This document shows, in pieces, positions 1-64,000 of a stretch of 64,000 bases of DNA; within the stretch, counting starts at the first letter, position 1; each line of letters opens with the position of its first letter. The stretch spans positions 4,162,501 to 4,226,500 of the forward strand of contig NZ_CP059560.1 in NCBI RefSeq assembly GCF_017894385.1, given 5' to 3'. A program made the translations under genes and the position numbers. The DNA comes from Aromatoleum petrolei. Its GTDB lineage: Bacteria > Pseudomonadota > Gammaproteobacteria > Burkholderiales > Rhodocyclaceae. The notes beneath the pieces are model-generated. The model saw nothing but the letters and a program-made list of their open reading frames with translations. It had not been told where the DNA came from and did not search any database.

Positions 1-564
1 AACGACGTCCTCGACGAGTTCTTCCACACCGGCGTGTATCGTCCGCGCAAGGCCGCGGAGACGCATGTCACCTCCAGCCCGTCGATGGACATCTCCAAAG
101 CGTCGAACTTCGAGCGCTTCATCTTCGATCTGGTCGGCCGCAATCCGCAGCGTGTCGCCGAGCTGTGGAAATCGGTCGATGCCGGCGGGGCGTTCGATCT
201 CGCTGCCAGCGGCGAATTTGCCGACATCCTGAATTACGCTTTCGTTTCGGGACGCAGCTCACATGCCGACCGGCTTGCGACCATCCGGCAGGTGTTCGAC
301 ACCTACGGCACGATGCTAGACACGCACACCGCGGACGGCGTCAAGGTGGCCTGGGACTGCGCCGACTCGGTGCCCGCAGGCGTGCCGCTGTTGGTGCTCG
401 AAACCGCGCTGCCGGTCAAGTTTGCCGAAACGATCCGCGAGGCCCTCGGACGCGAGCCGGAGCGTCCCGCCGAGCTGGAAGGCATCGAGGCGTTGCCGCA
501 GCGGGTCGAGGTCATGGCGCCCGACGTCGAGGCGGTCAAGCGGTTCATCGTCGAGCACCTGTAG
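1..564 (+). CDS. thrC: Threonine synthase, C-terminal part (5' end outside window)
   Basis: The frame is open from base 1 and ends at TAG 562-564, so only the last 187 residues are present. Threonine synthase converts O-phosphohomoserine to threonine with PLP, in the cytoplasm. The stretch TSSPSMDISKASNFERFIFD resembles the C-terminal region of the long bacterial (E. coli-type) ThrC, where a conserved SPSMDI..SNFER segment occurs; the PLP lysine would lie upstream of the window. A GTG at 34 is an internal valine codon, not a start, because coding sequence continues to base 1. A convergent nadC follows after a GC-rich hairpin. Confidence 0.88.
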   Translation, partial: NDVLDEFFHTGVYRPRKAAETHVTSSPSMDISKASNFERFIFDLVGRNPQRVAELWKSVDAGGAFDLAASGEFADILNYAFVSGRSSHADRLATIRQVFDTYGTMLDTHTADGVKVAWDCADSVPAGVPLLVLETALPVKFAETIREALGREPERPAELEGIEALPQRVEVMAPDVEAVKRFIVEHL

Positions 565-575
565 GCCTGACGTAT

Positions 576-606
576 GCGCGGGGTCGGCTTCGTGCCGGCC
601 CCGCGC
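576..606. terminator. GC-rich hairpin between convergent thrC and nadC
   Basis: A 13-bp stem (GCGCGGGGTCGGC against GCCGGCCCCGCGC, one G-T wobble) closes a 5-nt loop between the ends of thrC and nadC. There is no T-run on either side, so it is either a weak bidirectional terminator or a transcript-end-stabilising hairpin. Confidence 0.45.
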
Positions 607-613
607 CTGCGGC

Positions 614-1462
614 TTACTCTTCCGTGTGGCGCAGCGACAGGTCGAGGGCGCGGACGTCCTTGGTCAGGCTGCCGATGGAGATGCGGTCCACCCCGGTTTC
701 GGCGATGGCGCGTACCTTCTCCAGACTCACACCGCCCGAGGCTTCCAGTTCGGCACGTCCGGCGGCAATGCGCACCGCCTCGCGCATCGTCGCGAGATTC
801 ATGTTGTCGAGCAGGATCATCTTCGCTCCGGCGGCCAGCGCTTCCTCGAGCTGATCGAGGTTCTCGACCTCGATCTCGATGAACACGTTGGAGGGGGCGA
901 TCTTCTTCGCCTCCTCCATCACGCGGGCGATGCTCCCCGCCGCGATGATGTGGTTTTCCTTGATGAGGATGCCGTCATAGAGGCCGACGCGGTGGTTGGT
1001 GCCGCCGCCCACGGCTACCGCATACTTCTGCGCCAGGCGCAGTCCGGGCAAGGTCTTGCGTGTGTCGACGATCTTCGCGCCGGTGCCGGCGACCGCGTCG
1101 ACGAAGCGGCGGGTGACGGTGGCGGTGCCCGACAGCAGCTGCAGGAAATTGAGCGCGGTGCGCTCGGCAGTGAGCAGTATGCGTGCGTTGGCGACGACGT
1201 CGCACAGCACCTGGCCCGGCTCGACTCGATCACCGTCGCTCACGTGCCAGATGATCGTGGCTGCCGGACTCAGCGCGGCGAAGGCGGCCTCGAACCAGGC
1301 CGTGCCGCACACGATGGCGTCCTCGCGCGTGATGACGCGGCCGCGGGCGTCAGTGTCTGCGGCGATCAGGCGTGCGGTCAGGTCACCGGTGCCGACGTCT
1401 TCGGCCAGCGATGCGGCGACATTGCGCTGAATCTCGATGCGCAGTTGTTGTGACAGGTTCAT
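614..1462 (-). CDS. nadC: Nicotinate-nucleotide pyrophosphorylase (carboxylating)
   Basis: Quinolinate phosphoribosyltransferase converts quinolinate and PRPP to nicotinate mononucleotide, CO2 and PPi in de novo NAD synthesis. The 282-aa length fits the family. Family signatures are visible: EDVGTGDLTA near the N-terminus, DTRKTLPGLR, KENHI, EIEVENLDQ, ILLDNM, EASGGVS and ISIGSLT, the last ones lining the phosphate-binding barrel. An in-frame GTG lies three codons upstream (1471). I chose ATG 1462 because the protein then begins MNLSQQL; no strong ribosome binding site separates the two. The neighbours are convergent thrC and divergent EamA, so it looks monocistronic. Confidence 0.95.
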   Translation of the reverse strand: MNLSQQLRIEIQRNVAASLAEDVGTGDLTARLIAADTDARGRVITREDAIVCGTAWFEAAFAALSPAATIIWHVSDGDRVEPGQVLCDVVANARILLTAERTALNFLQLLSGTATVTRRFVDAVAGTGAKIVDTRKTLPGLRLAQKYAVAVGGGTNHRVGLYDGILIKENHIIAAGSIARVMEEAKKIAPSNVFIEIEVENLDQLEEALAAGAKMILLDNMNLATMREAVRIAAGRAELEASGGVSLEKVRAIAETGVDRISIGSLTKDVRALDLSLRHTEE

Positions 1463-1563
1463 GGCGGGCACGGCTCGGTATGATTAAACAGAAATTCTAG
1501 CCCGTCCGCCGGGGGACGGGGCAAGCATCGCCGGAACGCGGTGCGGCGATAACAGGAGTCGAA

Positions 1564-2460
1564 GTGAGAGCGCGCGACCTGACCGAACTGCTGATCCTCG
1601 CCGCCCTGTGGGGCGGGTCGTTCCTCTTCATGCGCGTCGCGGCCCCGGAGTTCGGCCCGGCGGCCCTGATCGAAGTCCGAGTGGGGCTGGCTGCCCTGTT
1701 GCTGCTGCCGGTCCTCGCGTGGCGAGGCAAGCTTGCCCCCTTGTGGCGCAAGGCCGGGCCCCTGCTGTTCGTCGGGCTGACCAACTCCGCCTTGCCTTTC
1801 GTCCTGTATGCGTGGGCGGCGTTGTCGGTCACTGCGGGTTTTGCGTCCATCGTCAATGCCACGTCGCCGCTGTTCGCGGCGCTGGTCGCCTGGGTGTGGC
1901 TCAAGGATCGCCTGTCGGCGGCGGCGGCCTTCGGCCTGCTGCTCGGCCTGCTCGGGGTCATGATCCTCGTGTGGGGCAAGGCCTCGTTCCAGGCCGGCGG
2001 CTCGGGCTGGGCGGTGGCAGCCTGCCTCGCGGCGACACTGAATTACGGCATCGCTGCCAATTTCACCAAACGCCATCTGACGGGCGTGGATCCGATGGCC
2101 ATCGCCACCGGCAGCCAACTCTACGCGGCCCTCGTGCTCGCGCCCTTCGCCGTCTGGCTGTGGCCGCAGGCAATGCCGTCGCGCGAGGCCTGGATTGCAG
2201 TGCTCCTGCTCGCATTCGCCTGCACCGGCGTCGCCTACGTCATGTACTTCCGCCTCATCGCCCACATCGGGCCGGCGCGCGCGATCGCGGTCACTTTCCT
2301 GATCCCCGTCTTCGGCATGTTATGGGGGGCGATGCTGCTCGACGAGGAAATCAGCTCGAACATGCTTGCCGGATGCGCGGTGATCCTCGCCGGCACGGGG
2401 CTCGCCACGGGGGCCATCCGCCTGCCGCGTCGCCCCAATGTCGCGCGGGGCAGGGGCTGA
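1564..2460 (+). CDS. EamA-family (DMT superfamily) transporter
   Basis: A 298-aa, very hydrophobic protein with about ten membrane-spanning segments in two five-helix EamA repeats (roughly 5-140 and 150-285). The N-terminus LLILAALWGGSFLFMRVA is the typical first helix of the drug/metabolite exporter family. Substrates of these carriers (amino acids, metabolites, drugs) cannot be read from sequence. The start is GTG 1564, preceded by AGGAG at 1554-1558. It stands alone between nadC (divergent) and the HD-GYP gene (convergent). Confidence 0.88.
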   Translation: MRARDLTELLILAALWGGSFLFMRVAAPEFGPAALIEVRVGLAALLLLPVLAWRGKLAPLWRKAGPLLFVGLTNSALPFVLYAWAALSVTAGFASIVNATSPLFAALVAWVWLKDRLSAAAAFGLLLGLLGVMILVWGKASFQAGGSGWAVAACLAATLNYGIAANFTKRHLTGVDPMAIATGSQLYAALVLAPFAVWLWPQAMPSREAWIAVLLLAFACTGVAYVMYFRLIAHIGPARAIAVTFLIPVFGMLWGAMLLDEEISSNMLAGCAVILAGTGLATGAIRLPRRPNVARGRG

Positions 2461-2492
2461 ACGGGCTTCGCGCCGCGCGGCGCAAATGCACC

Positions 2493-3740
2493 TCAGTTCC
2501 TGCTGCCGTCCACGAAATAATCGAGCCGCCCGCGCGGCGCGAGGTATTCGACGGTTTCGACCGGCAGTGTCGCCGGGCTCAGCGCCGCTTCCACCTTCAG
2601 GTCGGCATCGCGCAGGTCCACCAGCATGGCTTCCGAGCGCGGAATGTCCGGGTCATGCAGCATCACGAGCGGATGAAGAAGGTTTGCCGGATTGGTTTCG
2701 ACCACCATGCCGACGCCGCCGTTCGATAGCGCCACGAAGGTGCCCGGCGGATACACCCCCAGCGTCTTGATGAACAGTTGCACAAGCTGCTCGTCGTAAT
2801 GCTTGTTCTCGGCGCGGAATATCTGGCGCAGCGCTTCGGCCGGCGCCTTGGCCTCGCGCAGGTCGAAGGGATTGCACAGGTTGTCGTAACGGTTCGCGAT
2901 GGCTGCGATGCGGGCGAGGCGGGGGATCTTCTCGCCCGCGAGCCGGTTGGGAAAGCCGCTGCCGTCGAAGAACTCGTGGTGGCAGGCGATCACGTTGCGC
3001 ACCGGCACGGGAAGGTCGCGCATGCCGCTGACCGCCTTGATCCCGTAGCCCACATGGGCGCGGTAGAACTCCTCCTCGGGCCCGGTGCGCCTGGCGTTGC
3101 GCAGGATGCGCGGCGGAATCTCCTGCTTGCCGATGTCGTGGAGCAGGGCCCCGAGCCCAAGGTGGCGCATCTCCTCTTCCGACAGACCCAGTGTCTTCCC
3201 CAGCATCAGCGACAAGGCCATGACGTTGAGCGCATGGAAAGCCAAGCCGCCTTCGCGGCTCTTCTGGTTGACCAGATGGATCACCATGCTGTCATTGCCC
3301 AGCAGGTTCTCCACCAGGCTGCCGACTAAGGCATTGGCTTGCCGTTGAGCGTCCTGCGGCCGGCTCAGCAGCGACCGGAACACATCCCCGGCGGCAATCG
3401 CCTGCTGCTCGAACAGGCGCTCGCGGCGCGCCAAGCCTTCGCGCTGTTCGCGCACCCGTGCGATGCGCACGCGCTTCTCGTCCTGCATGCCGGCGAGGGC
3501 GGCGGTACCGAAATCCGGCTCGGGCGCGGGAACGTTCGCAGCGCGGGGCGGCAGGGGCTCCGCGGTGCTGCGCGCCGGATCCCATTCGATCTCCGTGATG
3601 CCCATCTCGCGCAGCGCCTGGATCTGCTTTTCGCTCGACAGGCAAAAGCGGTTCAGCAGGAAAGGGTGCCCCATCCAGCCGAGGGAGACCAGGGAAATGA
3701 ATACGCCCGGCCGGAGACGGTCGACGCTGATTTGCGGCAT
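2493..3740 (-). CDS. HD-GYP domain protein (putative cyclic-di-GMP phosphodiesterase)
   Basis: A 415-aa cytoplasmic protein. Residues 1-130 look like the DUF3391 domain often found N-terminal to HD-GYP modules. Residues 150-330 form the HD-GYP domain with LLHDIGKQ (HD pair and following GK) and HHEFFDGSGFP. The signature reads GFP instead of GYP, a conservative change seen in some members. HD-GYP proteins hydrolyse c-di-GMP and influence motility and biofilm. There is no receiver domain or membrane segment, so the input must come through DUF3391. Single gene; it is divergent from nothing close by and sits about 110 bp from the end of nnr. Confidence 0.87.
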   Translation of the reverse strand: MPQISVDRLRPGVFISLVSLGWMGHPFLLNRFCLSSEKQIQALREMGITEIEWDPARSTAEPLPPRAANVPAPEPDFGTAALAGMQDEKRVRIARVREQREGLARRERLFEQQAIAAGDVFRSLLSRPQDAQRQANALVGSLVENLLGNDSMVIHLVNQKSREGGLAFHALNVMALSLMLGKTLGLSEEEMRHLGLGALLHDIGKQEIPPRILRNARRTGPEEEFYRAHVGYGIKAVSGMRDLPVPVRNVIACHHEFFDGSGFPNRLAGEKIPRLARIAAIANRYDNLCNPFDLREAKAPAEALRQIFRAENKHYDEQLVQLFIKTLGVYPPGTFVALSNGGVGMVVETNPANLLHPLVMLHDPDIPRSEAMLVDLRDADLKVEAALSPATLPVETVEYLAPRGRLDYFVDGSRN

Positions 3741-3849
3741 TGCTCTGTTACAAAATCGGACCCGGCAATTCTAGCAGCCCAATCTTGCGATGATGGGCGG
3801 AGAACCCGGGTTGTTCGTCGAAAATCACCGCCCGTGTCGTGTCGAGCAC

Positions 3850-5355
3850 TCAGAGCCCCTTGGTCGCCTGGATCGTCCACGCATTGAAGATGCCGCGTGA
3901 AGCCTCCGCGACCTCGCTTGCCGTCAGGCCTACCGGGCCGATGCCTTCGCGCGCGAGCCGGTCGGCTGCTGCGCCATGCAAGTGTACTGCGGCGATAAGG
4001 CCGGATTCGGCCGGCCACCCTTGCGCGACGAGGCTCGCGATCAGCCCGGTGAGGACGTCGCCCATGCCGGCGCTGGCCATGCCGGGATGGCCCGTGCTGT
4101 TGATCAGCCAGCGGCCATCCGGCGTCGCGATGACGCTCCCGCTGCCCTTCAGGACTACGACCGCATTGAAGGTCCGGGCGATATCCAGTGTGCTCGCCAC
4201 GCGATCGCTCTGTACGGCGGCCGTGTTCGAGCGCAGCAGGCGACCTGCCTCGCCGGGGTGTGGCGTCATCACCGTGGGCGCCTCGCGTGCGGCGACGAGC
4301 GAACGCAGGTTCTCCGAGGCGGCGACGATGTTCAGGGCGTCGGCGTCGAGTATCACGGGGCGCGCTTGCCGGATCGCCCGTTCAAGCAGCGTGGCGGCGA
4401 CCTCGCCGTCGCCCAGTCCCGGCCCCAGCGCGAGCACGGTTGCGTGTTCGATGACGTCGTCCGGACGCTGCAGCATCAGCTCGGGCTGGGTGAAGTCGAC
4501 TGCAGGGGCGGCGGCGTCCACCAATCCCGTGAGCACGCGCCCGCAGCCAAGTTTCAGCGCCGCGCGCCCTGCGAGCAGAGCCGCGCCGGTCATGCCCCGC
4601 GCGCCGCCGATGATGCCGACGTCGCCATAACAGCCCTTGTGGGTGTTCTGCAGGCGCTGTCTCAGGAAAGGTCTGAGGATGCCCGGCTGGATCTGGAGGC
4701 CCATGGGCTGCAGGTAGTTCGGCGGATCGACGTCGAGTCGGTGCACGTTGACGACGCCGGCGATGTCCGGGCCGTCGTGTGTGAGAAGTCCCGGTTTTAG
4801 CGCCAGGAAGGTGAGCGTCGTCGTAGCATGGAAGACCGTGCCGAGCACCCGGCCCGTGTCGGCATCCAGGCCACTCGGAATGTCAATCGCCAGCCGGGGG
4901 GCGTGCTGTGCGTTGAGCGCGTCGATCCATTTGGCATGTCGTCCGGTGACCGGGCTGCGCAGTCCGATGCCGAACAGGGCGTCGACCACCAGCGCCCACC
5001 CGTTTGCCGGTGCCGCCGGGAAGTCCGAGACCGTCTCGCCTCCGGCCGCGCGCCATGCCGCAAAGGCGGCCGCGGCGTCGCGTGGCAGCTTCGCCGCGTC
5101 GTCGGCAAAGGCAACCGTTACGTTGCGTCCGGCCTGCAGCAGCCGGCGCGCCATCACGAAGCCGTCGCCGCCGTTGTTTCCTGGGCCGCAGGCGATCAGC
5201 ACATGGCCCGCGCGATCCTGCGTCAGGCGCACGGCTTCTTCCGCAGCCACACGTCCGGCACGCTCCATCAGGCTTGGCTGTGCGTGCGGTGCGACCAGCG
5301 CTTCGATCGTACGGATGCCGTCTACCGGGTAGATCGGTTTGGGCGGCAGGAACAT
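3850..5355 (-). CDS. nnr: Bifunctional NAD(P)H-hydrate repair enzyme (epimerase + dehydratase)
   Basis: A 501-aa fusion of the YjeF_N epimerase (about residues 1-215) and the YjeF_C/NnrD dehydratase (about 225-495). Together they repair hydrated NADH and NADPH. The epimerase shows CGPGNNGGDGFVMAR. The dehydratase shows PHPGEAGRLL, VVLKGSGSVIATPDG and the substrate/ADP-binding GHPGMASAGMGDVLTG. The length is normal for the fused form. The start ATG 5355 has a GGAGG-type Shine-Dalgarno just upstream. In several proteobacteria nnr lies beside tsaE; here it does not. Confidence 0.95.
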   Translation of the reverse strand: MFLPPKPIYPVDGIRTIEALVAPHAQPSLMERAGRVAAEEAVRLTQDRAGHVLIACGPGNNGGDGFVMARRLLQAGRNVTVAFADDAAKLPRDAAAAFAAWRAAGGETVSDFPAAPANGWALVVDALFGIGLRSPVTGRHAKWIDALNAQHAPRLAIDIPSGLDADTGRVLGTVFHATTTLTFLALKPGLLTHDGPDIAGVVNVHRLDVDPPNYLQPMGLQIQPGILRPFLRQRLQNTHKGCYGDVGIIGGARGMTGAALLAGRAALKLGCGRVLTGLVDAAAPAVDFTQPELMLQRPDDVIEHATVLALGPGLGDGEVAATLLERAIRQARPVILDADALNIVAASENLRSLVAAREAPTVMTPHPGEAGRLLRSNTAAVQSDRVASTLDIARTFNAVVVLKGSGSVIATPDGRWLINSTGHPGMASAGMGDVLTGLIASLVAQGWPAESGLIAAVHLHGAAADRLAREGIGPVGLTASEVAEASRGIFNAWTIQATKGL

Positions 5356-5568
5356 GGAGCCTCCGGCAGGAAGGGAAATGCCAGATTCTAGCCCCTGTCG
5401 GAATTATGACGTCAATGTGTGGTCGGCAATGGCGGGCAAAAGGCTGTCATGGGAGCGTGTGCGCAAGCCGCTGCCGATCGCGTTCTTCGCGCACGTGGGG
5501 GGGCGACGCCCGTGATGACGCGTGAGGGAAGGGCGCTTTGCCGCGTCCTGCGCGCGGGGCAGGCTCGT

Positions 5569-7107
5569 CTAGTTCTCGGCCTGTCCCCGGCGCTTTTCGA
5601 GACGCGTTTCCTGCACCAACTCCACCGTCCCGTCCTCATGCTGGCTCTCGAGTCGTACCGTGAAGCCCCACAGTCGCGCCATGTGCTTCATCACCTCGTC
5701 GATGTTTCCGCCCAGGGGGCGCTTGCGGTACTGCTGGTGACGCAGCGTCAGCGAGCGGTCGCCGCGCAGGTCCACGTTCCACACCTGGATGTTCGGCTCG
5801 CGGCTGCCCAGGTTGTACTGGTCGGACAGGATCTCGCGCACGCGGCGGTAGCCCGTCTCGTCGTGGATCGCCGAGACCTTGAGCTTCGCCTCGTGCTCGT
5901 CGTCGAGGATCGCGAACATGCGGAAATCGCGCATGATCTTCGGTGACAGGTATTGCGCGACGAAGCTCTCGTCCTTGAAGTTCTTCATCGCGAAGTCGAA
6001 GGTCTCGCGCCAGTCGCTGCCCGCAATTTCGGGAAACCAGGCCCGGTCTTCCTCGGTCGGGTCTTCGCAAATGCGCTTGATGTCCTGCCACATCGCAAAG
6101 CCCAGCGCGTAGGGGTTGATGCCGCTGTACCAGCGATCGTTGTACGAGGGTTGGTACACCACGTTGGTATGCGACTGCAGGAATTCCAGCATGAAGCTGT
6201 CCGCGAGGAGCCCTTCGTCGTACAGCTTGTTGATCAGCGTGTAGTGCCAGAAGCACGCCCAGCCCTCGTTCATGACCTGAGTCTGGCGCTGCGGGAAGAA
6301 GTACTGCGCGATCTTGCGCACGATGCGCACGACTTCGCGTTGCCAGGGCTCCAGCAGCGGCGCGTGCTTCTCCACGAAGTAAAGCAGGTTCTCCTCGGGT
6401 TCGGGTGGAAAGCGGGGGGGGGCGATCTTCCCTGGTTTGGCGTCGTGAGCCGGCAGCGTCCGCCACAGCTCGTTGACCTGGCTCTGCAAGTATTCCGTGC
6501 GCTCAGCCTGGCGCAGCTTTTCTTTCGCCAGCGACAGCTTCGGGGGGCGCTTGTAGCGATCCACGCCCAGGTTCATCAGCGCGTGACAGGAGTCGAGCAG
6601 CAGTTCGACCTCCTCCTCGCCGTACCGCTCCTCGCACTGAGCGATGTAGTTCCGTGCGAACACCAGATAATCGATGATCGCGTCTGCATTCGTCCAGGTG
6701 CGGAAGAGGTAGTTGCCCTTGAAGAAGCTGTTGTGCCCGTAGGCCGCATGCGCGATCACCAGCGCCTGCATCGTCAGCGTGTTCTCCTCCATCAGGTAGG
6801 CGATGCAGGGGTTCGAGTTGATGACGATCTCGTAGGCGAGTCCCATCTGGCCGCGCCGGTAGCTCTTTTCCGTCGACAGGAAGTGCTTCCCGAATGACCA
6901 GTGGTGATAGTTCACCGGCATGCCCACCGAGGCGTAGGCGTCCATCATCTGTTCCGAGGTGATCAGTTCGATCTGTGCCGGATAGGTGTCCAAGTCGTAA
7001 TTCGCCGCCACGCGCGCGATTTCGGTGTGGTAGGCGTCGATGGCCTCGAACGTCCACTCGGACGTCGCCGGCAGCTGCTTGACCTTCTTTGAGGTGGCGC
7101 GCTTCAT
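5569..7107 (-). CDS. SpoVR family protein
   Basis: A 512-aa soluble protein matching the SpoVR/YcgB family throughout (N-terminal SEWTFEAIDAYHTEIARVAANY, then EQMMDAYASVGMPVNYHHW and NEGWACFWHYTLINKLYDEG). Its biochemical role is unknown; in enterobacteria YcgB is co-regulated with YeaG and YeaH under stress and nitrogen limitation. Its ATG overlaps the TGA of yeaH by four bases (7104-7107, ATGA), so it is translationally coupled as the third gene of a prkA-yeaH-spoVR operon. Confidence 0.95.
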   Translation of the reverse strand: MKRATSKKVKQLPATSEWTFEAIDAYHTEIARVAANYDLDTYPAQIELITSEQMMDAYASVGMPVNYHHWSFGKHFLSTEKSYRRGQMGLAYEIVINSNPCIAYLMEENTLTMQALVIAHAAYGHNSFFKGNYLFRTWTNADAIIDYLVFARNYIAQCEERYGEEEVELLLDSCHALMNLGVDRYKRPPKLSLAKEKLRQAERTEYLQSQVNELWRTLPAHDAKPGKIAPPRFPPEPEENLLYFVEKHAPLLEPWQREVVRIVRKIAQYFFPQRQTQVMNEGWACFWHYTLINKLYDEGLLADSFMLEFLQSHTNVVYQPSYNDRWYSGINPYALGFAMWQDIKRICEDPTEEDRAWFPEIAGSDWRETFDFAMKNFKDESFVAQYLSPKIMRDFRMFAILDDEHEAKLKVSAIHDETGYRRVREILSDQYNLGSREPNIQVWNVDLRGDRSLTLRHQQYRKRPLGGNIDEVMKHMARLWGFTVRLESQHEDGTVELVQETRLEKRRGQAEN

Positions 7108-8372
7108 ACAAAATTCTTCTTGAAGAGTTCGCGAAACACCGGATAGATGTCAGCCGGTTCCTCGATGCGCTGCAGGGCGAAGTTCTTGTGCTCGCCCGAC
7201 AGCTTTTCATACTCCCGCCACAGGTTCTGCGGCTCGCCCGGTGTGATCTCGATGTACGCGAAGTACTGGCACCACGGCAGGATCTGCGACCCCAGCAGCT
7301 CGCGACAGATCGGGGAGTCGTTGTCCCAGTTGTCGCCGTCCGAGGCCTGCGCACCGTAGATGTTCCAGGTGCCGTGCGCGTAGCGTTCGGCGATCACCTC
7401 GTGCATCAGCTTCAGCGCGCTCGAAACCACCGTTCCGCCGGACTCGCGCGAATGGAAGAACTCGTCCTCGTCCACTTCCTTCGCCACCGTGTGGTGACGG
7501 ATGAAGACGACTTCGATCTGTTCGTAGGTGCGTGTTAGGAAGAGGTACAGGAGCATGAAGAAGCGCTTCGCCGTGGCCTTCTTCTCCTCGTCCATCGAGC
7601 CGGAGACGTCCATCACGCAGAACATCACCGCCTGCGTCGTCGGCTTCGGCACGCGGATGCGGTTGTTGTAGCGCAGGTCGAAGCTGTCGATGAAGGGGAT
7701 CGCCTCGATCTTCGCGCGCAGGCGCCCGATCTCGTCCTTGAGGTTCAGCGCTTCCTCGCAGTCCTCGCCCGACTCCTCGATGACCCTGTCCAGTTCCTTC
7801 TGCAGTTCGCGCAGGCGCGCGGAAAACGGCGAGCCGAGCGCCAGCCGGCGCCCCAGGGCGCCGCGCATCGAGCGCACGATGTTGATGTTCATCGGCGAGC
7901 CGTCGGACGTGAAGCCGGCGCGCTGGGTCTTGTAGTCCGAGATGCGCGCGAGCTGGGTGCGGACCAGGTTGGGCAGGGCAAGGTCGTCGAAGAAAATGTC
8001 GAGAAATTCCTCGCGCGACAGGTGGAACACGAAATCGTCTTCGCCTTCACCTTCGTTGCTCGCCTTGCCCTGGCCTCGCCCGCCGCCCCCGCCGGAAGGG
8101 GGGCGGTTGATCAGGTCGCCGCTGGCGAACTGATCGTTGCCCGAAAAGACCTGTTCCCAGATGCCGCCCTTGCCATGCTGGAACTGCGGCTCGCTCAGAT
8201 CCTTGGATGGGATCGTGATCTGTTCGCCGTTGTCCAGGTCGCGGATCGAGCGATCCTGGATCGCGTCGCTCACCGCGCGGCGAATCTGCTGCTTGAAGCG
8301 GCGCATGAAGCGCTGGCGATTGACCGCGCTTTTCTTCTTGCTGTCGAACCGTCGATCGATGATGCGCGTCAT
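7104..8372 (-). CDS. yeaH: YeaH/YhbH family (DUF444) protein
   Basis: A 422-aa protein of the DUF444 family. It has a basic N-terminus (MTRIIDRRFDSKKKSAVNRQ), a Gly-rich linker (PPSGGGGGRGQGK) and a C-terminal VWA-like part with MDVSGSMDEEKK, a MIDAS-type metal-binding motif. Family members accompany PrkA/YeaG kinases and are probably partner or substrate proteins. I start at ATG 8372, preceded by GGAG, and not at the longer in-frame 8429, because the family starts at MTRIIDRR. It lies between prkA (60 bp upstream) and spoVR (4-bp overlap). Confidence 0.94.
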   Translation of the reverse strand: MTRIIDRRFDSKKKSAVNRQRFMRRFKQQIRRAVSDAIQDRSIRDLDNGEQITIPSKDLSEPQFQHGKGGIWEQVFSGNDQFASGDLINRPPSGGGGGRGQGKASNEGEGEDDFVFHLSREEFLDIFFDDLALPNLVRTQLARISDYKTQRAGFTSDGSPMNINIVRSMRGALGRRLALGSPFSARLRELQKELDRVIEESGEDCEEALNLKDEIGRLRAKIEAIPFIDSFDLRYNNRIRVPKPTTQAVMFCVMDVSGSMDEEKKATAKRFFMLLYLFLTRTYEQIEVVFIRHHTVAKEVDEDEFFHSRESGGTVVSSALKLMHEVIAERYAHGTWNIYGAQASDGDNWDNDSPICRELLGSQILPWCQYFAYIEITPGEPQNLWREYEKLSGEHKNFALQRIEEPADIYPVFRELFKKNFV

Positions 8373-8432
8373 GTATGTCTCCGGCAGGGATGCGCAGCGC
8401 CGCCCGGACATGTCGTCCGGACGACGCATCCG

Positions 8433-10355
8433 TCACGACGACTTGCGGACCCGCAGATACCACTCGCAGAGCAGCCGTACCTGCTTCTCGGTGTAGCCCT
8501 TATCGATCATGCGATCGACGAAGTCCTGGTGTTTCTTCTGCTCGTCGGCGCTCGCCTTCGCGTTGAAGCTGATCACCGGCAACAGCTCCTCGGTGTTCGA
8601 GAACATCTTCTTCTCGATCACGCCGCGCAGTTTCTCGTAGCTCGTCCAGCTCGGGTTCTTGCCGTCGTGTTTCGCCCTCGCACGCAGCACGAAGTTCACC
8701 ACCTCGTTGCGGAAGTCCTTCGGGTTGCTGATGCCGGCAGGCTTCTCGATCTTCTCGAGCTCGTCGTTCAGGGCCGAGCGGTCGAGGATCTCGCCTGTGT
8801 TCGGGTCCCGGAACTCCTGATCCTGGATCCAGAAGTCGGCGTAAGTCACGTAACGGTCGAAGATGTTCTGTCCGTACTCGGAGTAGCTTTCCAGGTAGGC
8901 CGTCTGGATCTCCTTGCCGATGAATTCGGCGTAGCGGGGCGCGAGGAACTCCTTGATGTAGCCCATGTAGCGCGCCTCGACCTCCGGCGCGTACTGTTCC
9001 TGCTCGATCTGCTGCTCGAGCACGTACATCAGGTGCACCGGGTTCGCCGCCACCTCGCGGTGGTCGAAGTTGAACACCTTGGACAGCGCCTTGAATGCGA
9101 AGCGTGTCGACAGTCCCGTCATCCCCTCATCGACGCCGGCGTAGTCGCGATACTCCTGGAAGCTCTTCGCCTTCGGGTCCGTGTCCTTGAGGTTCTCGCC
9201 GTCATAGATGCGCATCTTCGAGTAGATGCTCGAATTCTCCGGCTCCTTCAGGCGCGACAGCACTGCGAACTGCGCCATCATGCGCAGGGTGTCGGGTGCG
9301 CACGGCGCCTCCGCAAGCGAGCTCTCCACGAGCAGTTTCTCGTAGATATGCACCTCGTCGGAAACGCGCAGGCAGTACGGCACCTTCACCGTGTAGATCC
9401 GGTCGAGGAAGGCCTCGTTGTTGCGGTTGTTCTTGAATGCGACCCACTCGGACTCGTTCGAGTGCGCCATCACGATACCGTCGAACGGAATCGCGCCGAA
9501 ACCCTCGGTGCCCTTGTAGTTGCCTTCCTGCGTCGCGGTCAGCAGCGGATGCAGCACCTTAATCGGCGCCTTGAACATCTCGACGAATTCCAGCAGGCCG
9601 CGGTTCGCGAGGCACAGCCCGCCCGAATAGCTGTAGGCGTCCGGGTCGTCCTGCGAATACTGCTCGAGCTTGCGGATGTCGATCTTGCCGACCAGCGAGG
9701 AGATGTCCTGGTTGTTCTCGTCGCCCGGCTCGGTCTTGGCGACCGCGGTCTGCTTCAGCACCGACGGGCGCAGCTTGACGACGCGGAACCTCGTGATGTC
9801 GCCGCCGAACTCGTGCAGCCGCTTGACCGCCCAAGGGCTCATGATCGTGTTCAGGTAGCGCTTCGGGATGCCGAAATCGTCCTCGAGCAGGCGGCCGTCC
9901 TCGTTCAGATCGAACAGGCCCAGCGGCGACTCGTGCACCGGCGATCCCTTGATCGCGTAGAAGGGAACCTTCTCGATCAGTGATTTCAGCTTTTCCGCCA
10001 GCGACGACTTGCCGCCGCCAACCGGGCCGAGGAGGTAGAGGATCTGTTTCTTTTCCTCCAGACCCTGCGCCGCATGGCGGAAATACGAGACGATGTGCTC
10101 GATGACCTCCTCCATGCCATAGAAGTCGCGGAAGGCCGGATAGATCTTGAGTACTTTGTTCGAGAAGATGCGGGACAGGCGGGGATCCAGGCGGGTGTCG
10201 ACCAGTTCCGGCTCGCCGATCGCCATCAGCATCCGCTCGGCGGCGGTTGCATAGGCCGAACGATCCGACCGGCACAACTCCAGGTACTCCTGGATGGACA
10301 TCTCCTCTTCGCGGGCCGCCTCGAAGCGGGCCTGATAGGCATTGAAGATCGTCAT
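8433..10355 (-). CDS. prkA: PrkA family serine protein kinase (YeaG)
   Basis: A 640-aa protein with an N-terminal AAA+ module (Walker A LLGPVGGGKSSLAEKL) and a C-terminal PrkA kinase-like domain. In Bacillus and E. coli the family phosphorylates proteins or has protease activity under starvation. The start is ATG 10355, preceded by a perfect AGGAGGA; the longer in-frame start at 10394 lacks one. It is the first gene of the prkA-yeaH-spoVR operon, a set known in E. coli as yeaG-yeaH and ycgB for survival of nitrogen starvation. No sigma54 site was evident upstream. Confidence 0.95.
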   Translation of the reverse strand: MTIFNAYQARFEAAREEEMSIQEYLELCRSDRSAYATAAERMLMAIGEPELVDTRLDPRLSRIFSNKVLKIYPAFRDFYGMEEVIEHIVSYFRHAAQGLEEKKQILYLLGPVGGGKSSLAEKLKSLIEKVPFYAIKGSPVHESPLGLFDLNEDGRLLEDDFGIPKRYLNTIMSPWAVKRLHEFGGDITRFRVVKLRPSVLKQTAVAKTEPGDENNQDISSLVGKIDIRKLEQYSQDDPDAYSYSGGLCLANRGLLEFVEMFKAPIKVLHPLLTATQEGNYKGTEGFGAIPFDGIVMAHSNESEWVAFKNNRNNEAFLDRIYTVKVPYCLRVSDEVHIYEKLLVESSLAEAPCAPDTLRMMAQFAVLSRLKEPENSSIYSKMRIYDGENLKDTDPKAKSFQEYRDYAGVDEGMTGLSTRFAFKALSKVFNFDHREVAANPVHLMYVLEQQIEQEQYAPEVEARYMGYIKEFLAPRYAEFIGKEIQTAYLESYSEYGQNIFDRYVTYADFWIQDQEFRDPNTGEILDRSALNDELEKIEKPAGISNPKDFRNEVVNFVLRARAKHDGKNPSWTSYEKLRGVIEKKMFSNTEELLPVISFNAKASADEQKKHQDFVDRMIDKGYTEKQVRLLCEWYLRVRKSS

Positions 10356-10626
10356 CTGGATTCCTCCTGTCTGGGGCAAGCCGTTCGCCGACACCCGTCA
10401 GAGGGCACTCGCCGGCTCAAGTTCCGTGGTTTTTCTCATTCCAAGCGCAAGTCCTCAGAGTCCATTTTGCGGCCTGAATGACTCTGGAAGGAAGGGGCCT
10501 GTGCTGTGCTAGAATCGAAAACCTACTTTTTACGCGCTCCGTTCGCCCGTTTTGGTCGGGCAGGCCCCTCCGAGACCCGGTGGGTGCTCCGTGAGCAAAC
10601 TTTGACTTGTCAGGGATCGTTACTTA

Positions 10627-11934
10627 ATGCAGACCAACCAGGAAACGCAGGGCGCGCTGGAGCGCCGCATCGACATGTCCGTGTCCATGGCCGAGATCGA
10701 CAAGGAAGTCGATGCTCGCCTCAAGCGCATGGCGCGTACCGTGAAGATGCCGGGTTTCCGGCCTGGCAAGGTGCCGCTCAAGATCGTCGCCCAGACCTAC
10801 GAGTCGCAGGCGCGTTCGGAGGCGATCGGTGCTGCGGTCGAAAAGGCGTTCGGCGACTCCGTGCGCGAACAGAACCTGCGCGTCGCCGGCTACCCCCGGA
10901 TCGAGCCGAAGGACGCCGCGACCGAGGGCACGCTGTCGTTCAGTGCCGTGTTCGAAGTCTATCCGCAGGTGGAGCTGGGCGACCTGTCGCAGAGCAAGAT
11001 CGAGCGTCCGGTGCTGTCGGTCGGCGATGCCGAAGTCGACAAGACCATCGAAGTGCTGCGCAAGCAGCGCACCCGTTTCGAGACCGCCGAGCGCGCCGCC
11101 GCTGACGGCGATCGCGTGGTGATCGATTTCGCCGGCCGCAAGGACGGCGAGCTGTTCGACGGCGGCCAGGCGCAGGACTTCCCCTTCGTCATCGGTGCCG
11201 GCTCGATGCTCAAGGACTTCGAGACGGCCGTGACGGGCCTCGCCGCGGGCGAAAGCAAGACCTTCGACATGACCTTCCCCGAGGACTACCACGCGGCTAA
11301 CCTCGCCGGCCAGACGGTCCAGTTCGAAGTCACCGTGAAGCGCGTCGAGGCAGCCGTCCTGCCGGCGGTCGATGCCGATCTCGCTCGTGCGCTGGGCGTT
11401 GCCGATGGCGACCTCGCCAAGCTGCGCGACGAAGTTCGCGCCAACCTCGAGCGTGAGGTGAAGCGCCGCATCCAGGCCAAGGTCAAGGAACAGGTCATGG
11501 ACGCGCTGCTGGCGGCCAACCCGATCGAGGTGCCGAAGGCGCTGATCGACGCAGAGAGCCGTCAATTGGCCGAGAACGCCAAGCGCGACCTCGAGATGCG
11601 TGGCATGAAGACCAAGGACATCCCGGTCGAGCCCGCCTGGTTTGCCGATCAGGCCGTGCGCCGCGTCAAGCTGGGCCTGATCATGGCTGAACTCGTGAAG
11701 GCCAAGGAACTCTACGCCAAGCCGGAGCAGGTGCGTGCACTGGTTGAGGAGATGGCCCAGAGCTACGAAGATCCGTCGGAACTGGTACGCTGGTATTACG
11801 CGCAGCCGGAGCGTCTCGCGCAGGCCGAGGCCGTCGTGATCGAGGACAACGTGGTCGAGTGGGTCAGCTCCCAGGCCCAGACCAGCGATAACGCGGTTTC
11901 GTTCGACGAACTGATGGGTAACAACGCGGCCTGA
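10627..11934 (+). CDS. tig: Trigger factor (ribosome-associated chaperone, peptidyl-prolyl isomerase)
   Basis: A 435-aa chaperone that binds the ribosome exit tunnel. The N-terminal ribosome-binding domain (1-115) contains the [11 protein letters not shown] version of the GFRxGKxP signature. The FKBP-type isomerase domain lies at about 160-245 ([20 protein letters not shown]), and the remainder is the helical C-terminal domain. It heads the conserved tig-clpP-clpX-lon order. A possible -10 (TAGAAT, 10510-10515) lies 112 bases upstream without a convincing -35. Confidence 0.97.
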
Positions 11935-11962
11935 TGCCGCAAAGGTCCAAGGAATGAGCAAC

Positions 11963-12592
11963 ATGGCGCCACATTCTGGCAGCAGCTGGGATCCGGTCGG
12001 CCTCGGCCTGGTCCCGATGGTGGTTGAACAGAGCGGTCGGGGCGAGCGCGCCTACGACATCTATTCACGCCTCCTGAAGGAGCGCGTGGTGTTTCTGGTC
12101 GGTCCGGTGAACGATGTCACCGCCAACCTGATCGTGGCGCAATTGCTCTTCCTTGAGTCCGAGAACCCGGACAAGGACATCTTCTTCTACATCAACTCTC
12201 CCGGGGGGTCGGTGTCGGCGGGGATGGCGATCTACGACACCATGCAGTTCATCAAGCCCGACGTCAGCACGCTGTGCATCGGGCAGGCCGCAAGCATGGG
12301 TTCCTTCCTGCTCGCCGCCGGCGCGAAGGGCAAGCGCTTCTGCCTGCCCAACTCCCGCGTCATGATTCACCAGCCGCTGGGTGGTTTCCAGGGGCAGGCG
12401 TCGGACATCGAGATCCATGCTCGCGAGATCCTCAACATCCGGGCTCGACTCAACGAGATGCTCGCCAAGCACACCGGCCAGGCAATCGAGCGGATCGAGA
12501 GGGATACGGATCGCGACAACTTCATGTCGGCAAAGGATGCGATGGACTACGGCATCGTGGACAAGGTCCTGACGACCCGCTCCGAAGCCTGA
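11963..12592 (+). CDS. clpP: ATP-dependent Clp protease proteolytic subunit
   Basis: About 209 aa; the serine peptidase that assembles as a tetradecamer and works with ClpX encoded next door. The catalytic triad is visible: Ser in GQAASMGSF, His in MIHQPLGG and Asp in the [10 protein letters not shown] segment. Two ATGs compete. The first (11954) lies directly against the AAGGA at 11949-11953 with no spacer, while the second (11963, MAPHSG) has a normal 9-base spacing, so I prefer the second. Processing would in any case remove the propeptide before the mature [11 protein letters not shown] region. Confidence 0.95.
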
Positions 12593-12609
12593 TATACGAG
12601 AGGAAGACC

Positions 12610-13878
12610 ATGACGGATAAGAAGGCGGGCGGCGAAAAGCTGCTGTACTGCTCGTTCTGCGGAAAGAGCCAGCATGAGGTTCGCAAACTCATTGCGGGGC
12701 CGTCGGTCTTTATCTGCGACGAGTGCATCGAGCTGTGCAACGACATCATCCGTGACGAAATCGCGCAATCTGCGGAAGGGGAAGGTGGTAGCAGCAGCCT
12801 GCCGACGCCGGCTGAGATCTGCGAGATCCTCAACCAGTACGTGATCGGCCAACAGCAGGCCAAACGCAACCTGGCCGTCGCGGTGTACAACCACTACAAG
12901 CGCCTGCGCCACATCTCGGGGCGCAAGGACGACGTCGAGCTGTCGAAGAGCAACATTCTCCTGATCGGGCCGACCGGCTCCGGCAAGACGCTGCTCGCGC
13001 AGACGCTCGCGCGCCTGCTCAACGTCCCGTTTGTGATGGCGGATGCTACGACGCTCACCGAAGCCGGCTACGTCGGTGAAGACGTCGAGAACATCATCCA
13101 GAAACTGCTGCAGAAGTGCGACTACGACGTCGACAAGGCGCAGCACGGCATCGTCTACATCGACGAGATCGACAAGATCTCGCGCAAGTCGGACAACCCG
13201 TCGATCACGCGCGACGTGTCCGGCGAGGGCGTGCAGCAGGCCCTGCTGAAGCTGATCGAAGGCACCGTGGCCTCGATTCCGCCGCAGGGCGGGCGTAAGC
13301 ATCCCAACCAGGATTTCATTCAGGTCGATACCACCAACATCCTCTTCATCTGCGGCGGTGCGTTCGACGGCCTCGAGAAGGTCATCCGCAACCGTACCGA
13401 GAAGATCGGCATCGGCTTCGGCGCGGAGATCAAGAGCCGCCAGGGGCGCGACCTCACCGAGTCCTTCCGTCAGGTGGAACCCGAGGATCTGGTCAAGTTC
13501 GGCCTGATCCCGGAATTCGTCGGCCGCCTGCCCGTCGTCGCGACCTTGCAGGAGCTCGACGAGGCGGCACTGATCCAGATTCTCGTCGAGCCCAAGAACG
13601 CGCTGGTGAAGCAATACCAGAAACTGTTCTCCATGGAAGGCGTCGAACTCGAAATCCGTCCGGCGGCACTGCACGCCGTGGCGCGCAAGGCGATCCGCCG
13701 CAAGACCGGCGCTCGCGGCCTGCGTTCGATCCTCGAGGGGGCGCTGTTGGACATCATGTACGACTTGCCCACCATGAAAGGGGTGGAGAAGGTGGTCGTC
13801 GACGAAGGCACCATCGAAGAAGGCGCCCAGCCGCTGTTGATCTACGCGGACCAACAGAAAGTGTCGGGTTCCAACTAA
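12610..13878 (+). CDS. clpX: ATP-dependent Clp protease ATP-binding subunit ClpX
   Basis: A 422-aa AAA+ unfoldase that feeds substrates to ClpP. The N-terminal zinc-binding domain has Cys14, Cys17, Cys36 and Cys39. Walker A is GPTGSGKT, Walker B is [10 protein letters not shown], and the pore-loop region follows [17 protein letters not shown]. The C-terminal domain ends with [18 protein letters not shown] 12610 has GAGGAAG just upstream; a longer open frame through clpP is not the gene. It lies 17 bases after clpP and is very likely cotranscribed. Confidence 0.97.
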
Positions 13879-13915
13879 AACCGAAATCGGTTCTAGGCGC
13901 CGCTTGATATTTCAT

Positions 13916-13941
13916 GGTCGGGCCCCCATGTGGGCCTGACC
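13916..13941 (+). other. Hairpin in the clpX-lon intergenic region
   Basis: A 10-bp stem (GGTCGGGCCC with GGGCCTGACC, one wobble pair) and a 6-nt loop lie 25 bases before the lon start. No T-run follows, so it is not an obvious intrinsic terminator. It may be a processing or partial-attenuation element separating clpX from lon expression. Confidence 0.4.
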
Positions 13942-13965
13942 AATCCTTTCGAGGTAAAAACAATC

Positions 13966-16386
13966 ATGTCAGGCCCGCTTGACCTCCCCCACGAGCAAAT
14001 GGAACTGCCGCTGCTGCCGCTGCGCGACGTAGTGGTGTTCCCGCACATGGTGATTCCGCTCTTCGTGGGACGCCCCAAGTCCATCAAGGCACTCGAGAAC
14101 GCCATGGAGGCGGGCAAGGGCATCCTCCTGGTGGCGCAGAAATCCGCCGCCAAGGACGAGCCGTCGGCCGAAGACCTCTACGAGATCGGCTGCATCGCCA
14201 ACATCCTGCAGATGCTCAAGCTGCCCGACGGCACCATCAAGGTGCTGGTCGAGGGCGTGCAGCGGGCGCGTGTCGATTCGGTCGAGGATCTGCGCAGCGT
14301 GTTCGTGGCCAAGGTCACCCCGGTGCCCGTTCCCGAGACCGACAACAACGAACTCGAAGCGATGCGCCGCGCGATCATCGCGCAGTTCGACCAGTACGTT
14401 AAGCTGAACAAGAAGATCCCGCCGGAGATCCTCGCGTCCCTGTCCGGGATCGACGATGCCGGCCGGCTCGCGGACACCATTGCCGCCCACCTGCCGCTCA
14501 AGCTCGAGCAGAAGCAGGAAGTGCTGGAGATGGCCGACACCGGCGATCGCCTGGAGCGCCTGCTGTCGCAACTCGAGACCGAGCTCGACATCCTGCAGGT
14601 TGAAAAGCGCATCCGCGGGCGCGTCAAGCGCCAGATGGAGAAGAGCCAGCGCGAGTACTACCTCAACGAGCAGGTCAAGGCGATCCAGAAGGAACTCGGG
14701 GAAGGCGAGGAAGGTGCCGATCTCGAGGAGATGGACAAGAAGATCAAGGCCGCGGGCATGCCCAAGGAGGCGCTTGCGAAGGCGCAAGCCGAGTTCAAGA
14801 AGCTGCGCCTGATGTCGCCCATGTCCGCCGAAGCGACCGTTGTGCGCAACTACATCGATACGCTGGTCGGCCTGCCGTGGAAGAAGAAGTCGCGTGTGAG
14901 CCGCGACCTTGCCGAGGCCGAGAAGATCCTCGACAAGGACCACTACGGCCTCGAGCGCGTCAAGGAACGCATCCTCGAGTACCTCGCGGTGCAGCAGCGC
15001 GTCGACAAGGTCAAGGCGCCGATCCTTTGCCTCGTCGGGCCTCCGGGCGTGGGCAAGACTTCGCTCGGTCAGTCGATCGCCAAGGCGACCAACCGCAAGT
15101 TCGTGCGCATGGCCCTGGGTGGCGTGCGTGACGAGGCCGAGATCCGTGGCCACCGTCGCACCTACATCGGTTCGATGCCGGGCAAGATCCTGCAGAACAT
15201 GAACAAGGTCGGCGTGAAGAACCCGCTGTTCCTGCTCGACGAGGTGGACAAGCTCGGTATGGACTTCCGTGGCGACCCGAGCTCGGCGCTGCTCGAAGTG
15301 CTCGACCCGGAGCAGAACCATACCTTCCAGGATCATTACATCGAGGTCGATTTCGATCTCTCCGACGTGATGTTCGTGGCGACGGCCAATACCCTTAACA
15401 TCCCGGCCGCGCTGCTCGATCGGATGGAGGTGATCCGCCTGTCCGGCTACACGGAAGACGAGAAGGTCAATATCGCGCTGCGCTATCTGCTGCCCAAGCA
15501 GATGAAGAACAACGGACTGAAGCGCGACGAGCTGTCGGTGACCGAAGAGGCCCTGCGCGACGTGTGCCGCTACTACACCCGTGAGGCGGGCGTGCGCAGC
15601 ATGGAGCGCGAGATCTCCAAGATCTGCCGCAAGGTGGTGAAGGCGCTCGTGTTGAAGAAGCGCTCCAGCAAGGTCATCGTCAATGCGAAGAATCTGGACA
15701 AATACCTGGGGGTGCGCAAGTACTCCTTCGGCATGGCCGAGAAGGAAAACCAGATCGGTCAGGTGACCGGCTTGGCCTGGACCGAGGTCGGCGGCGAGCT
15801 GCTGACCGTGGAAGCCGTTGCGCTGCCGGGCAAGGGCAAGGTCATGACGACCGGCAAGCTCGGCGAGGTGATGCAGGAGTCGATCCAGGCGGCGCTGTCG
15901 GTGGTGCGCAAGCGTTCGCGCTCCCTGGGCATCCAGGAGGACTTCTACCAGAAGAGCGACATCCACATTCACCTGCCGGAAGGTGCGATCCCGAAGGATG
16001 GTCCGTCGGCGGGCATCGCAATCTGCTCTGCGCTGGTGTCGGTCCTCTCGGGCATTCCGGTTCGTTGCGACGTTGCGATGACCGGGGAAATCACGCTCCG
16101 TGGCGAAGTGCTGCCGATCGGTGGTCTCAAGGAGAAGCTCCTTGCGGCGGTGCGCGGCGGAATCCGCGTGGCGCTGATCCCGGAAGAGAACGTGAAGGAT
16201 CTCGTGGAAATCCCCGAGAACATCAAGAACGCGCTCGAGGTGATCCCTGTGCGCTGGATCGACCAGGTGCTCGAGCATGCGCTCGAGCGCACGCCCCAGC
16301 CGCTGCCTGAGGCCGTGGTCGAGGAGACGCCTCCGGCGGATTCCGCCGAGGGCAGCGCGAGCGGAAAGACCGTCCGCGCACACTGA
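13966..16386 (+). CDS. lon: ATP-dependent protease La (Lon)
   Basis: An 806-aa homohexameric protease. The order is an N-terminal substrate-binding domain ([21 protein letters not shown]), a coiled segment, the AAA+ domain with Walker [10 protein letters not shown], and the C-terminal protease domain with the Ser-Lys dyad (Ser in [11 protein letters not shown], Lys in [10 protein letters not shown]). ATG 13966 has GAGGTAA nearby; the GTG at 13930 would add twelve residues and has weaker support. It follows clpX and precedes hupB as in many proteobacteria. Confidence 0.97.
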
Positions 16387-16418
16387 GAGTAAGGGACGCG
16401 TCCCCGAGTCCCGCGTCG

Positions 16419-16486
16419 AATACGCGCTGCAACGATGTAAATCGCTGCAGCGCGTATTGACACCCCGGAATACCGCGCGATATAAA
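16419..16486 (+). promoter_or_regulatory. hupB promoter with a 13-bp inverted repeat over the -35
   Basis: A sigma70-type promoter is clear: TTGACA at 16457-16462, 18-bp spacer, TATAAA at 16481-16486. Just upstream a perfect 13-bp inverted repeat (AATACGCGCTGCA at 16419-16431 and TGCAGCGCGTATT at 16446-16458) ends inside the -35 hexamer. That is where a repressor or other protein could control hupB. The repeat could also act as a hairpin at the end of the lon transcript. Confidence 0.7.
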
Positions 16487-16588
16487 GGCCGTGCTTCTCG
16501 CAACGCATTTGGAATCACCCTGAATGCGGCTCCGGCTGTGGGTTTGCGCATTTCGGGTCATCGCTCTCATATCCAGAAGGGGACTTAA

Positions 16589-16861
16589 GTGAATAAATCC
16601 GAACTGATCGACCAAATCGCCTCGGGAGCAGAGTTGTCGAAGGCGGCCGCGGGCAAGGCGCTCGATGCAGCGATTGCGGCGGTCAAGGACGCGCTTCAGG
16701 CGGGCGACTCCGTGACCCTCGTCGGGTTCGGCACCTTCCATGTAGGCGAGCGTGCCGCGCGCACCGGACGGAATCCGCGCACCGGCAAGAACATCAAGAT
16801 CAAGGCGGCGAAGGTTCCGAAGTTCAGGGCTGGCAAGGCCCTCAAAGATGCAGTAAACTGA
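16589..16861 (+). CDS. hupB: DNA-binding protein HU-beta
   Basis: A 90-aa histone-like protein that bends DNA and compacts the nucleoid. It shows the HU/IHF fold with the [21 protein letters not shown] arm region and the typical [18 protein letters not shown] end. It begins at GTG 16589 with AGAAGGGG upstream. It has its own promoter and follows lon, the usual order in gamma- and betaproteobacteria. Confidence 0.97.
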
Positions 16862-16898
16862 CGGACTTTGCTGGAAGGGCCAAGTACCCGTCCAGTGC

Positions 16899-16974
16899 GG
16901 GTGCTTAGCTCAGTTGGTAGAGCGCCTCCCTTACAAGGAGGATGTCAGCGGTTCGACCCCGTTAGCACCCACCA
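16899..16974 (+). tRNA. tRNA-Val (anticodon UAC)
   Basis: A 76-nt cloverleaf with encoded CCA. The acceptor stem is GGGTGCT/AGCACCC, the D arm GCTC..GAGC, the anticodon stem CCTCC/GGAGG with loop CTTACAA (anticodon TAC, reading GUA and other valine codons), and the T arm contains GGTTCGACCC. It lies 38 bases after hupB and before a strong terminator. Confidence 0.97.
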
Positions 16975-16999
16975 GAATTTGCTGAAAAATCAGCAACAT

Positions 17000-17031
17000 G
17001 AAAGCCGGCTAAATGCCGGCTTTCGTTTTTT
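17000..17031 (+). terminator. Intrinsic terminator after tRNA-Val
   Basis: A perfect 10-bp stem (GAAAGCCGGC / GCCGGCTTTC) with a 5-nt loop is followed by GTTTTTT. It ends the hupB / tRNA-Val transcript. Confidence 0.9.
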
Positions 17032-17131
17032 CCGCCCTGCGGCATGGCTTCCTGGCCGCACGCTGCACAATAAGCGCCGGAGTTCTACCGATCGGATCGG
17101 AATGAGGATTCCCGGCTGGCTTGGGAACTGG

Positions 17132-17785
17132 TCAGGCCGCCTTGCGGAAGGTCAGGTTGATGCGCTGGCGGCCAAGCAGCGCGTGACTGCCCTCCTTGAC
17201 GGGGAGGATGCCGTGGAAGCGCAGTCGGGACAGGCCGCCCCACACCACGACATCGCCGTGCACGAGGGCCACGCGTTCGCTGCGGTCGCTGCGATGTAGG
17301 CCGCCGAACAGGAAGATCGCCGGCAGGCCGAGCGATACCGAAACGATGGGGGCCGTCAGGTCGCGTTCGTCGCGGTCCTGATGCAGGGACATGCGGGTTC
17401 CGGGCTCGTAGCGGTTGACGAGGCAGGCGTCGGGAATGAATCCGGAAAACCCGGCCTCGGCGGCGGCGTCCGCAGCGAGTCGGAGGAATGTGTCTGGCAT
17501 GGGCGGCCAAGGTTTGCCGCTGTCGGGATCGGCGGCTTCGTAACGATAGCCGCGGCGGTCGGATACCCAGCCGAGCGGGCCGCAATTGGTCATCGCTGCG
17601 GACATGTGCTGGCCGCCTGGCGTGAGCATGTGACGGAACGGGGCGCGTGCGCAGATTTCGCCGATTTCGAGCACAAGGGACTCGGCCTGCGCGCGGGCGA
17701 AGCCGCGCAGCACCAGCGCGCCCGGCGCGAGGACTTCGCGGCCGGTGGGGCCTTCGTCGCAGTGATCGAAGAGGTCGGGCGTCAT
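17132..17785 (-). CDS. alkB: Alpha-ketoglutarate-dependent dioxygenase AlkB
   Basis: A 217-aa Fe(II)/2-oxoglutarate oxygenase that repairs 1-methyladenine and 3-methylcytosine in DNA by oxidative demethylation. The Fe ligands are visible as LHQDRDE (HxD) and RFHGI (distal His), with the 2-oxoglutarate-binding RINLTFRKA at the C-terminus. The substrate-lid region NCGPLGWVSDRRGYRY is also typical. No ada or aidB lies nearby; it may share a short transcript with the small gene upstream (17866-18033). Confidence 0.94.
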   Translation of the reverse strand: MTPDLFDHCDEGPTGREVLAPGALVLRGFARAQAESLVLEIGEICARAPFRHMLTPGGQHMSAAMTNCGPLGWVSDRRGYRYEAADPDSGKPWPPMPDTFLRLAADAAAEAGFSGFIPDACLVNRYEPGTRMSLHQDRDERDLTAPIVSVSLGLPAIFLFGGLHRSDRSERVALVHGDVVVWGGLSRLRFHGILPVKEGSHALLGRQRINLTFRKAA

Positions 17786-17865
17786 CCTGACGATTTGTCG
17801 TGAAGCGCGGGATATACGCGCACGCGTCGCTGACCGTTACGGACGTTGTAAGCGGCGCTGGGGGA

Positions 17866-18033
17866 TCAGTTCGCGCCGATGCCTGCGTCGGGTGCACTGC
17901 GGTTGCGCCAGTCGGTGAACCAGCTGGCAAACACCGCCTCAACCGCGGCCTCGTCGGCCTGTGCTTCGCGGCCGGGGGCGGGATCGTCGAGGTCGATCAC
18001 CTCGCAGTCGTATTCCAGATACTCGATGTCCAT
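17866..18033 (-). CDS. Small acidic protein of unknown function (55 aa)
   Basis: ATG 18033 with GAGGAG six to nine bases upstream opens a 55-residue frame beginning MDIEYLEYDCEVIDLDDPAP and rich in Asp and Glu (a net-acidic N-terminal half). It lies on the same strand as alkB and 80 bases before it. I do not recognise a family. The ribosome binding site and biased composition argue it is real; longer frames through it on either strand are not convincing. Confidence 0.55.
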   Translation of the reverse strand: MDIEYLEYDCEVIDLDDPAPGREAQADEAAVEAVFASWFTDWRNRSAPDAGIGAN

Positions 18034-18282
18034 CTTCGGCTCCTCGTCCGTTCGTACCAAACGGTTCGGACATGGGATCAGGTTATCTCGCCGATGCGTC
18101 GCTTGCTGCGTCGATAAGCGCTGGGAAAATTGGTCAATTCGTGGCCATCGCGCCGTCCGAGCCGCGGGCGGTCTGCCGGGGGCGGCTTTGACGCGGGTCA
18201 GGCGCGTCGTACCATTGCGCCCGGGCTGGCGGTCGTGCGGCCGGCGTTCGTTACATCGAAACCGTTCGGGAGCGTGCAATCC

Positions 18283-18822
18283 ATGGCAGTCAGGTCCATC
18301 CTCCGCATGGGCGATCCACGCCTGCTCCAGGCGGCCGAGCCGGTGCGCGCATTCGCCACGCGCGAACTCGATGCGCTGATCGCCGACATGTTCGACACCA
18401 TGGCCGCTGCGGGGGGCGTCGGACTGGCGGCTCCGCAGATCGGGGTGGGGCTGCAGGTGGTGGTCGTCGGCTTCGAGCACAGCGAGCGTTATCCGGAGGC
18501 GCCGCCCGTGCCGCGCACGATCCTCTTGAATCCGGTGATCACGCCGCTGGACGAGGACGAGGAGGACGGCTGGGAAGGTTGCCTCTCGGTGCCGGGGCTG
18601 CGCGGCGTAGTGCCGCGCTACCGCCGCATCCGCTACCAAGGGCATGCCCCCGACGGGGGCCCTATCGATCGCAGCGTGGAGGGATTTCACGCCCGGGTCG
18701 TGCAGCACGAATGCGATCATCTGGCCGGCGTGCTGTATCCGATGCGCATGCGCGACCTGAGCCGCCTTGGTTTTGCCGATGTGCTGTTCCCGGATTCCGT
18801 GGGCGATCCGGGGGCGGAGTAA
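18283..18822 (+). CDS. def: Peptide deformylase
   Basis: A 179-aa metallohydrolase that removes the N-formyl group from nascent proteins. The three family motifs are present: [18 protein letters not shown] (metal-binding Cys) and QHECDHLAG (metal-binding His pair with catalytic Glu). ATG 18283 gives [14 protein letters not shown], the usual start; the upstream extension to 18130 is not protein-like. It is not linked to fmt here, so it is probably a second deformylase. Confidence 0.95.
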
Positions 18823-18845
18823 ACGGGGGCCGTGCAGGACCGAGC

Positions 18846-19571
18846 TCAGTGTCGATGGCTGAGTGGCGGTGCGTCTTGAGCGGGAAGGGTGGGGGGCGCC
18901 GAGAGCGTGAGGCCGAGGCGTGCGCAGACGTGCGCGACGATCCGGTCGCAGCGTTCCCCGTCGAAGCTGAAGACGTCCTCGAGTAGCGTGCCGATATGCT
19001 GGCCGAGCGTTTCCCGCAGGTGTGCGCGGGCGCGCAGGAAGCGGACCTTGGTGTTGCCCGCGGAGATGCCCAGGGCCGCAGCCGTTTCGTCCACGCTGAG
19101 GCCTTCGACGGCGCGCAGCATGAATACGGTTCGATGGGCTTCCGGCAGGTGGTCGATCGAGGCTTCGATGATGCGGCGCAGTTCTGCACGCATGGCCTGC
19201 GTTTCCGGTGTTTGCAGGGTTTCGGCGTTGCCGCTGTCGACCAGGGTGTCGGGATCGGTTTCGGTATGCTCGCCTGGGTGACGGGCGCGCCGCTGTGCGA
19301 GTGCGCGGTTCACGACGATGCGCGTGAGCCAGGTGGAGAGGCGGGATTCGCCGCGGAAGCCGCGCAGGGCGCGATGTGCTTCGATGTAGCTGTCCTGCAC
19401 GGCGTCTTCGGCTTCGGCATCGTCGCGCAGGATGCTGCGCGCAACGCGGAAGAGGCGGCGATTGTGCCGGCGCATCATCCGTTCGAAGGCGAAAGGGTCG
19501 CCCGCGAGGATGCGCTCGACGAGTGCGCTATCGGGCTCCGATGAAGATCCGGCGCGTGCGGCGATTGTCAT
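18846..19571 (-). CDS. RNA polymerase sigma factor, ECF-like sigma-70 family
   Basis: A 241-aa protein. Region 2 (about residues 25-95) contains DAEAEDAVQDSYIEAHRALRGF, and region 4 (about 130-190) contains LPEAHRTVFMLRAVEGLSVDETA. A C-terminal tail of about 45 residues contains CDRIVAHVC, a possible metal-binding pair that is unusual for the simplest ECF factors. No anti-sigma gene is adjacent, so the tail could have the regulatory role (inference). ATG 19571 has a GGAG just upstream. Confidence 0.88.
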   Translation of the reverse strand: MTIAARAGSSSEPDSALVERILAGDPFAFERMMRRHNRRLFRVARSILRDDAEAEDAVQDSYIEAHRALRGFRGESRLSTWLTRIVVNRALAQRRARHPGEHTETDPDTLVDSGNAETLQTPETQAMRAELRRIIEASIDHLPEAHRTVFMLRAVEGLSVDETAAALGISAGNTKVRFLRARAHLRETLGQHIGTLLEDVFSFDGERCDRIVAHVCARLGLTLSAPPTLPAQDAPPLSHRH

Positions 19572-19642
19572 GGCGTGCTCCCGTTTTGCCCATTAGAGGG
19601 AGCCTGGTGCGCGAAGGTTACAGTCCGCTGCGCGCCGCGGGT

Positions 19643-20290
19643 TCAGGGGGTGTGGTCCAGCAGGTTGCGCAAGGCGTTCTGGAACAGGGGGATTACGGCC
19701 TTGTGGTCGATATCCGGGTTGCGGATCGTGCGAATCTGCAGGCCCTCGAACAATGCGATGACGACTTCGACCATCGCGGCGAGGGTGGCATCGTTGTCTT
19801 CGTGGCCGCCAGCTCGACGCATGTCGCGCATGGTCAGCACGAGGCTATTGCGGCACGCCGCGTCGGCCGAGCGCACGATTTCCGCGACGTGGGGATTGCG
19901 CGAGGCCTCCGCGACGATTTCCAGCTTCAGGCCCGCAGTCTGGTAATCGAGGCACTGGTCGATGCCTTCGGCCACGCGGGCAAGCATCGCCTCGCGCACG
20001 TTGCACGCAGACCGGATTTCCGCCGTGAGGATCAGGAAGCGTTCGAGATCGCCGGCGACGATCGCCGAGATGATCGCTTCCTTGTTCTCGTAGTAGTGAT
20101 AGATGTGTCCTGCGCTCATGCCCGCCGCCTTGGATATCTGCGCGATACTGGCGCCGTGGAAGCCGTGCTGGCGGAAGCAATCCACTGCAGCGGCGAGAAT
20201 CTGGGCGCGGCGCACTTCGGCGCGTGAAGGTTCGAGGGATTCGGGGCACATCGGGCGTTTCTCGTGGTCGTAATCGGTTTGCAGCAACAT
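19643..20290 (-). CDS. TetR family transcriptional regulator
   Basis: About 215 aa. The N-terminal HTH is clear (RRAQILAAAVDCFRQHGFHG, then ISKAAGMSAGHIYHYYENKEAI), followed by an all-helical ligand domain. It is divergent from the RND efflux operon and very probably its local repressor, in the AcrR/TtgR manner. The start is uncertain: 20290 is the longest, while ATG 20251 (MCPESLEP) has a slightly better GAGAAA upstream. Confidence 0.9.
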   Translation of the reverse strand: MLLQTDYDHEKRPMCPESLEPSRAEVRRAQILAAAVDCFRQHGFHGASIAQISKAAGMSAGHIYHYYENKEAIISAIVAGDLERFLILTAEIRSACNVREAMLARVAEGIDQCLDYQTAGLKLEIVAEASRNPHVAEIVRSADAACRNSLVLTMRDMRRAGGHEDNDATLAAMVEVVIALFEGLQIRTIRNPDIDHKAVIPLFQNALRNLLDHTP

Positions 20291-20318
20291 TGATTCGAAT
20301 TCAAGGCTAACATAGAAT

Positions 20319-20344
20319 GAGCGTTCGATCTAGAATGATCGCTC
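20319..20344. promoter_or_regulatory. Probable TetR operator between regulator and RND operon
   Basis: The sequence has outer arms GAGCG (20319-20323) and CGCTC (20340-20344) with inner TTC..GAA symmetry, in the 105-bp divergent region between the TetR gene and the efflux operon. The size (26 bp) and place fit a TetR-family site overlapping both promoters. Confidence 0.5.
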
Positions 20345-20413
20345 TAACCCTGGCACAATGAATTCCGTTCAGCGTACCGCGACCGGCGGTGCGCGATGAT
20401 TTCGAGGCGAAAC

Positions 20414-21622
20414 ATGCATAGAAACCCCAGCCAGCGTTTCAACGTCCTGATGACCGTGGTCGTTGGCGCCTTTCTCGTAGCCGCCTGCAGCGGCGGCAAG
20501 TCGCAGCCGGCAGGGCCCGGTGCGGGCCAGGGAGCGCCGGCCGTGACGGTGGTTTCGGTCCGCTCGGAGGCGGTTCCGATGACGTCGGAGTTGCCCGGCC
20601 GGACCGCACCCTATCTGATTGCCGAGTTACGGCCGCAGGTGGGCGGGATCGTCAAGCAGCGCCTGTTCACGGAAGGCAGCGAGGTGAAGGCCGGGCAGGT
20701 GCTGTACCAGATCGATCCGGCGACCTATCAGGCTGCCTATGACAGCGCCAGGGCGAACCTCGCCCGTGCCGACGCGAATGTTCAGGCTGCGCGGCTGAAG
20801 GCGGAGCGCTATGCCCAGCTGGTCGGCATCGAGGCGGTGAGCAAGCAGGCCAATGACGACGCGGCGGCTGCGCTCAAGCAGGCGCAGGCCGAGGTGGCGA
20901 GCGCCAAGGCGGAGGTCGACAGGGCGAAGATCGATCTCGATTTCACCCGCGTGAGCTCGCCGATCAGTGGCCGCATCGGCCGTTCGTCCGTGACGCCCGG
21001 CGCGCTGGTGACGGCCAACCAGGCGGCGGCGCTGGCAACGGTGCAGAAGCTCGATCCGATCTATGTGGACGTCACGCAATCGAGCGCCGAACTGCTGAAG
21101 CTGCGCCGCGATCTTGCCGACGGGCGCCTGAAGCGCGCGGGCAGCGAGGCGGTGCCGGTCAGCCTGGTGCTCGAGGATGGCTCGCTGTACGGCAGCGAGG
21201 GCAAGCTGGAGTTCTCGGAAATCACCGTCGATCAGGGCACCGGCAGCGTGACGCTGCGTGCGGTGTTCCCGAACCCGAAGGGCGAATTGCTGCCGGGCAT
21301 GTATGTGCGTGCGCGCCTCGCGCAGGGCGTGAACAGCGACGCGATCCTGGTCCCGCATGCGGCCTTGAGCCGTGATGCGCGCGGCAACGCGACGGTGATG
21401 GTGGTCGATGGGGAGAGCAAGGTGGAGTCGCGCGTGGTCACGACCGTGCAGTCGCAGGGCGACGCCTGGGTGGTGACGCATGGACTGGCAGCGGGCGAGC
21501 GCGTGATTGTGGAGGGCTTGCAGAAGGTGCGCCCGGGGGCGGCGGTGCAGGCGCAGGAAGCCGGTGCGGCGGGTTCGTCCGCACCCGCTCCGGTGGCGGG
21601 CGCCCCCGCGGCGGCGAAGTGA
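20414..21622 (+). CDS. RND efflux periplasmic adaptor (AcrA/MexA type lipoprotein)
   Basis: About 402 aa. The signal peptide ends in the lipobox LVAAC, so the protein is lipid-anchored on the periplasmic side of the inner membrane. Next come the barrel-sandwich hybrid ([24 protein letters not shown]), a helical hairpin rich in Ala and Lys (about 90-170), and beta-barrel and membrane-proximal domains. I prefer ATG 20414, which has GAGGCG six bases upstream, over ATG 20396. It is the first of three genes for a tripartite pump. Confidence 0.93.
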
Positions 21623-21632
21623 GGTAGCCACG

Positions 21633-24600
21633 ATGGCACGTTTCTTCATCGACCGACCCATCTTCGCGTGGGTCATCGCGATCGTCATCATGCTGTTCGG
21701 CGCGCTGTCGATCCTGCGCCTGCCGGTGGCGCAGTATCCGTCGATCGCACCGCCGACTGTGGTCATCAATGCAACCTATCCCGGCGCTTCGGCCAAGACC
21801 GTGCAGGATTCCGTCACGCAGGTCATCGAGCAGAAGATGACGGGTCTTGATGGCCTGCTGTACATGAGTTCGTCGTCGGATTCCTTCGGCCGCGCGACGA
21901 TCACGCTGACCTTCGACGCGGGCACGAACCCGGACATCGCGCAGGTGCAGGTGCAGAACAAGCTGCAACTGGCCTTGCCGCTGGTTCCGCAGGCGGTGCA
22001 GCAGCAGGGGGTGCAGGTCGCCAAGTCGACGCGCAACTTCCTGATGGTGCTCGGTTTCGTTTCCAAGGATGACAGCCTGGACCGTGCTGACCTGTCCGAC
22101 TTCCTGGTTTCGAGCGTGCAGGATCCGCTGTCGCGCGTCACCGGTGTCGGAGAGGTGCAGGTGTTTGGCGCGCAGTACGCCATGCGCGTGTGGCTGGACC
22201 CGGCCAAGCTCAACAATTTCCATCTGACCCCGGGCGACGTGCAGGCGGCGATCCGTACACAGAACGCGCAGGTTTCGGCCGGCCAGCTCGGCGGCGTGCC
22301 GGCGGTGTCGGGACAGGGCTTCACGGCGACGATAACCGCGCAGAACCGCCTGGAATCGGTCGCGCAGTTCGAGAGGATCCTGCTGCGCAGCTCCGCGCAG
22401 GGCGGTGAGGTGCGCCTCAAGGACGTCGCGCGCATCGAGATCGGGGCCGAGAACTACGGCATCGTCGGACGCTTCAATGGCAAGCCGGCGGCGGGGATCG
22501 GTGTCAAGTTGGCCGCGGGCGCGAACGCGCTCGACACCGCGGCGGCAGTGCGCGCGAAGATGGAGCAGATGAAACCCTACTTCCCGGCCGGCATCGAGGT
22601 CGTCGTGCCGTACGACACGACGCCGTTCGTGAAGATCTCGATCCAGGGGGTGGTACAGACGCTGATCGAGGCGATCGCGCTGGTGTTCCTTGTGATGTAT
22701 CTGTTCCTGCAGAACTTCCGCGCGACCATCATCCCGACGATCGCGGTGCCGGTGGTGCTGCTCGGTACTTTCGGTGTGATGGCGGCGGCGGGATTCTCGA
22801 TCAACACTTTGACGATGTTCGGCCTGGTGTTGGCGATCGGCCTGCTGGTGGACGACGCGATCGTGGTCGTCGAGAACGTCGAGCGCGTGATGACCGAGGA
22901 GGGCTTGTCGCCCAAGGAGGCGACGAAGAAGTCGATGGGGCAGATCACCGGGGCGCTCGTCGGCATCGGCCTCGTGCTGTCCGCAGTGTTCATCCCGATG
23001 GCGTTCTTCGGCGGTTCCACGGGCGTGATCTATCGCCAGTTCTCGATCACGATCGCGGCGGCGATGGGGCTGTCGGTGCTGGTGGCGATCGTGTTCACGC
23101 CTGCACTGTGCGCGACGATGCTGAAACCGGTCGAAAAGGGCCATGAGCATGGCGAGCGCGGTATGTTCGGGCGCTTCTTCCACTGGTTCAACATGATGTT
23201 CGCGCGCAACACGCGACGTTACGAGTCGGCGGTTGCCCGCATCCTGCATCGCAGCTTCCGCTATCTCGCGATCTATGTCGCGATCATCGTCGCGCTGGGC
23301 CTGCTGTTCGCGCGCATGCCGACCTCCTTCCTGCCGGAGGAGGACCAGGGGGTGATGTTCACGCAGGTCACGCTGCCGGCAGGGGCAACCCAGGAGCGCA
23401 CGGTCGAAGTGTTGAAGAAGGTGGAAAAGCATTTCCTGGAGACCGAAAAGGACAGCGTGCGCACGATCTTCACTGCGGCCGGTTTCAGCTTCGGCGGCAG
23501 CGGACAGAACATGGGCCTGGGCTTTGTGGGCATGCGTGACTGGAACGAGCGGCGCGAGCCGGGAATGGATGTGAAATCGGTGGCGGGGCGGGCGATGGGC
23601 GCGTTCTCGCAGATCCGCGAGGCGATGGTGTTCGCCTTCGTGCCGCCGGCAGTGCTGGAGCTAGGCACGTCGAACGGCTTCAACCTGATGTTGCAGGATC
23701 GCGCAGGTCTCGGCCATGAGGCGTTGATCGCCGCGCGCAACCAGTTCCTCGGGTTGGCGGCGCAGGACAAGCGGCTGGTGGCCGTGCGCCCGAACGGCCA
23801 GGACGATGTCGCGGAGTATCAGCTGGACATCGACCATGCCAAGGCAGGCGCACTGGGCGTCTCGGTCGCGGACGTCAACGACACGCTGAATACCGCGTGG
23901 GGCGGCATCTACGTGAACGACTTCATCGACCGAGGCCGCATCAAGCGCGTGTATCTGCAGGCCGATGCGCCCGCGCGCATGACGCCGGAGGATCTCGGCA
24001 AGTGGTACGTGCGCAACAAGCAGGGCGAGATGGTGCCGCTGGCGGCCTTCACGACGGCGCGCTGGGTGTATGGATCGCCGCGTCTGGAACGCTACAACGG
24101 CCAGCCCTCGATCGAACTCCTCGGCCAGGCTGCGCCGGGGCTGTCTTCGGGTGACGCGATGGCGGCGGTCGAGGAGATCATGGCCAAGCTGCCGGCGGGG
24201 ATCGGCTACGAGTGGACGGGCACCTCGTATGAGGAGCGTCGTTCCGGAGCACAGGCGCCGGCACTGTATGCATTGTCGCTCCTCGTGGTGTTCCTGTGCC
24301 TTGCGGCGCTATACGAGAGCTGGTCGGTGCCGTTTGCGGTGATGCTGGTGGTGCCGCTCGGGGTGCTGGGTGCGATCCTTGCTGCAACCGGGCGCGGGCT
24401 GTCGAATGATGTGTATTTCCAGGTTGGCCTGTTGGCGACCATCGGCCTCTCGGCGAAGAACGCGATCCTGATTGTGGAGTTCGCCAAGGCGCAGATGGAG
24501 AAGGAGGGGAAGGATCTGATCGCGGCGACGCTGGAGGCCGTGCGCATGCGGCTGCGACCGATCCTGATGACTTCGCTCGCCTTCGGCCTGGGGGTGTTGC

Positions 24601-24800
24601 CGCTCGCCAAGGCGACCGGCGCAGGTGCCGGCAGCCAGAACGCGATCGGCACAGGCGTGCTCGGTGGCACGCTCGCTGCGACCGTGCTGGGCATCTTCTT
24701 CATTCCGTTGTTCTACGTCGTGATCAAGCGCATCTTCAAGGGCAAGCCGCAGGACGATGCGTCCGCGGCCCGTGCGCCGGCAGTGCAGGAGGCAAAGTAA
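21633..24800 (+). CDS. RND efflux inner-membrane pump (AcrB/MexB type, HAE1)
   Basis: A 1055-aa proton-driven exporter with twelve membrane helices and two large periplasmic loops. It begins [20 protein letters not shown], the HAE1 signature start, and keeps [21 protein letters not shown] (helix 4 aspartates for proton relay) and [19 protein letters not shown] in the second half. ATG 21633 lies 10 bases after the adaptor stop with GAGG overlapping that stop. The TAA at its end overlaps the next ATG (TAATG). Confidence 0.96.
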
Positions 24801-26194
24801 TGACTCGATTGCGTACTCTGGTCGTCGCGATGGCCGCCACGCTGGCGGGAGCGTGCTCGCTGATCCCCGCGTATGAACGCCCCGCCGCGCCGGTGCCGGC
24901 CGCATTCCCGGATGCGCCGGCGACCGCCGCGAGCGTATCGGAGGCGCCGGCATGGCGCGACTATTTCGCCGACGCACGCCTGCGCGAGCTCGTCGAACTG
25001 GCGCTCGCGAACAATCGCGACCTGCGCATCGCCGCGCTCAACATCGAGCGTGCGCGGGCGCAATACGGCATCCAGCGGGCGGACCTGTTCCCGTCGATTA
25101 CGGCGAACGGCGGGCAGACTGCCCAGCGTCTTCCGGCCGACCTGAGCCGCAGTGGTGAAGCCGGCACGACGCGCCAATACAGCGCGACGGTGGGTTTTTC
25201 CGCCTACGAGCTGGATTTCTTCGGCCGCATCCGCAGCCTCAACAAACAAGCGCTGGAGCAGTACCTCGGCACCGAGGAAGCACGGCGGAGCGCGCAGATC
25301 AGCCTCGTCGCCGAAGTCGCCAATGCGTGGCTGCGGCTCGCCGCGGACCGCGAACGGCAGGCGCTGGCGAACAACACGCTGGCGACGCGGCAGAAGTCGT
25401 ACGAGCTGACGAAGCGCAGTTTCGACGTGGGTGCGACCTCGGCACTGGATTTGCGCCAAGCGCAGACGCTGCTCGAAGGTGCGCGCGCGGATGCGGCGCG
25501 CTACGCTTCGCTGGTCACGCAGGGCCGCAATGCGCTGGCGCTGGTCGTCGGTGCGGAGGTTCCGACCGAGTTGCAGCCGCAGGGCTTCGCGGAGGCGATC
25601 ACCGCGGTGGCCGAGCTGCCCGCGGGGGTGCCGTCCGAGGTTCTGACGCGCCGCCCGGATATCCTTCAGTCCGAGCGCCAGCTGCGGGCGGCAAACGCCA
25701 GCATCGGTGCGGCGCGGGCGGCCTTCTTCCCGCGCATCACGCTGACTGCGGCGGCGGGTACGGCGAGCAGCACGCTGGACGGGTTGTTCGAGGCGGGATC
25801 GGGGACGTGGAGTTTCGTGCCGCAGATCTCGCTGCCGATTTTCGAGGCGGGGCGGCTGTCGGCGAACCTGGAGGCGACCAAGGTGCAGCGCGAGATCGCG
25901 GTCGCGCAGTACGAGAAGGCGATCCAATCGGCGTTCCGCGAGGTCGCCGATGCGCTCGCCGACCGCGCGACGCTGGCCGAGCAGCTGGATGCGCGGCGTA
26001 GGCTGGTGGAGGCGAGCGAGGCGAGCTTCAAGCTTTCCGAGGCGCGCTACAAGGCTGGCATCGACAGCTATTTCGGGCTGCTGGATGCGCAGCGCAGCCT
26101 GTACGCCGCCGAGCTGGATCTGATCGCCGTGCGTCAGGCGGATGGTGCCAACCGTATCGCGTTGTACAAGTCGCTGGGCGGGGGCTGGCAGTAG
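24800..26194 (+). CDS. RND efflux outer-membrane lipoprotein (OprM/NodT family)
   Basis: A 464-aa outer-membrane channel with a lipobox (LAGACSL). Two TolC-like repeats are visible (RELVELALANNRDLRIAALN in the first, ERQLRAANASIGAARAAFFP in the second). The start overlaps the pump stop by one base, so the three genes are one translationally coupled operon. It completes a tripartite pump, likely for solvents or aromatic compounds in this context (inference). Confidence 0.95.
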   Translation: MTRLRTLVVAMAATLAGACSLIPAYERPAAPVPAAFPDAPATAASVSEAPAWRDYFADARLRELVELALANNRDLRIAALNIERARAQYGIQRADLFPSITANGGQTAQRLPADLSRSGEAGTTRQYSATVGFSAYELDFFGRIRSLNKQALEQYLGTEEARRSAQISLVAEVANAWLRLAADRERQALANNTLATRQKSYELTKRSFDVGATSALDLRQAQTLLEGARADAARYASLVTQGRNALALVVGAEVPTELQPQGFAEAITAVAELPAGVPSEVLTRRPDILQSERQLRAANASIGAARAAFFPRITLTAAAGTASSTLDGLFEAGSGTWSFVPQISLPIFEAGRLSANLEATKVQREIAVAQYEKAIQSAFREVADALADRATLAEQLDARRRLVEASEASFKLSEARYKAGIDSYFGLLDAQRSLYAAELDLIAVRQADGANRIALYKSLGGGWQ

Positions 26195-26228
26195 GAGGGC
26201 CGGACGAGAAGACGGCGAGCCAACGCCT

Positions 26229-26290
26229 CCGTTCGCCCTGAGCAGGTCGAAGGGCAATCGCAGGGTTTCGACGGGCTCAGCCCGAACGGT
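26229..26290. repeat. REP-like inverted elements
   Basis: Two facing copies of the common proteobacterial REP-like motif (CCGTTCGCCCTGAGC..GTCGAAGGGC and TTCGACGGGCTCAGCCCGAACGG) lie just after the efflux operon. A related half copy occurs at 59114-59136. Confidence 0.7.
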
Positions 26291-26313
26291 ATTCTGCTGC
26301 GAGGCAATCAACG

Positions 26314-26348
26314 GCAGACGGCGGACGAGGGCATCGTCCGCCGTCTGC
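26314..26348. terminator. Hairpin between convergent efflux operon and aldehyde oxidoreductase
   Basis: A perfect 15-bp stem (GCAGACGGCGGACGA / TCGTCCGCCGTCTGC) with a 5-nt loop sits in the 201-bp convergent gap. Only a short GTTTGG follows, so it is a strong hairpin with a weak T-tract, probably a bidirectional terminator. Confidence 0.65.
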
Positions 26349-26395
26349 GTTTGGTCCGAAGCGAGCGGGGAGCGAGCCCCGTCCGTTTCTCCCGT

Positions 26396-28720
26396 TCAGC
26401 CCCCCGCGATGATGGGCACGAAGGCCACGCGGTCGCCGCTGCGCAGGGCGGCGTCGCGCTCGCCTGCCAGAACCATGTGGCCGTTGACCGCGATGTTCCA
26501 CGAATGATCGTTCAGCGCCTCGCGGGCTTCGGGCAGCCGGCGGGCCAGCGCGTCGCGCAGCGCGACGACGTTCGCAACCGGTTCGTCGATGACCACCGCC
26601 TTCTCCGGCGCGCCGGGTAGTGCGTGTGGCAGATCGACCCGCACCGAGAAGCCGGTGGTCGCGGCAGCCAGCCGCTCGTGCCAATCGGCCTTGGGCACGC
26701 CTTCGGCGTTGAGGCCGGTGACTTCATAGAAGCGTGCCTTCATCGCCTCGAATTCCTTGCGGTCGACCTTCTCGCCCTTGAAGGGGCCGACCTCGATCTC
26801 CTCCTCGAACCAGCGCTTCGGCAGCGTATCGTCCTTGGCGCGCAGGCCGAGGCGGAAGTTGATCAGGCGCTCCAGGCCGGTGATGTTGCGGCCGATCTCG
26901 TTGAGCTGCTCGCCGGTGAATTCGAGTGCCGTCGCGGTCGTGAGTTGGGTCGCGAAGTCGCCGCAGTCCGGGGTCGTCGGCGAGTTGAACAGCTTGGTAT
27001 TGAAACGGCACATGCCCACCGAGTCACCGACGGCGAAGGTGTTCTCGCAGCGGCGCACGGCGAACTCCTTGCCGTCGTAGCGGTTCGGCTCGGCCGCGAC
27101 GGTGCCGCCGTAGAGCTCGGTCTTGAACGGGGCGTCGTCGTTGATGCGGGCGTTGATCTCCAGCGTGACGCGGTTCCTGAGGTGGTCCATGCCGCGCGTG
27201 GCGACCGACAGGCCCAGCGCGAAGGCCTTGAGGATGCGGGCGTCGTGCGGGTCGGACTGGAACAGGCCCTTCACCGCCATGCGGTAGTCGAGGGCTTCGG
27301 CGGGATACTTGCCGCGTTCGACTGCGCGGGTGGAGTCGGCGATGGTGTCGCCGAAGCCTTCGCGCTTCGCCGTCATGAACAGCAGCTTCTCGACCGTCTC
27401 GTAGTTGCCCCAGGACAGGTCCAGCCCGCCGGTGTGGCTCGCGTCGATGATGCCGCGCTGCCACAGCTCCATCGCCCATGCGATCGAGCTGCCGGTCGAG
27501 GCAGAGTCGAGGCCGAGGTCGTTGAGGATGTTATTGAGGCGCAGGACGTGCTCCGGCTCCTTCAGGCCGATCATCGGGCCGAACTTGCCGACGGTGACGT
27601 ACTCGGGGCCGTCCCCCTTGTCGTACTGGTCGAACTTGCCGTCGTTGTGGATGCCGTTGTAGGTGCGCTCCTTGCCGTGTTCGACGTCGGCCTGCGCCTT
27701 GTCATAGCTGGCGTTGCCCTTCAGCCCCTTGAGCGCGGCCGAGCCCCAGCCGCCCTTGCCCTCGGGGGTCATGTCGTTGAGGTTGCGGCAATGCACCGGG
27801 CACTTGAAACAGCCGTCCATGCCGGGACGGTAGGGGTCGAAGTTGTCCGCATCGAGCGTCTCGTGCCACGCGGTCTTCTGGTTGTTCAGCGTGCCGAGCG
27901 CGCCCAGCACGCGCGAGGGCTTGTACAGGAAGGGCGTGCCGACCTGCTTGAGGGCGTTCTTGATCACCGAGGTCGAGGTGATCTTCTTGCCGATCACCTT
28001 GTTGTGCGCCTTGAGCTCGGCCACCTTCGGCGCTTCGTCGGGCTTGCCGTGCATCATGATGGCTTTCAGGCGCAGCGAACCCATCTTCGCGCCGCCGCCG
28101 CCGCGCGCCCAGATCGCCTTGATGCCGCCCATGATGCCGCTGCATAGCGCGAGGTTCTCGCCAGCGGTGGTGATGCGGGCGAGCGCCATGTCCTTGCGCT
28201 CGGTGCATTCGAAGTCGCGTTCGATCGCGCCGGGCAGGTCGAGGTTGTCGAGGCCGACGTAGGGCGTCGCGTCGAGGAACTGCACTTCTTCATGCGCAAT
28301 GCGCAATAGCGTCCATTGCGGCGCCTGGCCGTACAGCACGATGTGGTCGTAGCCGTGGCGTTTGACGAAGGACGGGAAGTAGTCGCCGCCGTTGGTGTCG
28401 AGGATCGCATCGCTCTCGGGCGAGCGGCTGGTGAAGTTGCCGCGGGTGGCCGCCGGCATGTCGCCGGTGAGGGTGCCGGCGCCGAAGATCAGGGGAACCT
28501 CGGGGTCGAGGGCTTCGCGTCCGTCCTGCAGCAGGTTGTAGAGCAGGTACATATTGGCGCCGCGGCCGCCGAGGTAGGTGCGCAGTACGTCGAGCGGCAG
28601 GTACTTGCGCTGCGTTTCGCGCTTCTCGAGGTCGACAAACAGCACGGCGCCCTGCGTGTCGTATTGCGGCGTGTCGTGCATGCGTGCACACAGTTGTTCG
28701 ACCTTGTCCCTGATCCCCAT
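26396..28720 (-). CDS. Tungsten-type aldehyde:ferredoxin oxidoreductase fused to a MoaD-like domain
   Basis: A 774-aa protein. Residues 1-690 are the AOR family: GGRGANMYLLY for pterin binding (51-61), and the [4Fe-4S] ligands Cys304, Cys307, Cys311 (C-x2-C-x3-C) plus Cys571. Residues 691-774 form a ubiquitin-like MoaD/ThiS domain ending in IIAGG, the diglycine end that is thiocarboxylated in MoaD. Such enzymes oxidise aldehydes to acids with a W-pterin cofactor. ATG 28720 has AGGAG eight bases upstream; the frame runs 97 codons further but without family similarity. No separate small Fe-S or FAD subunit gene is adjacent. A role on (hydroxy)benzaldehyde is inferred from the divergent aryl-CoA ligase and the p-cresol genes. 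Confidence 0.9.
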   Translation of the reverse strand: MGIRDKVEQLCARMHDTPQYDTQGAVLFVDLEKRETQRKYLPLDVLRTYLGGRGANMYLLYNLLQDGREALDPEVPLIFGAGTLTGDMPAATRGNFTSRSPESDAILDTNGGDYFPSFVKRHGYDHIVLYGQAPQWTLLRIAHEEVQFLDATPYVGLDNLDLPGAIERDFECTERKDMALARITTAGENLALCSGIMGGIKAIWARGGGGAKMGSLRLKAIMMHGKPDEAPKVAELKAHNKVIGKKITSTSVIKNALKQVGTPFLYKPSRVLGALGTLNNQKTAWHETLDADNFDPYRPGMDGCFKCPVHCRNLNDMTPEGKGGWGSAALKGLKGNASYDKAQADVEHGKERTYNGIHNDGKFDQYDKGDGPEYVTVGKFGPMIGLKEPEHVLRLNNILNDLGLDSASTGSSIAWAMELWQRGIIDASHTGGLDLSWGNYETVEKLLFMTAKREGFGDTIADSTRAVERGKYPAEALDYRMAVKGLFQSDPHDARILKAFALGLSVATRGMDHLRNRVTLEINARINDDAPFKTELYGGTVAAEPNRYDGKEFAVRRCENTFAVGDSVGMCRFNTKLFNSPTTPDCGDFATQLTTATALEFTGEQLNEIGRNITGLERLINFRLGLRAKDDTLPKRWFEEEIEVGPFKGEKVDRKEFEAMKARFYEVTGLNAEGVPKADWHERLAAATTGFSVRVDLPHALPGAPEKAVVIDEPVANVVALRDALARRLPEAREALNDHSWNIAVNGHMVLAGERDAALRSGDRVAFVPIIAGG

Positions 28721-29116
28721 TGCCGTCTCCTGTTTCCTGATGATTGGCTGCAGTGTGGCTATAAAACAGTTGGAAGTCAAACAAAAAAGAGGGTGTTTTT
28801 TTGCAGGACATACGGCGTACACGTGAAGCGGAGGCGGGATTGCGAGACGAGCCGCCGTGTCTGACGTCGCTTCCATGCACAGCGCGGGATGCAGCGCGGG
28901 TTCTTGCGAGAATTGCCGAAAATCGGTTCTTAGTGCACTGCAAAATAATTTGATATCCATCAAAGTCGGCGCAGAAAATCTCTGCCCCGTATTGTTCCCG
29001 TCCTCCCCCAAGCCTATCGTGCGCAGAAATTTCGGTCGCCCGTCGGCGCAACCCGATTCAGCGGACGACTACGCGGGTTCCCCTGCGGGAACCTCCTCAA
29101 CGTGGAGAAGTGCAGA
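28721..29116. promoter_or_regulatory. Divergent promoter region with a perfect FNR-type box
   Basis: This 396-bp region holds no gene. At 28950-28963 it contains TTGATATCCATCAA, an exact match to the FNR/ANR consensus TTGAT-N4-ATCAA. For the ligase side a TTGTTC (28992-28997), 17 bp and TATCGT (29015-29020) could be the promoter; the box would then be centred near -70. The A/T-rich part at 28750-28800 lies closer to the oxidoreductase start. No convincing sigma54 site was seen. Confidence 0.7.
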
Positions 29117-30607
29117 ATGAATGCTGCTGAAATCCTGCTGTCGGCCGGCGCGGATGCCGCGATAGCCATCGAATGCGGCGAGCGACGAGTGAGCTACGCG
29201 GAATTGCGGGACCGCGTGCGGCGCGCGGCCGGAGCCTGGCAGGCCCTGGGGCTCGCTCCCGGCGAACGCGTGGTCGTGTTCGCGCCCGACAGTGACGACT
29301 GGGTCGAGGCGTATCTCGGCGCGATCTGGGCCGGCGGCGTGGTGATCGGCGTCAATCCGCGCCTGTCGATGACGGAGCTCACGCCCATCCTGAAGGAATG
29401 CGAGGCGCGCTTCGTGTGGTGCGAGCCGGCGCAGGCAGGTGAACTGCAGGGGCTGGTCGCAACGTTACCGGGAGCACCAGCGGTGGTCGGTGGCGGCGTC
29501 GCGGCGCGTGACTGGGCGCAGGCGCTCGCAGGTGCCGAAGGGCTCGAGCCCATGCAACTCGATGCCGAAGCGCCGGCCCTGTGGATTGGCACCTCCGGCA
29601 CGACGGGCACGCCCAAGGGGGTGATCCACGTGCAGCGCGTGGTCGCGAACGCCCATTCCTTCGCCTGTAGCCTCGCCGGTCTGACGTCTGCGGACCGGCT
29701 ATATGCAAGCTCCAAGCTGTTCTTTGCCTACGCGCTCGGCAACAGCCTGTTCGCGGGTCTGCGTGCAGGGGCCACCGTGATCCTTGACCGCGAATGGCCC
29801 ACGGCCGAGCGTGTCGAGGAGATGGTCGCGAAACATCGGCCGACGCTGCTCTTCAGCGTGCCGACGCTGTACAACAAGATGCTGCAGACGGGCGTGGCGG
29901 CGCGGCTGGCGGAGCGCGGCATCCGCCATTTCGTGTCAGCCGGCGAGGCGCTGCCGCTCGCGATCCGCCAGGGCTGGCGCGAGCAGACCGGGTGCAGTCT
30001 GATCAGCGGTTACGGCACGTCCGAGACGCTGTGCCTGATGCTCTACAGCGACGACGACTCGGGCCTGATGCGCCCGACGCCGCTGACCGAGGTGCGCTTC
30101 AACCCGGACGTCGATGCGGATCTGCCCCAGCGCATCTGGGTGCGTCACACCACGGTCGCGGTCGGTTACTGGAAGCGGCCCGAGGCGCAGGTCGATTTCG
30201 ACAACGGCTGGTTTTCGCCCGGCGACATGTTCCTGCGCCATGCGGACGGCCGTCTTGAATACGCCGGGCGCAACGACGACATGCTGAAGATCGCGGGCCA
30301 GTGGGTCAGCACGTTGTGGGTCGAGCAGGCGCTGGCGGCTCACTGCGGCGACACCCTGCAGCAGATTGCGGCGGTCGGCGTCGATTCGGCAGATGGTCTG
30401 ACGGCACTGGCGGTTCTGGTCGTGGCCGCGCCGGGACGCTGGGCCGAGGCGCGCCAGCGGGTGGAGGACGGCATCGCCGCACTGCCGGGGCATCGACGCC
30501 CGCGCTGGGTGCATTGGGTCGATGCGCTGCCGCTGACGCCGACGGGCAAGCTGCAACGCGGCCGTTTGCGTGCGCTGCACGAGCGCCACGCCGCTGCCGC
30601 TGCCTGA
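29117..30607 (+). CDS. Benzoate/4-hydroxybenzoate-CoA ligase family protein
   Basis: A 496-aa AMP-forming ligase. It has the AMP-binding P-loop-like LWIGTSGTTGTPKGVIH, the adenylate motif ISGYGTSETLCLML, GDMFLRHADGRLEYAGRNDDMLKIAGQW, and the C-terminal catalytic Lys in LPLTPTGKLQRGRL. The overall pattern is that of the benzoate-CoA ligase family, slightly shorter than typical members (about 520-530 aa). It would activate an aromatic acid with CoA and ATP before the benzoyl-CoA pathway. Whether benzoate, 4-hydroxybenzoate or 3-hydroxybenzoate is the substrate cannot be told. ATG 29117 follows GTGGAGAAG; the MFS gene lies 110 bp downstream. Confidence 0.85.
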   Translation: MNAAEILLSAGADAAIAIECGERRVSYAELRDRVRRAAGAWQALGLAPGERVVVFAPDSDDWVEAYLGAIWAGGVVIGVNPRLSMTELTPILKECEARFVWCEPAQAGELQGLVATLPGAPAVVGGGVAARDWAQALAGAEGLEPMQLDAEAPALWIGTSGTTGTPKGVIHVQRVVANAHSFACSLAGLTSADRLYASSKLFFAYALGNSLFAGLRAGATVILDREWPTAERVEEMVAKHRPTLLFSVPTLYNKMLQTGVAARLAERGIRHFVSAGEALPLAIRQGWREQTGCSLISGYGTSETLCLMLYSDDDSGLMRPTPLTEVRFNPDVDADLPQRIWVRHTTVAVGYWKRPEAQVDFDNGWFSPGDMFLRHADGRLEYAGRNDDMLKIAGQWVSTLWVEQALAAHCGDTLQQIAAVGVDSADGLTALAVLVVAAPGRWAEARQRVEDGIAALPGHRRPRWVHWVDALPLTPTGKLQRGRLRALHERHAAAAA

Positions 30608-30717
30608 CGAATGCCCTCGGGTGGCCCGCACGCGGGCACACCCTCCTGAAGCGAAGAGGCTGTCGCGGGAAGGCCACCCAGCAGCCGCCACACCATCCGG
30701 CCAACGAGGAGACAACC

Positions 30718-32112
30718 GTGTCCAGTAAAGACGCCGTCGATGTTCAGTCCTTCATAGACCACCAGCCCTTCTCGGGCTTCCAGTGGCTCATATTCGTTCT
30801 GTGCTTCCTGATCGTGCTGCTCGACGGTTTCGACACCGCGGCGATCGGCTACATCGCGCCGTCGCTCATTCAGGAGTGGGGCGTCACCAAGCCGGACCTC
30901 GCGCCGGTGTTGAGCGCCGCGCTGTTCGGGCTTGCGGGTGGGGCGCTGCTGTCCGGTCCGCTGTCCGACCGACTCGGGCGCAGGCTGGTGCTGAACGTGT
31001 CGGTGCTGGTGTTCGCTCTGGCGAGCATGGTGTCGGCATTCGCGTCCGATCTGCAGAGCCTTACCGTGCTGCGCTTCCTCACGGGAATCGGTTTGGGGGC
31101 GGCAATGCCGAACGCGGTCACGCTGATCAGCGAATACTCTCCGTCGAAGCGCCGGGCCCTCATCACGACGGCGATGTTCTCGGGCTTCCCCCTGGGGGCG
31201 GCGTTCGGCGGCTTCCTCGCTGCGTGGATGATCCCGCATTTCGGCTGGCGCAGCGTGCTGGTGCTCGGCGGCGTGGCTCCCATCGTGCTGGTCGCGGTGA
31301 TGCTGGTGTGGTTGCCGGAGTCGGTGCGCTACATGGTGGCGAAGGGGCATTCGACCGAGCGGATCCGTGCGGTGCTCGGCCGTATCTCTGCTGCCGCGGC
31401 GGCGCTTGCCTCATCCTTCCACCTTACGGAGACGGTTTCCATTGCGGATGGAAAGAGCGGACTGGGCGTCGTTCTGTCGCGCTCCCGCGTGGTGGGCTCG
31501 GTGATGCTGTGGCTCGCCTATTTCATGGGGCTGGTGATCTTCTATGCCCTGATCAACTGGATGCCCATCCTGTTCAAGGATGCCGGCCTCGATCCGAAGA
31601 CGGCCACGTTGATCTCCGCGCTGTTCCCGCTCGGCGGTTGCGCAGCGGTGTTCGTCGGTTGGCTGATGGATCGTTTCAACGGCAACCGCATCGTCGCCAT
31701 CGCCTACGCACTCACCGCGGTATCGGTGTTTGCGATCGGGCAGATGGTGGGCAACGTCGGGGCGCTGGTGGTCGTGGTGTTCCTCGCCGGCACGATGATG
31801 AACGCCGCACAGGTGTCGATGCCGGCGCTCGCGGCCTCGTTCTATCCGACGCAGGGCCGCGCCACGGGTGTCGCGTGGATGCTCGGCATCGGGCGTTTCG
31901 GCGGCATCGCAGGTTCCTTCCTGGTGGCCGAGCTTGCGCGCCGGAAGCTCGGTTTCAGCGAGGTGTTCATGATCGTCGCCATACCCGGCCTGCTCGCCAC
32001 CACGGCGCTGATCGTCAAGCAGTTCTTCCATCCGGAAACGGCCCCCGAGCAAGGCGAAGCCGCGGAAGGCGGTGCGCTGTATCTGAAGGAGCAGGTGCAG
32101 GGCGCCCACTGA
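30718..32112 (+). CDS. MFS aromatic-acid:H+ symporter (AAHS family)
   Basis: A 464-aa carrier with twelve membrane segments. The N-terminal LIVLLDGFDTAAIGYIAPSL is the AAHS signature, and GPLSDRLGRR is the loop 2-3 MFS motif. AAHS carriers import benzoate, 4-hydroxybenzoate and related acids. The start is GTG 30718 with GAGGAG upstream; no good ATG exists. Placed after the aryl-CoA ligase, it would bring in the acid that the ligase activates. Confidence 0.92.
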   Translation: MSSKDAVDVQSFIDHQPFSGFQWLIFVLCFLIVLLDGFDTAAIGYIAPSLIQEWGVTKPDLAPVLSAALFGLAGGALLSGPLSDRLGRRLVLNVSVLVFALASMVSAFASDLQSLTVLRFLTGIGLGAAMPNAVTLISEYSPSKRRALITTAMFSGFPLGAAFGGFLAAWMIPHFGWRSVLVLGGVAPIVLVAVMLVWLPESVRYMVAKGHSTERIRAVLGRISAAAAALASSFHLTETVSIADGKSGLGVVLSRSRVVGSVMLWLAYFMGLVIFYALINWMPILFKDAGLDPKTATLISALFPLGGCAAVFVGWLMDRFNGNRIVAIAYALTAVSVFAIGQMVGNVGALVVVVFLAGTMMNAAQVSMPALAASFYPTQGRATGVAWMLGIGRFGGIAGSFLVAELARRKLGFSEVFMIVAIPGLLATTALIVKQFFHPETAPEQGEAAEGGALYLKEQVQGAH

Positions 32113-32220
32113 GCGTGTCGCGCCATCCCGAACGGTTCCGGTCCGGCCGCCGCCGTGCGGCGGCGCGCGACCGGATAATCGGGCTATGATCCCGACCTGA
32201 GTCGTAAGGACCGGGACAAG

Positions 32221-34374
32221 ATGCGCGCCGATCAGCTGGATTTCTACTCCCTTGTGGAGTTTTCGCCCGACAGCGGGGCGATACAGTTCAGCGGCCGGCG
32301 CGCAATCCTGCTGCACACCGACGCGATGGGCGCGCTGCGCAAGGAGCTCGTCGAGACGCTCGGGGCCGACATCGCGAAGGTCATCCTGACCCGCTACGGC
32401 TTCAGTTGCGGCTTCGAGGACGCGGGCCTGCTGCCCGGTTTCATGCACCCCGACACACTGGAGGAGTTTGTCCGCGGTGGACCGCGGGTGCATATGTTCT
32501 CGGGCATCGCGGAGGTCGAGACACACATCGTCGAAGTCGACCACGAACAAGGGCATTACCGCATGAGCGGCAACTGGCGCCGCTCCTACGAGGCCGAGCA
32601 GCACCTGCGGCTGTTCGGACGCTCCGACGAGGCGGTTTGCTGGACGCTTGCCGGCTATGCGTCGGGGTTCGCGTCCTACGTGTTCCAGACCGACATGATC
32701 TGTGTCGAGCACGAATGCGAAGGGCGCGGCGACGAGCACTGCTCGTGGACCCTCATGAACGCTGCGGACTGCGAGCCGGAATTCGAAGGCCTGCGCAAGT
32801 ACTTCCAGCCGCTCAACATCAAGGACCGCATCAACGTCCTCGAAGGCAAGGTGTACGAGCGCACGCGGGAGCTGGAGGCGTCCGAGCAACGCTACCGCAA
32901 CCTGATCGAGGACCTGCCTGAGATGGTATTCGCGCTGCACGTCTCAGGCCGCATGCTGCAATTGAACAAAGCCGGGCGCACGCGGCTGGGTATCACGCCG
33001 GAACAGCTGCCGAACATGCGCCTGCGCGACCTCGTGCTGCCCGAATACCGCGTCGCCGCGTCCAACTTCCTCAAGAGCATCGCCAACGCGCGCGCTGCCA
33101 CGCGCCTCGACGTCGTCATGCGCGATGTTGCGGGGCTGCCGGTGCCCATGCGCCTGCAGGTCGAGCCGGTGTTCAAGGATGACAAGATCGTCGGCTACAG
33201 CGGACTCGCCATCGACATAACTGCCCAGCAGGAGCGCGAGCGCAAGCTCACCGAGTACGCCGCGCGCCTGGAGAACCGCGAGCAACAGATCCAGGACATC
33301 ATCAACGACGCCGTGTATGTCCTCGACCTCGACGGCCGCTTCAGCTTCGTCAACGCCCGCATGGCCGAGCTGCTGGGCGTGCCCGCGGACCGCGCGATCG
33401 GTCGCGCCTGCGGCGATCTGATGCTGCATTCGTCCGCATTGCGCGTGGAGCGCGACTTCCGGCGGCGCCTGGCGGGGGAGGGCGGTCCGCCGTTCGAGAT
33501 CATGCTTGCACCGGGCGGCGAGCCGAACCGCCTGCTGGAGGTCAGCTCCGCCGTGCTGTCCACCGCCGGCCGCCCCGAAGGCGTGATCGGCGTCGCCCGC
33601 GACATCACCGCCCGCCGCGAAATGGAGCGCCAGCTCGCGCAGGCCAACCGCCTCAGCTCGCTTGGGCAGTTCGCATCCGGCATCGCACACGAGATCAACA
33701 ACCCGCTCGGCCTCGTCTCCGGCTTTGCCGAAGAACTGCAGTCGCTGATGGAGTCGATCCCGGGGGCGCAGTCGAATCCCGATTTCGACATCCTGCGCCA
33801 GGGGCTCACGACCATCCAGGAACAGGCCCAGCGCTGCAAGGCCATCACCGACAACCTGCTGCTCTTCTCGCGCAAGCAGGCGGTGCCGCTTGAGGCGGTC
33901 GATCTCGCGATGCTGGTGCGCGAACGGCTCGACTCGTACCGCGAACTCGGCCTCACGCGCGGGCTCCAGGTCGAAATGGCGGTCGACAAGCCGTTGCCGC
34001 CCATTGCGACCAACCCGACCTTGCTCGACCAAGTATTGCGCAACCTGCTGAAGAACGCGGGCGATGCCATGAACGGGCGCGGGAGAGTGCGGGTCGAACT
34101 GCGGCCGGTCAACGGCGGGGTGGAACTCGACGTGCTCGACGAAGGGCCGGGCCTGCCCGCGGGCATCATCGACCACGTCTTCGACCCCTTCTTCACGACC
34201 AAGGCCCCCGGGCGCGGAACGGGGCTGGGGTTGTCCATCTGCTACGGCATCCTGTCCGAGCTCGGCGGGCGCATCGACTGCGGCAACCGACCCGAGGGCG
34301 GCGCCTGGTTCCGCATCCACCTTCCCGCCGACGAGATGGGCTCCGACGGGGGCATCGAGGCAAGACTGCAATGA
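32221..34374 (+). CDS. Sensor histidine kinase with XylR_N/V4R phenol-sensing domain (PcrS-like)
   Basis: A 717-aa soluble kinase. Residues about 8-115 match XylR_N (LVEFSPDSGAIQFSGRRAILL, GALRKELVETLG). Residues about 120-190 match V4R, with the zinc-site-like CVEHECEGRGDEHC seen in DmpR/MopR/XylR sensors. Two PAS domains follow (about 225-340 and 350-470), then HisKA with His490 in ASGIAHEINNPLG and HATPase_c (LLKNAGDAMNGRG, GRGTGLGLSICYG). No membrane segment, so it senses a cytoplasmic aromatic. The stop overlaps the next start (ATGA). In Aromatoleum aromaticum EbN1 the PcrSR system controls p-cresol genes; assignment here is by domain logic and context. Confidence 0.88.
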   Translation: MRADQLDFYSLVEFSPDSGAIQFSGRRAILLHTDAMGALRKELVETLGADIAKVILTRYGFSCGFEDAGLLPGFMHPDTLEEFVRGGPRVHMFSGIAEVETHIVEVDHEQGHYRMSGNWRRSYEAEQHLRLFGRSDEAVCWTLAGYASGFASYVFQTDMICVEHECEGRGDEHCSWTLMNAADCEPEFEGLRKYFQPLNIKDRINVLEGKVYERTRELEASEQRYRNLIEDLPEMVFALHVSGRMLQLNKAGRTRLGITPEQLPNMRLRDLVLPEYRVAASNFLKSIANARAATRLDVVMRDVAGLPVPMRLQVEPVFKDDKIVGYSGLAIDITAQQERERKLTEYAARLENREQQIQDIINDAVYVLDLDGRFSFVNARMAELLGVPADRAIGRACGDLMLHSSALRVERDFRRRLAGEGGPPFEIMLAPGGEPNRLLEVSSAVLSTAGRPEGVIGVARDITARREMERQLAQANRLSSLGQFASGIAHEINNPLGLVSGFAEELQSLMESIPGAQSNPDFDILRQGLTTIQEQAQRCKAITDNLLLFSRKQAVPLEAVDLAMLVRERLDSYRELGLTRGLQVEMAVDKPLPPIATNPTLLDQVLRNLLKNAGDAMNGRGRVRVELRPVNGGVELDVLDEGPGLPAGIIDHVFDPFFTTKAPGRGTGLGLSICYGILSELGGRIDCGNRPEGGAWFRIHLPADEMGSDGGIEARLQ

Positions 34375-35738
34375 AAGGCCACATCCTGATCGTCGATGAC
34401 GAGGCGCTGTACCGGCAGCTCCTCACCAGCCGCCTGGGCCGCGCCGGTTACGGGCTGAGCGAGGCCGCCGACGGCGAGGCTGCGCTCGAATGCGCACAGC
34501 AGGGCGGCGTCGACCTCGCGCTGGTCGATATCAAGATGCCCGGCATCGACGGCATCGAGGTCCTCAAGCGCCTGAAGCAGCTCGACCCCCAGATCGAAGT
34601 CGTGATCCTCACCGGCCACGGCAATGTCGACAGCGCCATTTCGGCGATGAAGCTGGGCGCCTTCGACTACCTTTCGAAGCCCTACAAGCTCACCGAGCTC
34701 GACATCGTCGTCGAACGTGCGCTGGAAAAGCGCATGCTTGCGCGCCGCTGCGCCGCCCTCAGCGCCGAAGTCGCTCTCCTGCGCGGTGGCGACGACGCCG
34801 CGGTCATCGGCCGCAGCGCGGCATGGCAGCTTACCCTGGAGCTCGTGCGGAAGGCCGCGCCGCTCGACCTGCCCGTCCTCGTCACCGGCGAGAGCGGCGC
34901 CGGCAAGGAGATCGTCGCCGGCCTGCTGCACCGCTGGAGTGCGCGCGCAGCGGAAGCCTACGTCCCACTCAACTGCGGCCTGCTCGACGACGACCTGGTC
35001 GAAAGCGAACTCTTCGGCCACAAGCGCGGTGCGTTCTCCGGCGCCACGGCGGACAAGGAAGGCCTCTTCGAAGTCGCCAACGGCGGCACGCTGTTCCTCG
35101 ATGAAATCGGCGAACTCCCCGCCGCCTGCCAAGCCAAGCTGCTGCGCGTGCTCGACTCCGGCGAATTCCGCCAGCTCGGAGCGACCGCGCTGCGCCGCAC
35201 CGATGCGCGCGTCGTCGCCGCCACGCACCGCGACCTCGACTCGCTCGTCGCCGAAGGCAAGTTCCGCCACGACCTGTTGTACCGCCTCAACGTCGTGCAT
35301 ATCCCGGTGCCGCCGCTGCGCGAGCGTGTCGAGGACATCCCCCTGCTGGTCGAGCACCTCATACGCCGCAGCGCACGTTCCGCCGTGCCGCCCCGACTCA
35401 CGCCGGCCGCGCTCGCGCGCCTGTGCGCCTACCGCTGGCCCGGCAACGTGCGCGAACTGCGCAACGCCGTCGAGCGCCTCGTCGCATTCGGCGACGGCCA
35501 GACCATCGACGAGGACAGCGTGTGCGCGATCCTGCGCCTGCCGCTGGAAAAACCGGCGCAGTTCCCGTCGCCCGCGCCTGCCTTCACCGACATCCTGCCG
35601 CTCGAGCACATCGAGCGCGACTACGTGACCTGGGTGCTGGAGCGGCTCGACGGCAACGTCAGCGCCGCCGCACAGGCGCTCGGCGTTTCGCGCTCCACTG
35701 TCTATCGCGTGCTGCGCTCGGCGACCGCAGTAGAGTAA
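34371..35738 (+). CDS. Sigma54-dependent response regulator, NtrC type (PcrR-like)
   Basis: A 455-aa regulator. The receiver domain has Asp53 as phosphoacceptor (ALVDIKMPG). The AAA+ domain has Walker A GESGAGKE (173-180) and the sigma54-contact loop GAFSGA (220-225), where most family members have GAFTGA. A Fis-type HTH ends the protein (VSAAAQALGVSRSTVYRVL). It is translationally coupled to the kinase by a 4-base overlap. It probably activates sigma54 promoters of aromatic genes such as the one at 48675-48690. Confidence 0.93.
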   Translation: MKGHILIVDDEALYRQLLTSRLGRAGYGLSEAADGEAALECAQQGGVDLALVDIKMPGIDGIEVLKRLKQLDPQIEVVILTGHGNVDSAISAMKLGAFDYLSKPYKLTELDIVVERALEKRMLARRCAALSAEVALLRGGDDAAVIGRSAAWQLTLELVRKAAPLDLPVLVTGESGAGKEIVAGLLHRWSARAAEAYVPLNCGLLDDDLVESELFGHKRGAFSGATADKEGLFEVANGGTLFLDEIGELPAACQAKLLRVLDSGEFRQLGATALRRTDARVVAATHRDLDSLVAEGKFRHDLLYRLNVVHIPVPPLRERVEDIPLLVEHLIRRSARSAVPPRLTPAALARLCAYRWPGNVRELRNAVERLVAFGDGQTIDEDSVCAILRLPLEKPAQFPSPAPAFTDILPLEHIERDYVTWVLERLDGNVSAAAQALGVSRSTVYRVLRSATAVE

Positions 35739-35754
35739 GGAAAGGGCGGGAAAC

Positions 35755-36183
35755 CTATTCCGCCGCGAGATTGCGGCAGATGCGCTCGACCAGCGCGATC
35801 GTCTGCGCCCGCTCCGCTTCCGTCATCCCGGCCAACGCCTTCTCGCGCACCGCGGCGCCCACCCGCGCGATGATTTCCAGCTGCGGCCGCGCCGCGTCGG
35901 TCAGATACAGCTGGTGCGCGCGCCGGTCGGCTGGATCGGACCGGCGCTCGACCAGCCCCTCGCCCGCGAGCTGGTCGATCATCCGCACCAGTGTCATCGG
36001 CTGGATTTCAAGGCGCTCCGCCAGTGCCACCTGCCGAATGCCCTCGTTGCGCTCCAGATGGATCAGCACGCGCGCGCGTGCGAGCGTCAGGGGGCTGTCC
36101 TCCAGGGTGGCGACAAAGGCGTGCCGCATCAGGCGGGCGGCATCGGCAAGGAGGAGCGTGAAGCTGATTTCGCTGAGAGCCAC
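35755..36183 (-). CDS. MarR family transcriptional regulator
   Basis: About 142 aa with the winged-helix core (RQVALAERLEIQPMTLVRMIDQLAGEGLVERRSDPADRRAHQ). The ligand is unknown. The frame extends to 36276, but the extra 31 residues look unlike the family, so I start at the GTG at 36183; there is no strong ribosome binding site and the start is uncertain. It ends 16 bases from the end of the response regulator gene (convergent). Confidence 0.85.
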   Translation of the reverse strand: MALSEISFTLLLADAARLMRHAFVATLEDSPLTLARARVLIHLERNEGIRQVALAERLEIQPMTLVRMIDQLAGEGLVERRSDPADRRAHQLYLTDAARPQLEIIARVGAAVREKALAGMTEAERAQTIALVERICRNLAAE

Positions 36184-36368
36184 GTGAGAGGTCAGTGTGA
36201 TAATAAGCGGTACTGATTGTATAACTGTGCCCGATGCTCGTGAAGCGCCGCATGCCCGTGCCGCTGCTTCAATCACCTCTCATCGCGCAAAAGCGCGTAG
36301 ACGGTGGGTACCCCAAAGGTGAAGTGAAGCACGAGAGCGCCGGGGGCGGCTCACTTGAGCCAGCCCGT

Positions 36369-36719
36369 TCAGGCCCGTGTTACGTACTTTGCATCGACAT
36401 AGACCCAAGCCGTTCCCCCGGACGCGAGAGCGGCCGAGACTCGCCGGTAAGCCGACACCTCGTACCTGTCCGCTTGCTCCAGCTCCGCGTCCGTGATCTC
36501 GAACACCGTGCCTGGTACTCGTGCATCGGGCTCGCCGGTGTAGCGCACGATGGGGTGATGAGTCTTCCCGCTGGTGCGAACAACCTCCGCATCGTCGATC
36601 GCGACCATCGATTGCTCGTATCCAACCAACGCGTCGGGCGTGCCGGCGAGCTGCCGACCGAAGGTGGCGAATTGAACGTTCGCCTGTTGCAGCGTGCCGT
36701 ACGAAAAGAGCAATGGCAT
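36369..36719 (-). CDS. Gamma-glutamylcyclotransferase-fold (AIG2-like) protein
   Basis: About 116 aa beginning MPLLFSYGTLQQANVQF, the YGTL substrate-loop signature of the GGCT/AIG2 fold, with the later VPGTVFEITDAELEQADRYE segment containing the conserved acidic residue. Members act on gamma-glutamyl amines or are uncharacterised. The longer frame to 36779 adds 20 residues; I start at the family-like Met. It stands alone between the MarR gene and the TDT carrier. Confidence 0.8.
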   Translation of the reverse strand: MPLLFSYGTLQQANVQFATFGRQLAGTPDALVGYEQSMVAIDDAEVVRTSGKTHHPIVRYTGEPDARVPGTVFEITDAELEQADRYEVSAYRRVSAALASGGTAWVYVDAKYVTRA

Positions 36720-36907
36720 GTGGAGACCTGAGGGTTCGAATCGAAGTGGAGTATGAAGCCTGTCGAAGGCAAGCGGCAACCGGGGCTCTCAGCGCGAAGG
36801 GCTCCGGCAAGCGCAGCGTGGCGGGCGTCCGGTTGGCCGCCTACAAAGGCATTGCCTGGCAGGTGCTTGCCTCGATGAGCGGCACTTGCGCTGGCGCGCA
36901 CGGGTTC

Positions 36908-37999
36908 CTAGAAACGAAATGCGTTGACGTGTCGCAGAAGGTAGCGAGCAAGCCCGACAAATACCGTCGCCCACGCGGCAAGCGCGATGTACATGAACAG
37001 CTGCGGCAGGAAGCGGAGGAACTCGAATCCCATCGCCTCGATCATCTGGTGGGTGCAGGTTGCGTACATGCCCAAGGGGAAGACCGCGCCCCAGTAGAGC
37101 GGGTCGTATCTCAACGGGAAGCGCCGATAGACGTGCCGCCAGATGAACAGGAGCAGCAGCATGGGAATCCACCATGTGCCGGTCGCCCAGTAAAAGACGG
37201 TGAAACCCTTGATGAACGGCAGCAGCGAAAGCAGGAAGGGGGCATCGGGCGAGTTCAGAATGAGCAGCGATCCGGCCAGGGTCGAGATTGCCATCGCGCC
37301 CATGTTGATCCAGTAAGGGGGCGACAAGTCACCGGGCGAGAACGGAAAGAACGTGTAGCGATAGAAGATCAACGACATCATCCAGATATAGAGCATGCCG
37401 CCCCACAACCACATCGACAGTGCCAGGAAGTTCATCTCCAGCCGCCCCGGCTGCTCGACATGAGGCGCAAGCAATGCGCTGAGCACCGCGATCGATTGCG
37501 TCGCCACGACGGCCAGTAGCCACGCCCCACTGATCCCCTGATGCAGCGGCGGCTTGTGCTCCTTGACCGTGAGGCCGGTGAAGATGGTGTAGGTGAGTCC
37601 GATCCATAGCACGCCCGCCCCTCCCCAGAGCGCCATGGCGGTGCGGTAATCCGCAGCCAGCACCACAAACTGGCTCCCGAGTACGCACGTGCCTGCCACG
37701 ATCGTGAAGAAACCGGGCCCGCGAAGGTGATCGATCAGATCGTCGAAGAACAGGCGCGGGTAGCGTACGACGCGCAAGATGGTCAGAAACCATAGCAAGA
37801 CATAGACGACGCAATTGAGCAGGAACAGCGCCTTGGCCACGGACTGCATTCCCAGCAGGTGTGTGGCGAGCGAGACGATACCCGTTGCCATGACCATGCC
37901 GAAATATGCCGGAGATAATCCGGCCAGCCGGGCTTGCACCGGTTCACCCTGCGGCCCGGTCGCTGTCGCGCTCTTGCATTCGAATGAAGGAGTTCTCAT
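36908..37999 (-). CDS. TDT family carrier (SLAC1 / TehA-like membrane protein)
   Basis: A 363-aa protein with about ten membrane helices. The first helix reads LAGLSPAYFGMVMATGIVSLA, the TDT/SLAC1 signature. Members include tellurite-resistance TehA, malate carriers and anion channels; the substrate cannot be told. It starts at ATG 37999. The ferric-reductase-like gene lies about 110 bp upstream on the same strand. Confidence 0.85.
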   Translation of the reverse strand: MRTPSFECKSATATGPQGEPVQARLAGLSPAYFGMVMATGIVSLATHLLGMQSVAKALFLLNCVVYVLLWFLTILRVVRYPRLFFDDLIDHLRGPGFFTIVAGTCVLGSQFVVLAADYRTAMALWGGAGVLWIGLTYTIFTGLTVKEHKPPLHQGISGAWLLAVVATQSIAVLSALLAPHVEQPGRLEMNFLALSMWLWGGMLYIWMMSLIFYRYTFFPFSPGDLSPPYWINMGAMAISTLAGSLLILNSPDAPFLLSLLPFIKGFTVFYWATGTWWIPMLLLLFIWRHVYRRFPLRYDPLYWGAVFPLGMYATCTHQMIEAMGFEFLRFLPQLFMYIALAAWATVFVGLARYLLRHVNAFRF

Positions 38000-38108
38000 C
38001 GCACGGGAAATGGCAAAGTGATTTGAGGCGGCTAACGTTTCAGCTCGACGGTGCGCCGCTTGCGCTGCGTCTTTTGCCGCGAGTCGTCAGGCCGCATTGC
38101 GGTTCTCA

Positions 38109-39443
38109 TCAACGCATCTGAAACAATTCTTGATGGAATCGCTCGGGCGGCAGGCCGTGGGCGAGAAAGTCCTCGCGCAGCGACTGACCGAACCCCCGCG
38201 GGCCACAGAACCAGATACTGGCCGACCGCCATTCCGGTACGGTGGCACGGATACGTTCGCCATTCAGCCGACCATCTTTCGGGCTGACAAGAAGGTGCAT
38301 GCGCACGCCCGCAACCTCGGCGTCAGCGGTAAGACGGTCAATCGCTGCCTGGTCGAACTCGGCAGTCGGGTGAAAGAGATCGATCGCCTTAGTGTCCGAT
38401 GTGGCGGCACGTTGTTTGAGGCGGGCGATAAACGGCGTGATGCCGATGCCCGCACCGATCCAAATCTGGCACGGTTGCTCGTCCTCGAAGTCGAAGCAGC
38501 CGTAAGGACCTTCCACCGTCACCGGCATGCCCACCTTCAACCGATCCCGCAAGCGGCCGGTGTGGTCGCCGAGTGCCTTGGTAATGAATACGAGCCGCCG
38601 GTCATCGGGGCTCCAGGCCGAGGCGATAGTGTAGGGGTGCGCGCCTTCGCTGGCATCCGAGGTGACGAAGGCAAACTGCCCGGCGGTATGGCCGCGCCAG
38701 CCTTCTCCCAGCACGAGGGAGGTTTCGAGTACGCGCAGCGCGGGGTAGTACGTCAGCGCATCGATTGTGCCCCGGGCCTTGCGGCCGGCCCCGATCCGGC
38801 CCGCCAGCGCCAACAGTGCAGCCACGCAGCCACCCAGCAGCAAGGCCGCCAGCAGCCAGCCAACAGGCTGAGACCAGTACTCCACCTTGGTAAGCACGGC
38901 GGAGTGATAGGCCAGGGCAAGGTAGGCGACCGCAAGCCATTTGTGGGTCTTGACGAACCAGTGGTAGGGGAAGCGCTTGACCAGGGCGAGAACAATCAGG
39001 ACAGCGGCCGCGTAGAACGCCCACTCGCCGACGGATTCGGCAAACCCCCGCTGGCTGCGCAGCCAAGCCTCGACGACGCCGAGGGTTTCCCCGGCGACAG
39101 GCTTGCGCGCGGGCTTTTCCAGCCATCCCCAACCCACCATCCATTTGGTGCCTTTCCCCCACCACCAGTGAATGCCACTGACCGCCAGGGCGGTGATGCC
39201 CATCCACTTGTGCAGGCGATACATCTTGTCCAGCCCGTCGAGATGCGGCTCCAGCCATTTCGGACGCAGCGCCAGCAGCATGACGATGCTCATCAGGCCG
39301 ATGCCGATCACCCCGCTGTACTGCATGAACACCGAGCGGAACGAAAAGTAGGTGAACGGCGCCGGCGTCAACGTATCGGCCCCCAGCCAGAGCGCCGTAA
39401 GCAGTAGCAGTACTGCAGAAAATGCCACCTTAATGCGCTTCAT
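38109..39443 (-). CDS. Ferric-reductase-like transmembrane flavoprotein
   Basis: A 444-aa membrane protein. The N-terminal half has about six helices with histidines for haem binding (MYRLHKWMGITALAVSGIHWWW, NHWFVKTHKWLAVAYLALAYHS-like segments). The C-terminal half is a ferredoxin-NADP reductase module with FAD-binding HPYTIASAW and nucleotide-binding IWIGAGIGITPFIARL and FCGPRGFGQSL. The family includes ferric reductases and NADPH-oxidase-like proteins that move electrons across the membrane. It is the last gene before the integron; its start lies 82 bases from the distal cassette gene. Confidence 0.88.
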   Translation of the reverse strand: MKRIKVAFSAVLLLLTALWLGADTLTPAPFTYFSFRSVFMQYSGVIGIGLMSIVMLLALRPKWLEPHLDGLDKMYRLHKWMGITALAVSGIHWWWGKGTKWMVGWGWLEKPARKPVAGETLGVVEAWLRSQRGFAESVGEWAFYAAAVLIVLALVKRFPYHWFVKTHKWLAVAYLALAYHSAVLTKVEYWSQPVGWLLAALLLGGCVAALLALAGRIGAGRKARGTIDALTYYPALRVLETSLVLGEGWRGHTAGQFAFVTSDASEGAHPYTIASAWSPDDRRLVFITKALGDHTGRLRDRLKVGMPVTVEGPYGCFDFEDEQPCQIWIGAGIGITPFIARLKQRAATSDTKAIDLFHPTAEFDQAAIDRLTADAEVAGVRMHLLVSPKDGRLNGERIRATVPEWRSASIWFCGPRGFGQSLREDFLAHGLPPERFHQELFQMR

Positions 39444-39524
39444 GGGTTACCTCCAATGCAATGTCGTAGGTTGCCGAACTGGGCTGCTGCCCAGGCACCG
39501 CCTTCCAGCGATGGACCAAGTGGA

Positions 39525-40301
39525 TCAGATTGCAGGCCACCATGGAACAGGCTTGCCTTTTTGGTAAGACCTACCGTCGTAATGCAAACTATGCTGTTCG
39601 ATACGGTCTTTGAGGTTCCCCGTGGCCGCGCCCATTGAATTTACCGTGATTCTTGCGGTAATCACCAAGTCGAATAGCCCATTCGTTCTTGCGTTGGCCA
39701 TGCCGACTGTCAGCGTGGCGTCTTCCCAGAGTGCCGACGATGTCGCCGCTGGGCAGCCCTCCAGCCACCTTTGTTGATACAAATTCAGGCTGGCGAGCGG
39801 TCGCAAATCCTTTCCCTCAGGGACAAGGAGAGTGAGTTCATCGTTCCAGTACGCCTCCCCGCAACTCGCTCCTCTAGCGGCACTGTTGAATCTCACCCCA
39901 AACGCTCTAACGTCATTAGCCAGCTGATACTTGGCGGTATCAAGCCTCAGACTGCGCTCCCCAACCTCCGTCGTCGCGTCTTCGTAGATAGCACGCTTTG
40001 AGCTACTACCTACCCGCTTTGTCTTCTTGTCTATCACGGCGACGATCAGGCTCTTTTCATATTCGACGCCCTCGTCGTAGGCAACTGCCACCAGAACTAA
40101 ATTGGGTTTGTACGGCCAAGTCTTGCATGCATCGGCAACCACGTTGCTTCCATCGGACCTCAGAGACAACTTGCTAATCGGGATGTCGCGCCTCAGTATT
40201 TCGAACACGCCCGTGGCGCATTCGTCCTCTCGCGTTGCCCCAAAGGCGATACCCGACAAGAGAGACAAGATCGCTCCGACTACGAGAGCGATGGTTTTCA
40301 T
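39525..40301 (-). CDS. Cassette 11 gene: exported protein of unknown function
   Basis: A 258-aa protein beginning MKTIALVVGAILSLLSGIAFGA, a Sec signal peptide with cleavage near GAFGA/T. The mature part has a few cysteines (ECATGVF, GASCGEAY, EGCPAAT) that could form disulfides; I recognise no family. ATG 40301 has AAGGA upstream, while the longer frame to 40457 runs through the neighbouring attC. It is the most distal cassette gene and has no recognisable attC after it. Confidence 0.75.
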   Translation of the reverse strand: MKTIALVVGAILSLLSGIAFGATREDECATGVFEILRRDIPISKLSLRSDGSNVVADACKTWPYKPNLVLVAVAYDEGVEYEKSLIVAVIDKKTKRVGSSSKRAIYEDATTEVGERSLRLDTAKYQLANDVRAFGVRFNSAARGASCGEAYWNDELTLLVPEGKDLRPLASLNLYQQRWLEGCPAATSSALWEDATLTVGMANARTNGLFDLVITARITVNSMGAATGNLKDRIEQHSLHYDGRSYQKGKPVPWWPAI

Positions 40302-40340
40302 GTTGTTGATTCCTTTCTCCGGTGAGTTCGCACCCTTTAC

Positions 40341-40398
40341 GCCCAACGTCTGAATCCATCGGCCGGCGCAGCTTGTCCGGTGGAATGATGGGTTGGGC
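40341..40398 (-). repeat. attC site of cassette 10
   Basis: 58 bp between GCCCAAC (40341-40347) and GTTGGGC (40392-40398), with internal complementarity around CCGGCGCAGCTTGTCCGG. It separates cassettes 10 and 11. Confidence 0.8.
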
Positions 40399-40410
40399 CT
40401 CGGCGGCCAG

Positions 40411-40842
40411 CTATTCAACCGCACGCAAATCTCCTGTCGGTGAATCAGGCCTACCACTGACGCTGACCATTACCCATTGGCTGTCTTGGCGGAGATAGAC
40501 CTCAGACCACTTGCCTGTGACCTGCAGCGGTGCTGCGTCCTTCGGGGTGACTGACGCCGAATACATGTAGTGCACAATGCCGACGGTGCGGTCGTACACC
40601 TGCACACTCAGCGGAACAAGCTCATAGCCAGTAACGGCTGGCGCATCACCGAGCACGGACTGAATAGCAGTCTCTCGGTCGTGGGTGGTCGACTGATTCA
40701 TGTCCCAGCCGACATATCGAGGATGGATGGTTGAGCGAATCTTCTCGGCGTTGCGCTCCAACGACAATGACCACAGATCGTTTACCCGCTGCCATAACTC
40801 CTGCTGCTCGGGAGAGAGTCCAGTAACCGGGCGTTCAGACAT
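40411..40842 (-). CDS. Cassette 10 gene: SnoaL/NTF2-like protein
   Basis: A 143-aa protein with a likely NTF2-like cone fold (LWQRVNDLWSLSLERNAEKIRSTIHPRYVGWD, then a beta-rich second half ending RQDSQWVMVSVSGRP), the pattern of DUF4440/SnoaL-type proteins. No catalytic residues can be assigned. It is a cytoplasmic protein with no signal. The stop TAG lies 13 bases before its attC. Confidence 0.7.
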   Translation of the reverse strand: MSERPVTGLSPEQQELWQRVNDLWSLSLERNAEKIRSTIHPRYVGWDMNQSTTHDRETAIQSVLGDAPAVTGYELVPLSVQVYDRTVGIVHYMYSASVTPKDAAPLQVTGKWSEVYLRQDSQWVMVSVSGRPDSPTGDLRAVE

Positions 40843-40862
40843 GGCGTGTCATTCTCAAAGAG

Positions 40863-40934
40863 GCCCAACGTGACGCTTCAGGTGACGGCAAAAAGCGCAG
40901 CTTTTTGCCGGTCGGCTGCAAGCGCTTGTTGGGC
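40863..40934 (-). repeat. attC site of cassette 9
   Basis: 72 bp bounded by GCCCAAC (40863-40869) and GTTGGGC (40928-40934). The centre AAAAAGCGCAGCTTTTT forms the hairpin shared with several other attC sites here. Confidence 0.85.
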
Positions 40935-40941
40935 GTGCTCA

Positions 40942-41400
40942 TCAGCCGCCGGCCGCAGCGGCAAAGCTTGATCGTAGGCCTTCAAGGACACCGATTGCTC
41001 TTCCCAACTTCTGTGATGGCGATAGATTGTCATTCACGAGGAGAAGCTGAATCGTGTACGCAGGCCAAGACATTTTGAGTTGAAGATATTGCTGTACTTT
41101 CGGAAGGTCGAGGCCCTCAAGAAAGATAAGGGTTTGCGTCAAGAAGGCCTCGACCCTGTCTGGCATTGTCGCCCCCTCTATCCGCCCACCTGATTCTATG
41201 AGCTTTCCACACTCAATCAAGATTTCATTCTTCAAAACACGACCGACAAGATTTTTCTTGAGCTCATAACTGCCCTTAATTACGGTTTCCTGATTTGTTA
41301 TCTTGAGCAGTCCGATGTACGCGCTTACGCCAGCAATAAACCCGGTGATGATTGCACCAAGGAAAACCACTGCTGGGCTGTTATTAATGATCTCTTCCAC
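40942..41400 (-). CDS. Cassette 9 gene: membrane-anchored protein of unknown function
   Basis: A 152-aa protein with one N-terminal membrane helix (VVFLGAIITGFIAGVSAYIGLL) and a helical soluble domain of about 115 residues. I recognise no family. It lies between two well-formed attC sites, which supports it as a real cassette gene. Confidence 0.65.
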   Translation of the reverse strand: MEEIINNSPAVVFLGAIITGFIAGVSAYIGLLKITNQETVIKGSYELKKNLVGRVLKNEILIECGKLIESGGRIEGATMPDRVEAFLTQTLIFLEGLDLPKVQQYLQLKMSWPAYTIQLLLVNDNLSPSQKLGRAIGVLEGLRSSFAAAAGG

Positions 41401-41434
41401 TCAATGGTCTCCGCAGCTGTGTCTTTGGCTTGAA

Positions 41435-41527
41435 GCCCAACGTAGAAGTGAGGGGCAGCCGGAGCGCGAAGCGCGGAGGGCACCAAAAGCGTAGCTTTTG
41501 GCTGTCCCCTCCACTGCCCGGTTAGGC
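41435..41527 (-). repeat. attC site of cassette 8
   Basis: 93 bp bounded by GCCCAAC (41435-41441) and GTTAGGC (41521-41527), with the complementary inner pair AGGGGCAGCC/GGCTGTCCCCT and the CAAAAGCGTAGCTTTTG centre. Confidence 0.85.
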
Positions 41528-41563
41528 GATATGCAACGCTTATGTTGCATTTCGGCATGGAAA

Positions 41564-41875
41564 CTACGCTTCGCCATCGTTTTCTCCCTCGGTGTCGGTT
41601 TTCGTCGAGCCTCCAAGCAATAGCAGCATGAGGCCAGCGGGAAATGCTGGAAGACCAATGAATAACGCGCCGAGAATACCCCTGGTCGCGACTAGTTTGG
41701 CGTGGCTAATAGCTGCAATGCCACCCAAAAGAACTGACAAGCCGCCAAACGCAAGGCACCAGTTTGTGAGTGACTGGCGAGCTTTGGCTTTTTCCTGACC
41801 GCTGAACAATCCGAGCAAAAGAAAGCCAGCGGGCAAGCCAAGAGCGATCAAGCCGAAATATTCCTCAAGGGTCAT
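41564..41875 (-). CDS. Cassette 8 gene: small membrane protein (103 aa)
   Basis: Three probable membrane segments (FGLIALGLPAGFLLLGLF, WCLAFGGLSVLLGGIAAI, ILGALFIGLPAFPAGLMLLLLG) and an acidic tail (TEGENDGEA). Not recognised. It starts at ATG 41875, close behind the preceding attC, and its frame ends 37 bases before its own attC. Confidence 0.6.
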   Translation of the reverse strand: MTLEEYFGLIALGLPAGFLLLGLFSGQEKAKARQSLTNWCLAFGGLSVLLGGIAAISHAKLVATRGILGALFIGLPAFPAGLMLLLLGGSTKTDTEGENDGEA

Positions 41876-41882
41876 TCTTGAT

Positions 41883-41951
41883 GCCTAACGCCGTGATAAC
41901 CGGGCGGCAAAAGCGTAGCTTTTGACGATCCGGTTGATTTGAGTGTTAGGA
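41883..41951 (-). repeat. attC site of cassette 7
   Basis: 69 bp bounded by GCCTAAC (41883-41889) and GTTAGGA (41945-41951); inner arms TAACCGGGCGGC / GATCCGGTTGA and the CAAAAGCGTAGCTTTTG centre. The GTTAGGA end departs from GTTRRRY in its last base. Confidence 0.78.
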
Positions 41952-41958
41952 CAAAGCG

Positions 41959-42747
41959 CTAGATGCTCGGTGAGTGTCGTTTTGGGCCTTTCCATCGGAA
42001 TAGTGCCAGTGCTTCGTGAAGAATGTAGTGGAGTTTTTGCATGGACTCTGGTGACACATCAACTTCGCCGTAATGTCCGTCCGCCATGGTTGATCCGTAT
42101 TTTGACCCATTGAGACTGTTCAGTACGAGAACACCACCTCCGGGAGCATGAATGGCATCGCTAACGATAGGTTTTAGATCTAATGGCTTTGGATCTCGAC
42201 CGGCGCCGAGTCCTCGCGCCCTGTCTTCGAGGTGTTGCGCAGTGTTCCTTACGCCTCGCAGATCAGGAAAGAATTCGGAGATTATGGAGTGGGTCACGAC
42301 GAGTTCTTGGGGCACACCTGGTTCTCGTGAGAGCACTCCGAGAAACTTATCAAACGAATCGAGGGCGTAGAGAAACGCTCGAGCATAAATGAAGGCTTGA
42401 TTGTGCGCAAACTCCCTCGGCATGCGACCTTTGGACCATTGTTCTCGCTTGAATCGAACCTCGGTTTCAAAATAGATCTCGCTCCAATGGTCAACAAAAA
42501 ATTGCCCGCCTTGCTCGTGTTCAACCTGTTGCCGAATTTCGGAGCGACGCCGGGCATCGAGTTTCCATTGGTCACGATCTGGCCGTGCAGGGGGAGACGA
42601 TTGAGCTTGAATGAATAGATTAAGGGCCGCATTAGCCTCAAAGAACTGCGACTCCAAATTACGCAGCAAGCCTTCAATTCTCCAAGACCAATCGTGGTCC
42701 TCGTAATCTAGCCAAGTACCCGGCGTTGTAATTTCGAACACAAACAT
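41959..42747 (-). CDS. Cassette 7 gene: soluble protein of unknown function
   Basis: A 262-aa, probably mostly helical cytoplasmic protein (begins MFVFEITTPGTWLDYEDHDW) with a charged middle (RREIR-type and FKREQWSKGRMPREFAHNQAF segments). No signal, membrane segment or catalytic motif that I know. It is the largest cassette gene here. Confidence 0.65.
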   Translation of the reverse strand: MFVFEITTPGTWLDYEDHDWSWRIEGLLRNLESQFFEANAALNLFIQAQSSPPARPDRDQWKLDARRRSEIRQQVEHEQGGQFFVDHWSEIYFETEVRFKREQWSKGRMPREFAHNQAFIYARAFLYALDSFDKFLGVLSREPGVPQELVVTHSIISEFFPDLRGVRNTAQHLEDRARGLGAGRDPKPLDLKPIVSDAIHAPGGGVLVLNSLNGSKYGSTMADGHYGEVDVSPESMQKLHYILHEALALFRWKGPKRHSPSI

Positions 42748-42762
42748 CGTAGAGCCCTAAGA

Positions 42763-42829
42763 TCCTAACGTAATAGTGAGCGGACCTGCGCCGCTTTTGG
42801 CGCAGGTCCGCTCGACTGTTGGGTTGGGC
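42763..42829 (-). repeat. attC site of cassette 6
   Basis: 67 bp bounded by TCCTAAC (42763-42769) and GTTGGGC (42823-42829); a GTTGGGT also overlaps at 42818. The inner arms GCGGACCTGCGCC / GGCGCAGGTCCGC are a perfect 13-bp palindrome. Confidence 0.8.
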
Positions 42830-42834
42830 CTCGA

Positions 42835-43353
42835 TTAGTTCAATGCTTTCATTGTTCCGCGAAGGTTTTCCGGAACATCTTGGATTAGCATAACCGTGAT
42901 GCCACCATCAACAGCCCTATTGTTATGAGATGATTTTGGATTTGCGGGCAAATTGGCATTAATGTTTTCTGGGGAAAGGTTGTACATTTTGCCGTTTAAC
43001 GGATCAACGATTAGCCACCCAATTAGCCCGCCAAACAACAAGTTTCCTCCAATGTACCAGCCACTAGGGCTTCCAGTAACTGGTATTGTTTGCGTTTCAA
43101 AACCTGCTTTAGCAATGGTGACTGTATATGATTTTTTGCCAAAATAACTACCGTCAGCTTTCTTCAGGGTAATAGTAGATGGCGTATTACCTTTGAAAAT
43201 CTCTAATCCCTTTTCATCTGTGATCCTGATGCTAGCATCACTAGGTGTGCTACTGATTGGCATGACATGGGTATCGCTACCCATGATCGTAGCGCAACCC
43301 GCCAAAGGCACTAAGAGTGCAAAAAATATAAATTTCAAAGCTGTATTTTTCAT
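42835..43353 (-). CDS. Cassette 6 gene: lipoprotein with PEGA-like domain
   Basis: A 172-aa lipoprotein: MKNTALKFIFFALLVPLAGCATI has a clear lipobox LAGC. The next segment (SSTPSDASIRITDEKGLEIFKGNTPS, KKADGSYFGKKSYTVTIAKAGFE) resembles a PEGA-type surface domain, and a glycine-rich hydrophobic stretch follows (GGNLLFGGLIGWLIVDPLNGKMYNL), as in some small outer-membrane lipoproteins. ATG 43353 has GGGAG upstream. The gene is visibly AT-rich compared with the chromosome. Confidence 0.8.
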   Translation of the reverse strand: MKNTALKFIFFALLVPLAGCATIMGSDTHVMPISSTPSDASIRITDEKGLEIFKGNTPSTITLKKADGSYFGKKSYTVTIAKAGFETQTIPVTGSPSGWYIGGNLLFGGLIGWLIVDPLNGKMYNLSPENINANLPANPKSSHNNRAVDGGITVMLIQDVPENLRGTMKALN

Positions 43354-43412
43354 TTTTTTAACTCCCAAATCCCCTGGAAATAAATCGAGCATCTTCGGGG
43401 GTGAGCGAAGAG

Positions 43413-43481
43413 ACCCAACGTGGAAATAACCGGACGGAAAAAGCGCAGCTTTTTACGGTCCGGTTGATTGTAGGGTTATGC
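43413..43481 (-). repeat. attC site of cassette 5
   Basis: 69 bp bounded by ACCCAAC (43413-43419) and GTTATGC (43475-43481); inner arms AACCGGACGG / CCGGTTGA and the AAAAAGCGCAGCTTTTT centre. The stop codon of cassette 5 (43476-43478) lies inside it. Confidence 0.8.
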
Positions 43482-44180
43482 ATCGGCGCCGAAACGCTCC
43501 TTCATTACGTCAGACGCGCTCTGTTCTTTGCCCCACCGGCCCTTTTCGGAGTTAAAGGTTTCTGCGTCCTTCTCATGTCTTATCAACCAGTCTGCAAACT
43601 TCTTGCCACGGGGCGTTAAGAATAATTTGTCTTTTCCGCCAGAGAGGTACAAGAGTTCAGTTCCTTGGAGTTTTCTCACAAAGCTTCCGGGTGAAAATAG
43701 GCCAAATGAAACGCCCTTTCCTCGGGTTACAATTTCATAGCGATGTGTAAATCCTTGATCGTTGATATCCGATATATCAAGGGTGTCGTTAGTTCTGCGC
43801 ATTAGGACTATATGTTGCTTGGCATCCTCAATAATTAAGTTGTCCATAAGCGAAAACAAGGCATCCTCGTCAAATGGATTTTCCTCAAGCTTCGTGACTG
43901 CAAGAGCCGTTTCCGCGGGTATCCCTTTCAAAGCCTTTGCGTAAATCTCGGGTGATATTTGTCCATATTCTGTCGGGCCGTAAAAGTTCTCCGGCTTAAA
44001 CCACAGAAAGGCAAAGAAGATTGCTGTCACTACGGTAGAGTAGGAAATGACGAAGATCACTAATGCAGCTTGAGGCCACCCATCAATCTTCACAGCCGCC
44101 AGTCCTGCAGTGGCCTCTGCAAATAGTATGAAGAGACCAATCAGCCACAATGGCGACCCCTTAAAGTGTTGAAGCATCAT
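43476..44180 (-). CDS. Cassette 5 gene: membrane protein with C-terminal cytoplasmic domain
   Basis: A 234-aa protein with two N-terminal membrane helices (LWLIGLFILFAEATAGLAAV, ALVIFVISYSTVVTAIFFAF) and a soluble domain of about 165 residues. The end (KLFLTPRGKKFADWLIRHE) looks like the last part of a winged helix, so a membrane-tethered DNA-binding role is possible but unproven. The TAA lies inside the following attC. Confidence 0.65.
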   Translation of the reverse strand: MMLQHFKGSPLWLIGLFILFAEATAGLAAVKIDGWPQAALVIFVISYSTVVTAIFFAFLWFKPENFYGPTEYGQISPEIYAKALKGIPAETALAVTKLEENPFDEDALFSLMDNLIIEDAKQHIVLMRRTNDTLDISDINDQGFTHRYEIVTRGKGVSFGLFSPGSFVRKLQGTELLYLSGGKDKLFLTPRGKKFADWLIRHEKDAETFNSEKGRWGKEQSASDVMKERFGADA

Positions 44181-44189
44181 AGTTCCTAT

Positions 44190-44288
44190 GCATAACGTTT
44201 GAGGTAACCGGCCGTCGGAGCCGCGAAGCGGCGGAGGGAACCTGCAAGCGCGGCTTGCAGGCGGTCCGTGTTGACCGAGAGGTTAGCC
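44190..44288 (-). repeat. attC site of cassette 4
   Basis: 99 bp, the longest of the set, bounded by GCATAAC (44190-44196) and GTTAGCC (44282-44288). Inner complementarity includes GCCGTCGGAGCCGC / GCGGCGGAGG and CTGCAAGC / GCTTGCAG. Confidence 0.75.
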
Positions 44289-44756
44289 GTCATTGCCGGT
44301 CGTGACGTTCTGCTGCCTAGGCGAGCCGTCTGCGACATTGCGCAACCGATCGGTTTCAAGAACCAGCTTTGCGATTTCAGCTCGAAGTTTCTCAATCTGC
44401 AATGTGGCAAGTAGGTCATCGCGTGCTTGAATCGTTGTGCGCCAGCGACGGGCGCCGTAAATGCTTAGCATTAGCCCAACGGCGAATGTGCCGCCGATAG
44501 CGGAATGTGCGGTGCGCTCATTGCCCTTTGCGACTTCAATCAGCTTTCGATTTAGTTCAAGAGTCTGCTGTTCTGCTTTCGTCAGCGTTTCCTTGGCCTC
44601 CAGCGGGATGATCGCCTCGCTCAGCTTCACCTTTCTGTCGAGGGTGGAGGAATACACCGTGACGAAGGAAAGTATGGACACGATGATCATGGCGAGGCCA
44701 AACAAACAGGCGAACTTATAGATGTTGTCAGTGGCAATTGGCAGATTGGGAACCAT
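44283..44756 (-). CDS. Cassette 4 gene: two-helix membrane protein with coiled-coil parts
   Basis: A 157-aa protein with membrane helices at about residues 14-36 (FACLFGLAMIIVSILSFVTVY) and 86-104 (IGGTFAVGLMLSIYGARRW), and charged heptad-like stretches between and after them (TLTKAEQQTLELNRKLIEVAK, LQIEKLRAEIAKLVLETDRL). Not recognised. The TAA at 44283-44285 lies inside the attC. Confidence 0.65.
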   Translation of the reverse strand: MVPNLPIATDNIYKFACLFGLAMIIVSILSFVTVYSSTLDRKVKLSEAIIPLEAKETLTKAEQQTLELNRKLIEVAKGNERTAHSAIGGTFAVGLMLSIYGARRWRTTIQARDDLLATLQIEKLRAEIAKLVLETDRLRNVADGSPRQQNVTTGNDG

Positions 44757-44764
44757 AGGAAGAC

Positions 44765-44851
44765 GGCTAACGTAGAGCTAACCGGCGCTGCGCGGCTCTA
44801 TCGCGCAGCGTCCAGAGAGCGAAGCGAACGGGGTTGAGCGCCGGGTTAGAG
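44765..44851 (-). repeat. attC site of cassette 3
   Basis: 87 bp bounded by GGCTAAC (44765-44771) and GTTAGAG (44845-44851); inner stem CGCTGCGCG / CGCGCAGCG and AACCGGCGCTG / AGCGCCGGGTT. Confidence 0.75.
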
Positions 44852-45484
44852 AACGCTGCCGACATGCCGATTGTGGTATGCAATGAACTCTGATCCAACT
44901 ACATGCCCTGCGACAGCTTTAAATTTTTCAGGCTCTAGTGGGGCCACGAAGTAATCGAGGGCAACATGACAGTTCGGGCAAACAACGATGATGTTTTCCG
45001 GTATGTCTGGGCCAAAGTGAGGAGTACCCAGTGGCTTTATGTGATGAGCTTCCGAGTAGGTTTTGCCATTAAGATTGATTCTTGTCTCACAAAGCTGGCA
45101 TACATCCTTGTGGAGGAATTTAATCTTCCTCGCAAGTTCTGTATCGCGAAGTACTCGATACGTATTTTGCGTAACACGCTCCGGTGATTCCGTTCCAAGC
45201 GGAAGCTGCCCAATATCACCTGCAACCGGTGTGGGCTTAAGTTGGTTTCTGAGCCCCCATATGCCAGCACCTAGACCATGAACCGAAAAGAACAGATCGT
45301 TATTGGACGAGAACGCTTTTGAATCCGAAGAGTTACGTTCGATAGCGCCACGAACTGTCGCTTCCAGTGCTTTCGGATACGGTGCTGGTCGGACATTCTT
45401 GATTTCTTCGTAGATAGCGCTGAGTGTGGCAATGCCGCCCAGCTTGCCAAGCGCGATTTCGATATCGTCTGACCAAGTTGCCAT
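44846..45484 (-). CDS. Cassette 3 gene: HNH endonuclease with winged-helix-like N-terminus
   Basis: A 212-aa protein. Residues about 1-80 (ATWSDDIEIALGKLGGIATL, then VRGAIERNSSDSKAF and DLFFSVHGLGAGIWGLR) resemble the HARE-HTH / Mrr_N winged-helix found on restriction-type nucleases. Residues about 125-190 form an HNH domain: CQLCETRI, the SEAHHIKPLG histidine pair, and IPENIIVVCPNCHVALDY. The four cysteines would bind zinc. It has no adjacent methyltransferase. A stand-alone, possibly modification-dependent nuclease is the best guess. TAA lies inside the attC. Confidence 0.82.
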   Translation of the reverse strand: MATWSDDIEIALGKLGGIATLSAIYEEIKNVRPAPYPKALEATVRGAIERNSSDSKAFSSNNDLFFSVHGLGAGIWGLRNQLKPTPVAGDIGQLPLGTESPERVTQNTYRVLRDTELARKIKFLHKDVCQLCETRINLNGKTYSEAHHIKPLGTPHFGPDIPENIIVVCPNCHVALDYFVAPLEPEKFKAVAGHVVGSEFIAYHNRHVGSVL

Positions 45485-45496
45485 GTCTATTGAGTT

Positions 45497-45560
45497 CTCT
45501 AACGGTTAAGGTAAGGGGCGCGCCGCTTGCGGTGCGTCCCGCTTGACCGAATTGTTAGGG
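45497..45560 (-). repeat. attC site of cassette 2
   Basis: 64 bp bounded by CTCTAAC (45497-45503) and GTTAGGG (45554-45560), with the GCGCGCCGCTTGCGGTGCGT stem in the centre. Core sequences are degenerate at their outer base. Confidence 0.72.
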
Positions 45561-46042
45561 TTGTCGGGATCAATCTCCCATAAATATTCCCGCGCCACCC
45601 GAAAGTAGTCAGCTCGCCGACGTTGACGCGTGTACTTCCGAAGTCGCCACGTCCCATAAGCGCCAACGGCTGATAAGGCGGTAAGCCATATGATGCGGTT
45701 AGATTCTTCGTGAGAAATGGCGATTAGAATAGGTATCGGTATCGCAATAACAATATGATCTAAAGGCCTTAGCCATTCGTCAATATATCCTTGTTTACGA
45801 AAGATTCGGAGCAGAGCTCTGTACAGCACAAAAAGCAACGCCCCTGCAGAAAACAGAATTAGCCCAGCGGACCGAAATTGCGGCTTGGGGCTTGAAAGTA
45901 AAGTGGCGCCTGATACCAGCAAAACGATGCTACACACGAAAAACTTATACAAGGCCTTCCAGCGCCGAACAGTGGGGTTATGCATCCGCCTAATCCGTCG
46001 TTTTATCTCGGCGCGAAGGATCTTGCGATCGATTTTTTTCAC
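45506..46042 (-). CDS. Cassette 2 gene: four-helix membrane protein
   Basis: A 178-aa basic membrane protein with about four helices (FFVCSIVLLVSGATLL, AGLILFSAGALLFVLYRALL, HIVIAIPIPILIAIS, IIWLTALSAVGAYGTW). The reading frame runs through most of its own attC (stop at 45506, 9 bases from the far core), so the last 16 residues are attC-encoded. Unknown function. Confidence 0.65.
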   Translation of the reverse strand: MKKIDRKILRAEIKRRIRRMHNPTVRRWKALYKFFVCSIVLLVSGATLLSSPKPQFRSAGLILFSAGALLFVLYRALLRIFRKQGYIDEWLRPLDHIVIAIPIPILIAISHEESNRIIWLTALSAVGAYGTWRLRKYTRQRRRADYFRVAREYLWEIDPDNPNNSVKRDAPQAARPLP

Positions 46043-46044
46043 TG

Positions 46045-46116
46045 GCCTAACGTGGAAGATCAGCCGACGGGCAAAAGCGCAGCTTTTGACCTGTCGGCTG
46101 TAGCGTAGTGTTGGGC
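46045..46116 (-). repeat. attC site of cassette 1
   Basis: 72 bp bounded by GCCTAAC (46045-46051) and GTTGGGC (46110-46116); inner arms CAGCCGACGG / CTGTCGGCTG and the CAAAAGCGCAGCTTTTG centre. A model attC. Confidence 0.88.
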
Positions 46117-46218
46117 GACATCGCTTCGGCTGGACTCGTGGTATTTTCGCAATCGCTTGTATCGAACGCTAATTCCCGTTGATCGCCCACGCATATTGAG
46201 TTGGCTAAATGCATAAAT

Positions 46219-46902
46219 TTAGTCCGAACGATAAAAACCTGAACCATCCTGAAATTTCCACCATTGCAAAGAGTTCCAGTCACATTCGCACTCTGCACGT
46301 CCAGGGCAGAGACGTGCATACGTGTTTTCCTCAGAATAATAGTGGAGGGTAACCGTATAAAACGATTTGCCGCGGTTCCTTGCAAGGGGGATAGCCTGAC
46401 TTTCACCATAGTGTGACAGCATGAACAGGCTACCCCATGCCTCTTTAGGTGCGGTAGTCACCTCGATTCCAAACTTGCAGGGAAACGGCTTGATGCAAGC
46501 ATAGAGCCCGGCGTATTCGTAAGCGGGCCTTGTTGGCGCGATATCTTTCGGGTTGTACGGGTAGGTCTTGACACTACATCCATCGCGAGAGGCCCAGTGT
46601 TCTGGAGATAGCGAAGAATAAATGGCTCTACAGATTTCCGCTGGCGCCATATCGGAAGAAAACAACTTCCTGATCTCGGCCATTTTGCACTTACGGCTTG
46701 CGCTGCCTTCCTCGTAGACAAGCGTGCCCATCGAAGGAAACGGAAGCTCGTTGTACTTCGATGCGACGATTTCACGCAGACGAGTGTTCTCTTCATCATT
46801 GTCTGCTTCCCATGCTCTGAAATATTCGGTAGCGAGGTAAATAATAGAAAGGACTGTGAAAATCGCAGCGAATACAGGTAGCCGAAGCCTCGCTCTTATC
46901 AT
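46219..46902 (-). CDS. Cassette 1 gene: membrane-anchored, cysteine-rich protein of unknown function
   Basis: A 227-aa protein with one N-terminal helix (LPVFAAIFTVLSIIYLATEYF) and an outside-facing domain with about nine cysteines (SRKCKM, AEICRAI, DGCSV, YACIKPFPCKFG, ARLCPGRAECECDW). Not recognised. ATG 46902 lies only 3 bases from the attI-side core (46906-46912), so translation must use a leader transcribed through attI. It is the newest cassette by position. About 100 bases between its stop and attC hold nothing I can name. Confidence 0.65.
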   Translation of the reverse strand: MIRARLRLPVFAAIFTVLSIIYLATEYFRAWEADNDEENTRLREIVASKYNELPFPSMGTLVYEEGSASRKCKMAEIRKLFSSDMAPAEICRAIYSSLSPEHWASRDGCSVKTYPYNPKDIAPTRPAYEYAGLYACIKPFPCKFGIEVTTAPKEAWGSLFMLSHYGESQAIPLARNRGKSFYTVTLHYYSEENTYARLCPGRAECECDWNSLQWWKFQDGSGFYRSD

Positions 46903-47041
46903 GGCGCCCAACAGTTGTAGTAGACGGAATCGGCCGGTAGTGGGATAGGCCGAATCGGCCTATTGTTGGCTATGACGGATGACGATAGCATTGGCTGCGA
47001 TCCCTGTAACGACTTCTTACAACGCAACATAGCCGACGCAT
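46903..47041. other. attI region and integrase 5' flank
   Basis: The recombination core GCCCAAC (46906-46912; GTTGGGC on the minus strand) marks the attI side of cassette 1. At 46945-46963 lies a palindrome ATAGGCCGAATCGGCCTAT, and a further GTTGGCT core-like string at 46965-46971. The cassette promoter and the integrase promoter must be here or inside intI; no clear LexA box was found. Confidence 0.65.
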
Positions 47042-48406
47042 ATGACTCTGTCAAACGCCCCCGAGGCGGTACTACGGTTTTGGCGCAACTATCGGACTCT
47101 GTTGGGGAATTCCGGTGTGAAGCCCGGTGCCGCGGAGTGGTATGTGCGACACGCGGAGGACTATCTGAAGGCGTTTGAGGGGCGACGGCTGGCGACGCAC
47201 ACGGCGGCGGAGGTGGAGGCGTGGCTGGCGGAGCGCGGCAGGATAGGCCGATTGCAGGCGTGGCAGTTTGGCCAGGTGGTGGAGGCGGTGAGGCTGTTGT
47301 TGCAGTTGGCACACGCGCCGGCTGCTGCGGCGGTCGACTGGGACTTCTGGCGGGAGGCCGGGCGCGAGCTGCCGGCGACGCACCCTACGCTTGCCCGTAG
47401 CCTCGCGCCGAAGCCCTCTGCTGGCGAAGTGGAGGGCGGCAAAGGCGTGGATGCGTTGCGCGGTCAGTTGGTGGCGGTTATCCAGCAACGCAATTATTCG
47501 ATCCGGACCGAGGAGGCGTATTGCGGGTGGCTGGACCGGTTTGCGCGCTTTCTTAAAGGGGCGGATCCGCGCGCGGCGGGAGCGGTGGAGGTAAAGGCCT
47601 TTCTTCAGGATCTTGCGGTGCAGGGGCGGGTGGCGGCGAGCACGCAGAACCAGGCGCTCAATGCGCTGGTGTTTCTCTACGACAAGGTTCTGGAGCGACC
47701 GCTGGGAGATCTGGGGAGCTTTGCGCGGGCGAAGCGTCCGCAGCGTCTGCCCGTGGTGTTGTCGCGGGACGAGGTCGTGCGTCTGCTGGGGCGGATGGAC
47801 GGCGTGCACGGGATGATGGCGGCGCTGCTGTATGGCACGGGGATGCGCCTGATGGAGTGTGTGCGACTGCGGGTGAAGGATCTCGACTTCGAGTATCGGC
47901 AGATCGTGGTCCGTGATGGGAAGGGGCAGAAGGACAGGGTCGTGCCGATGCCCGCGCGCCTGGTGGATGGCTTGCAGGCGCATCTGGCGAAGGTGTGGGG
48001 GCTCCATCACGAGGACTTGGCGCGGGGGGCGGGCGCCGTGTTCCTCCCCGACGCGCTGGAGCGCAAGTATCCGGCGGCGCCGAGGGAGTGGGGCTGGCAG
48101 TACGTGTTTCCGGCGAGCCGCTTGTCGGCCGATCCGCGCAGCGGTGTGGTGCGCCGGCACCATTTGCATGAGAGCAGCTTGCAGAAGGCGGTGCATCGCG
48201 CGACGCGCGAGGCAAGTTTGAGCAAACCAGTGAGTTGCCATGCGCTGAGGCACAGTTTCGCGACGCACGTGTTGGAGGCGGGCTACGACATCCGCACAGT
48301 GCAGGAGCTGCTCGGGCACTCGGACGTGTCGACGACGATGATCTACACGCACGTCTTGAACCGGGGAGGGCGTGGCGTGCGGAGCCCGCTCGACGTGGTG
48401 GGGTGA
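47042..48406 (+). CDS. intI: Integron integrase (IntI family tyrosine recombinase) with N-terminal extension
   Basis: A 454-aa tyrosine recombinase; IntI proteins are usually about 320-340 aa. The typical part starts near residue 135 ([22 protein letters not shown]). Catalytic residues are present: Arg269 (GTGMR), His400 and Arg403 ([13 protein letters not shown]), His426 (LLGHSDV) and Tyr435. The IntI-specific insert between patches is visible at about 338-360 ([20 protein letters not shown]). The first 130 residues add a second SAM-like, possibly DNA-binding helical domain ([23 protein letters not shown]). No stop or frameshift, so it may be active. It reads away from the cassettes, the usual geometry. 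Confidence 0.93.
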
Positions 48407-48739
48407 ATTCCTGAGCGACGTCTTCGGAACTAGGCGACCGTGGGGGCTTCTTGTGACGGGCCTCCGAGTGTCGCAAATCTGGACGGTGTCTGTTTTTGCG
48501 ATTCGCGCTGCTGTCGCCTCGCTGCGTCCGTGTTGTCGCGGGCCGGCGGGGCGGTGGCGCGTCGATGTGTCTGGATTCTGGACAGCCGACCCTCGCGGCA
48601 GGCGGCGGACCTGCATGCCGCGTTGCGTATCTAAGTATCTGTAAATAAAGAAGTGTTGTTCGCCTGCGCACGGCAGGCATTGCGCTTGCTCTACCTTTTC
48701 CGAAGAAGTTGGAAGGCCAACAATCAGGAGGAGGTGGAA
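48407..48739 (+). promoter_or_regulatory. Control region of the p-cresol operon (no gene seen)
   Basis: This 333-bp stretch holds a perfect 7-bp inverted repeat TCGCAAA (48471-48477) / TTTGCGA (48495-48501), placed about 215 bases before the expected start point as an upstream activator site would be. An AT-rich stretch follows at 48627-48655, a possible bend. The sigma54 promoter lies at 48675-48690. Short open frames here are not gene-like. Confidence 0.55.
48675..48690 (+). promoter_or_regulatory. Sigma54 (-24/-12) promoter ahead of pchC
   Basis: AGGCATTGCGCTTGCT keeps GGCA and TTGCT with exactly 10 bases between the GG and GC dinucleotides, compared with consensus TGGCAC-N5-TTGCW. It would start transcription near 48701, 39 bases before pchC, and agrees with control by an NtrC-type regulator. 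Confidence 0.7.
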
Positions 48740-49039
48740 ATGTACGCAAGGAGATTGGCCGTTTGTCTGGGGACCTTGGCCGCGCTGACAGCAGCGGGTG
48801 GGGCGCAGGCGGAGTGGCGCGACGGCGGCGAGGTGTACGACAAGGTGTGCCGCTATTGCCATGAGGCGAACGTGGGGCCGGTGCTGAAGGGGCGGGCGCT
48901 GCCGGAAGAGTATGTCCGGCGCGTGGTGCGCATGGGCAACCGCGCGATGCCGGCGTTCCGGCCGACGGAGATCGACGACGCGACGCTTGCCGATGTGGCG
49001 CGGCGGATCAATGGCAGCGAAGCACTGGCGCGGGAGTAG
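48740..49039 (+). CDS. pchC: p-Cresol methylhydroxylase, cytochrome c subunit
   Basis: A 99-aa periplasmic c-type cytochrome with a signal peptide (cut near AQA/E) and one haem site, CRYCH at residues 37-41. The MGNRAMPAF segment holds the probable Met ligand. It accepts electrons from the flavoprotein subunit encoded two genes downstream. ATG 48740 has GAGGAGG upstream. The length fits the small PchC-type cytochrome. First gene after the sigma54 promoter. Confidence 0.9.
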   Translation: MYARRLAVCLGTLAALTAAGGAQAEWRDGGEVYDKVCRYCHEANVGPVLKGRALPEEYVRRVVRMGNRAMPAFRPTEIDDATLADVARRINGSEALARE

Positions 49040-49044
49040 CCGAC

Positions 49045-49443
49045 ATGGACAGGCGCATTTTCCTGAAGGGGGTGCTCGGCGGCGGGGCGCTCGGGGCGAC
49101 GCCGCTGGCGGTGATGGCCGACTTCGGCGCGCGCGATGAGGCGCGGCGGCCGGTGATGGTGGTGGCGCAGGCGGAGTCCCCGCAGGCACTGGCGCTGGCG
49201 CGCGGGCTGGCGGCGGAGCAGGGCGTGCGGCCGGTTGCGGCAAGTGCGCAGGCGCTCGGCAGTTTCGCGGGGGTGACGGCGCTGCTGGACCGTGCAGGAC
49301 GGGCGCGCGTGGTCGGCGTGATGGATGACGCGTCGGCGGTGATCTTCCAGCAGATCGCAGCGGCGCGCGGGGCGGGCCTCGTCATGGACACCTATCGGCG
49401 CGTGGGTACTGCCAGCCTCGTGTCCTTCGCGATCGATGCCTGA
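49045..49443 (+). CDS. Tat-signal protein of unknown function in the p-cresol operon
   Basis: A 132-aa protein with a twin-arginine signal (MDRRIFLKGVLGGGALGA). The mature part (PVMVVAQAESPQALALARGL, RARVVGVMDDASAVIFQQIA) shows an alpha/beta pattern without a cofactor motif I recognise. It sits between the two methylhydroxylase subunit genes, 5 bases after pchC, so a role in enzyme export or flavin attachment is possible. Tat export would suit a partner of the FAD-loaded flavoprotein, which has no signal of its own. Confidence 0.7.
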   Translation: MDRRIFLKGVLGGGALGATPLAVMADFGARDEARRPVMVVAQAESPQALALARGLAAEQGVRPVAASAQALGSFAGVTALLDRAGRARVVGVMDDASAVIFQQIAAARGAGLVMDTYRRVGTASLVSFAIDA

Positions 49444-49483
49444 CGCGTCGCGCGGCAATGATAAATACAACGGAGACATTCCA

Positions 49484-51037
49484 ATGGTTTCGAAGAGCAA
49501 GGCGAAAGTGCTGCCGAAGGGTGTGAGTGCGGCCGATTTCGACAAGGCGGTGCGCGAGATCAGGGCCATCGTGGGCGATGAGCATGTGGTGGTCGACGAG
49601 GACAAACTCGCGCCCTACCGCAAGATCATGATGCCGGTGCCGGACGACCAGCACGAGCTGTCGGCTTCGGTGATGCCGGACGGCGTGGAAGAGATCCAGC
49701 GCATCATGAAGGTGGCCAACAAGTACCGCATCCCGGTCTATCCGGTGTCGACCGGCAAGAACCTGGGTTACGGCTCGGCGGCGCCGGTGCAGCGCGGGCA
49801 GATCGTGATGGATCTGCGGCGCATGAACCGCATCATCGAGGTTGACCCCGAGCTGTGCACGGCGCTGGTGGAGCCGGGCGTGACCTATCAGCAGCTCTAC
49901 GACTACCTGCAGGAGCACAAGCTGCCGCTGTGGTTCTCGTGCCCGGCGCCGTCGGCGATTGCCGGCCCGGTGGGCAACATGGTGGACCGCGGCGTGGGCT
50001 ACACGCCCTACGGCGAGCACTTCATGTTCTCGTGCGGCATGGAGGTGGTGCTGGCGGACGGGCAGGTGCTGCGCACCGGCATGGGGGCGATGCCGAATTC
50101 GAACACCTGGCAGGTGTTCAAGTGGGGCTACGGGCCGACGCTGGACGGGATGTTCACGCAGTCGAATTACGGTGTGGTGACCAAGATGGGGATGTGGCTG
50201 ATGCCGGCGCCGCCGGATTTCCGTCCGTTCTGCATCCAGTATCCGGACGAGGCCGACATCACCAAGATCGTCGAGGCGCTGCGTCCGCTGCGCATCGCGA
50301 TGGTGATCCCGAATGCGGTGGTGATCGCGCACACCTTGTGGGAGGCGCCGTGCACGCCGGTCAAGCGCGCCGACTACTACACCGGGCCGGGCGCGATCCC
50401 CGACGAGGCGGTGAAACGCATCCAGAAGGATCACAACATCGGCGCGTGGAACGTGTATGCGGGCCTGTATGGCACCAAGGAAACCAACGACGCCAACTGG
50501 AAGATCATCGAGGCGGTCGCGGCGGGCACCGGCGGCAAGATCATCACGCAGGAAGCTTCGAAGGGCAGCCAGGCGCTGGAGTACCGCTTCGACCTGATGA
50601 AGGGCAAGCCCAACCTCGGGGAGTTCGGCCTGTACAACTGGCGCGGAGGCGGCGGCTCGATCTGGTTTGCGCCGGTGTCGCAGGCGAAGGGCGCCGAGAC
50701 GCTCAAGCAGATGCAGATGGCGAAGACCATCCTCGGCAAGTACGGCTTCGACTACGTGGGCGAGTTCATCGTCGGCTGGCGCGACATGCACCACGTCATC
50801 GACCTGCTGTACGACCGCTCGAACCCCGAGCAGATGGAGAAGGCCTACGCGTGCTACGACGAGCTGCTGCACACCTTCGCCAAGGAGGGCTACGGCATGT
50901 ATCGCGCGAATACCGCCTTCGCAGAGAAGGTGGCCGCGACCTACGGGCCGGTGAAGCGCGACATCGAGAAGCGCCTGAAGAAGGCGCTGGATCCCAACAA
51001 CATCATCGCGCCGGGACGGTGCGGCATCAGCCTGTAA
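49484..51037 (+). CDS. pchF: p-Cresol methylhydroxylase, flavoprotein subunit
   Basis: A 517-aa flavoprotein of the vanillyl-alcohol-oxidase family (FAD-binding type 4). It oxidises p-cresol via 4-hydroxybenzyl alcohol to 4-hydroxybenzaldehyde, taking the second oxygen atom from water. It has the PP-loop region IPVYPVSTGKNLGYGSAAPV, GNMVDRGVGYTPYGEHF, and the C-terminal APGRCGISL with the active-site arginine region. I start at ATG 49484 with GGAGA upstream; the frame extends 16 codons further without support. No signal peptide. Confidence 0.93.
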   Translation: MVSKSKAKVLPKGVSAADFDKAVREIRAIVGDEHVVVDEDKLAPYRKIMMPVPDDQHELSASVMPDGVEEIQRIMKVANKYRIPVYPVSTGKNLGYGSAAPVQRGQIVMDLRRMNRIIEVDPELCTALVEPGVTYQQLYDYLQEHKLPLWFSCPAPSAIAGPVGNMVDRGVGYTPYGEHFMFSCGMEVVLADGQVLRTGMGAMPNSNTWQVFKWGYGPTLDGMFTQSNYGVVTKMGMWLMPAPPDFRPFCIQYPDEADITKIVEALRPLRIAMVIPNAVVIAHTLWEAPCTPVKRADYYTGPGAIPDEAVKRIQKDHNIGAWNVYAGLYGTKETNDANWKIIEAVAAGTGGKIITQEASKGSQALEYRFDLMKGKPNLGEFGLYNWRGGGGSIWFAPVSQAKGAETLKQMQMAKTILGKYGFDYVGEFIVGWRDMHHVIDLLYDRSNPEQMEKAYACYDELLHTFAKEGYGMYRANTAFAEKVAATYGPVKRDIEKRLKKALDPNNIIAPGRCGISL

Positions 51038-51046
51038 GGGGGAAGC

Positions 51047-52489
51047 ATGAAGGAATACAAGCTGTTCATCGACGGCGAGTGGGTGGGCTCATCGACGGAA
51101 ACGATCCTCGACGACATCAACCCGGCGACCGGCGGGGTGTGGGGGCGGGTCCATCAGGCTTCGGCCGCGGACCTGGAGCGGGCGATTGCGGCGGCGTACC
51201 GGGCGCGGGAAAGCTGGGGCAACACGCTGGCGAACGAGCGCGAGGCGATCCTGCTGCGTGCCGCCGACGAGTTGCAGAAGCGCATCCCGGAGGTGGCCGA
51301 GGTGCTGATCGACGAGGCCGGTTCGACCTTCGGCAAGGCGATGTTCGAGGCGAGTTTCGTCGTGAATCTGCTGCGCAGCGCCGCGGGCGAGTGCCGGCGC
51401 ATCACGGGTGAGACGATGCCCTCCGACAGCCCGGGCGTGTTCTCGATGAGCGTGCGCCGTCCGCTGGGGGTGATTGCCGGCATCGCGCCGTTCAACTTCC
51501 CCTTCCTGCTGGCGACGAAGAAGGTGGCGCTGGCGCTGGCGGCGGGCAACACCTTCATCCTGAAGCCTGCGACCTATACGCCGGTGACCGGGCTGAAGAT
51601 CGCGGAGATTTTCGAGGCGGCGGGGCTGCCGAAGGGCGTGCTGAACGTGGTGCCGGTGCAGGGCTCGGTGCTGGGCAACACCTTCGTCGAGGATCCGCGC
51701 ATCCGCATGATCACTTTCACCGGCTCGACCGAGGTTGGACGCGAGTTGTCGGCGGCGGCGGGGCGGCAGTTCAAGCGCATCACGTTGGAACTCGGTGGCA
51801 AGAGCCCGCTGATCGTGCTGAAGGATGCCGATGTCGACTATGCGGTGAATGCGGCGGCCTTCGGCATCTTCCTGCACCAGGGGCAGGTGTGCATGGCGAA
51901 CTCGCGCCTGATCGTCGAGGCGCCGATCTTCGATGCGTTCTGCGACAAGCTCGCGACGAAGATCAGCGGTTTCAAGGTCGGCGACCCGCGCGATCCGCAT
52001 ACGGTGATCGGGCCGCTGATCGACCGCAAGCAGTGCGCGGTGCTCGACCGCCACGTGGCGGACGCGGTCGCGAATGGGGCGAGGCTGCTGCATGGCGGCA
52101 AGAGCGAGGGCGCCTTCTACCAGCCGACCATCCTCGCCGGCGTGACACCCGACATGGTGGTGTTCCGCGAGGAGAGCTTCGGCCCGGCGGTGTCGGTGAT
52201 CCGCGCCGCGGACAGCGAGGAGGCGCTGCGGCTCGCCAACGATTCCTGCTACGGGCTGTCGTCGGGCCTCATCACCAACGACCTGCAGAAGGCTTTCGAC
52301 CTGTCGCTGCGGCTGGAGGCGGGGATGGTGCACATCAACGACGCGTCGATCATGGATGAGCCGCATGTGCCTTTCGGCGGCATCAAGGACAGCGGCATGG
52401 GGCGCGAGGGCGGCCATCACTCGATGGACGAGATGACCGAACTCAAGTGGATCACCGTGCAGATGGGCAAGCGGCCGTTCCCGTTCTGA
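51047..52489 (+). CDS. 4-Hydroxybenzaldehyde dehydrogenase (aldehyde dehydrogenase family)
   Basis: A 480-aa NAD(P)-dependent dehydrogenase. The catalytic Cys282 lies in QGQVCMANSRL, the general-base glutamate in LELGGKSP and the nucleotide-binding FTGSTEVGREL. The context (10 bases after pchF) makes it the enzyme that turns 4-hydroxybenzaldehyde into 4-hydroxybenzoate, like Hbd in Aromatoleum. The aldehyde oxidoreductase at 26.4 kb could do the same step by another route. Confidence 0.93.
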   Translation: MKEYKLFIDGEWVGSSTETILDDINPATGGVWGRVHQASAADLERAIAAAYRARESWGNTLANEREAILLRAADELQKRIPEVAEVLIDEAGSTFGKAMFEASFVVNLLRSAAGECRRITGETMPSDSPGVFSMSVRRPLGVIAGIAPFNFPFLLATKKVALALAAGNTFILKPATYTPVTGLKIAEIFEAAGLPKGVLNVVPVQGSVLGNTFVEDPRIRMITFTGSTEVGRELSAAAGRQFKRITLELGGKSPLIVLKDADVDYAVNAAAFGIFLHQGQVCMANSRLIVEAPIFDAFCDKLATKISGFKVGDPRDPHTVIGPLIDRKQCAVLDRHVADAVANGARLLHGGKSEGAFYQPTILAGVTPDMVVFREESFGPAVSVIRAADSEEALRLANDSCYGLSSGLITNDLQKAFDLSLRLEAGMVHINDASIMDEPHVPFGGIKDSGMGREGGHHSMDEMTELKWITVQMGKRPFPF

Positions 52490-52517
52490 CCGACATAAGA
52501 ATCAGGGAGGAGACACG

Positions 52518-53447
52518 ATGAAATTCAGACAGATTACCGCAGCCGCCGCACTCGCAGTCCTCGCCACCGGCAATGCCGTCGCGAAGGAGGGCGGCGACCA
52601 GTATCCGAACGGCGCCGAAGGCTGGCTGGCGGGTGCAGTGCCGCCGCCGGGAAATTATTTCCTGAACTACTTCGGCCATTACGGCGGCAAGCTGCGCGAC
52701 GGGGATGGCGACAAGGTGCCGGGCGCCGAGGTCGATGCGTGGTTCGAGGCGATGCGTTTCATCAAGATGACCGACACCAAGATCTTCGGCGGCGACTGGG
52801 GCATGCATCTCGTCGTGCCGCTCGTGCAGCAGAAAGTGAAGCTGGGCGGGGACAGCAAGACAGTGAGCGGCGTCGGTGATATCACCTTCAACCCGATCAT
52901 CATCGCGTGGCACACCAAGAATCTGCACTGGACGGTCGCGATGGACATCAACATGCCGACGGGGCAGTACAAGTCGGGCGACCCGAGGAAGAGCATCGGC
53001 ACGAACTACTGGAGCCTGGAGCCGATCTTCGCGGCGACCTGGCTGTCCGACGACGGTTGGGAGCTGTCCGGCAAGTTCATGTACAACATCAAGCGCAAGA
53101 ACAAGGACTTCCGCCTTGCGCCGGGCATGCCCAAGATGGATTACGAGTCGGGCGACGAGTTTCACATGGACTACGTCCTCGGCAAGCACTTCGGGCCGTG
53201 GGCGGTGGGTCTCGCCGGTTACTACCTGAAGCAGACGGAGAACGACAAGCTCGAAGGCGAAACACTGCCCGAGGTACCGGGTGTGTGGTCGAAGGGGCGC
53301 AAGGGCGAGGTGTTCGCGATTGGCCCGAGCGTGAGCTACACGAACAAGAACGGCACGATGTTCATCGCGCAGTGGCAGCACGAGACCGAGGCCGAGAACC
53401 GCTTCCGCGGCGACAAGGCGTTGTTCAAGCTGGTGCTGCCGTTCTGA
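52518..53447 (+). CDS. Outer-membrane protein of the phenol-degradation (MetA-pathway) family
   Basis: A 309-aa exported beta-rich protein with a signal peptide (cut near AVA/K) and alternating, aromatic-rich strands ending in LFKLVLPF with a terminal Phe, as in outer-membrane barrels. It matches the Phenol_MetA_deg type found with aromatic operons, thought to help uptake of hydrophobic substrates. Last gene of the p-cresol operon, 28 bases after the dehydrogenase. Confidence 0.85.
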   Translation: MKFRQITAAAALAVLATGNAVAKEGGDQYPNGAEGWLAGAVPPPGNYFLNYFGHYGGKLRDGDGDKVPGAEVDAWFEAMRFIKMTDTKIFGGDWGMHLVVPLVQQKVKLGGDSKTVSGVGDITFNPIIIAWHTKNLHWTVAMDINMPTGQYKSGDPRKSIGTNYWSLEPIFAATWLSDDGWELSGKFMYNIKRKNKDFRLAPGMPKMDYESGDEFHMDYVLGKHFGPWAVGLAGYYLKQTENDKLEGETLPEVPGVWSKGRKGEVFAIGPSVSYTNKNGTMFIAQWQHETEAENRFRGDKALFKLVLPF

Positions 53448-53459
53448 GGCCGGTGGCGC

Positions 53460-54482
53460 TCATTCCGTGCGATAGACGGTGAGGTGGTCGGTGCCGGATT
53501 CCGGCACCCACACCTCGCCGCGCCGCCCGAGGATCTGGCGGATCGCGGCGTTCGATTCCGGTGAGGGGAAGGTCTCGAAGCGCTCGCTCGCCGGGTCGAA
53601 GCGGTGCATCGCGTTTGCGCCGAAGTCGCTGACCCACACGTGGTCGCGTGCGTCGACATAGACGGCGTAGGGCTTGGGGCCGTCGCCGGGCACCCGCCAC
53701 GCGCGCCATTCCCGGGTCTTCGGGTCGAAGCGCGAGAGTTGCCCCGAGTTCCATTCGCTGACCCAGATCCGGCCCTTGCTATCCGACCACACGCGCCGTG
53801 CGCCCTGGTTCGGCGTCGGCGGCTCGATGACCTCGGCCTTGCCGGTTTCCGTGTCGATGCGCGCGATGTGGCTGCCGGCAAGCGAGGCGTAGTAGATCTC
53901 GCCGCCCGGCGTGCCGGTGATGCCGTAGGGGCCACGCCCGCGCGGGGCGTCGAACACCTGCACCGCGCCGGTCTTGGGGTCGAGCCGACCGTAGATGCCC
54001 GACTGGCCGGTGAACCACAGGATGCCCTTGCCGTCGAAGGCGGCGGTGTTGAGGTTGGCGTAGCCGCCTTCGGGCAGGGGGTAGCGCTTGACCTCGAAGG
54101 ATTTGGGATCGACGCGGACGATGGCGTTGAGGCCGCTGTCGGTGATCCACGGTGCGCCGTCCGGGCCGACGATCACGCCATGCGGTGCGGAGCCGCGGCC
54201 CAGCGGGATGTGACGCGTCTTTCCGGTGGCGGGGTCGAGGACGCCGAGCGCGCCCTGCCGTTGTGCGGTGTACCACACCGGCCCGCCCGGTTCGGGAGCG
54301 GGTGCGATGTCGTGAGGGTGGGCGCCCGCCGGGACCGCAAAGCGCTCGACACGTACTTCACTTGCCTCGGCGGCGGTCGCCGCGACCATCAGCCGCTTCG
54401 CGGCGTCAGCCGCGTGCGCGGTCGAGGGCAGGGTCTGCGAGACGAGGGCAAGGGCCGCGGCAAGACAGCGCAGCGGTGACAT
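53460..54482 (-). CDS. Exported Vgb/SMP-30-like beta-propeller protein
   Basis: A 340-aa protein with a Sec signal (MSPLRCLAAALALVSQTLPSTAHA) and repeated blades such as HPHDIAPAPEPGGPVWYTAQ, RGSAPHGVIVGPDGAPWITDSGLN and PYGITGTPGGEIYYASLAGS, the virginiamycin B lyase (streptogramin lyase) propeller pattern. The enzymatic role in Gram-negatives is unknown; lactone or cytochrome-like functions are suggested. ATG 54482 follows a GGAG-type site. Convergent with the p-cresol operon. Confidence 0.85.
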   Translation of the reverse strand: MSPLRCLAAALALVSQTLPSTAHAADAAKRLMVAATAAEASEVRVERFAVPAGAHPHDIAPAPEPGGPVWYTAQRQGALGVLDPATGKTRHIPLGRGSAPHGVIVGPDGAPWITDSGLNAIVRVDPKSFEVKRYPLPEGGYANLNTAAFDGKGILWFTGQSGIYGRLDPKTGAVQVFDAPRGRGPYGITGTPGGEIYYASLAGSHIARIDTETGKAEVIEPPTPNQGARRVWSDSKGRIWVSEWNSGQLSRFDPKTREWRAWRVPGDGPKPYAVYVDARDHVWVSDFGANAMHRFDPASERFETFPSPESNAAIRQILGRRGEVWVPESGTDHLTVYRTE

Positions 54483-54555
54483 CTTCCGCTCCCGGTTGGT
54501 CGATGTTCCGCTATAGCACAGATCGCGGACCTTGCCCGTCGCGTCCGCGGTGGCG

Positions 54556-54999
54556 TCAGCCGAGGTCGAGAATGATCTCGGCGGTGAGCGAGTTGGCAAT
54601 GAAGCAGCGCTTGTGGGCGCTGTCGTGAATCGCAGCGAAGGTGGCGCTGTCGGGCGTCTTGTCGACGAAGGTGACGCGCGGCGACAGCGTGATGCGCGTG
54701 AGAGCCTGGCCCTTCTCGGTCTTGCCCAGCTCGCCGATGGGGGTGTCGGTGTAGCGGGCCACCGGGAATCCCTTCAGGTCGGCAATCGCGAGGAAGAACA
54801 GCATGTGGCAGCTCGCCAGTGCGCTGATCACCATCTGTTCGGGGTCGGCACAGTCGGGGTCGCCGAGGAAGGTGGGCGACGAGGACATGTTGACCGTCTG
54901 ACCGCCAGCCAGGTTGCTGACGTGCTTGCGCGAATAGGTCTTGGGGTCGGCCGCGTGCGGAGCGCGGAACCATTCGATCGCTGCGGTATGTGTGGACAT
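54556..54999 (-). CDS. OsmC family protein
   Basis: A 147-aa protein of the OsmC/Ohr superfamily (FLGDPDCADPEQMVISALASCHMLFFLAIADLKGF; two cysteines in the expected places). Such proteins reduce organic hydroperoxides with a redox-active cysteine pair. I use ATG 54999 with GAGGAG eight bases upstream; a Met five codons earlier (55014) would overlap the next gene. It is the last of a four-gene minus-strand run (MarR, VF530, 65-aa protein, OsmC). Confidence 0.88.
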   Translation of the reverse strand: MSTHTAAIEWFRAPHAADPKTYSRKHVSNLAGGQTVNMSSSPTFLGDPDCADPEQMVISALASCHMLFFLAIADLKGFPVARYTDTPIGELGKTEKGQALTRITLSPRVTFVDKTPDSATFAAIHDSAHKRCFIANSLTAEIILDLG

Positions 55000-55010
55000 C
55001 GGGACTCTCC

Positions 55011-55208
55011 TCAACGGTATTTCTTGTAGACGGCCCGCGCGTCGGCATGTGCGCGGTCGAGTGTGCAGATGGACGGATCGTCGTCGTGAAGGGTGAAGAA
55101 ATCGTCGGCCTGGGCGCGCATCACCATGTCGATGGCGACCTGATCCTCGACGTGGTATTTCTCGGTGATGAGCGTCGTGACTTCATCCAGATGTTCTTCG
55201 TAGGTCAT
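55011..55208 (-). CDS. Small conserved-looking protein (65 aa)
   Basis: A 65-aa soluble acidic protein (begins [20 protein letters not shown]) with no motif I recognise. Its ATG overlaps the end of the VF530-type gene by four bases (55205-55208), which supports it as real and translationally coupled. It ends just before the OsmC gene. Confidence 0.65.
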
Positions 55209-55444
55209 TCCGAATTCCTTGCCTGCGTGCGCAGCATGTACAGATATAGCGACTCCACCTTCTCGCGCGCCCAGGGCGTGCGCCGCAGGAACTTCAGGCT
55301 GGAGGGGATGCTGGGGTCGTGCGTGAAGCAGCGGATGGCGATGCGCTCGCCCAGCGACTCCCAGCCATAGTGCTCGACGAGGCGGGTCAGTATTGCTTCG
55401 AGCGTGACGCCGTGAAGCGGGTTTCCGGGTTGCGCGCCGCTCAC
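55205..55444 (-). CDS. VF530 family DNA-binding-like protein (DUF2132)
   Basis: A 79-aa protein that matches the VF530 family along its length: [40 protein letters not shown] and [15 protein letters not shown]. The family has a double-stranded-DNA-binding-like fold but no established role. It overlaps the MarR gene by four bases (55441-55444) and the next gene also by four. Confidence 0.9.
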
Positions 55445-55902
55445 CGGTGTTCCGGGAAGATTTTCTGCAGCAGGCTTACCAGCGTCGTACGCTCGTCCTC
55501 GCTGAGGTGCTCGACGAGTCGCTTTTCATGGTCCTGCACGCGGCGCTTGAGCTTCTTCAGCAGGGCGATGCCGTCGGTCGTGAGCACCAGCGAATTGGAG
55601 CGGCGGTCGTTCTCGGCCGGACGGCGCTCGACCAGGTTGCGGCGTTCGAGGTTGTCGATGACGGAGACGACGGTGGAGCGGTCGAGGTGGGCGGCGCGGG
55701 CGAGTTCGGTCTGCTTGAGCCCCGCGTTGGCCTCGATGATCACGAGGATGCCGAACAGACCGGGGGTGACGTCGAATTCGCCGAGCCCTTCGGCGAAGTC
55801 ACGGAAGATCGCGATCTGCGCCAGACGCAGCTGGTAGCCGGCCAGGCTGGGGAGCATACCGAAGTCGAGACCTTTCTTGTCCGTCGATTTTTTTTGTGTC
55901 AT
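55441..55902 (-). CDS. MarR family transcriptional regulator
   Basis: A 153-aa winged-helix regulator ([40 protein letters not shown]). It starts a coupled run MarR-VF530-65aa-OsmC and is divergent from korA-korB-fdx. The shared 170-bp region contains two copies of a CAAA(A)CGTTG string, which may be binding sites. An aromatic or oxidative effector is likely but cannot be named. Confidence 0.9.
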
Positions 55903-55986
55903 GGAATGAATATGGGGAAAAACAAAACGTTGGGTCTCCCAAGTATGCCGTCCAAACGTTGATAAAAATAGTGGAAGACAAACAAT

Positions 55987-56015
55987 TTGACAGGGAGCAA
56001 TACGATCGGTAGAGT
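55987..56015 (+). promoter_or_regulatory. Promoter of korA-korB-fdx
   Basis: TTGACA (55987-55992), 17-bp spacer and TAGAGT (56010-56015) form a good sigma70 promoter about 60 bases before korA. A half FNR-like TTGAT (55959-55963) lies upstream, without its second half. Confidence 0.65.
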
Positions 56016-56075
56016 TTGCTCATCGGGGCGCGTACGTTCACGCGCCGGTTCCAGTCGTCGCAGACGGAGGGTCGC

Positions 56076-57803
56076 ATGAGCGGGCAGACGGTTTCCCTGG
56101 TGATGGCGGGTAGCGGCGGGGCGGGGGTGGTGACCGCCGGCAGCCTGCTGCTGGAAGCGGCGGCGCGAGCCGGTTGGTACGCGTACATGACGCGCTCCGC
56201 GGGCCCGCAGATCCGCGGCGGCGAAGCGGCGGTGATGCTGCGTCTGGGTACGGAGCCCATTGCCTCGCACGACGACCGCTTCCATTTGCTGGTGGGCGTC
56301 GACTGGCAGAACGTCGGCCGCTTCGCCGCCGAGATCCCGCTCGGGCCTGACAGCCTCATTATCGGCGACCCCGGCGAAGGCGAAACTCCCGAAGTCTTCA
56401 CCCGCAGCGGCGCGCAGCAGATCGCGCTGCCGATGAAGGCGCTCGCCAAGAAGGTCCCCGACGGCCGCCCCAACATGGTCGCCTTCGGCGCCATCGCCGC
56501 GATGATTGGCCTCACCGAAGACATCGTTGCGGGCGTGCTGCGCGACACCTTGAAGCGCAAGGGTGAGGAAGCCATCGCCGCGAGCCTCGCCGCCTTCCGC
56601 GCCGGCGTCGAAGCGGCTGCCGACTTCCCCGACGTGCCGCGCCTGCCCGCGGGCAAGCCGGACACCGCCGAACGCTGGAGCATCACCGGCAACGAAGCCA
56701 CCGGCATGGGCGCGCTGCGCGGCGGCGTGCGCTTCGTCGCCGCCTACCCGATCACCCCGGCGACCGAAGTGCTCGAATGGCTCGCCCCGGCGCTGCCGAA
56801 AGTCGGCGGCGTGCTCGTGCAGGCCGAGGACGAACTCGCCTCGATCAACCAGATCATCGGCGGTTCCTATGGCGGCGTGCCGTCCCTCACTGCCACCTCC
56901 GGGCCAGGACTGGCGCTGATGACCGAATCGCTCGGCCTCGCAGTCGCCGCCGAAGTGCCCATCGTCGTCATCGACGTCATGCGCGTCGGCCCCTCGACCG
57001 GCATCGCCACGAAATCCGAACAGGCGGACCTCAACGTTGCAGTGTATGGCTTGCACGGCGACGCGCCGCACCTCGTGCTGGCGCCGAACTCGGTCGCGGA
57101 CTGCCTCTTTACGACGCAGTGGGCCGTGCATCTCGCCGAAAGCCTGCAGACCCCCGCGATCGTCCTCACCGACCAGGCGATGGGGCAGGCGAGGGCGGTG
57201 ATGCCGCGCTCGGCCGCCGTGAGCTTCATCGGCCAGCGTGAAAAACCCGCGGCGCTCGAAGCGGGTGTGCAGTACAAGCGCTATGCCAACACCGCGTCCG
57301 GCGTCTCGCCGATGGCGATCCCGGGCATGGCGGGCGGCATGTACACCGCCGACGGCCTCGAACACAACGAGACCGGCACCCCCTCGTCGCAAGCCTCTGA
57401 CCACCAGGCGCAGCTGGATAAGCGCCTGAGGAAACTCACCGGCTACAACTATGGCGAGCATTGGGCCGACATCACCGGTGACGAGGACGCCGACACCGCG
57501 ATTCTCACCTGGGGCTCGAGCGCCGGCCCCGCGCGCGAAGCGCTCCAGCGCCTGCGTGCCGCCGGCCACCGCGTCAAGCTCGTCGCCGTGCGCCTCATCT
57601 CGCCGGTGCAGCCCGAGAAATTCGCCGCCGCGCTCGAAGGCGTCGAACGCGTGCTTGTCGTCGAGCAATCGCACAGCGGCCAGTTCCACCGCTACCTGCG
57701 CGCGCAGTACGACCTGCCGCGCCAGGTCAGGGCGCTTCATCACCCCGGACCGCTGCCGGTTCGCCCCGGCGCCATCGTCGAACACATCACCCAGTGGAGC
57801 TGA
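56076..57803 (+). CDS. korA: 2-Oxoacid:ferredoxin oxidoreductase, fused gamma/alpha subunit (KorA-like)
   Basis: A 575-aa subunit. Residues 1-190 are the gamma domain (SLVMAGSGGAGVVTAGSLLLEAA, GPQIRGGEAAVML). Residues 215-575 are the alpha part, with GNEATGMGALRGGVRFVAAYPITPATE and DELASINQIIGGSYGG for binding the thiamine pyrimidine. The fused two-subunit form is that of the 2-oxoglutarate:ferredoxin oxidoreductase linked to anaerobic aromatic degradation in Thauera. ATG 56076 has GGAGGG upstream. Specificity for 2-oxoglutarate is inferred. Confidence 0.85.
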   Translation: MSGQTVSLVMAGSGGAGVVTAGSLLLEAAARAGWYAYMTRSAGPQIRGGEAAVMLRLGTEPIASHDDRFHLLVGVDWQNVGRFAAEIPLGPDSLIIGDPGEGETPEVFTRSGAQQIALPMKALAKKVPDGRPNMVAFGAIAAMIGLTEDIVAGVLRDTLKRKGEEAIAASLAAFRAGVEAAADFPDVPRLPAGKPDTAERWSITGNEATGMGALRGGVRFVAAYPITPATEVLEWLAPALPKVGGVLVQAEDELASINQIIGGSYGGVPSLTATSGPGLALMTESLGLAVAAEVPIVVIDVMRVGPSTGIATKSEQADLNVAVYGLHGDAPHLVLAPNSVADCLFTTQWAVHLAESLQTPAIVLTDQAMGQARAVMPRSAAVSFIGQREKPAALEAGVQYKRYANTASGVSPMAIPGMAGGMYTADGLEHNETGTPSSQASDHQAQLDKRLRKLTGYNYGEHWADITGDEDADTAILTWGSSAGPAREALQRLRAAGHRVKLVAVRLISPVQPEKFAAALEGVERVLVVEQSHSGQFHRYLRAQYDLPRQVRALHHPGPLPVRPGAIVEHITQWS

Positions 57804-57805
57804 AC

Positions 57806-58928
<1,123 letters not shown>

Positions 58929-59283
58929 GTTCTCAATCGGTCGTGCCGTCGCCGGGAAATCAGCAGCGCCTTCGGTCGCGTGAAGACTGGGGGCGCTGCG
59001 CAGCCATGACGCGGGCGCCCGGTACTTTCATGTTTCGGTCTCGCGACGCTGCGGACTATCAACGCGGCAGGCACATACCGCTCGGGCTAGGCCTGTCTAA
59101 GCCCTGCCAGGACCCCTCGACAAGCTCAGGGCGACGGTTGTAGTGAATCGCAGCCCTGACAACTTTCTATTCCGCCGAACCCGACGACCCGTCGGGTGGT
59201 GAAGATCCGCGCAATTGACGACCGAGCGGTTCATCCATATAGTTGCGTTGGTTAATGGTTAAGTAACGCAACTATATCCCACG
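58929..59283. other. Non-coding stretch between fdx and the MarR gene
   Basis: 355 bases without a gene. It contains a REP-like half element (CCTCGACAAGCTCAGGGCGACGG, in shortened form at 59114-59136) and, at its right end, the operator-like palindrome at 59237-59277. No intrinsic terminator with a T-run was found after fdx. Confidence 0.6.
59237..59277. promoter_or_regulatory. 13-bp perfect inverted repeat, probable MarR operator
   Basis: ATATAGTTGCGTT (59237-59249) and AACGCAACTATAT (59265-59277) are exact complements with 15 bases between, ending 6 bases before the MarR start codon. A MarR-family dimer bound here would block the promoter of the MarR-MFS pair. Confidence 0.75.
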
Positions 59284-59691
59284 ATGCAGGGATTTTTCAG
59301 ATCCTATCTGTCGGTCTACCGACCCCTGATCCAGGCCCTGAATCGCCTGCTCCATCCCTACGAGCTGTCGTATTCCCTGTGGCAAGTGATGCTCTATCTG
59401 CACGAGCATGAGCACGCGTCGCTCGTCGAGATTTCCCACTACCACGGCATCGAAAAACCCGGCGTGACGCGCAGGGTGCAACGTCTCGAGGAGCTGGGGT
59501 ATCTGAGCTGCGTTCCGGGCAATGACCGGCGCGAAAAGTCGGTTGCGCTGACGGAGCAGGGGCTGCACGTCTATTCCGAGTGCCGCGCAAAGATCACCGC
59601 GCTGGAGCAGCGCGTCACCGCCGGAATCGGCGTCACTGCACTGGAACAGGCAGTCGCCGTATTCAGGCAGCTACTCGGCAATCTCAAATAA
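59284..59691 (+). CDS. MarR family transcriptional regulator
   Basis: A 135-aa winged-helix regulator (HASLVEISHYHGIEKPGVTRRVQRLEELGYLSCVPGNDRREKSV). It directly follows the palindrome at 59237-59277, so autoregulation is likely. It is 20 bases ahead of the MFS gene and probably controls it. Confidence 0.9.
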   Translation: MQGFFRSYLSVYRPLIQALNRLLHPYELSYSLWQVMLYLHEHEHASLVEISHYHGIEKPGVTRRVQRLEELGYLSCVPGNDRREKSVALTEQGLHVYSECRAKITALEQRVTAGIGVTALEQAVAVFRQLLGNLK

Positions 59692-59711
59692 CAATTCCGG
59701 TCCTCCCCGAC

Positions 59712-60902
59712 ATGAAATCGTCACCGCTGTGGACCCGCGACTTCCTGATCGTCGCGGGCGTGAACTTCCTTCTCGCCCTGGTGTTTTACATGCTGATCGT
59801 GGTGGTCGGCGCGTATGCGATCCAGGCCTATGGATCGTCGTTGAGCGAGGCGGGTCTCGTCGCCGGCATCTTCGTCATCGGTACCTTGTCCGGACGGCTG
59901 GTCATCGGACAGCTGATCGACGTCATCGGCCGGAAAAGGACGCTGATCGGCGGCACGGCTGCATTTGCACTGACTACCTGCCTGTATTTCCTGAGCGATT
60001 CCGTTTCGGCACTGATCGTCGTGCGCTTCCTGCATGGGGCGGCATTGGGCGTGGGCAGTACCGCAGCGGGTACTGCGGTGGCGCATATCATCCCGCCGGA
60101 CCGCAAGGCCGAAGGCATTGGCCATTTCAGCCTTAGCACCACGCTCTCCTCGGCGATCGGCCCCTTTCTAGGCCTGTGGCTGCTGCAGCATGCGAGCTTC
60201 GACTGGATCTTCGCGTGCAGCCTGGCGGTGTCGGTGATCGGCCTGCTGGCGGCGACCCGGCTGCAGGTCCCCGAGCTCGACGCGGCGCACCGCGCGATGC
60301 GCGGTTTCGAGTTCTCGTTCGGCCGCGTGCTCGAGCGGCGCGCCGTTCCGGTTGCCGTGGTCGCCTTCATGGCAGGACTGTGCTACGCGAGTGTGCTGGC
60401 TTTCATCAACGTCTACGCGGTCGAACTCGATCTGGTGACGGCGGCGAGTTTCTTCTTCATCGTGTATTCGGCGGTGGTGCTGATGTCCCGTCCCTGGACC
60501 GGACGCTTGATGGATCGGAAAGGTTCGAACGTGGTGGTATTTCCCTGCTGCATCCTCCTCGCGCTCGGTCTGGCCCTGCTCGCGAACGTGCAGAGCGCCG
60601 TCATGCTGCTGGCCGCTGCTGCATTGATCGGGCTGGGATTCGGCAACCTGCAATCGGTCTTCTACGCGGTCGCGGTCAAGGTGGTCACACCCCAGCGCAT
60701 GGGCCTGGCGACTTCGACGTTCTTCATTTTTCTCGATGCGAGCCTGGGCTTTGGCCCCTATCTCCTGGGGCTCGCCATCTCCCAGGTCGGGTACCGCAAC
60801 CTGTATTGGGCGATGGCGGCGCTCGCCGTGCTGTGCATGGGCGCGTTTTATCTGCTGCATGGCAGGCATGTGGCACGTCTGCGTGCTGCTGACGGCCATT
60901 GA
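59712..60902 (+). CDS. MFS transporter (arabinose-efflux-like)
   Basis: A 396-aa carrier with about twelve membrane helices. It begins MKSSPLWTRDFLIVAGVNFLL, and GRLVIGQLIDVIGRKRTL is the loop 2-3 MFS motif. It looks like the drug/sugar-efflux-type DHA1 carriers; with an upstream MarR gene it may export toxic compounds. I use ATG 59712; the frame runs back into the MarR gene without support. Confidence 0.9.
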   Translation: MKSSPLWTRDFLIVAGVNFLLALVFYMLIVVVGAYAIQAYGSSLSEAGLVAGIFVIGTLSGRLVIGQLIDVIGRKRTLIGGTAAFALTTCLYFLSDSVSALIVVRFLHGAALGVGSTAAGTAVAHIIPPDRKAEGIGHFSLSTTLSSAIGPFLGLWLLQHASFDWIFACSLAVSVIGLLAATRLQVPELDAAHRAMRGFEFSFGRVLERRAVPVAVVAFMAGLCYASVLAFINVYAVELDLVTAASFFFIVYSAVVLMSRPWTGRLMDRKGSNVVVFPCCILLALGLALLANVQSAVMLLAAAALIGLGFGNLQSVFYAVAVKVVTPQRMGLATSTFFIFLDASLGFGPYLLGLAISQVGYRNLYWAMAALAVLCMGAFYLLHGRHVARLRAADGH

Positions 60903-60976
60903 GGGAGCGGCTGTGCGGGCCCGCGAGGGGCTCGCGCGACACGTCGAAAGGGTGTGCTGCGCGCTTGCCTCGGGGC

Positions 60977-61933
60977 TCAGTTTTCAGCCAGTGCGTCTTC
61001 CGTGGGTTCCGCTTCGAGCCCGCCGAAGCGCTTGTAGTAGTAGGGTGCGGCGGCAGGCAGAGGGCCGGTGGGTGTTTCGCACACAGCCATCAGATGCTGC
61101 TGCGCATGCCGCCAGGTGATCTGGTAGATGGCGCGGGACAGTGCTCGCGCCGAGGTGCCGCTCCAGTCCTGCGGCATCAGCTGCGCGGGAAGCTGCGGAT
61201 CGTGCAGCAGCGCGCGGCGGAATTCGTGCATCGTGAGCGTCTGGATCAAGAAGCACTGTTCCGGGTCCAGCGTGCGCGTGCTGCGTAGCGAGCGCAGCAC
61301 GGGGCGCATGCGGTCCGAGAATTCCCGGTAGGTCGCCTCGATCTCGTCGAGGTTCCAGCAGTCGCGCGCCAGGTCCCGCAAGGGTTTCGTCGAAAGGGCG
61401 CCGATGGTCGCGGCCTGCATCGGCACGGCCTTGTCGTGCGTCCCGGTGTCCTGGAGGATCTCCATCAACGTCGCGGTGTCGGTTGACGGGTGCCCCATGA
61501 CGCCGGGTGCGACGTTGCCGTAGCCTGCCCACGACAGCTCCTTGCGCAGCATGTCGCGCTCCGGCGAACCCAGGGTGGAGGGCAGTACGACGAGCTGCCA
61601 TTCGCCATTCCAGATGTCCTGCGGCGTGTCGTAGATGCGGCGGTAGGCGTGCTCGAAGCGCCGGCGGCCCGAGGTGGTGAGGCTGTAGTAGCTCTTGCGC
61701 CCGATCTGCTCCGATTCCAGCCAGTTGTCCTGCGACAGGCGATACACGCTGGTGCGCACCATGCGCTCGTTCAGGCCGAGCGGCTCTACCAGCCGGATGA
61801 AGCTGCCGAGCCAGACGGTGCCGCCGTGTGGGGCGATGAAGTCGCCGTACACGGTGATGATCAGCGAGTTGGCGCGGACCCGGCGCTCGGCCAGGTAGTC
61901 GCTGATCCACTGTTCCAGGAAACGGCTCTTCAT
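60977..61933 (-). CDS. paaX: PaaX family transcriptional regulator
   Basis: A 318-aa repressor of the PaaX family. The N-terminal winged helix (SLIITVYGDFIAPHGGTVWL, MVRTSVYRLSQDNWLESEQIGRKSYY) and the PaaX-like C-terminal ligand domain (WNGEWQLVVLPSTLG) are evident. In E. coli PaaX responds to phenylacetyl-CoA. Divergent from fdhD and the molybdoenzyme, which fits a phenylacetate-linked locus. Confidence 0.92.
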   Translation of the reverse strand: MKSRFLEQWISDYLAERRVRANSLIITVYGDFIAPHGGTVWLGSFIRLVEPLGLNERMVRTSVYRLSQDNWLESEQIGRKSYYSLTTSGRRRFEHAYRRIYDTPQDIWNGEWQLVVLPSTLGSPERDMLRKELSWAGYGNVAPGVMGHPSTDTATLMEILQDTGTHDKAVPMQAATIGALSTKPLRDLARDCWNLDEIEATYREFSDRMRPVLRSLRSTRTLDPEQCFLIQTLTMHEFRRALLHDPQLPAQLMPQDWSGTSARALSRAIYQITWRHAQQHLMAVCETPTGPLPAAAPYYYKRFGGLEAEPTEDALAEN

Positions 61934-62070
61934 TGTTTTTGCACCGTTATCTCTTGCGTCTGCAGGACGCGTTCGTGATGGGGTCGGCCGATTCTAACGC
62001 CATGTCGGGAGTGCGGGAAATGAACACGACGCGAAGGACGTCGCATGCGATTGAGGGACGTTTCCGGATA

Positions 62071-62084
62071 TTGATGAAAATCAA
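62071..62084. promoter_or_regulatory. FNR-type box between paaX and fdhD
   Basis: TTGATGAAAATCAA matches TTGAT-N4-ATCAA exactly. Downstream lie TTGACC (62114-62119), 17 bp and TATCGT (62137-62142), which would put the box centre close to -71.5, a class I FNR activation position, for fdhD and the molybdoenzyme. Confidence 0.75.
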
Positions 62085-62211
62085 ACAATGAGGAAAAAAG
62101 CGATACAGAAATCTTGACCTGACGGCTATCAGTTTGTATCGTGAACGCAAGACGTCGGGGGTGAGGCGTCGGGATCGGCAGGCGACTCAAATCCGGTTTG
62201 CGAGGTGGACG

Positions 62212-63030
62212 ATGCGGCACGGTGCGGTTTCGATGGCGGATGCTCACGGGATGTACGGTGTGGATCGGTGGAGCGATGGCGCTGCGGTGCGCGTCGAGGA
62301 TACGGTCGCGGAGGAAATGCCGGTCGCACTGGTGTACAACGGTTTCTCGCACGCCGTGATGATGGCGACTCCGCAGGATCTCGAAGACTTCGCCATCGGC
62401 TTCAGCCTGAGCGAAGGCATCGCCGGCAGTGCGCGCGAGATCCTCGACATCGAGGTCGTCGAGCACGCGCATGGCACCGAGGTGCAGATGCAGCTGGCGG
62501 GCGAGCGCTTCGCGCAATTGCGGGCGCGTCGCCGCGCGATGACGGGGCGCACCGGCTGCGGCATCTGCGGCGTCGAGAGCCTTGACCAGCTCGCCTGTCG
62601 GCCAATCTCGAAGGTCGGGGCGACGGGGATGCTCGATGCCGGTGCCCTGCAGCGCGCCCAGGCCGAACTCCAGTCGCGCCAGCAGCTGTTCGACCTCACC
62701 GGGGCCGTGCATGCCGCCGCGTGGTGCAGTTTCGACGGCCGCGTCGAGCTCGTGCGCGAGGATGTCGGTCGGCACAACGCGCTGGACAAGCTCATCGGCG
62801 TCATCGCGGCGCAACGTCGTTCCTTTAACGACGGTTTCCTGTTCATGACCAGCCGCGCGAGTTACGAGATCGTGCAGAAGTCCGCGGCGGTCGGCATTGC
62901 CGTGGTCGCGGCCGTGTCGGCGCCCACCGGCATGGCGGTGCGCGTCGCGCAAGCCGCGGGGCTGACCCTGATCGGTTTTGCGCGCGGCGAACGCCACAGC
63001 ATCTACTCGCATCCCGAGCGAGTCCACTAA
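62212..63030 (+). CDS. fdhD: Sulfurtransferase FdhD for molybdoenzyme maturation
   Basis: A 272-aa protein with the FdhD sulfur-relay cysteines in TGCGICGVE, DFAIGFSLSEGI and RHNALDKLIG. FdhD moves sulfur from IscS to the Mo-bis-PGD cofactor of formate dehydrogenase and related enzymes. I start at ATG 62212, which has GAGGTGG upstream. It lies 19 bases ahead of a molybdopterin oxidoreductase gene, whose cofactor it would sulfurate. Confidence 0.9.
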   Translation: MRHGAVSMADAHGMYGVDRWSDGAAVRVEDTVAEEMPVALVYNGFSHAVMMATPQDLEDFAIGFSLSEGIAGSAREILDIEVVEHAHGTEVQMQLAGERFAQLRARRRAMTGRTGCGICGVESLDQLACRPISKVGATGMLDAGALQRAQAELQSRQQLFDLTGAVHAAAWCSFDGRVELVREDVGRHNALDKLIGVIAAQRRSFNDGFLFMTSRASYEIVQKSAAVGIAVVAAVSAPTGMAVRVAQAAGLTLIGFARGERHSIYSHPERVH

Positions 63031-63049
63031 AAAAGCAAACGGGGGAGAC

Positions 63050-64000
63050 ATGCCCACAAATGCCAATCCGCAATCCGTGCGGAAGGTCCCGACCTATTGC
63101 TACAACTGTGTCGCGGGTCCTGATTTCATGAACGTGAAGGTCGTCGACGGCGTCGCGACCGAGATCGAGCCCAACTTCGCCGCGGAGGACATCCACCCGG
63201 CGCGCGGGCGCGTGTGCGTGAAGGCCTACGGCCTGGTGCAGAAGACCTACAATCCGCACCGCGTGCTGCAGCCGATGAAGCGCACCAACCCGAAGAAGGG
63301 GCGAAACGAGGATCCCGGCTTTGTACCGATTTCGTGGGACGAGGCGCTGGACATGGTCTCCGCGAAGCTGACCTCGGTGCGCGAGAAGGGCCTGGTGGAC
63401 GACTCGGGCCTGCCGCGCGTCGCCGCGACCTTCGGCCACGGCGGCACGCCGGGCATGTACATGGGCTCGCTGCCGGCCTTCCTCGCCGCGTGGGGGGCGA
63501 TCGACTACAGCTTCGGCTCGGGCCAGGGCGTGAAGTGCGTGCATTCGGAGCACCTGTATGGGGAGTTCTGGCACCGCGGCTTCACCGTCGCGGCCGACAC
63601 GCCGCTCGCGCGCTACGTGATTTCGATCGGCTCCAACGTCGAGGCCTCGGGCGGTCCCTGTGCAGTGACGCGCCACGCCGAGGCGCGGGTGCGCGGCTAC
63701 AAGCGCGTGCAGGTCGAGCCGCATCTGTCGGTGACCGGCGCCTGTTCGGCCGAATGGGTGCCGATCCGCCCCAAAACCGACCCGGCCTTCATGTTCGCGC
63801 TGATCCATGTGCTGGTGTGCGAGCAGGGGCTGGACAAGCTGGATGTGGCCTTCCTGCGCGACCGCAGCTCGTCGCCTTATCTGGTCGGGCCGGATGGCCT
63901 GTACCTGCGCGACGCCGCAACCGGCAAGCCGTTGCTGTGGGATGAGCGCAGCGGCCGCGCGGTGCCTTTCGACACAGCAGGCGCGGTGCCGGCAGTGGCG
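63050..64000 (+). CDS. Molybdopterin oxidoreductase (DMSO reductase family), 5' part; PadB-like candidate
   Basis: The frame starts at ATG 63050 (GGGGGAGA upstream) and is open to the end of the window: 317 residues of a large molybdoenzyme. Residues 14-60 form the Fe-S domain (PTYCYNCVAGPDFM, then GRVCVKAYGL) with Cys17, Cys20 and Cys56; the third cysteine of the usual C-x2-C-x3-C is absent. Later segments (FVPISWDEALDMV, RYVISIGSNVEASGG, GACSAEWVPIRPKTD) are typical of the catalytic domain. PaaX and FdhD next door suggest phenylacetyl-CoA:acceptor oxidoreductase (PadB); another oxidoreductase of this family is possible. Confidence 0.75.
   Translation, partial: MPTNANPQSVRKVPTYCYNCVAGPDFMNVKVVDGVATEIEPNFAAEDIHPARGRVCVKAYGLVQKTYNPHRVLQPMKRTNPKKGRNEDPGFVPISWDEALDMVSAKLTSVREKGLVDDSGLPRVAATFGHGGTPGMYMGSLPAFLAAWGAIDYSFGSGQGVKCVHSEHLYGEFWHRGFTVAADTPLARYVISIGSNVEASGGPCAVTRHAEARVRGYKRVQVEPHLSVTGACSAEWVPIRPKTDPAFMFALIHVLVCEQGLDKLDVAFLRDRSSSPYLVGPDGLYLRDAATGKPLLWDERSGRAVPFDTAGAVPAVA

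Follow-up and report, generated by a model that had tools for sequence, protein, structure and literature searches.

The p-cresol (pch) locus of Aromatoleum petrolei, lying within the 64,000-nucleotide stretch of chromosome analyzed here (the window), carries a genuine integron, with an IntI integrase, an attI site, and cassettes bounded by attC sites (Table 1). Our best reading of the sequences, to which we assign a probability of about one-half, is that this single integrase acts in trans on several platforms headed by attI. Two remote arrays in the same genome (G000) have kept an attI but no enzyme, so a single enzyme may be shared by arrays that lie far apart. A wider proposal, a distributed integron in which an integrase with two core-binding-like domains serves several attI platforms across the chromosome and two distantly related integrase/attI modules also take each other's place at shared addresses in sister species, including an intI-less address, appears unlikely as a whole.

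The usual view is that an integron comprises one integrase, one attI, and one array, and that integrase-less arrays are attC-only leftovers. Standard tools generally recognize attI sites from a small number of mobile classes. If attI copies truly head integrase-less arrays, chromosomal integrons can be multi-site systems, invisible to standard tools.

Table 1. Features of the pch integron, in window coordinates
Feature	Position	Strand	Remarks
intI, integron integrase, 454 aa	47042-48406	+	Extra core-binding-like domain, residues 1-138; normal core-binding domain, ~139-225; then catalytic domain
intI segment coding N-terminal extension	47042-47455	+	Homologous to core-binding domain
attI (long type)	46906-46966	-	Conserved block beside intI; R box 46906-46912 (GTTGGGC on minus strand)
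Direct repeats, two of 25 bp, 72% alike	46921-46945, 46946-46970		Overlap attI; each with a CCGAWTCGG-like palindrome (by eye)
Cassette 1 gene, 227 codons including stop	46222-46902	-	
attC a10	46045-46116	-	Fold test, covariance model
Cassette 2 gene, 178 aa	45506-46042	-	Weak HlyIII match below cut-off
attC a9	45497-45560	-	Fold test, covariance model
Cassette 3 gene, 212 aa	44846-45484	-	HNH endonuclease
attC a8 (weak)	44765-44851	-	Fold test, covariance model
Cassette 4 gene, 157 aa	44283-44756	-	
attC a7 (weak)	44190-44288	-	Fold test, covariance model
Cassette 5 gene, 234 aa	43476-44180	-	
attC a6	43413-43481	-	Fold test, covariance model
Cassette 6 gene, 185 aa	42835-43392	-	LEPBI_I2678 match far below cut-off
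attC a5	42763-42829	-	Fold test, covariance model
Cassette 7 gene, 262 aa	41959-42747	-	
attC a4	41883-41951	-	Fold test, covariance model
Cassette 8 gene, 103 aa	41564-41875	-	TsoY match far below cut-off
attC a3	41435-41527	-	Covariance model match 41458-41527
Cassette 9 gene, 152 aa	40942-41400	-	
attC a2	40863-40934	-	Fold test, covariance model
Cassette 10 gene, 143 aa	40411-40842	-	DUF4440
attC a1, last of array	40341-40398	-	Fold test, covariance model
Eleventh gene, 258 aa, no attC after it	39525-40301	-	PA3715 family, 132.8 bits against a cut-off of 70, scored on the longer frame 39528-40457

A chromosomal integron beside the p-cresol operon

Facing the plus-strand integrase gene are ten cassettes bounded by attC sites, all on the minus strand. 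The integrase, attI-side core, and ten attC-like sites described in the initial annotation are all borne out, by the TIGR02249 integron integrase model (457 bits against a cut-off of 265, residues 143 to 452 of the open reading frame), the attI block, and an attC covariance model, respectively. Ten of the eleven cassettes proposed there stand as genes with an attC, while the eleventh gene does not. The annotation did not mention the additional integrase domain, the two arrays elsewhere in the chromosome, or the variation of integrase type among relatives. The covariance model (R1), a check that had been suggested, was built from six sites (a2, a4, a5, a6, a9, and a10), and the four held-out sites all matched, a1 (39.2 bits) and a3 (36.2 bits) clearly and a7 (18.4 bits, E 0.17) and a8 (18.6 bits, E 0.15) marginally. 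Folded as single-stranded DNA, eight sites are more stable than shuffled sequences (z -2.1 to -8.8), with a weak result for a7 (z -1.9) and a8 (z -1.0). The array has the paired outer boxes and structured bottom strand of attC sites, two of the ten being weak.

The flanking genes bear out their annotation as a p-cresol operon on one side and a sensor/regulator pair on the other, with domains of an XylR_N sensor kinase, a sigma-54 response regulator, a cytochrome, an FAD-linked oxidase, and an aldehyde dehydrogenase. The address between the pch operon and the pcrSR-like genes is old: of 17 genus genomes, 8 have an open integrase gene there (G233 as inferred across contig ends), and three more have intI remnants. 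Comparison of the locus among relatives, also suggested at the outset, finds the integrase absent, decayed, or open with other array content. The integron is thus chromosomal and at the same address in relatives, as are sedentary chromosomal integrons. It differs from those of Vibrio, Xanthomonas, and Pseudomonas (VchIntIA, PDB 2a3v) in the extra N-terminal core-binding-like domain of its integrase, in having only ten cassettes, and in the further attI copies present at the start of two other chromosomal arrays.

No cassette gene matches an aromatic-catabolism family in Pfam or NCBIfam, and the idea that the integron is diversifying a catabolic cluster is therefore unsupported; the pch genes are also present in relatives without an integrase at the address. 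A PADLOC search for defense systems, with cassette 2 left out, gave a sole match, the HNH gene of cassette 3 (mREase_IV, 26.3 bits). None of the eleven array genes was found in 43 stretches from the genus (E<=1e-6, or 1e-3 in the case of the eleventh). The supposed rarity of such arrays in anaerobic aromatic degraders finds no support: integron integrases are common in the family Rhodocyclaceae (219 of 395 genomes above the TIGR02249 cut-off), and those of Azoarcus sp. EbN1 and Dechloromonas aromatica are already in print (PMC3108266; PMC2426708).

An integrase with a second core-binding-like domain

Aligned over residues 134 to 445 only, the best solved-structure match of the integrase, VchIntIA, barely covers the N-terminal extension. 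Comparison by hhalign relates the extension to the core-binding domain (probability 94.3%, E 1e-7), an extension HMM matches 53 of 58 short IntIs at 14 to 29 bits, and a structure model predicts a four-helix pattern. This second core-binding-like domain is an unusual feature of the integrase. The residues R269, K294, H400, R403, H426, and Y435 are present, and we take them to be catalytic. Extension dN/dS is 0.19 in both the G000-G233 and G322-G233 comparisons; the value for G000-G322, 0.67 from 18 changes, indicates weak constraint over that short time span and counts against our best reading. Matches to the extension were found in one of 72,556 plasmid records (Candidatus Thiodictyon syntrophicum, 38.7%) and in none of 50,697 phage sequences. 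Upstream of intI, the best match to the LexA box motif, CTGT-N8-ACAG, has two mismatches for the long type (three genomes) and one mismatch, in two of five genomes scanned, for the short type, so that the LexA box of an SOS-controlled integron is not apparent.

Long integrases have a precedent in the deltaproteobacterial clade 15 of Nemergut et al. 2008 (PMC2426708), whose IntIs, suggested to be functional, have in common a gene fusion that makes them ~120 aa longer; the parts of that paper available to us neither name the added portion nor mention Aromatoleum. The extension also occurs here in Desulfobulbus and Desulfobacterales MAG loci, and the Aromatoleum long IntI probably belongs to the 2008 group, an assignment made from length and host rather than from an aligned sequence named as clade 15. 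A literature search that included accessible parts of PMC2426708, PMC3414803, and PMC4792948 returned no name for the extra domain.

attI copies at the head of integrase-less arrays

The attI block is common to G000, G322, and G233 from the AAC core onward, and the array side differs among them. Across the genus, the long-type attI is recognizable at 13 places, three of which adjoin intI (the search gave 15 rows: the three intI sites, ten that were studied, and two reverse-strand echoes of the palindromes). When the 5.4-Mb genome of the window was searched with R1 (E<=10; 150 of 986 first-look candidates scored), 39 of 40 matches fell into three clusters, one being the pch array; the 40 include reverse-strand echoes of strong sites, and a8 is absent from them. 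The other two clusters are distant arrays outside the window, with ~19 and 5 attC sites, and each is headed by a copy of the long-type attI, matched over ~60 bp (G000:C1:2798169-2798232, E 5e-12; 1400494-1400554, E 9e-12). Among the 11 PF00589 places listed, none lies near either array, and with at least two attC sites and no intI nearby, both are of the CALIN type.

In total, ten long-type attI copies in the genus are without intI within 3.8 to 5 kb on the intI side. Eight of them are accompanied by attC sites in the matching orientation and on the matching side; one has a weak match (14.9 bits) and one is at a contig end. Because they are 79 to 88% identical to the long attI over 31 to 90 bp, these orphan sites look like attI descendants. 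By eye, the sequence beside orphan copies resembles the beginning of intI over a short distance, and one stray tblastn match (29.5% identity, E 0.35) was seen near the ten.

The short-type attI was also found in extra copies (21 rows, comprising five pch sites, 12 fetched and examined, and four weak ones left out: G311:C177, G167:C20, G044:3738310, and G000:2192436). All 12 have an attC match (E<=1) on the matching side, two of them only at 15 to 18 bits, and intI is decayed at seven and absent at five, a series which suggests that intI was lost before attI. Enzyme and site types are not always matched, as G167, G311, and G262 have a long-type orphan attI yet one IntI only, of the short type, and the IntI of G100 is of another short lineage, a point against service in trans.

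These arrays resemble the CALINs (attC clusters without integrase) of Xanthomonas, which occupy conserved loci and are mobilizable in trans (PMC12444791), in being intI-less and at conserved loci, but they keep a recognizable attI of the resident integrase, whereas the available portion of that paper does not mention attI at CALINs. Insertion at attG, a term for genomic sites other than attC and attI (cited in PMC12444791), is likewise a way of starting an array away from intI; in contrast to attG, the orphan sites here resemble the long attI. No attI-headed integrase-less arrays turned up in a literature search of titles and abstract openings and of accessible parts of PMC12444791.

Service in trans or decaying relics

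In our preferred reading, IntI would act on attI and on folded attC sites, recombining them so as to excise, insert, and shuffle cassettes. The pch integron would be the sole integrase-bearing member of three platforms in the chromosome (10, ~19, and 5 attC sites), its single integrase serving the satellites in trans. These satellites may be former complete integrons that lost intI and kept attI, perhaps with a cassette promoter. In this IntI clade, the additional core-binding-like domain might help the enzyme to grip attI, for instance at the two direct repeats with their palindromes, a role suggested by position and homology; the clade would provide a handle on how IntI recognizes attI.

Service in trans is favored by one satellite address, on the leuA side, where the orphan attI is better conserved than the adjoining intergenic DNA and array content differs between species. 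Right flanks of this platform are 86.6 to 93.7% identical over 8.9 to 9.8 kb in five species; the core box is kept in four, and the sequence to its left is unrelated (~350 bp available in G167 and 3.4 kb in G262). Among these four species, identity is 0.85 to 0.93 in attI, 0.66 to 0.87 in the next 100 bp, 0.51 to 0.81 in the following 300 bp, and 0.89 to 0.93 in the leuA-side DNA at 600 to 1600 bp. Gene conversion may be an alternative explanation for the higher attI identity.

The main competing explanation, whose chances we put somewhat below even, is an ordinary chromosomal integron accompanied by dead relics: the remote arrays would be duplicated integrons without intI, immobile, and attI a slowly decaying fossil. 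Decayed intI beside the short-type copies, loss of the core box in the leuA-side copy of G233, and the Xanthomonas CALINs at conserved loci (PMC12444791) all agree with it. Under service in trans, arrays would be expected to be frozen in genomes without an intact integrase of the site type, but in G137, G276, and G299, which have intI remnants only, the attI-proximal 1.6 to 7.2 kb differ at orthologous platforms, which speaks against such service and for relics. Turnover at satellites is therefore not proof of such service. Turnover in these three genomes may predate intI loss, and the blocks shared farther out may hold old cassettes. Relics alone, however, sit poorly with a leuA-side attI that outlasts the next 400 bp of intergenic DNA, with a core box intact beside different neighbors in four of five species, and with a 115-bp attC-bearing stretch that is 98.3% identical between the two G000 satellites.

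Two longer blocks shared among platforms were considered as exchanged cassettes and rejected, one of ~1.6 kb (leuA side in G233; pch in G249 and G167; G044_5197 and G333_C235) and one of ~1.85 kb (pch in G044; C13 in G167; G311_C294). They encode IS110-type and DDE transposases and are insertion sequences, and so say nothing for cassette exchange.

Long and short integrases at one address

At the pch address, some sister species have a long IntI and the attI that goes with it, whereas others have a short IntI, distantly related to the long one, and a different attI. An unrooted tree was built from the core domain only (103 rows, including 46 of 80 loci, the best 80 of 583), leaving out L205 (extension score 41.7 bits) and L079 (long branch) and labeling L147 and L155, which have broken frames, as long from the extent of their tblastn matches. 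All 52 long IntIs lie on one side of a 100/100 branch, consistent with a single origin of the forms with the extra N-terminal part, and all 51 short IntIs, including same-address ones, lie on the other. This tree replaced a Xer-rooted one (65 rows, duplicates and fragments removed), in which the long forms were a basal grade on very long outgroup branches. The alternation of two integrase/attI modules at one address would be a natural experiment on whole-platform exchange.

As an alternative to exchange between species, both integron types may have been present at the address in the genus ancestor, in tandem or as a polymorphism, and sorted among descendants, an explanation that we regard as possible but less probable than not. 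Within each type, integrase order, read by eye, broadly follows the rpoB tree. Recombination in the intI 3' end, examined as a swap point, also left no clear signal: third-position identity over conserved residues 405 to 440 is 0.58 between long and same-site short forms and 0.50 and 0.54 in two control sets, the same-site short means including one wrong ORF among five rows (G249s, a 31%-identical recombinase). Against sorting, type must have changed at least three times on the rpoB tree, where it splits two sister pairs; the two types were not seen together at the address of any genome in the stretches fetched; and a second locus, which lacks intI, shows an alternation of type too, with the long attI in G000 and G167 and the short one in G311, G044, and G333. 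That a single lineage diverged in place, gaining or losing the N-terminal domain locally, would account for the shared address and orientation but is highly improbable, as the 100/100 branch separates even same-address forms, a topology that unites the address-sharing integrases in one clade is rejected under the model used (AU p 7.9e-8), and the attI sequences differ between types too.

An integron of a common kind beside the p-cresol operon

The window (G000:C1:4162501-4226500) belongs to a 5.4-Mb, single-contig genome, and the integron claimed there by the initial annotation is real. The integrase ORF scores 457 bits against TIGR02249 (integron integrase; cut-off, 265) over residues 143-452 and also matches PF13495 and PF00589; the array genes are divergent from it, as in classical integrons. 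Ten attC sites were located via paired outer boxes, four by strict 7-mers and six by eye with the first or last bases relaxed. A covariance model built from six of them (R1) retrieved all four held-out sites, two clearly and two marginally, and 39 of its 40 matches across the whole genome (E ≤ 10) form three clusters. The single Rfam match in the window at gathering scores was a tRNA. The final gene of the array could belong to the host or be a cassette that no longer has its site. Related integrases occur in the named species Aromatoleum toluvorans and A. toluclasticum, and the window integron is of a kind common in its family.

Features of the integron platforms (window positions unless a genome or locus is named)
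Position	Feature	Observation
34371-35738	Sigma-54 regulator	
36911-39443	SLAC1-type channel and ferric-reductase-like genes	Between regulators and array
39.5-46.9 kb (-)	Array genes	
39525-40301	Final gene	Outside the last attC
46906-46966	Long attI block	
46921-46970	Direct repeats at attI	CCGAWTCGG-like palindrome in each
47042-48406 (+)	Integrase ORF	
48470-48689	Intergenic, before pchC	Alignable in 8/8 compared genomes; two TGTC...GACA-like elements
48676-48689	GG-N10-GC (by eye)	Resembles sigma-54 promoter
G000, 2798169-2798232	attI copy	Heads 19 attC sites
G000, 1400494-1400554	attI copy	Heads 5 attC sites
L105:5606-6430 (G249)	Second tyrosine recombinase	Adjoins integrase
L121:10569-14219	1216-aa protein, eCIS core domain	Host neighbor of the second satellite platform
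L241:6428-8268	DDE transposase insertion sequence	
L245:12468-14048	IS110-type insertion sequence	
L248:1-8000 (G322)	Another attC array	Seven matches (E ≤ 1); intI broken in two frames

Two integrase/attI modules alternate at one address

Genes of the pchF type are present in 17/17 genus genomes; the copy in G344 is only 33% identical. At the pch address of the other 16 genomes, between the sensor/regulator genes and the operon, the integrase is long, with an N-terminal extension (residues 1-138), in A. petrolei (G000), G322, and G233, and short, without it, in G167, G044, G262, G249, and G311. We infer the placement of G233 from its two contigs, one carrying the integrase and the other the pch genes, each of which ends in pchC. 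Remnants of intI lie at this address in G333, G100, and G192, no integrase was seen there in G213, G288, G137, and G276, and the stretch retrieved from G299 showed neither IntI nor sensor/regulator. The homologous right flank restarts ~10 to 190 nt past the intI stop, within the intergenic region 5' of pchC. A search of 43 stretches from the genus recovered none of the eleven array genes.

In a core-only tree of 103 IntIs, all 52 long IntIs fall on one side of a branch with 100/100 support, and the short IntIs of this address form a clade among the 51 short ones. A single group of address-sharing IntIs was rejected (AU P = 7.9e-8). A tree of the rpoB region, which was matched in 16 of 17 genomes, splits sister pairs by type, namely, G000 (long) from G311 (short) and G233 (long) from G249 (short), both at 100/100, and forces at least three changes of type. 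The attI sequence also differs between the types. A LexA-like box lies ~40 nt upstream of the short-type intI start in two genomes, and none with fewer than two mismatches was found upstream of the long type. In the portions of the literature searched, we found nothing on module alternation at fixed addresses.

The attI palindrome closer to intI is, by eye, the best-conserved part of 13 aligned sites. The sigma-54 promoter-like sequence fits the regulator on the opposite side of the integron. The SLAC1 gene has the same place in G249; the ferric-reductase-like gene was not found in the other genus stretches compared at this address. The additional recombinase of G249 shares just 31% identity with the IntI core, and G333 carries, besides its decayed pch integrase, two integrases (L118 and L119) that belong to other short lineages and lie elsewhere in the genome.

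The extension of long IntIs resembles a core-binding domain

A group of longer IntIs, attributed to a gene fusion, was already described in 2008 (PMC2426708, section 7); the literature searched, as far as it was available, yielded no statement of what the added domain is. Residues 1-138 matched no Pfam family. When a profile of 35 extensions was compared with one of 74 core-binding domains, near-duplicates being retained, the match had a probability of 94.3% (E = 1e-7; 80 ungapped columns). An extension-only HMM matches 53 of 58 short IntIs (14 to 29 bits; E ≤ 1e-3 in this small set), mostly over the core-binding region among the matches listed. In an AlphaFold model from 11 sequences, helices 7-23, 28-44, 55-66, and 73-89 echo those at 136-149, 154-170, 181-193, and 199-216; domain placement is unsure, given a mean pLDDT of 68.7 and pTM of 0.44. 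Together, these sequence and model comparisons indicate that the extension is most likely a second core-binding-like domain.

Matches to the extension occur in 47 of 369 genomes from the class (E ≤ 0.001; own genome counted, some frames broken) and also at named loci of Allochromatium, Thiocapsa, Ectothiorhodospira, Candidatus Thiodiazotropha, and Desulfobulbus. R1, a narrow model, finds attC on the matching strand (E ≤ 1) at 6 of 17 loci from other groups that carry a long IntI and at 5 of 22 in a second set. Over residues 1-122, dN/dS is 0.19 for G000-G233 and G322-G233 and 0.67 for G000-G322; for the IntI core, it is 0.10 in all three pairs.

Satellite arrays headed by attI without an integrase

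The two other attC clusters of the A. petrolei genome are headed by copies of the long attI block, with site counts that include weaker matches (E ≤ 1) and no intI within 3.8 to 5 kb. Ten long-type copies of this kind occur across the genus: attC on the matching side is clear in eight and weak in one, and the tenth lies at a contig end. All 12 further short-type copies retrieved have an attC match on the matching side (E ≤ 1; two at only 15 to 18 bits), beside a decayed intI in seven and none in five. We found no such arrays described in what could be consulted of the literature searched. Beside orphan attI, a brief stretch resembling the start region of intI can be seen by eye.

The types alternate at a second address as well, next to the gene for the eCIS-core protein: its right flank is common to five genomes, with long attI in G000 and G167 and short attI in G311, G044, and G333. 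Between G000 and G311, the right and distal left flanks are 96.0% and 97.3% identical, and they enclose attI and a further 14.8 kb in one genome, against attI and 4.9 kb more (~1.8 kb of it an insertion sequence) in the other, with no common stretch of ≥200 bp.

Service in trans by one IntI is the leading but unproven mechanism behind the satellites. In favor of live satellites, the right flanks of the leuA-side platform (leuA identified by Pfam) are 86.6 to 93.7% identical in five species; the core box is intact in all of these but G233, which lacks it, and to its left the other four show unrelated sequence. Identity in the four falls from 0.85-0.93 in attI to 0.66-0.87 in the next 100 bp and 0.51-0.81 in the next 300 bp. 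G000 and G311 share the right flank (92.7%) and a 3.4-kb left block (92.6%) beginning 4.2 and 3.5 kb from attI, respectively; between these, there is no common stretch of ≥150 bp, only attC-sized matches. However, the attI-proximal 1.6 to 7.2 kb differ also in G137, G276, and G299, which carry intI remnants and have no integrase match at E ≤ 1e-40, so turnover may predate intI loss. Also against live satellites, three genomes with long-type orphans hold only one IntI, of the short type.

Long blocks common to several platforms were discarded as support for live satellites, as they are insertion sequences. Two insertion sequences, one IS110-type and one with a DDE transposase, turn up repeatedly within integron platforms, in several species and at the pch, leuA-side, and further addresses, and may favor integron arrays as targets.
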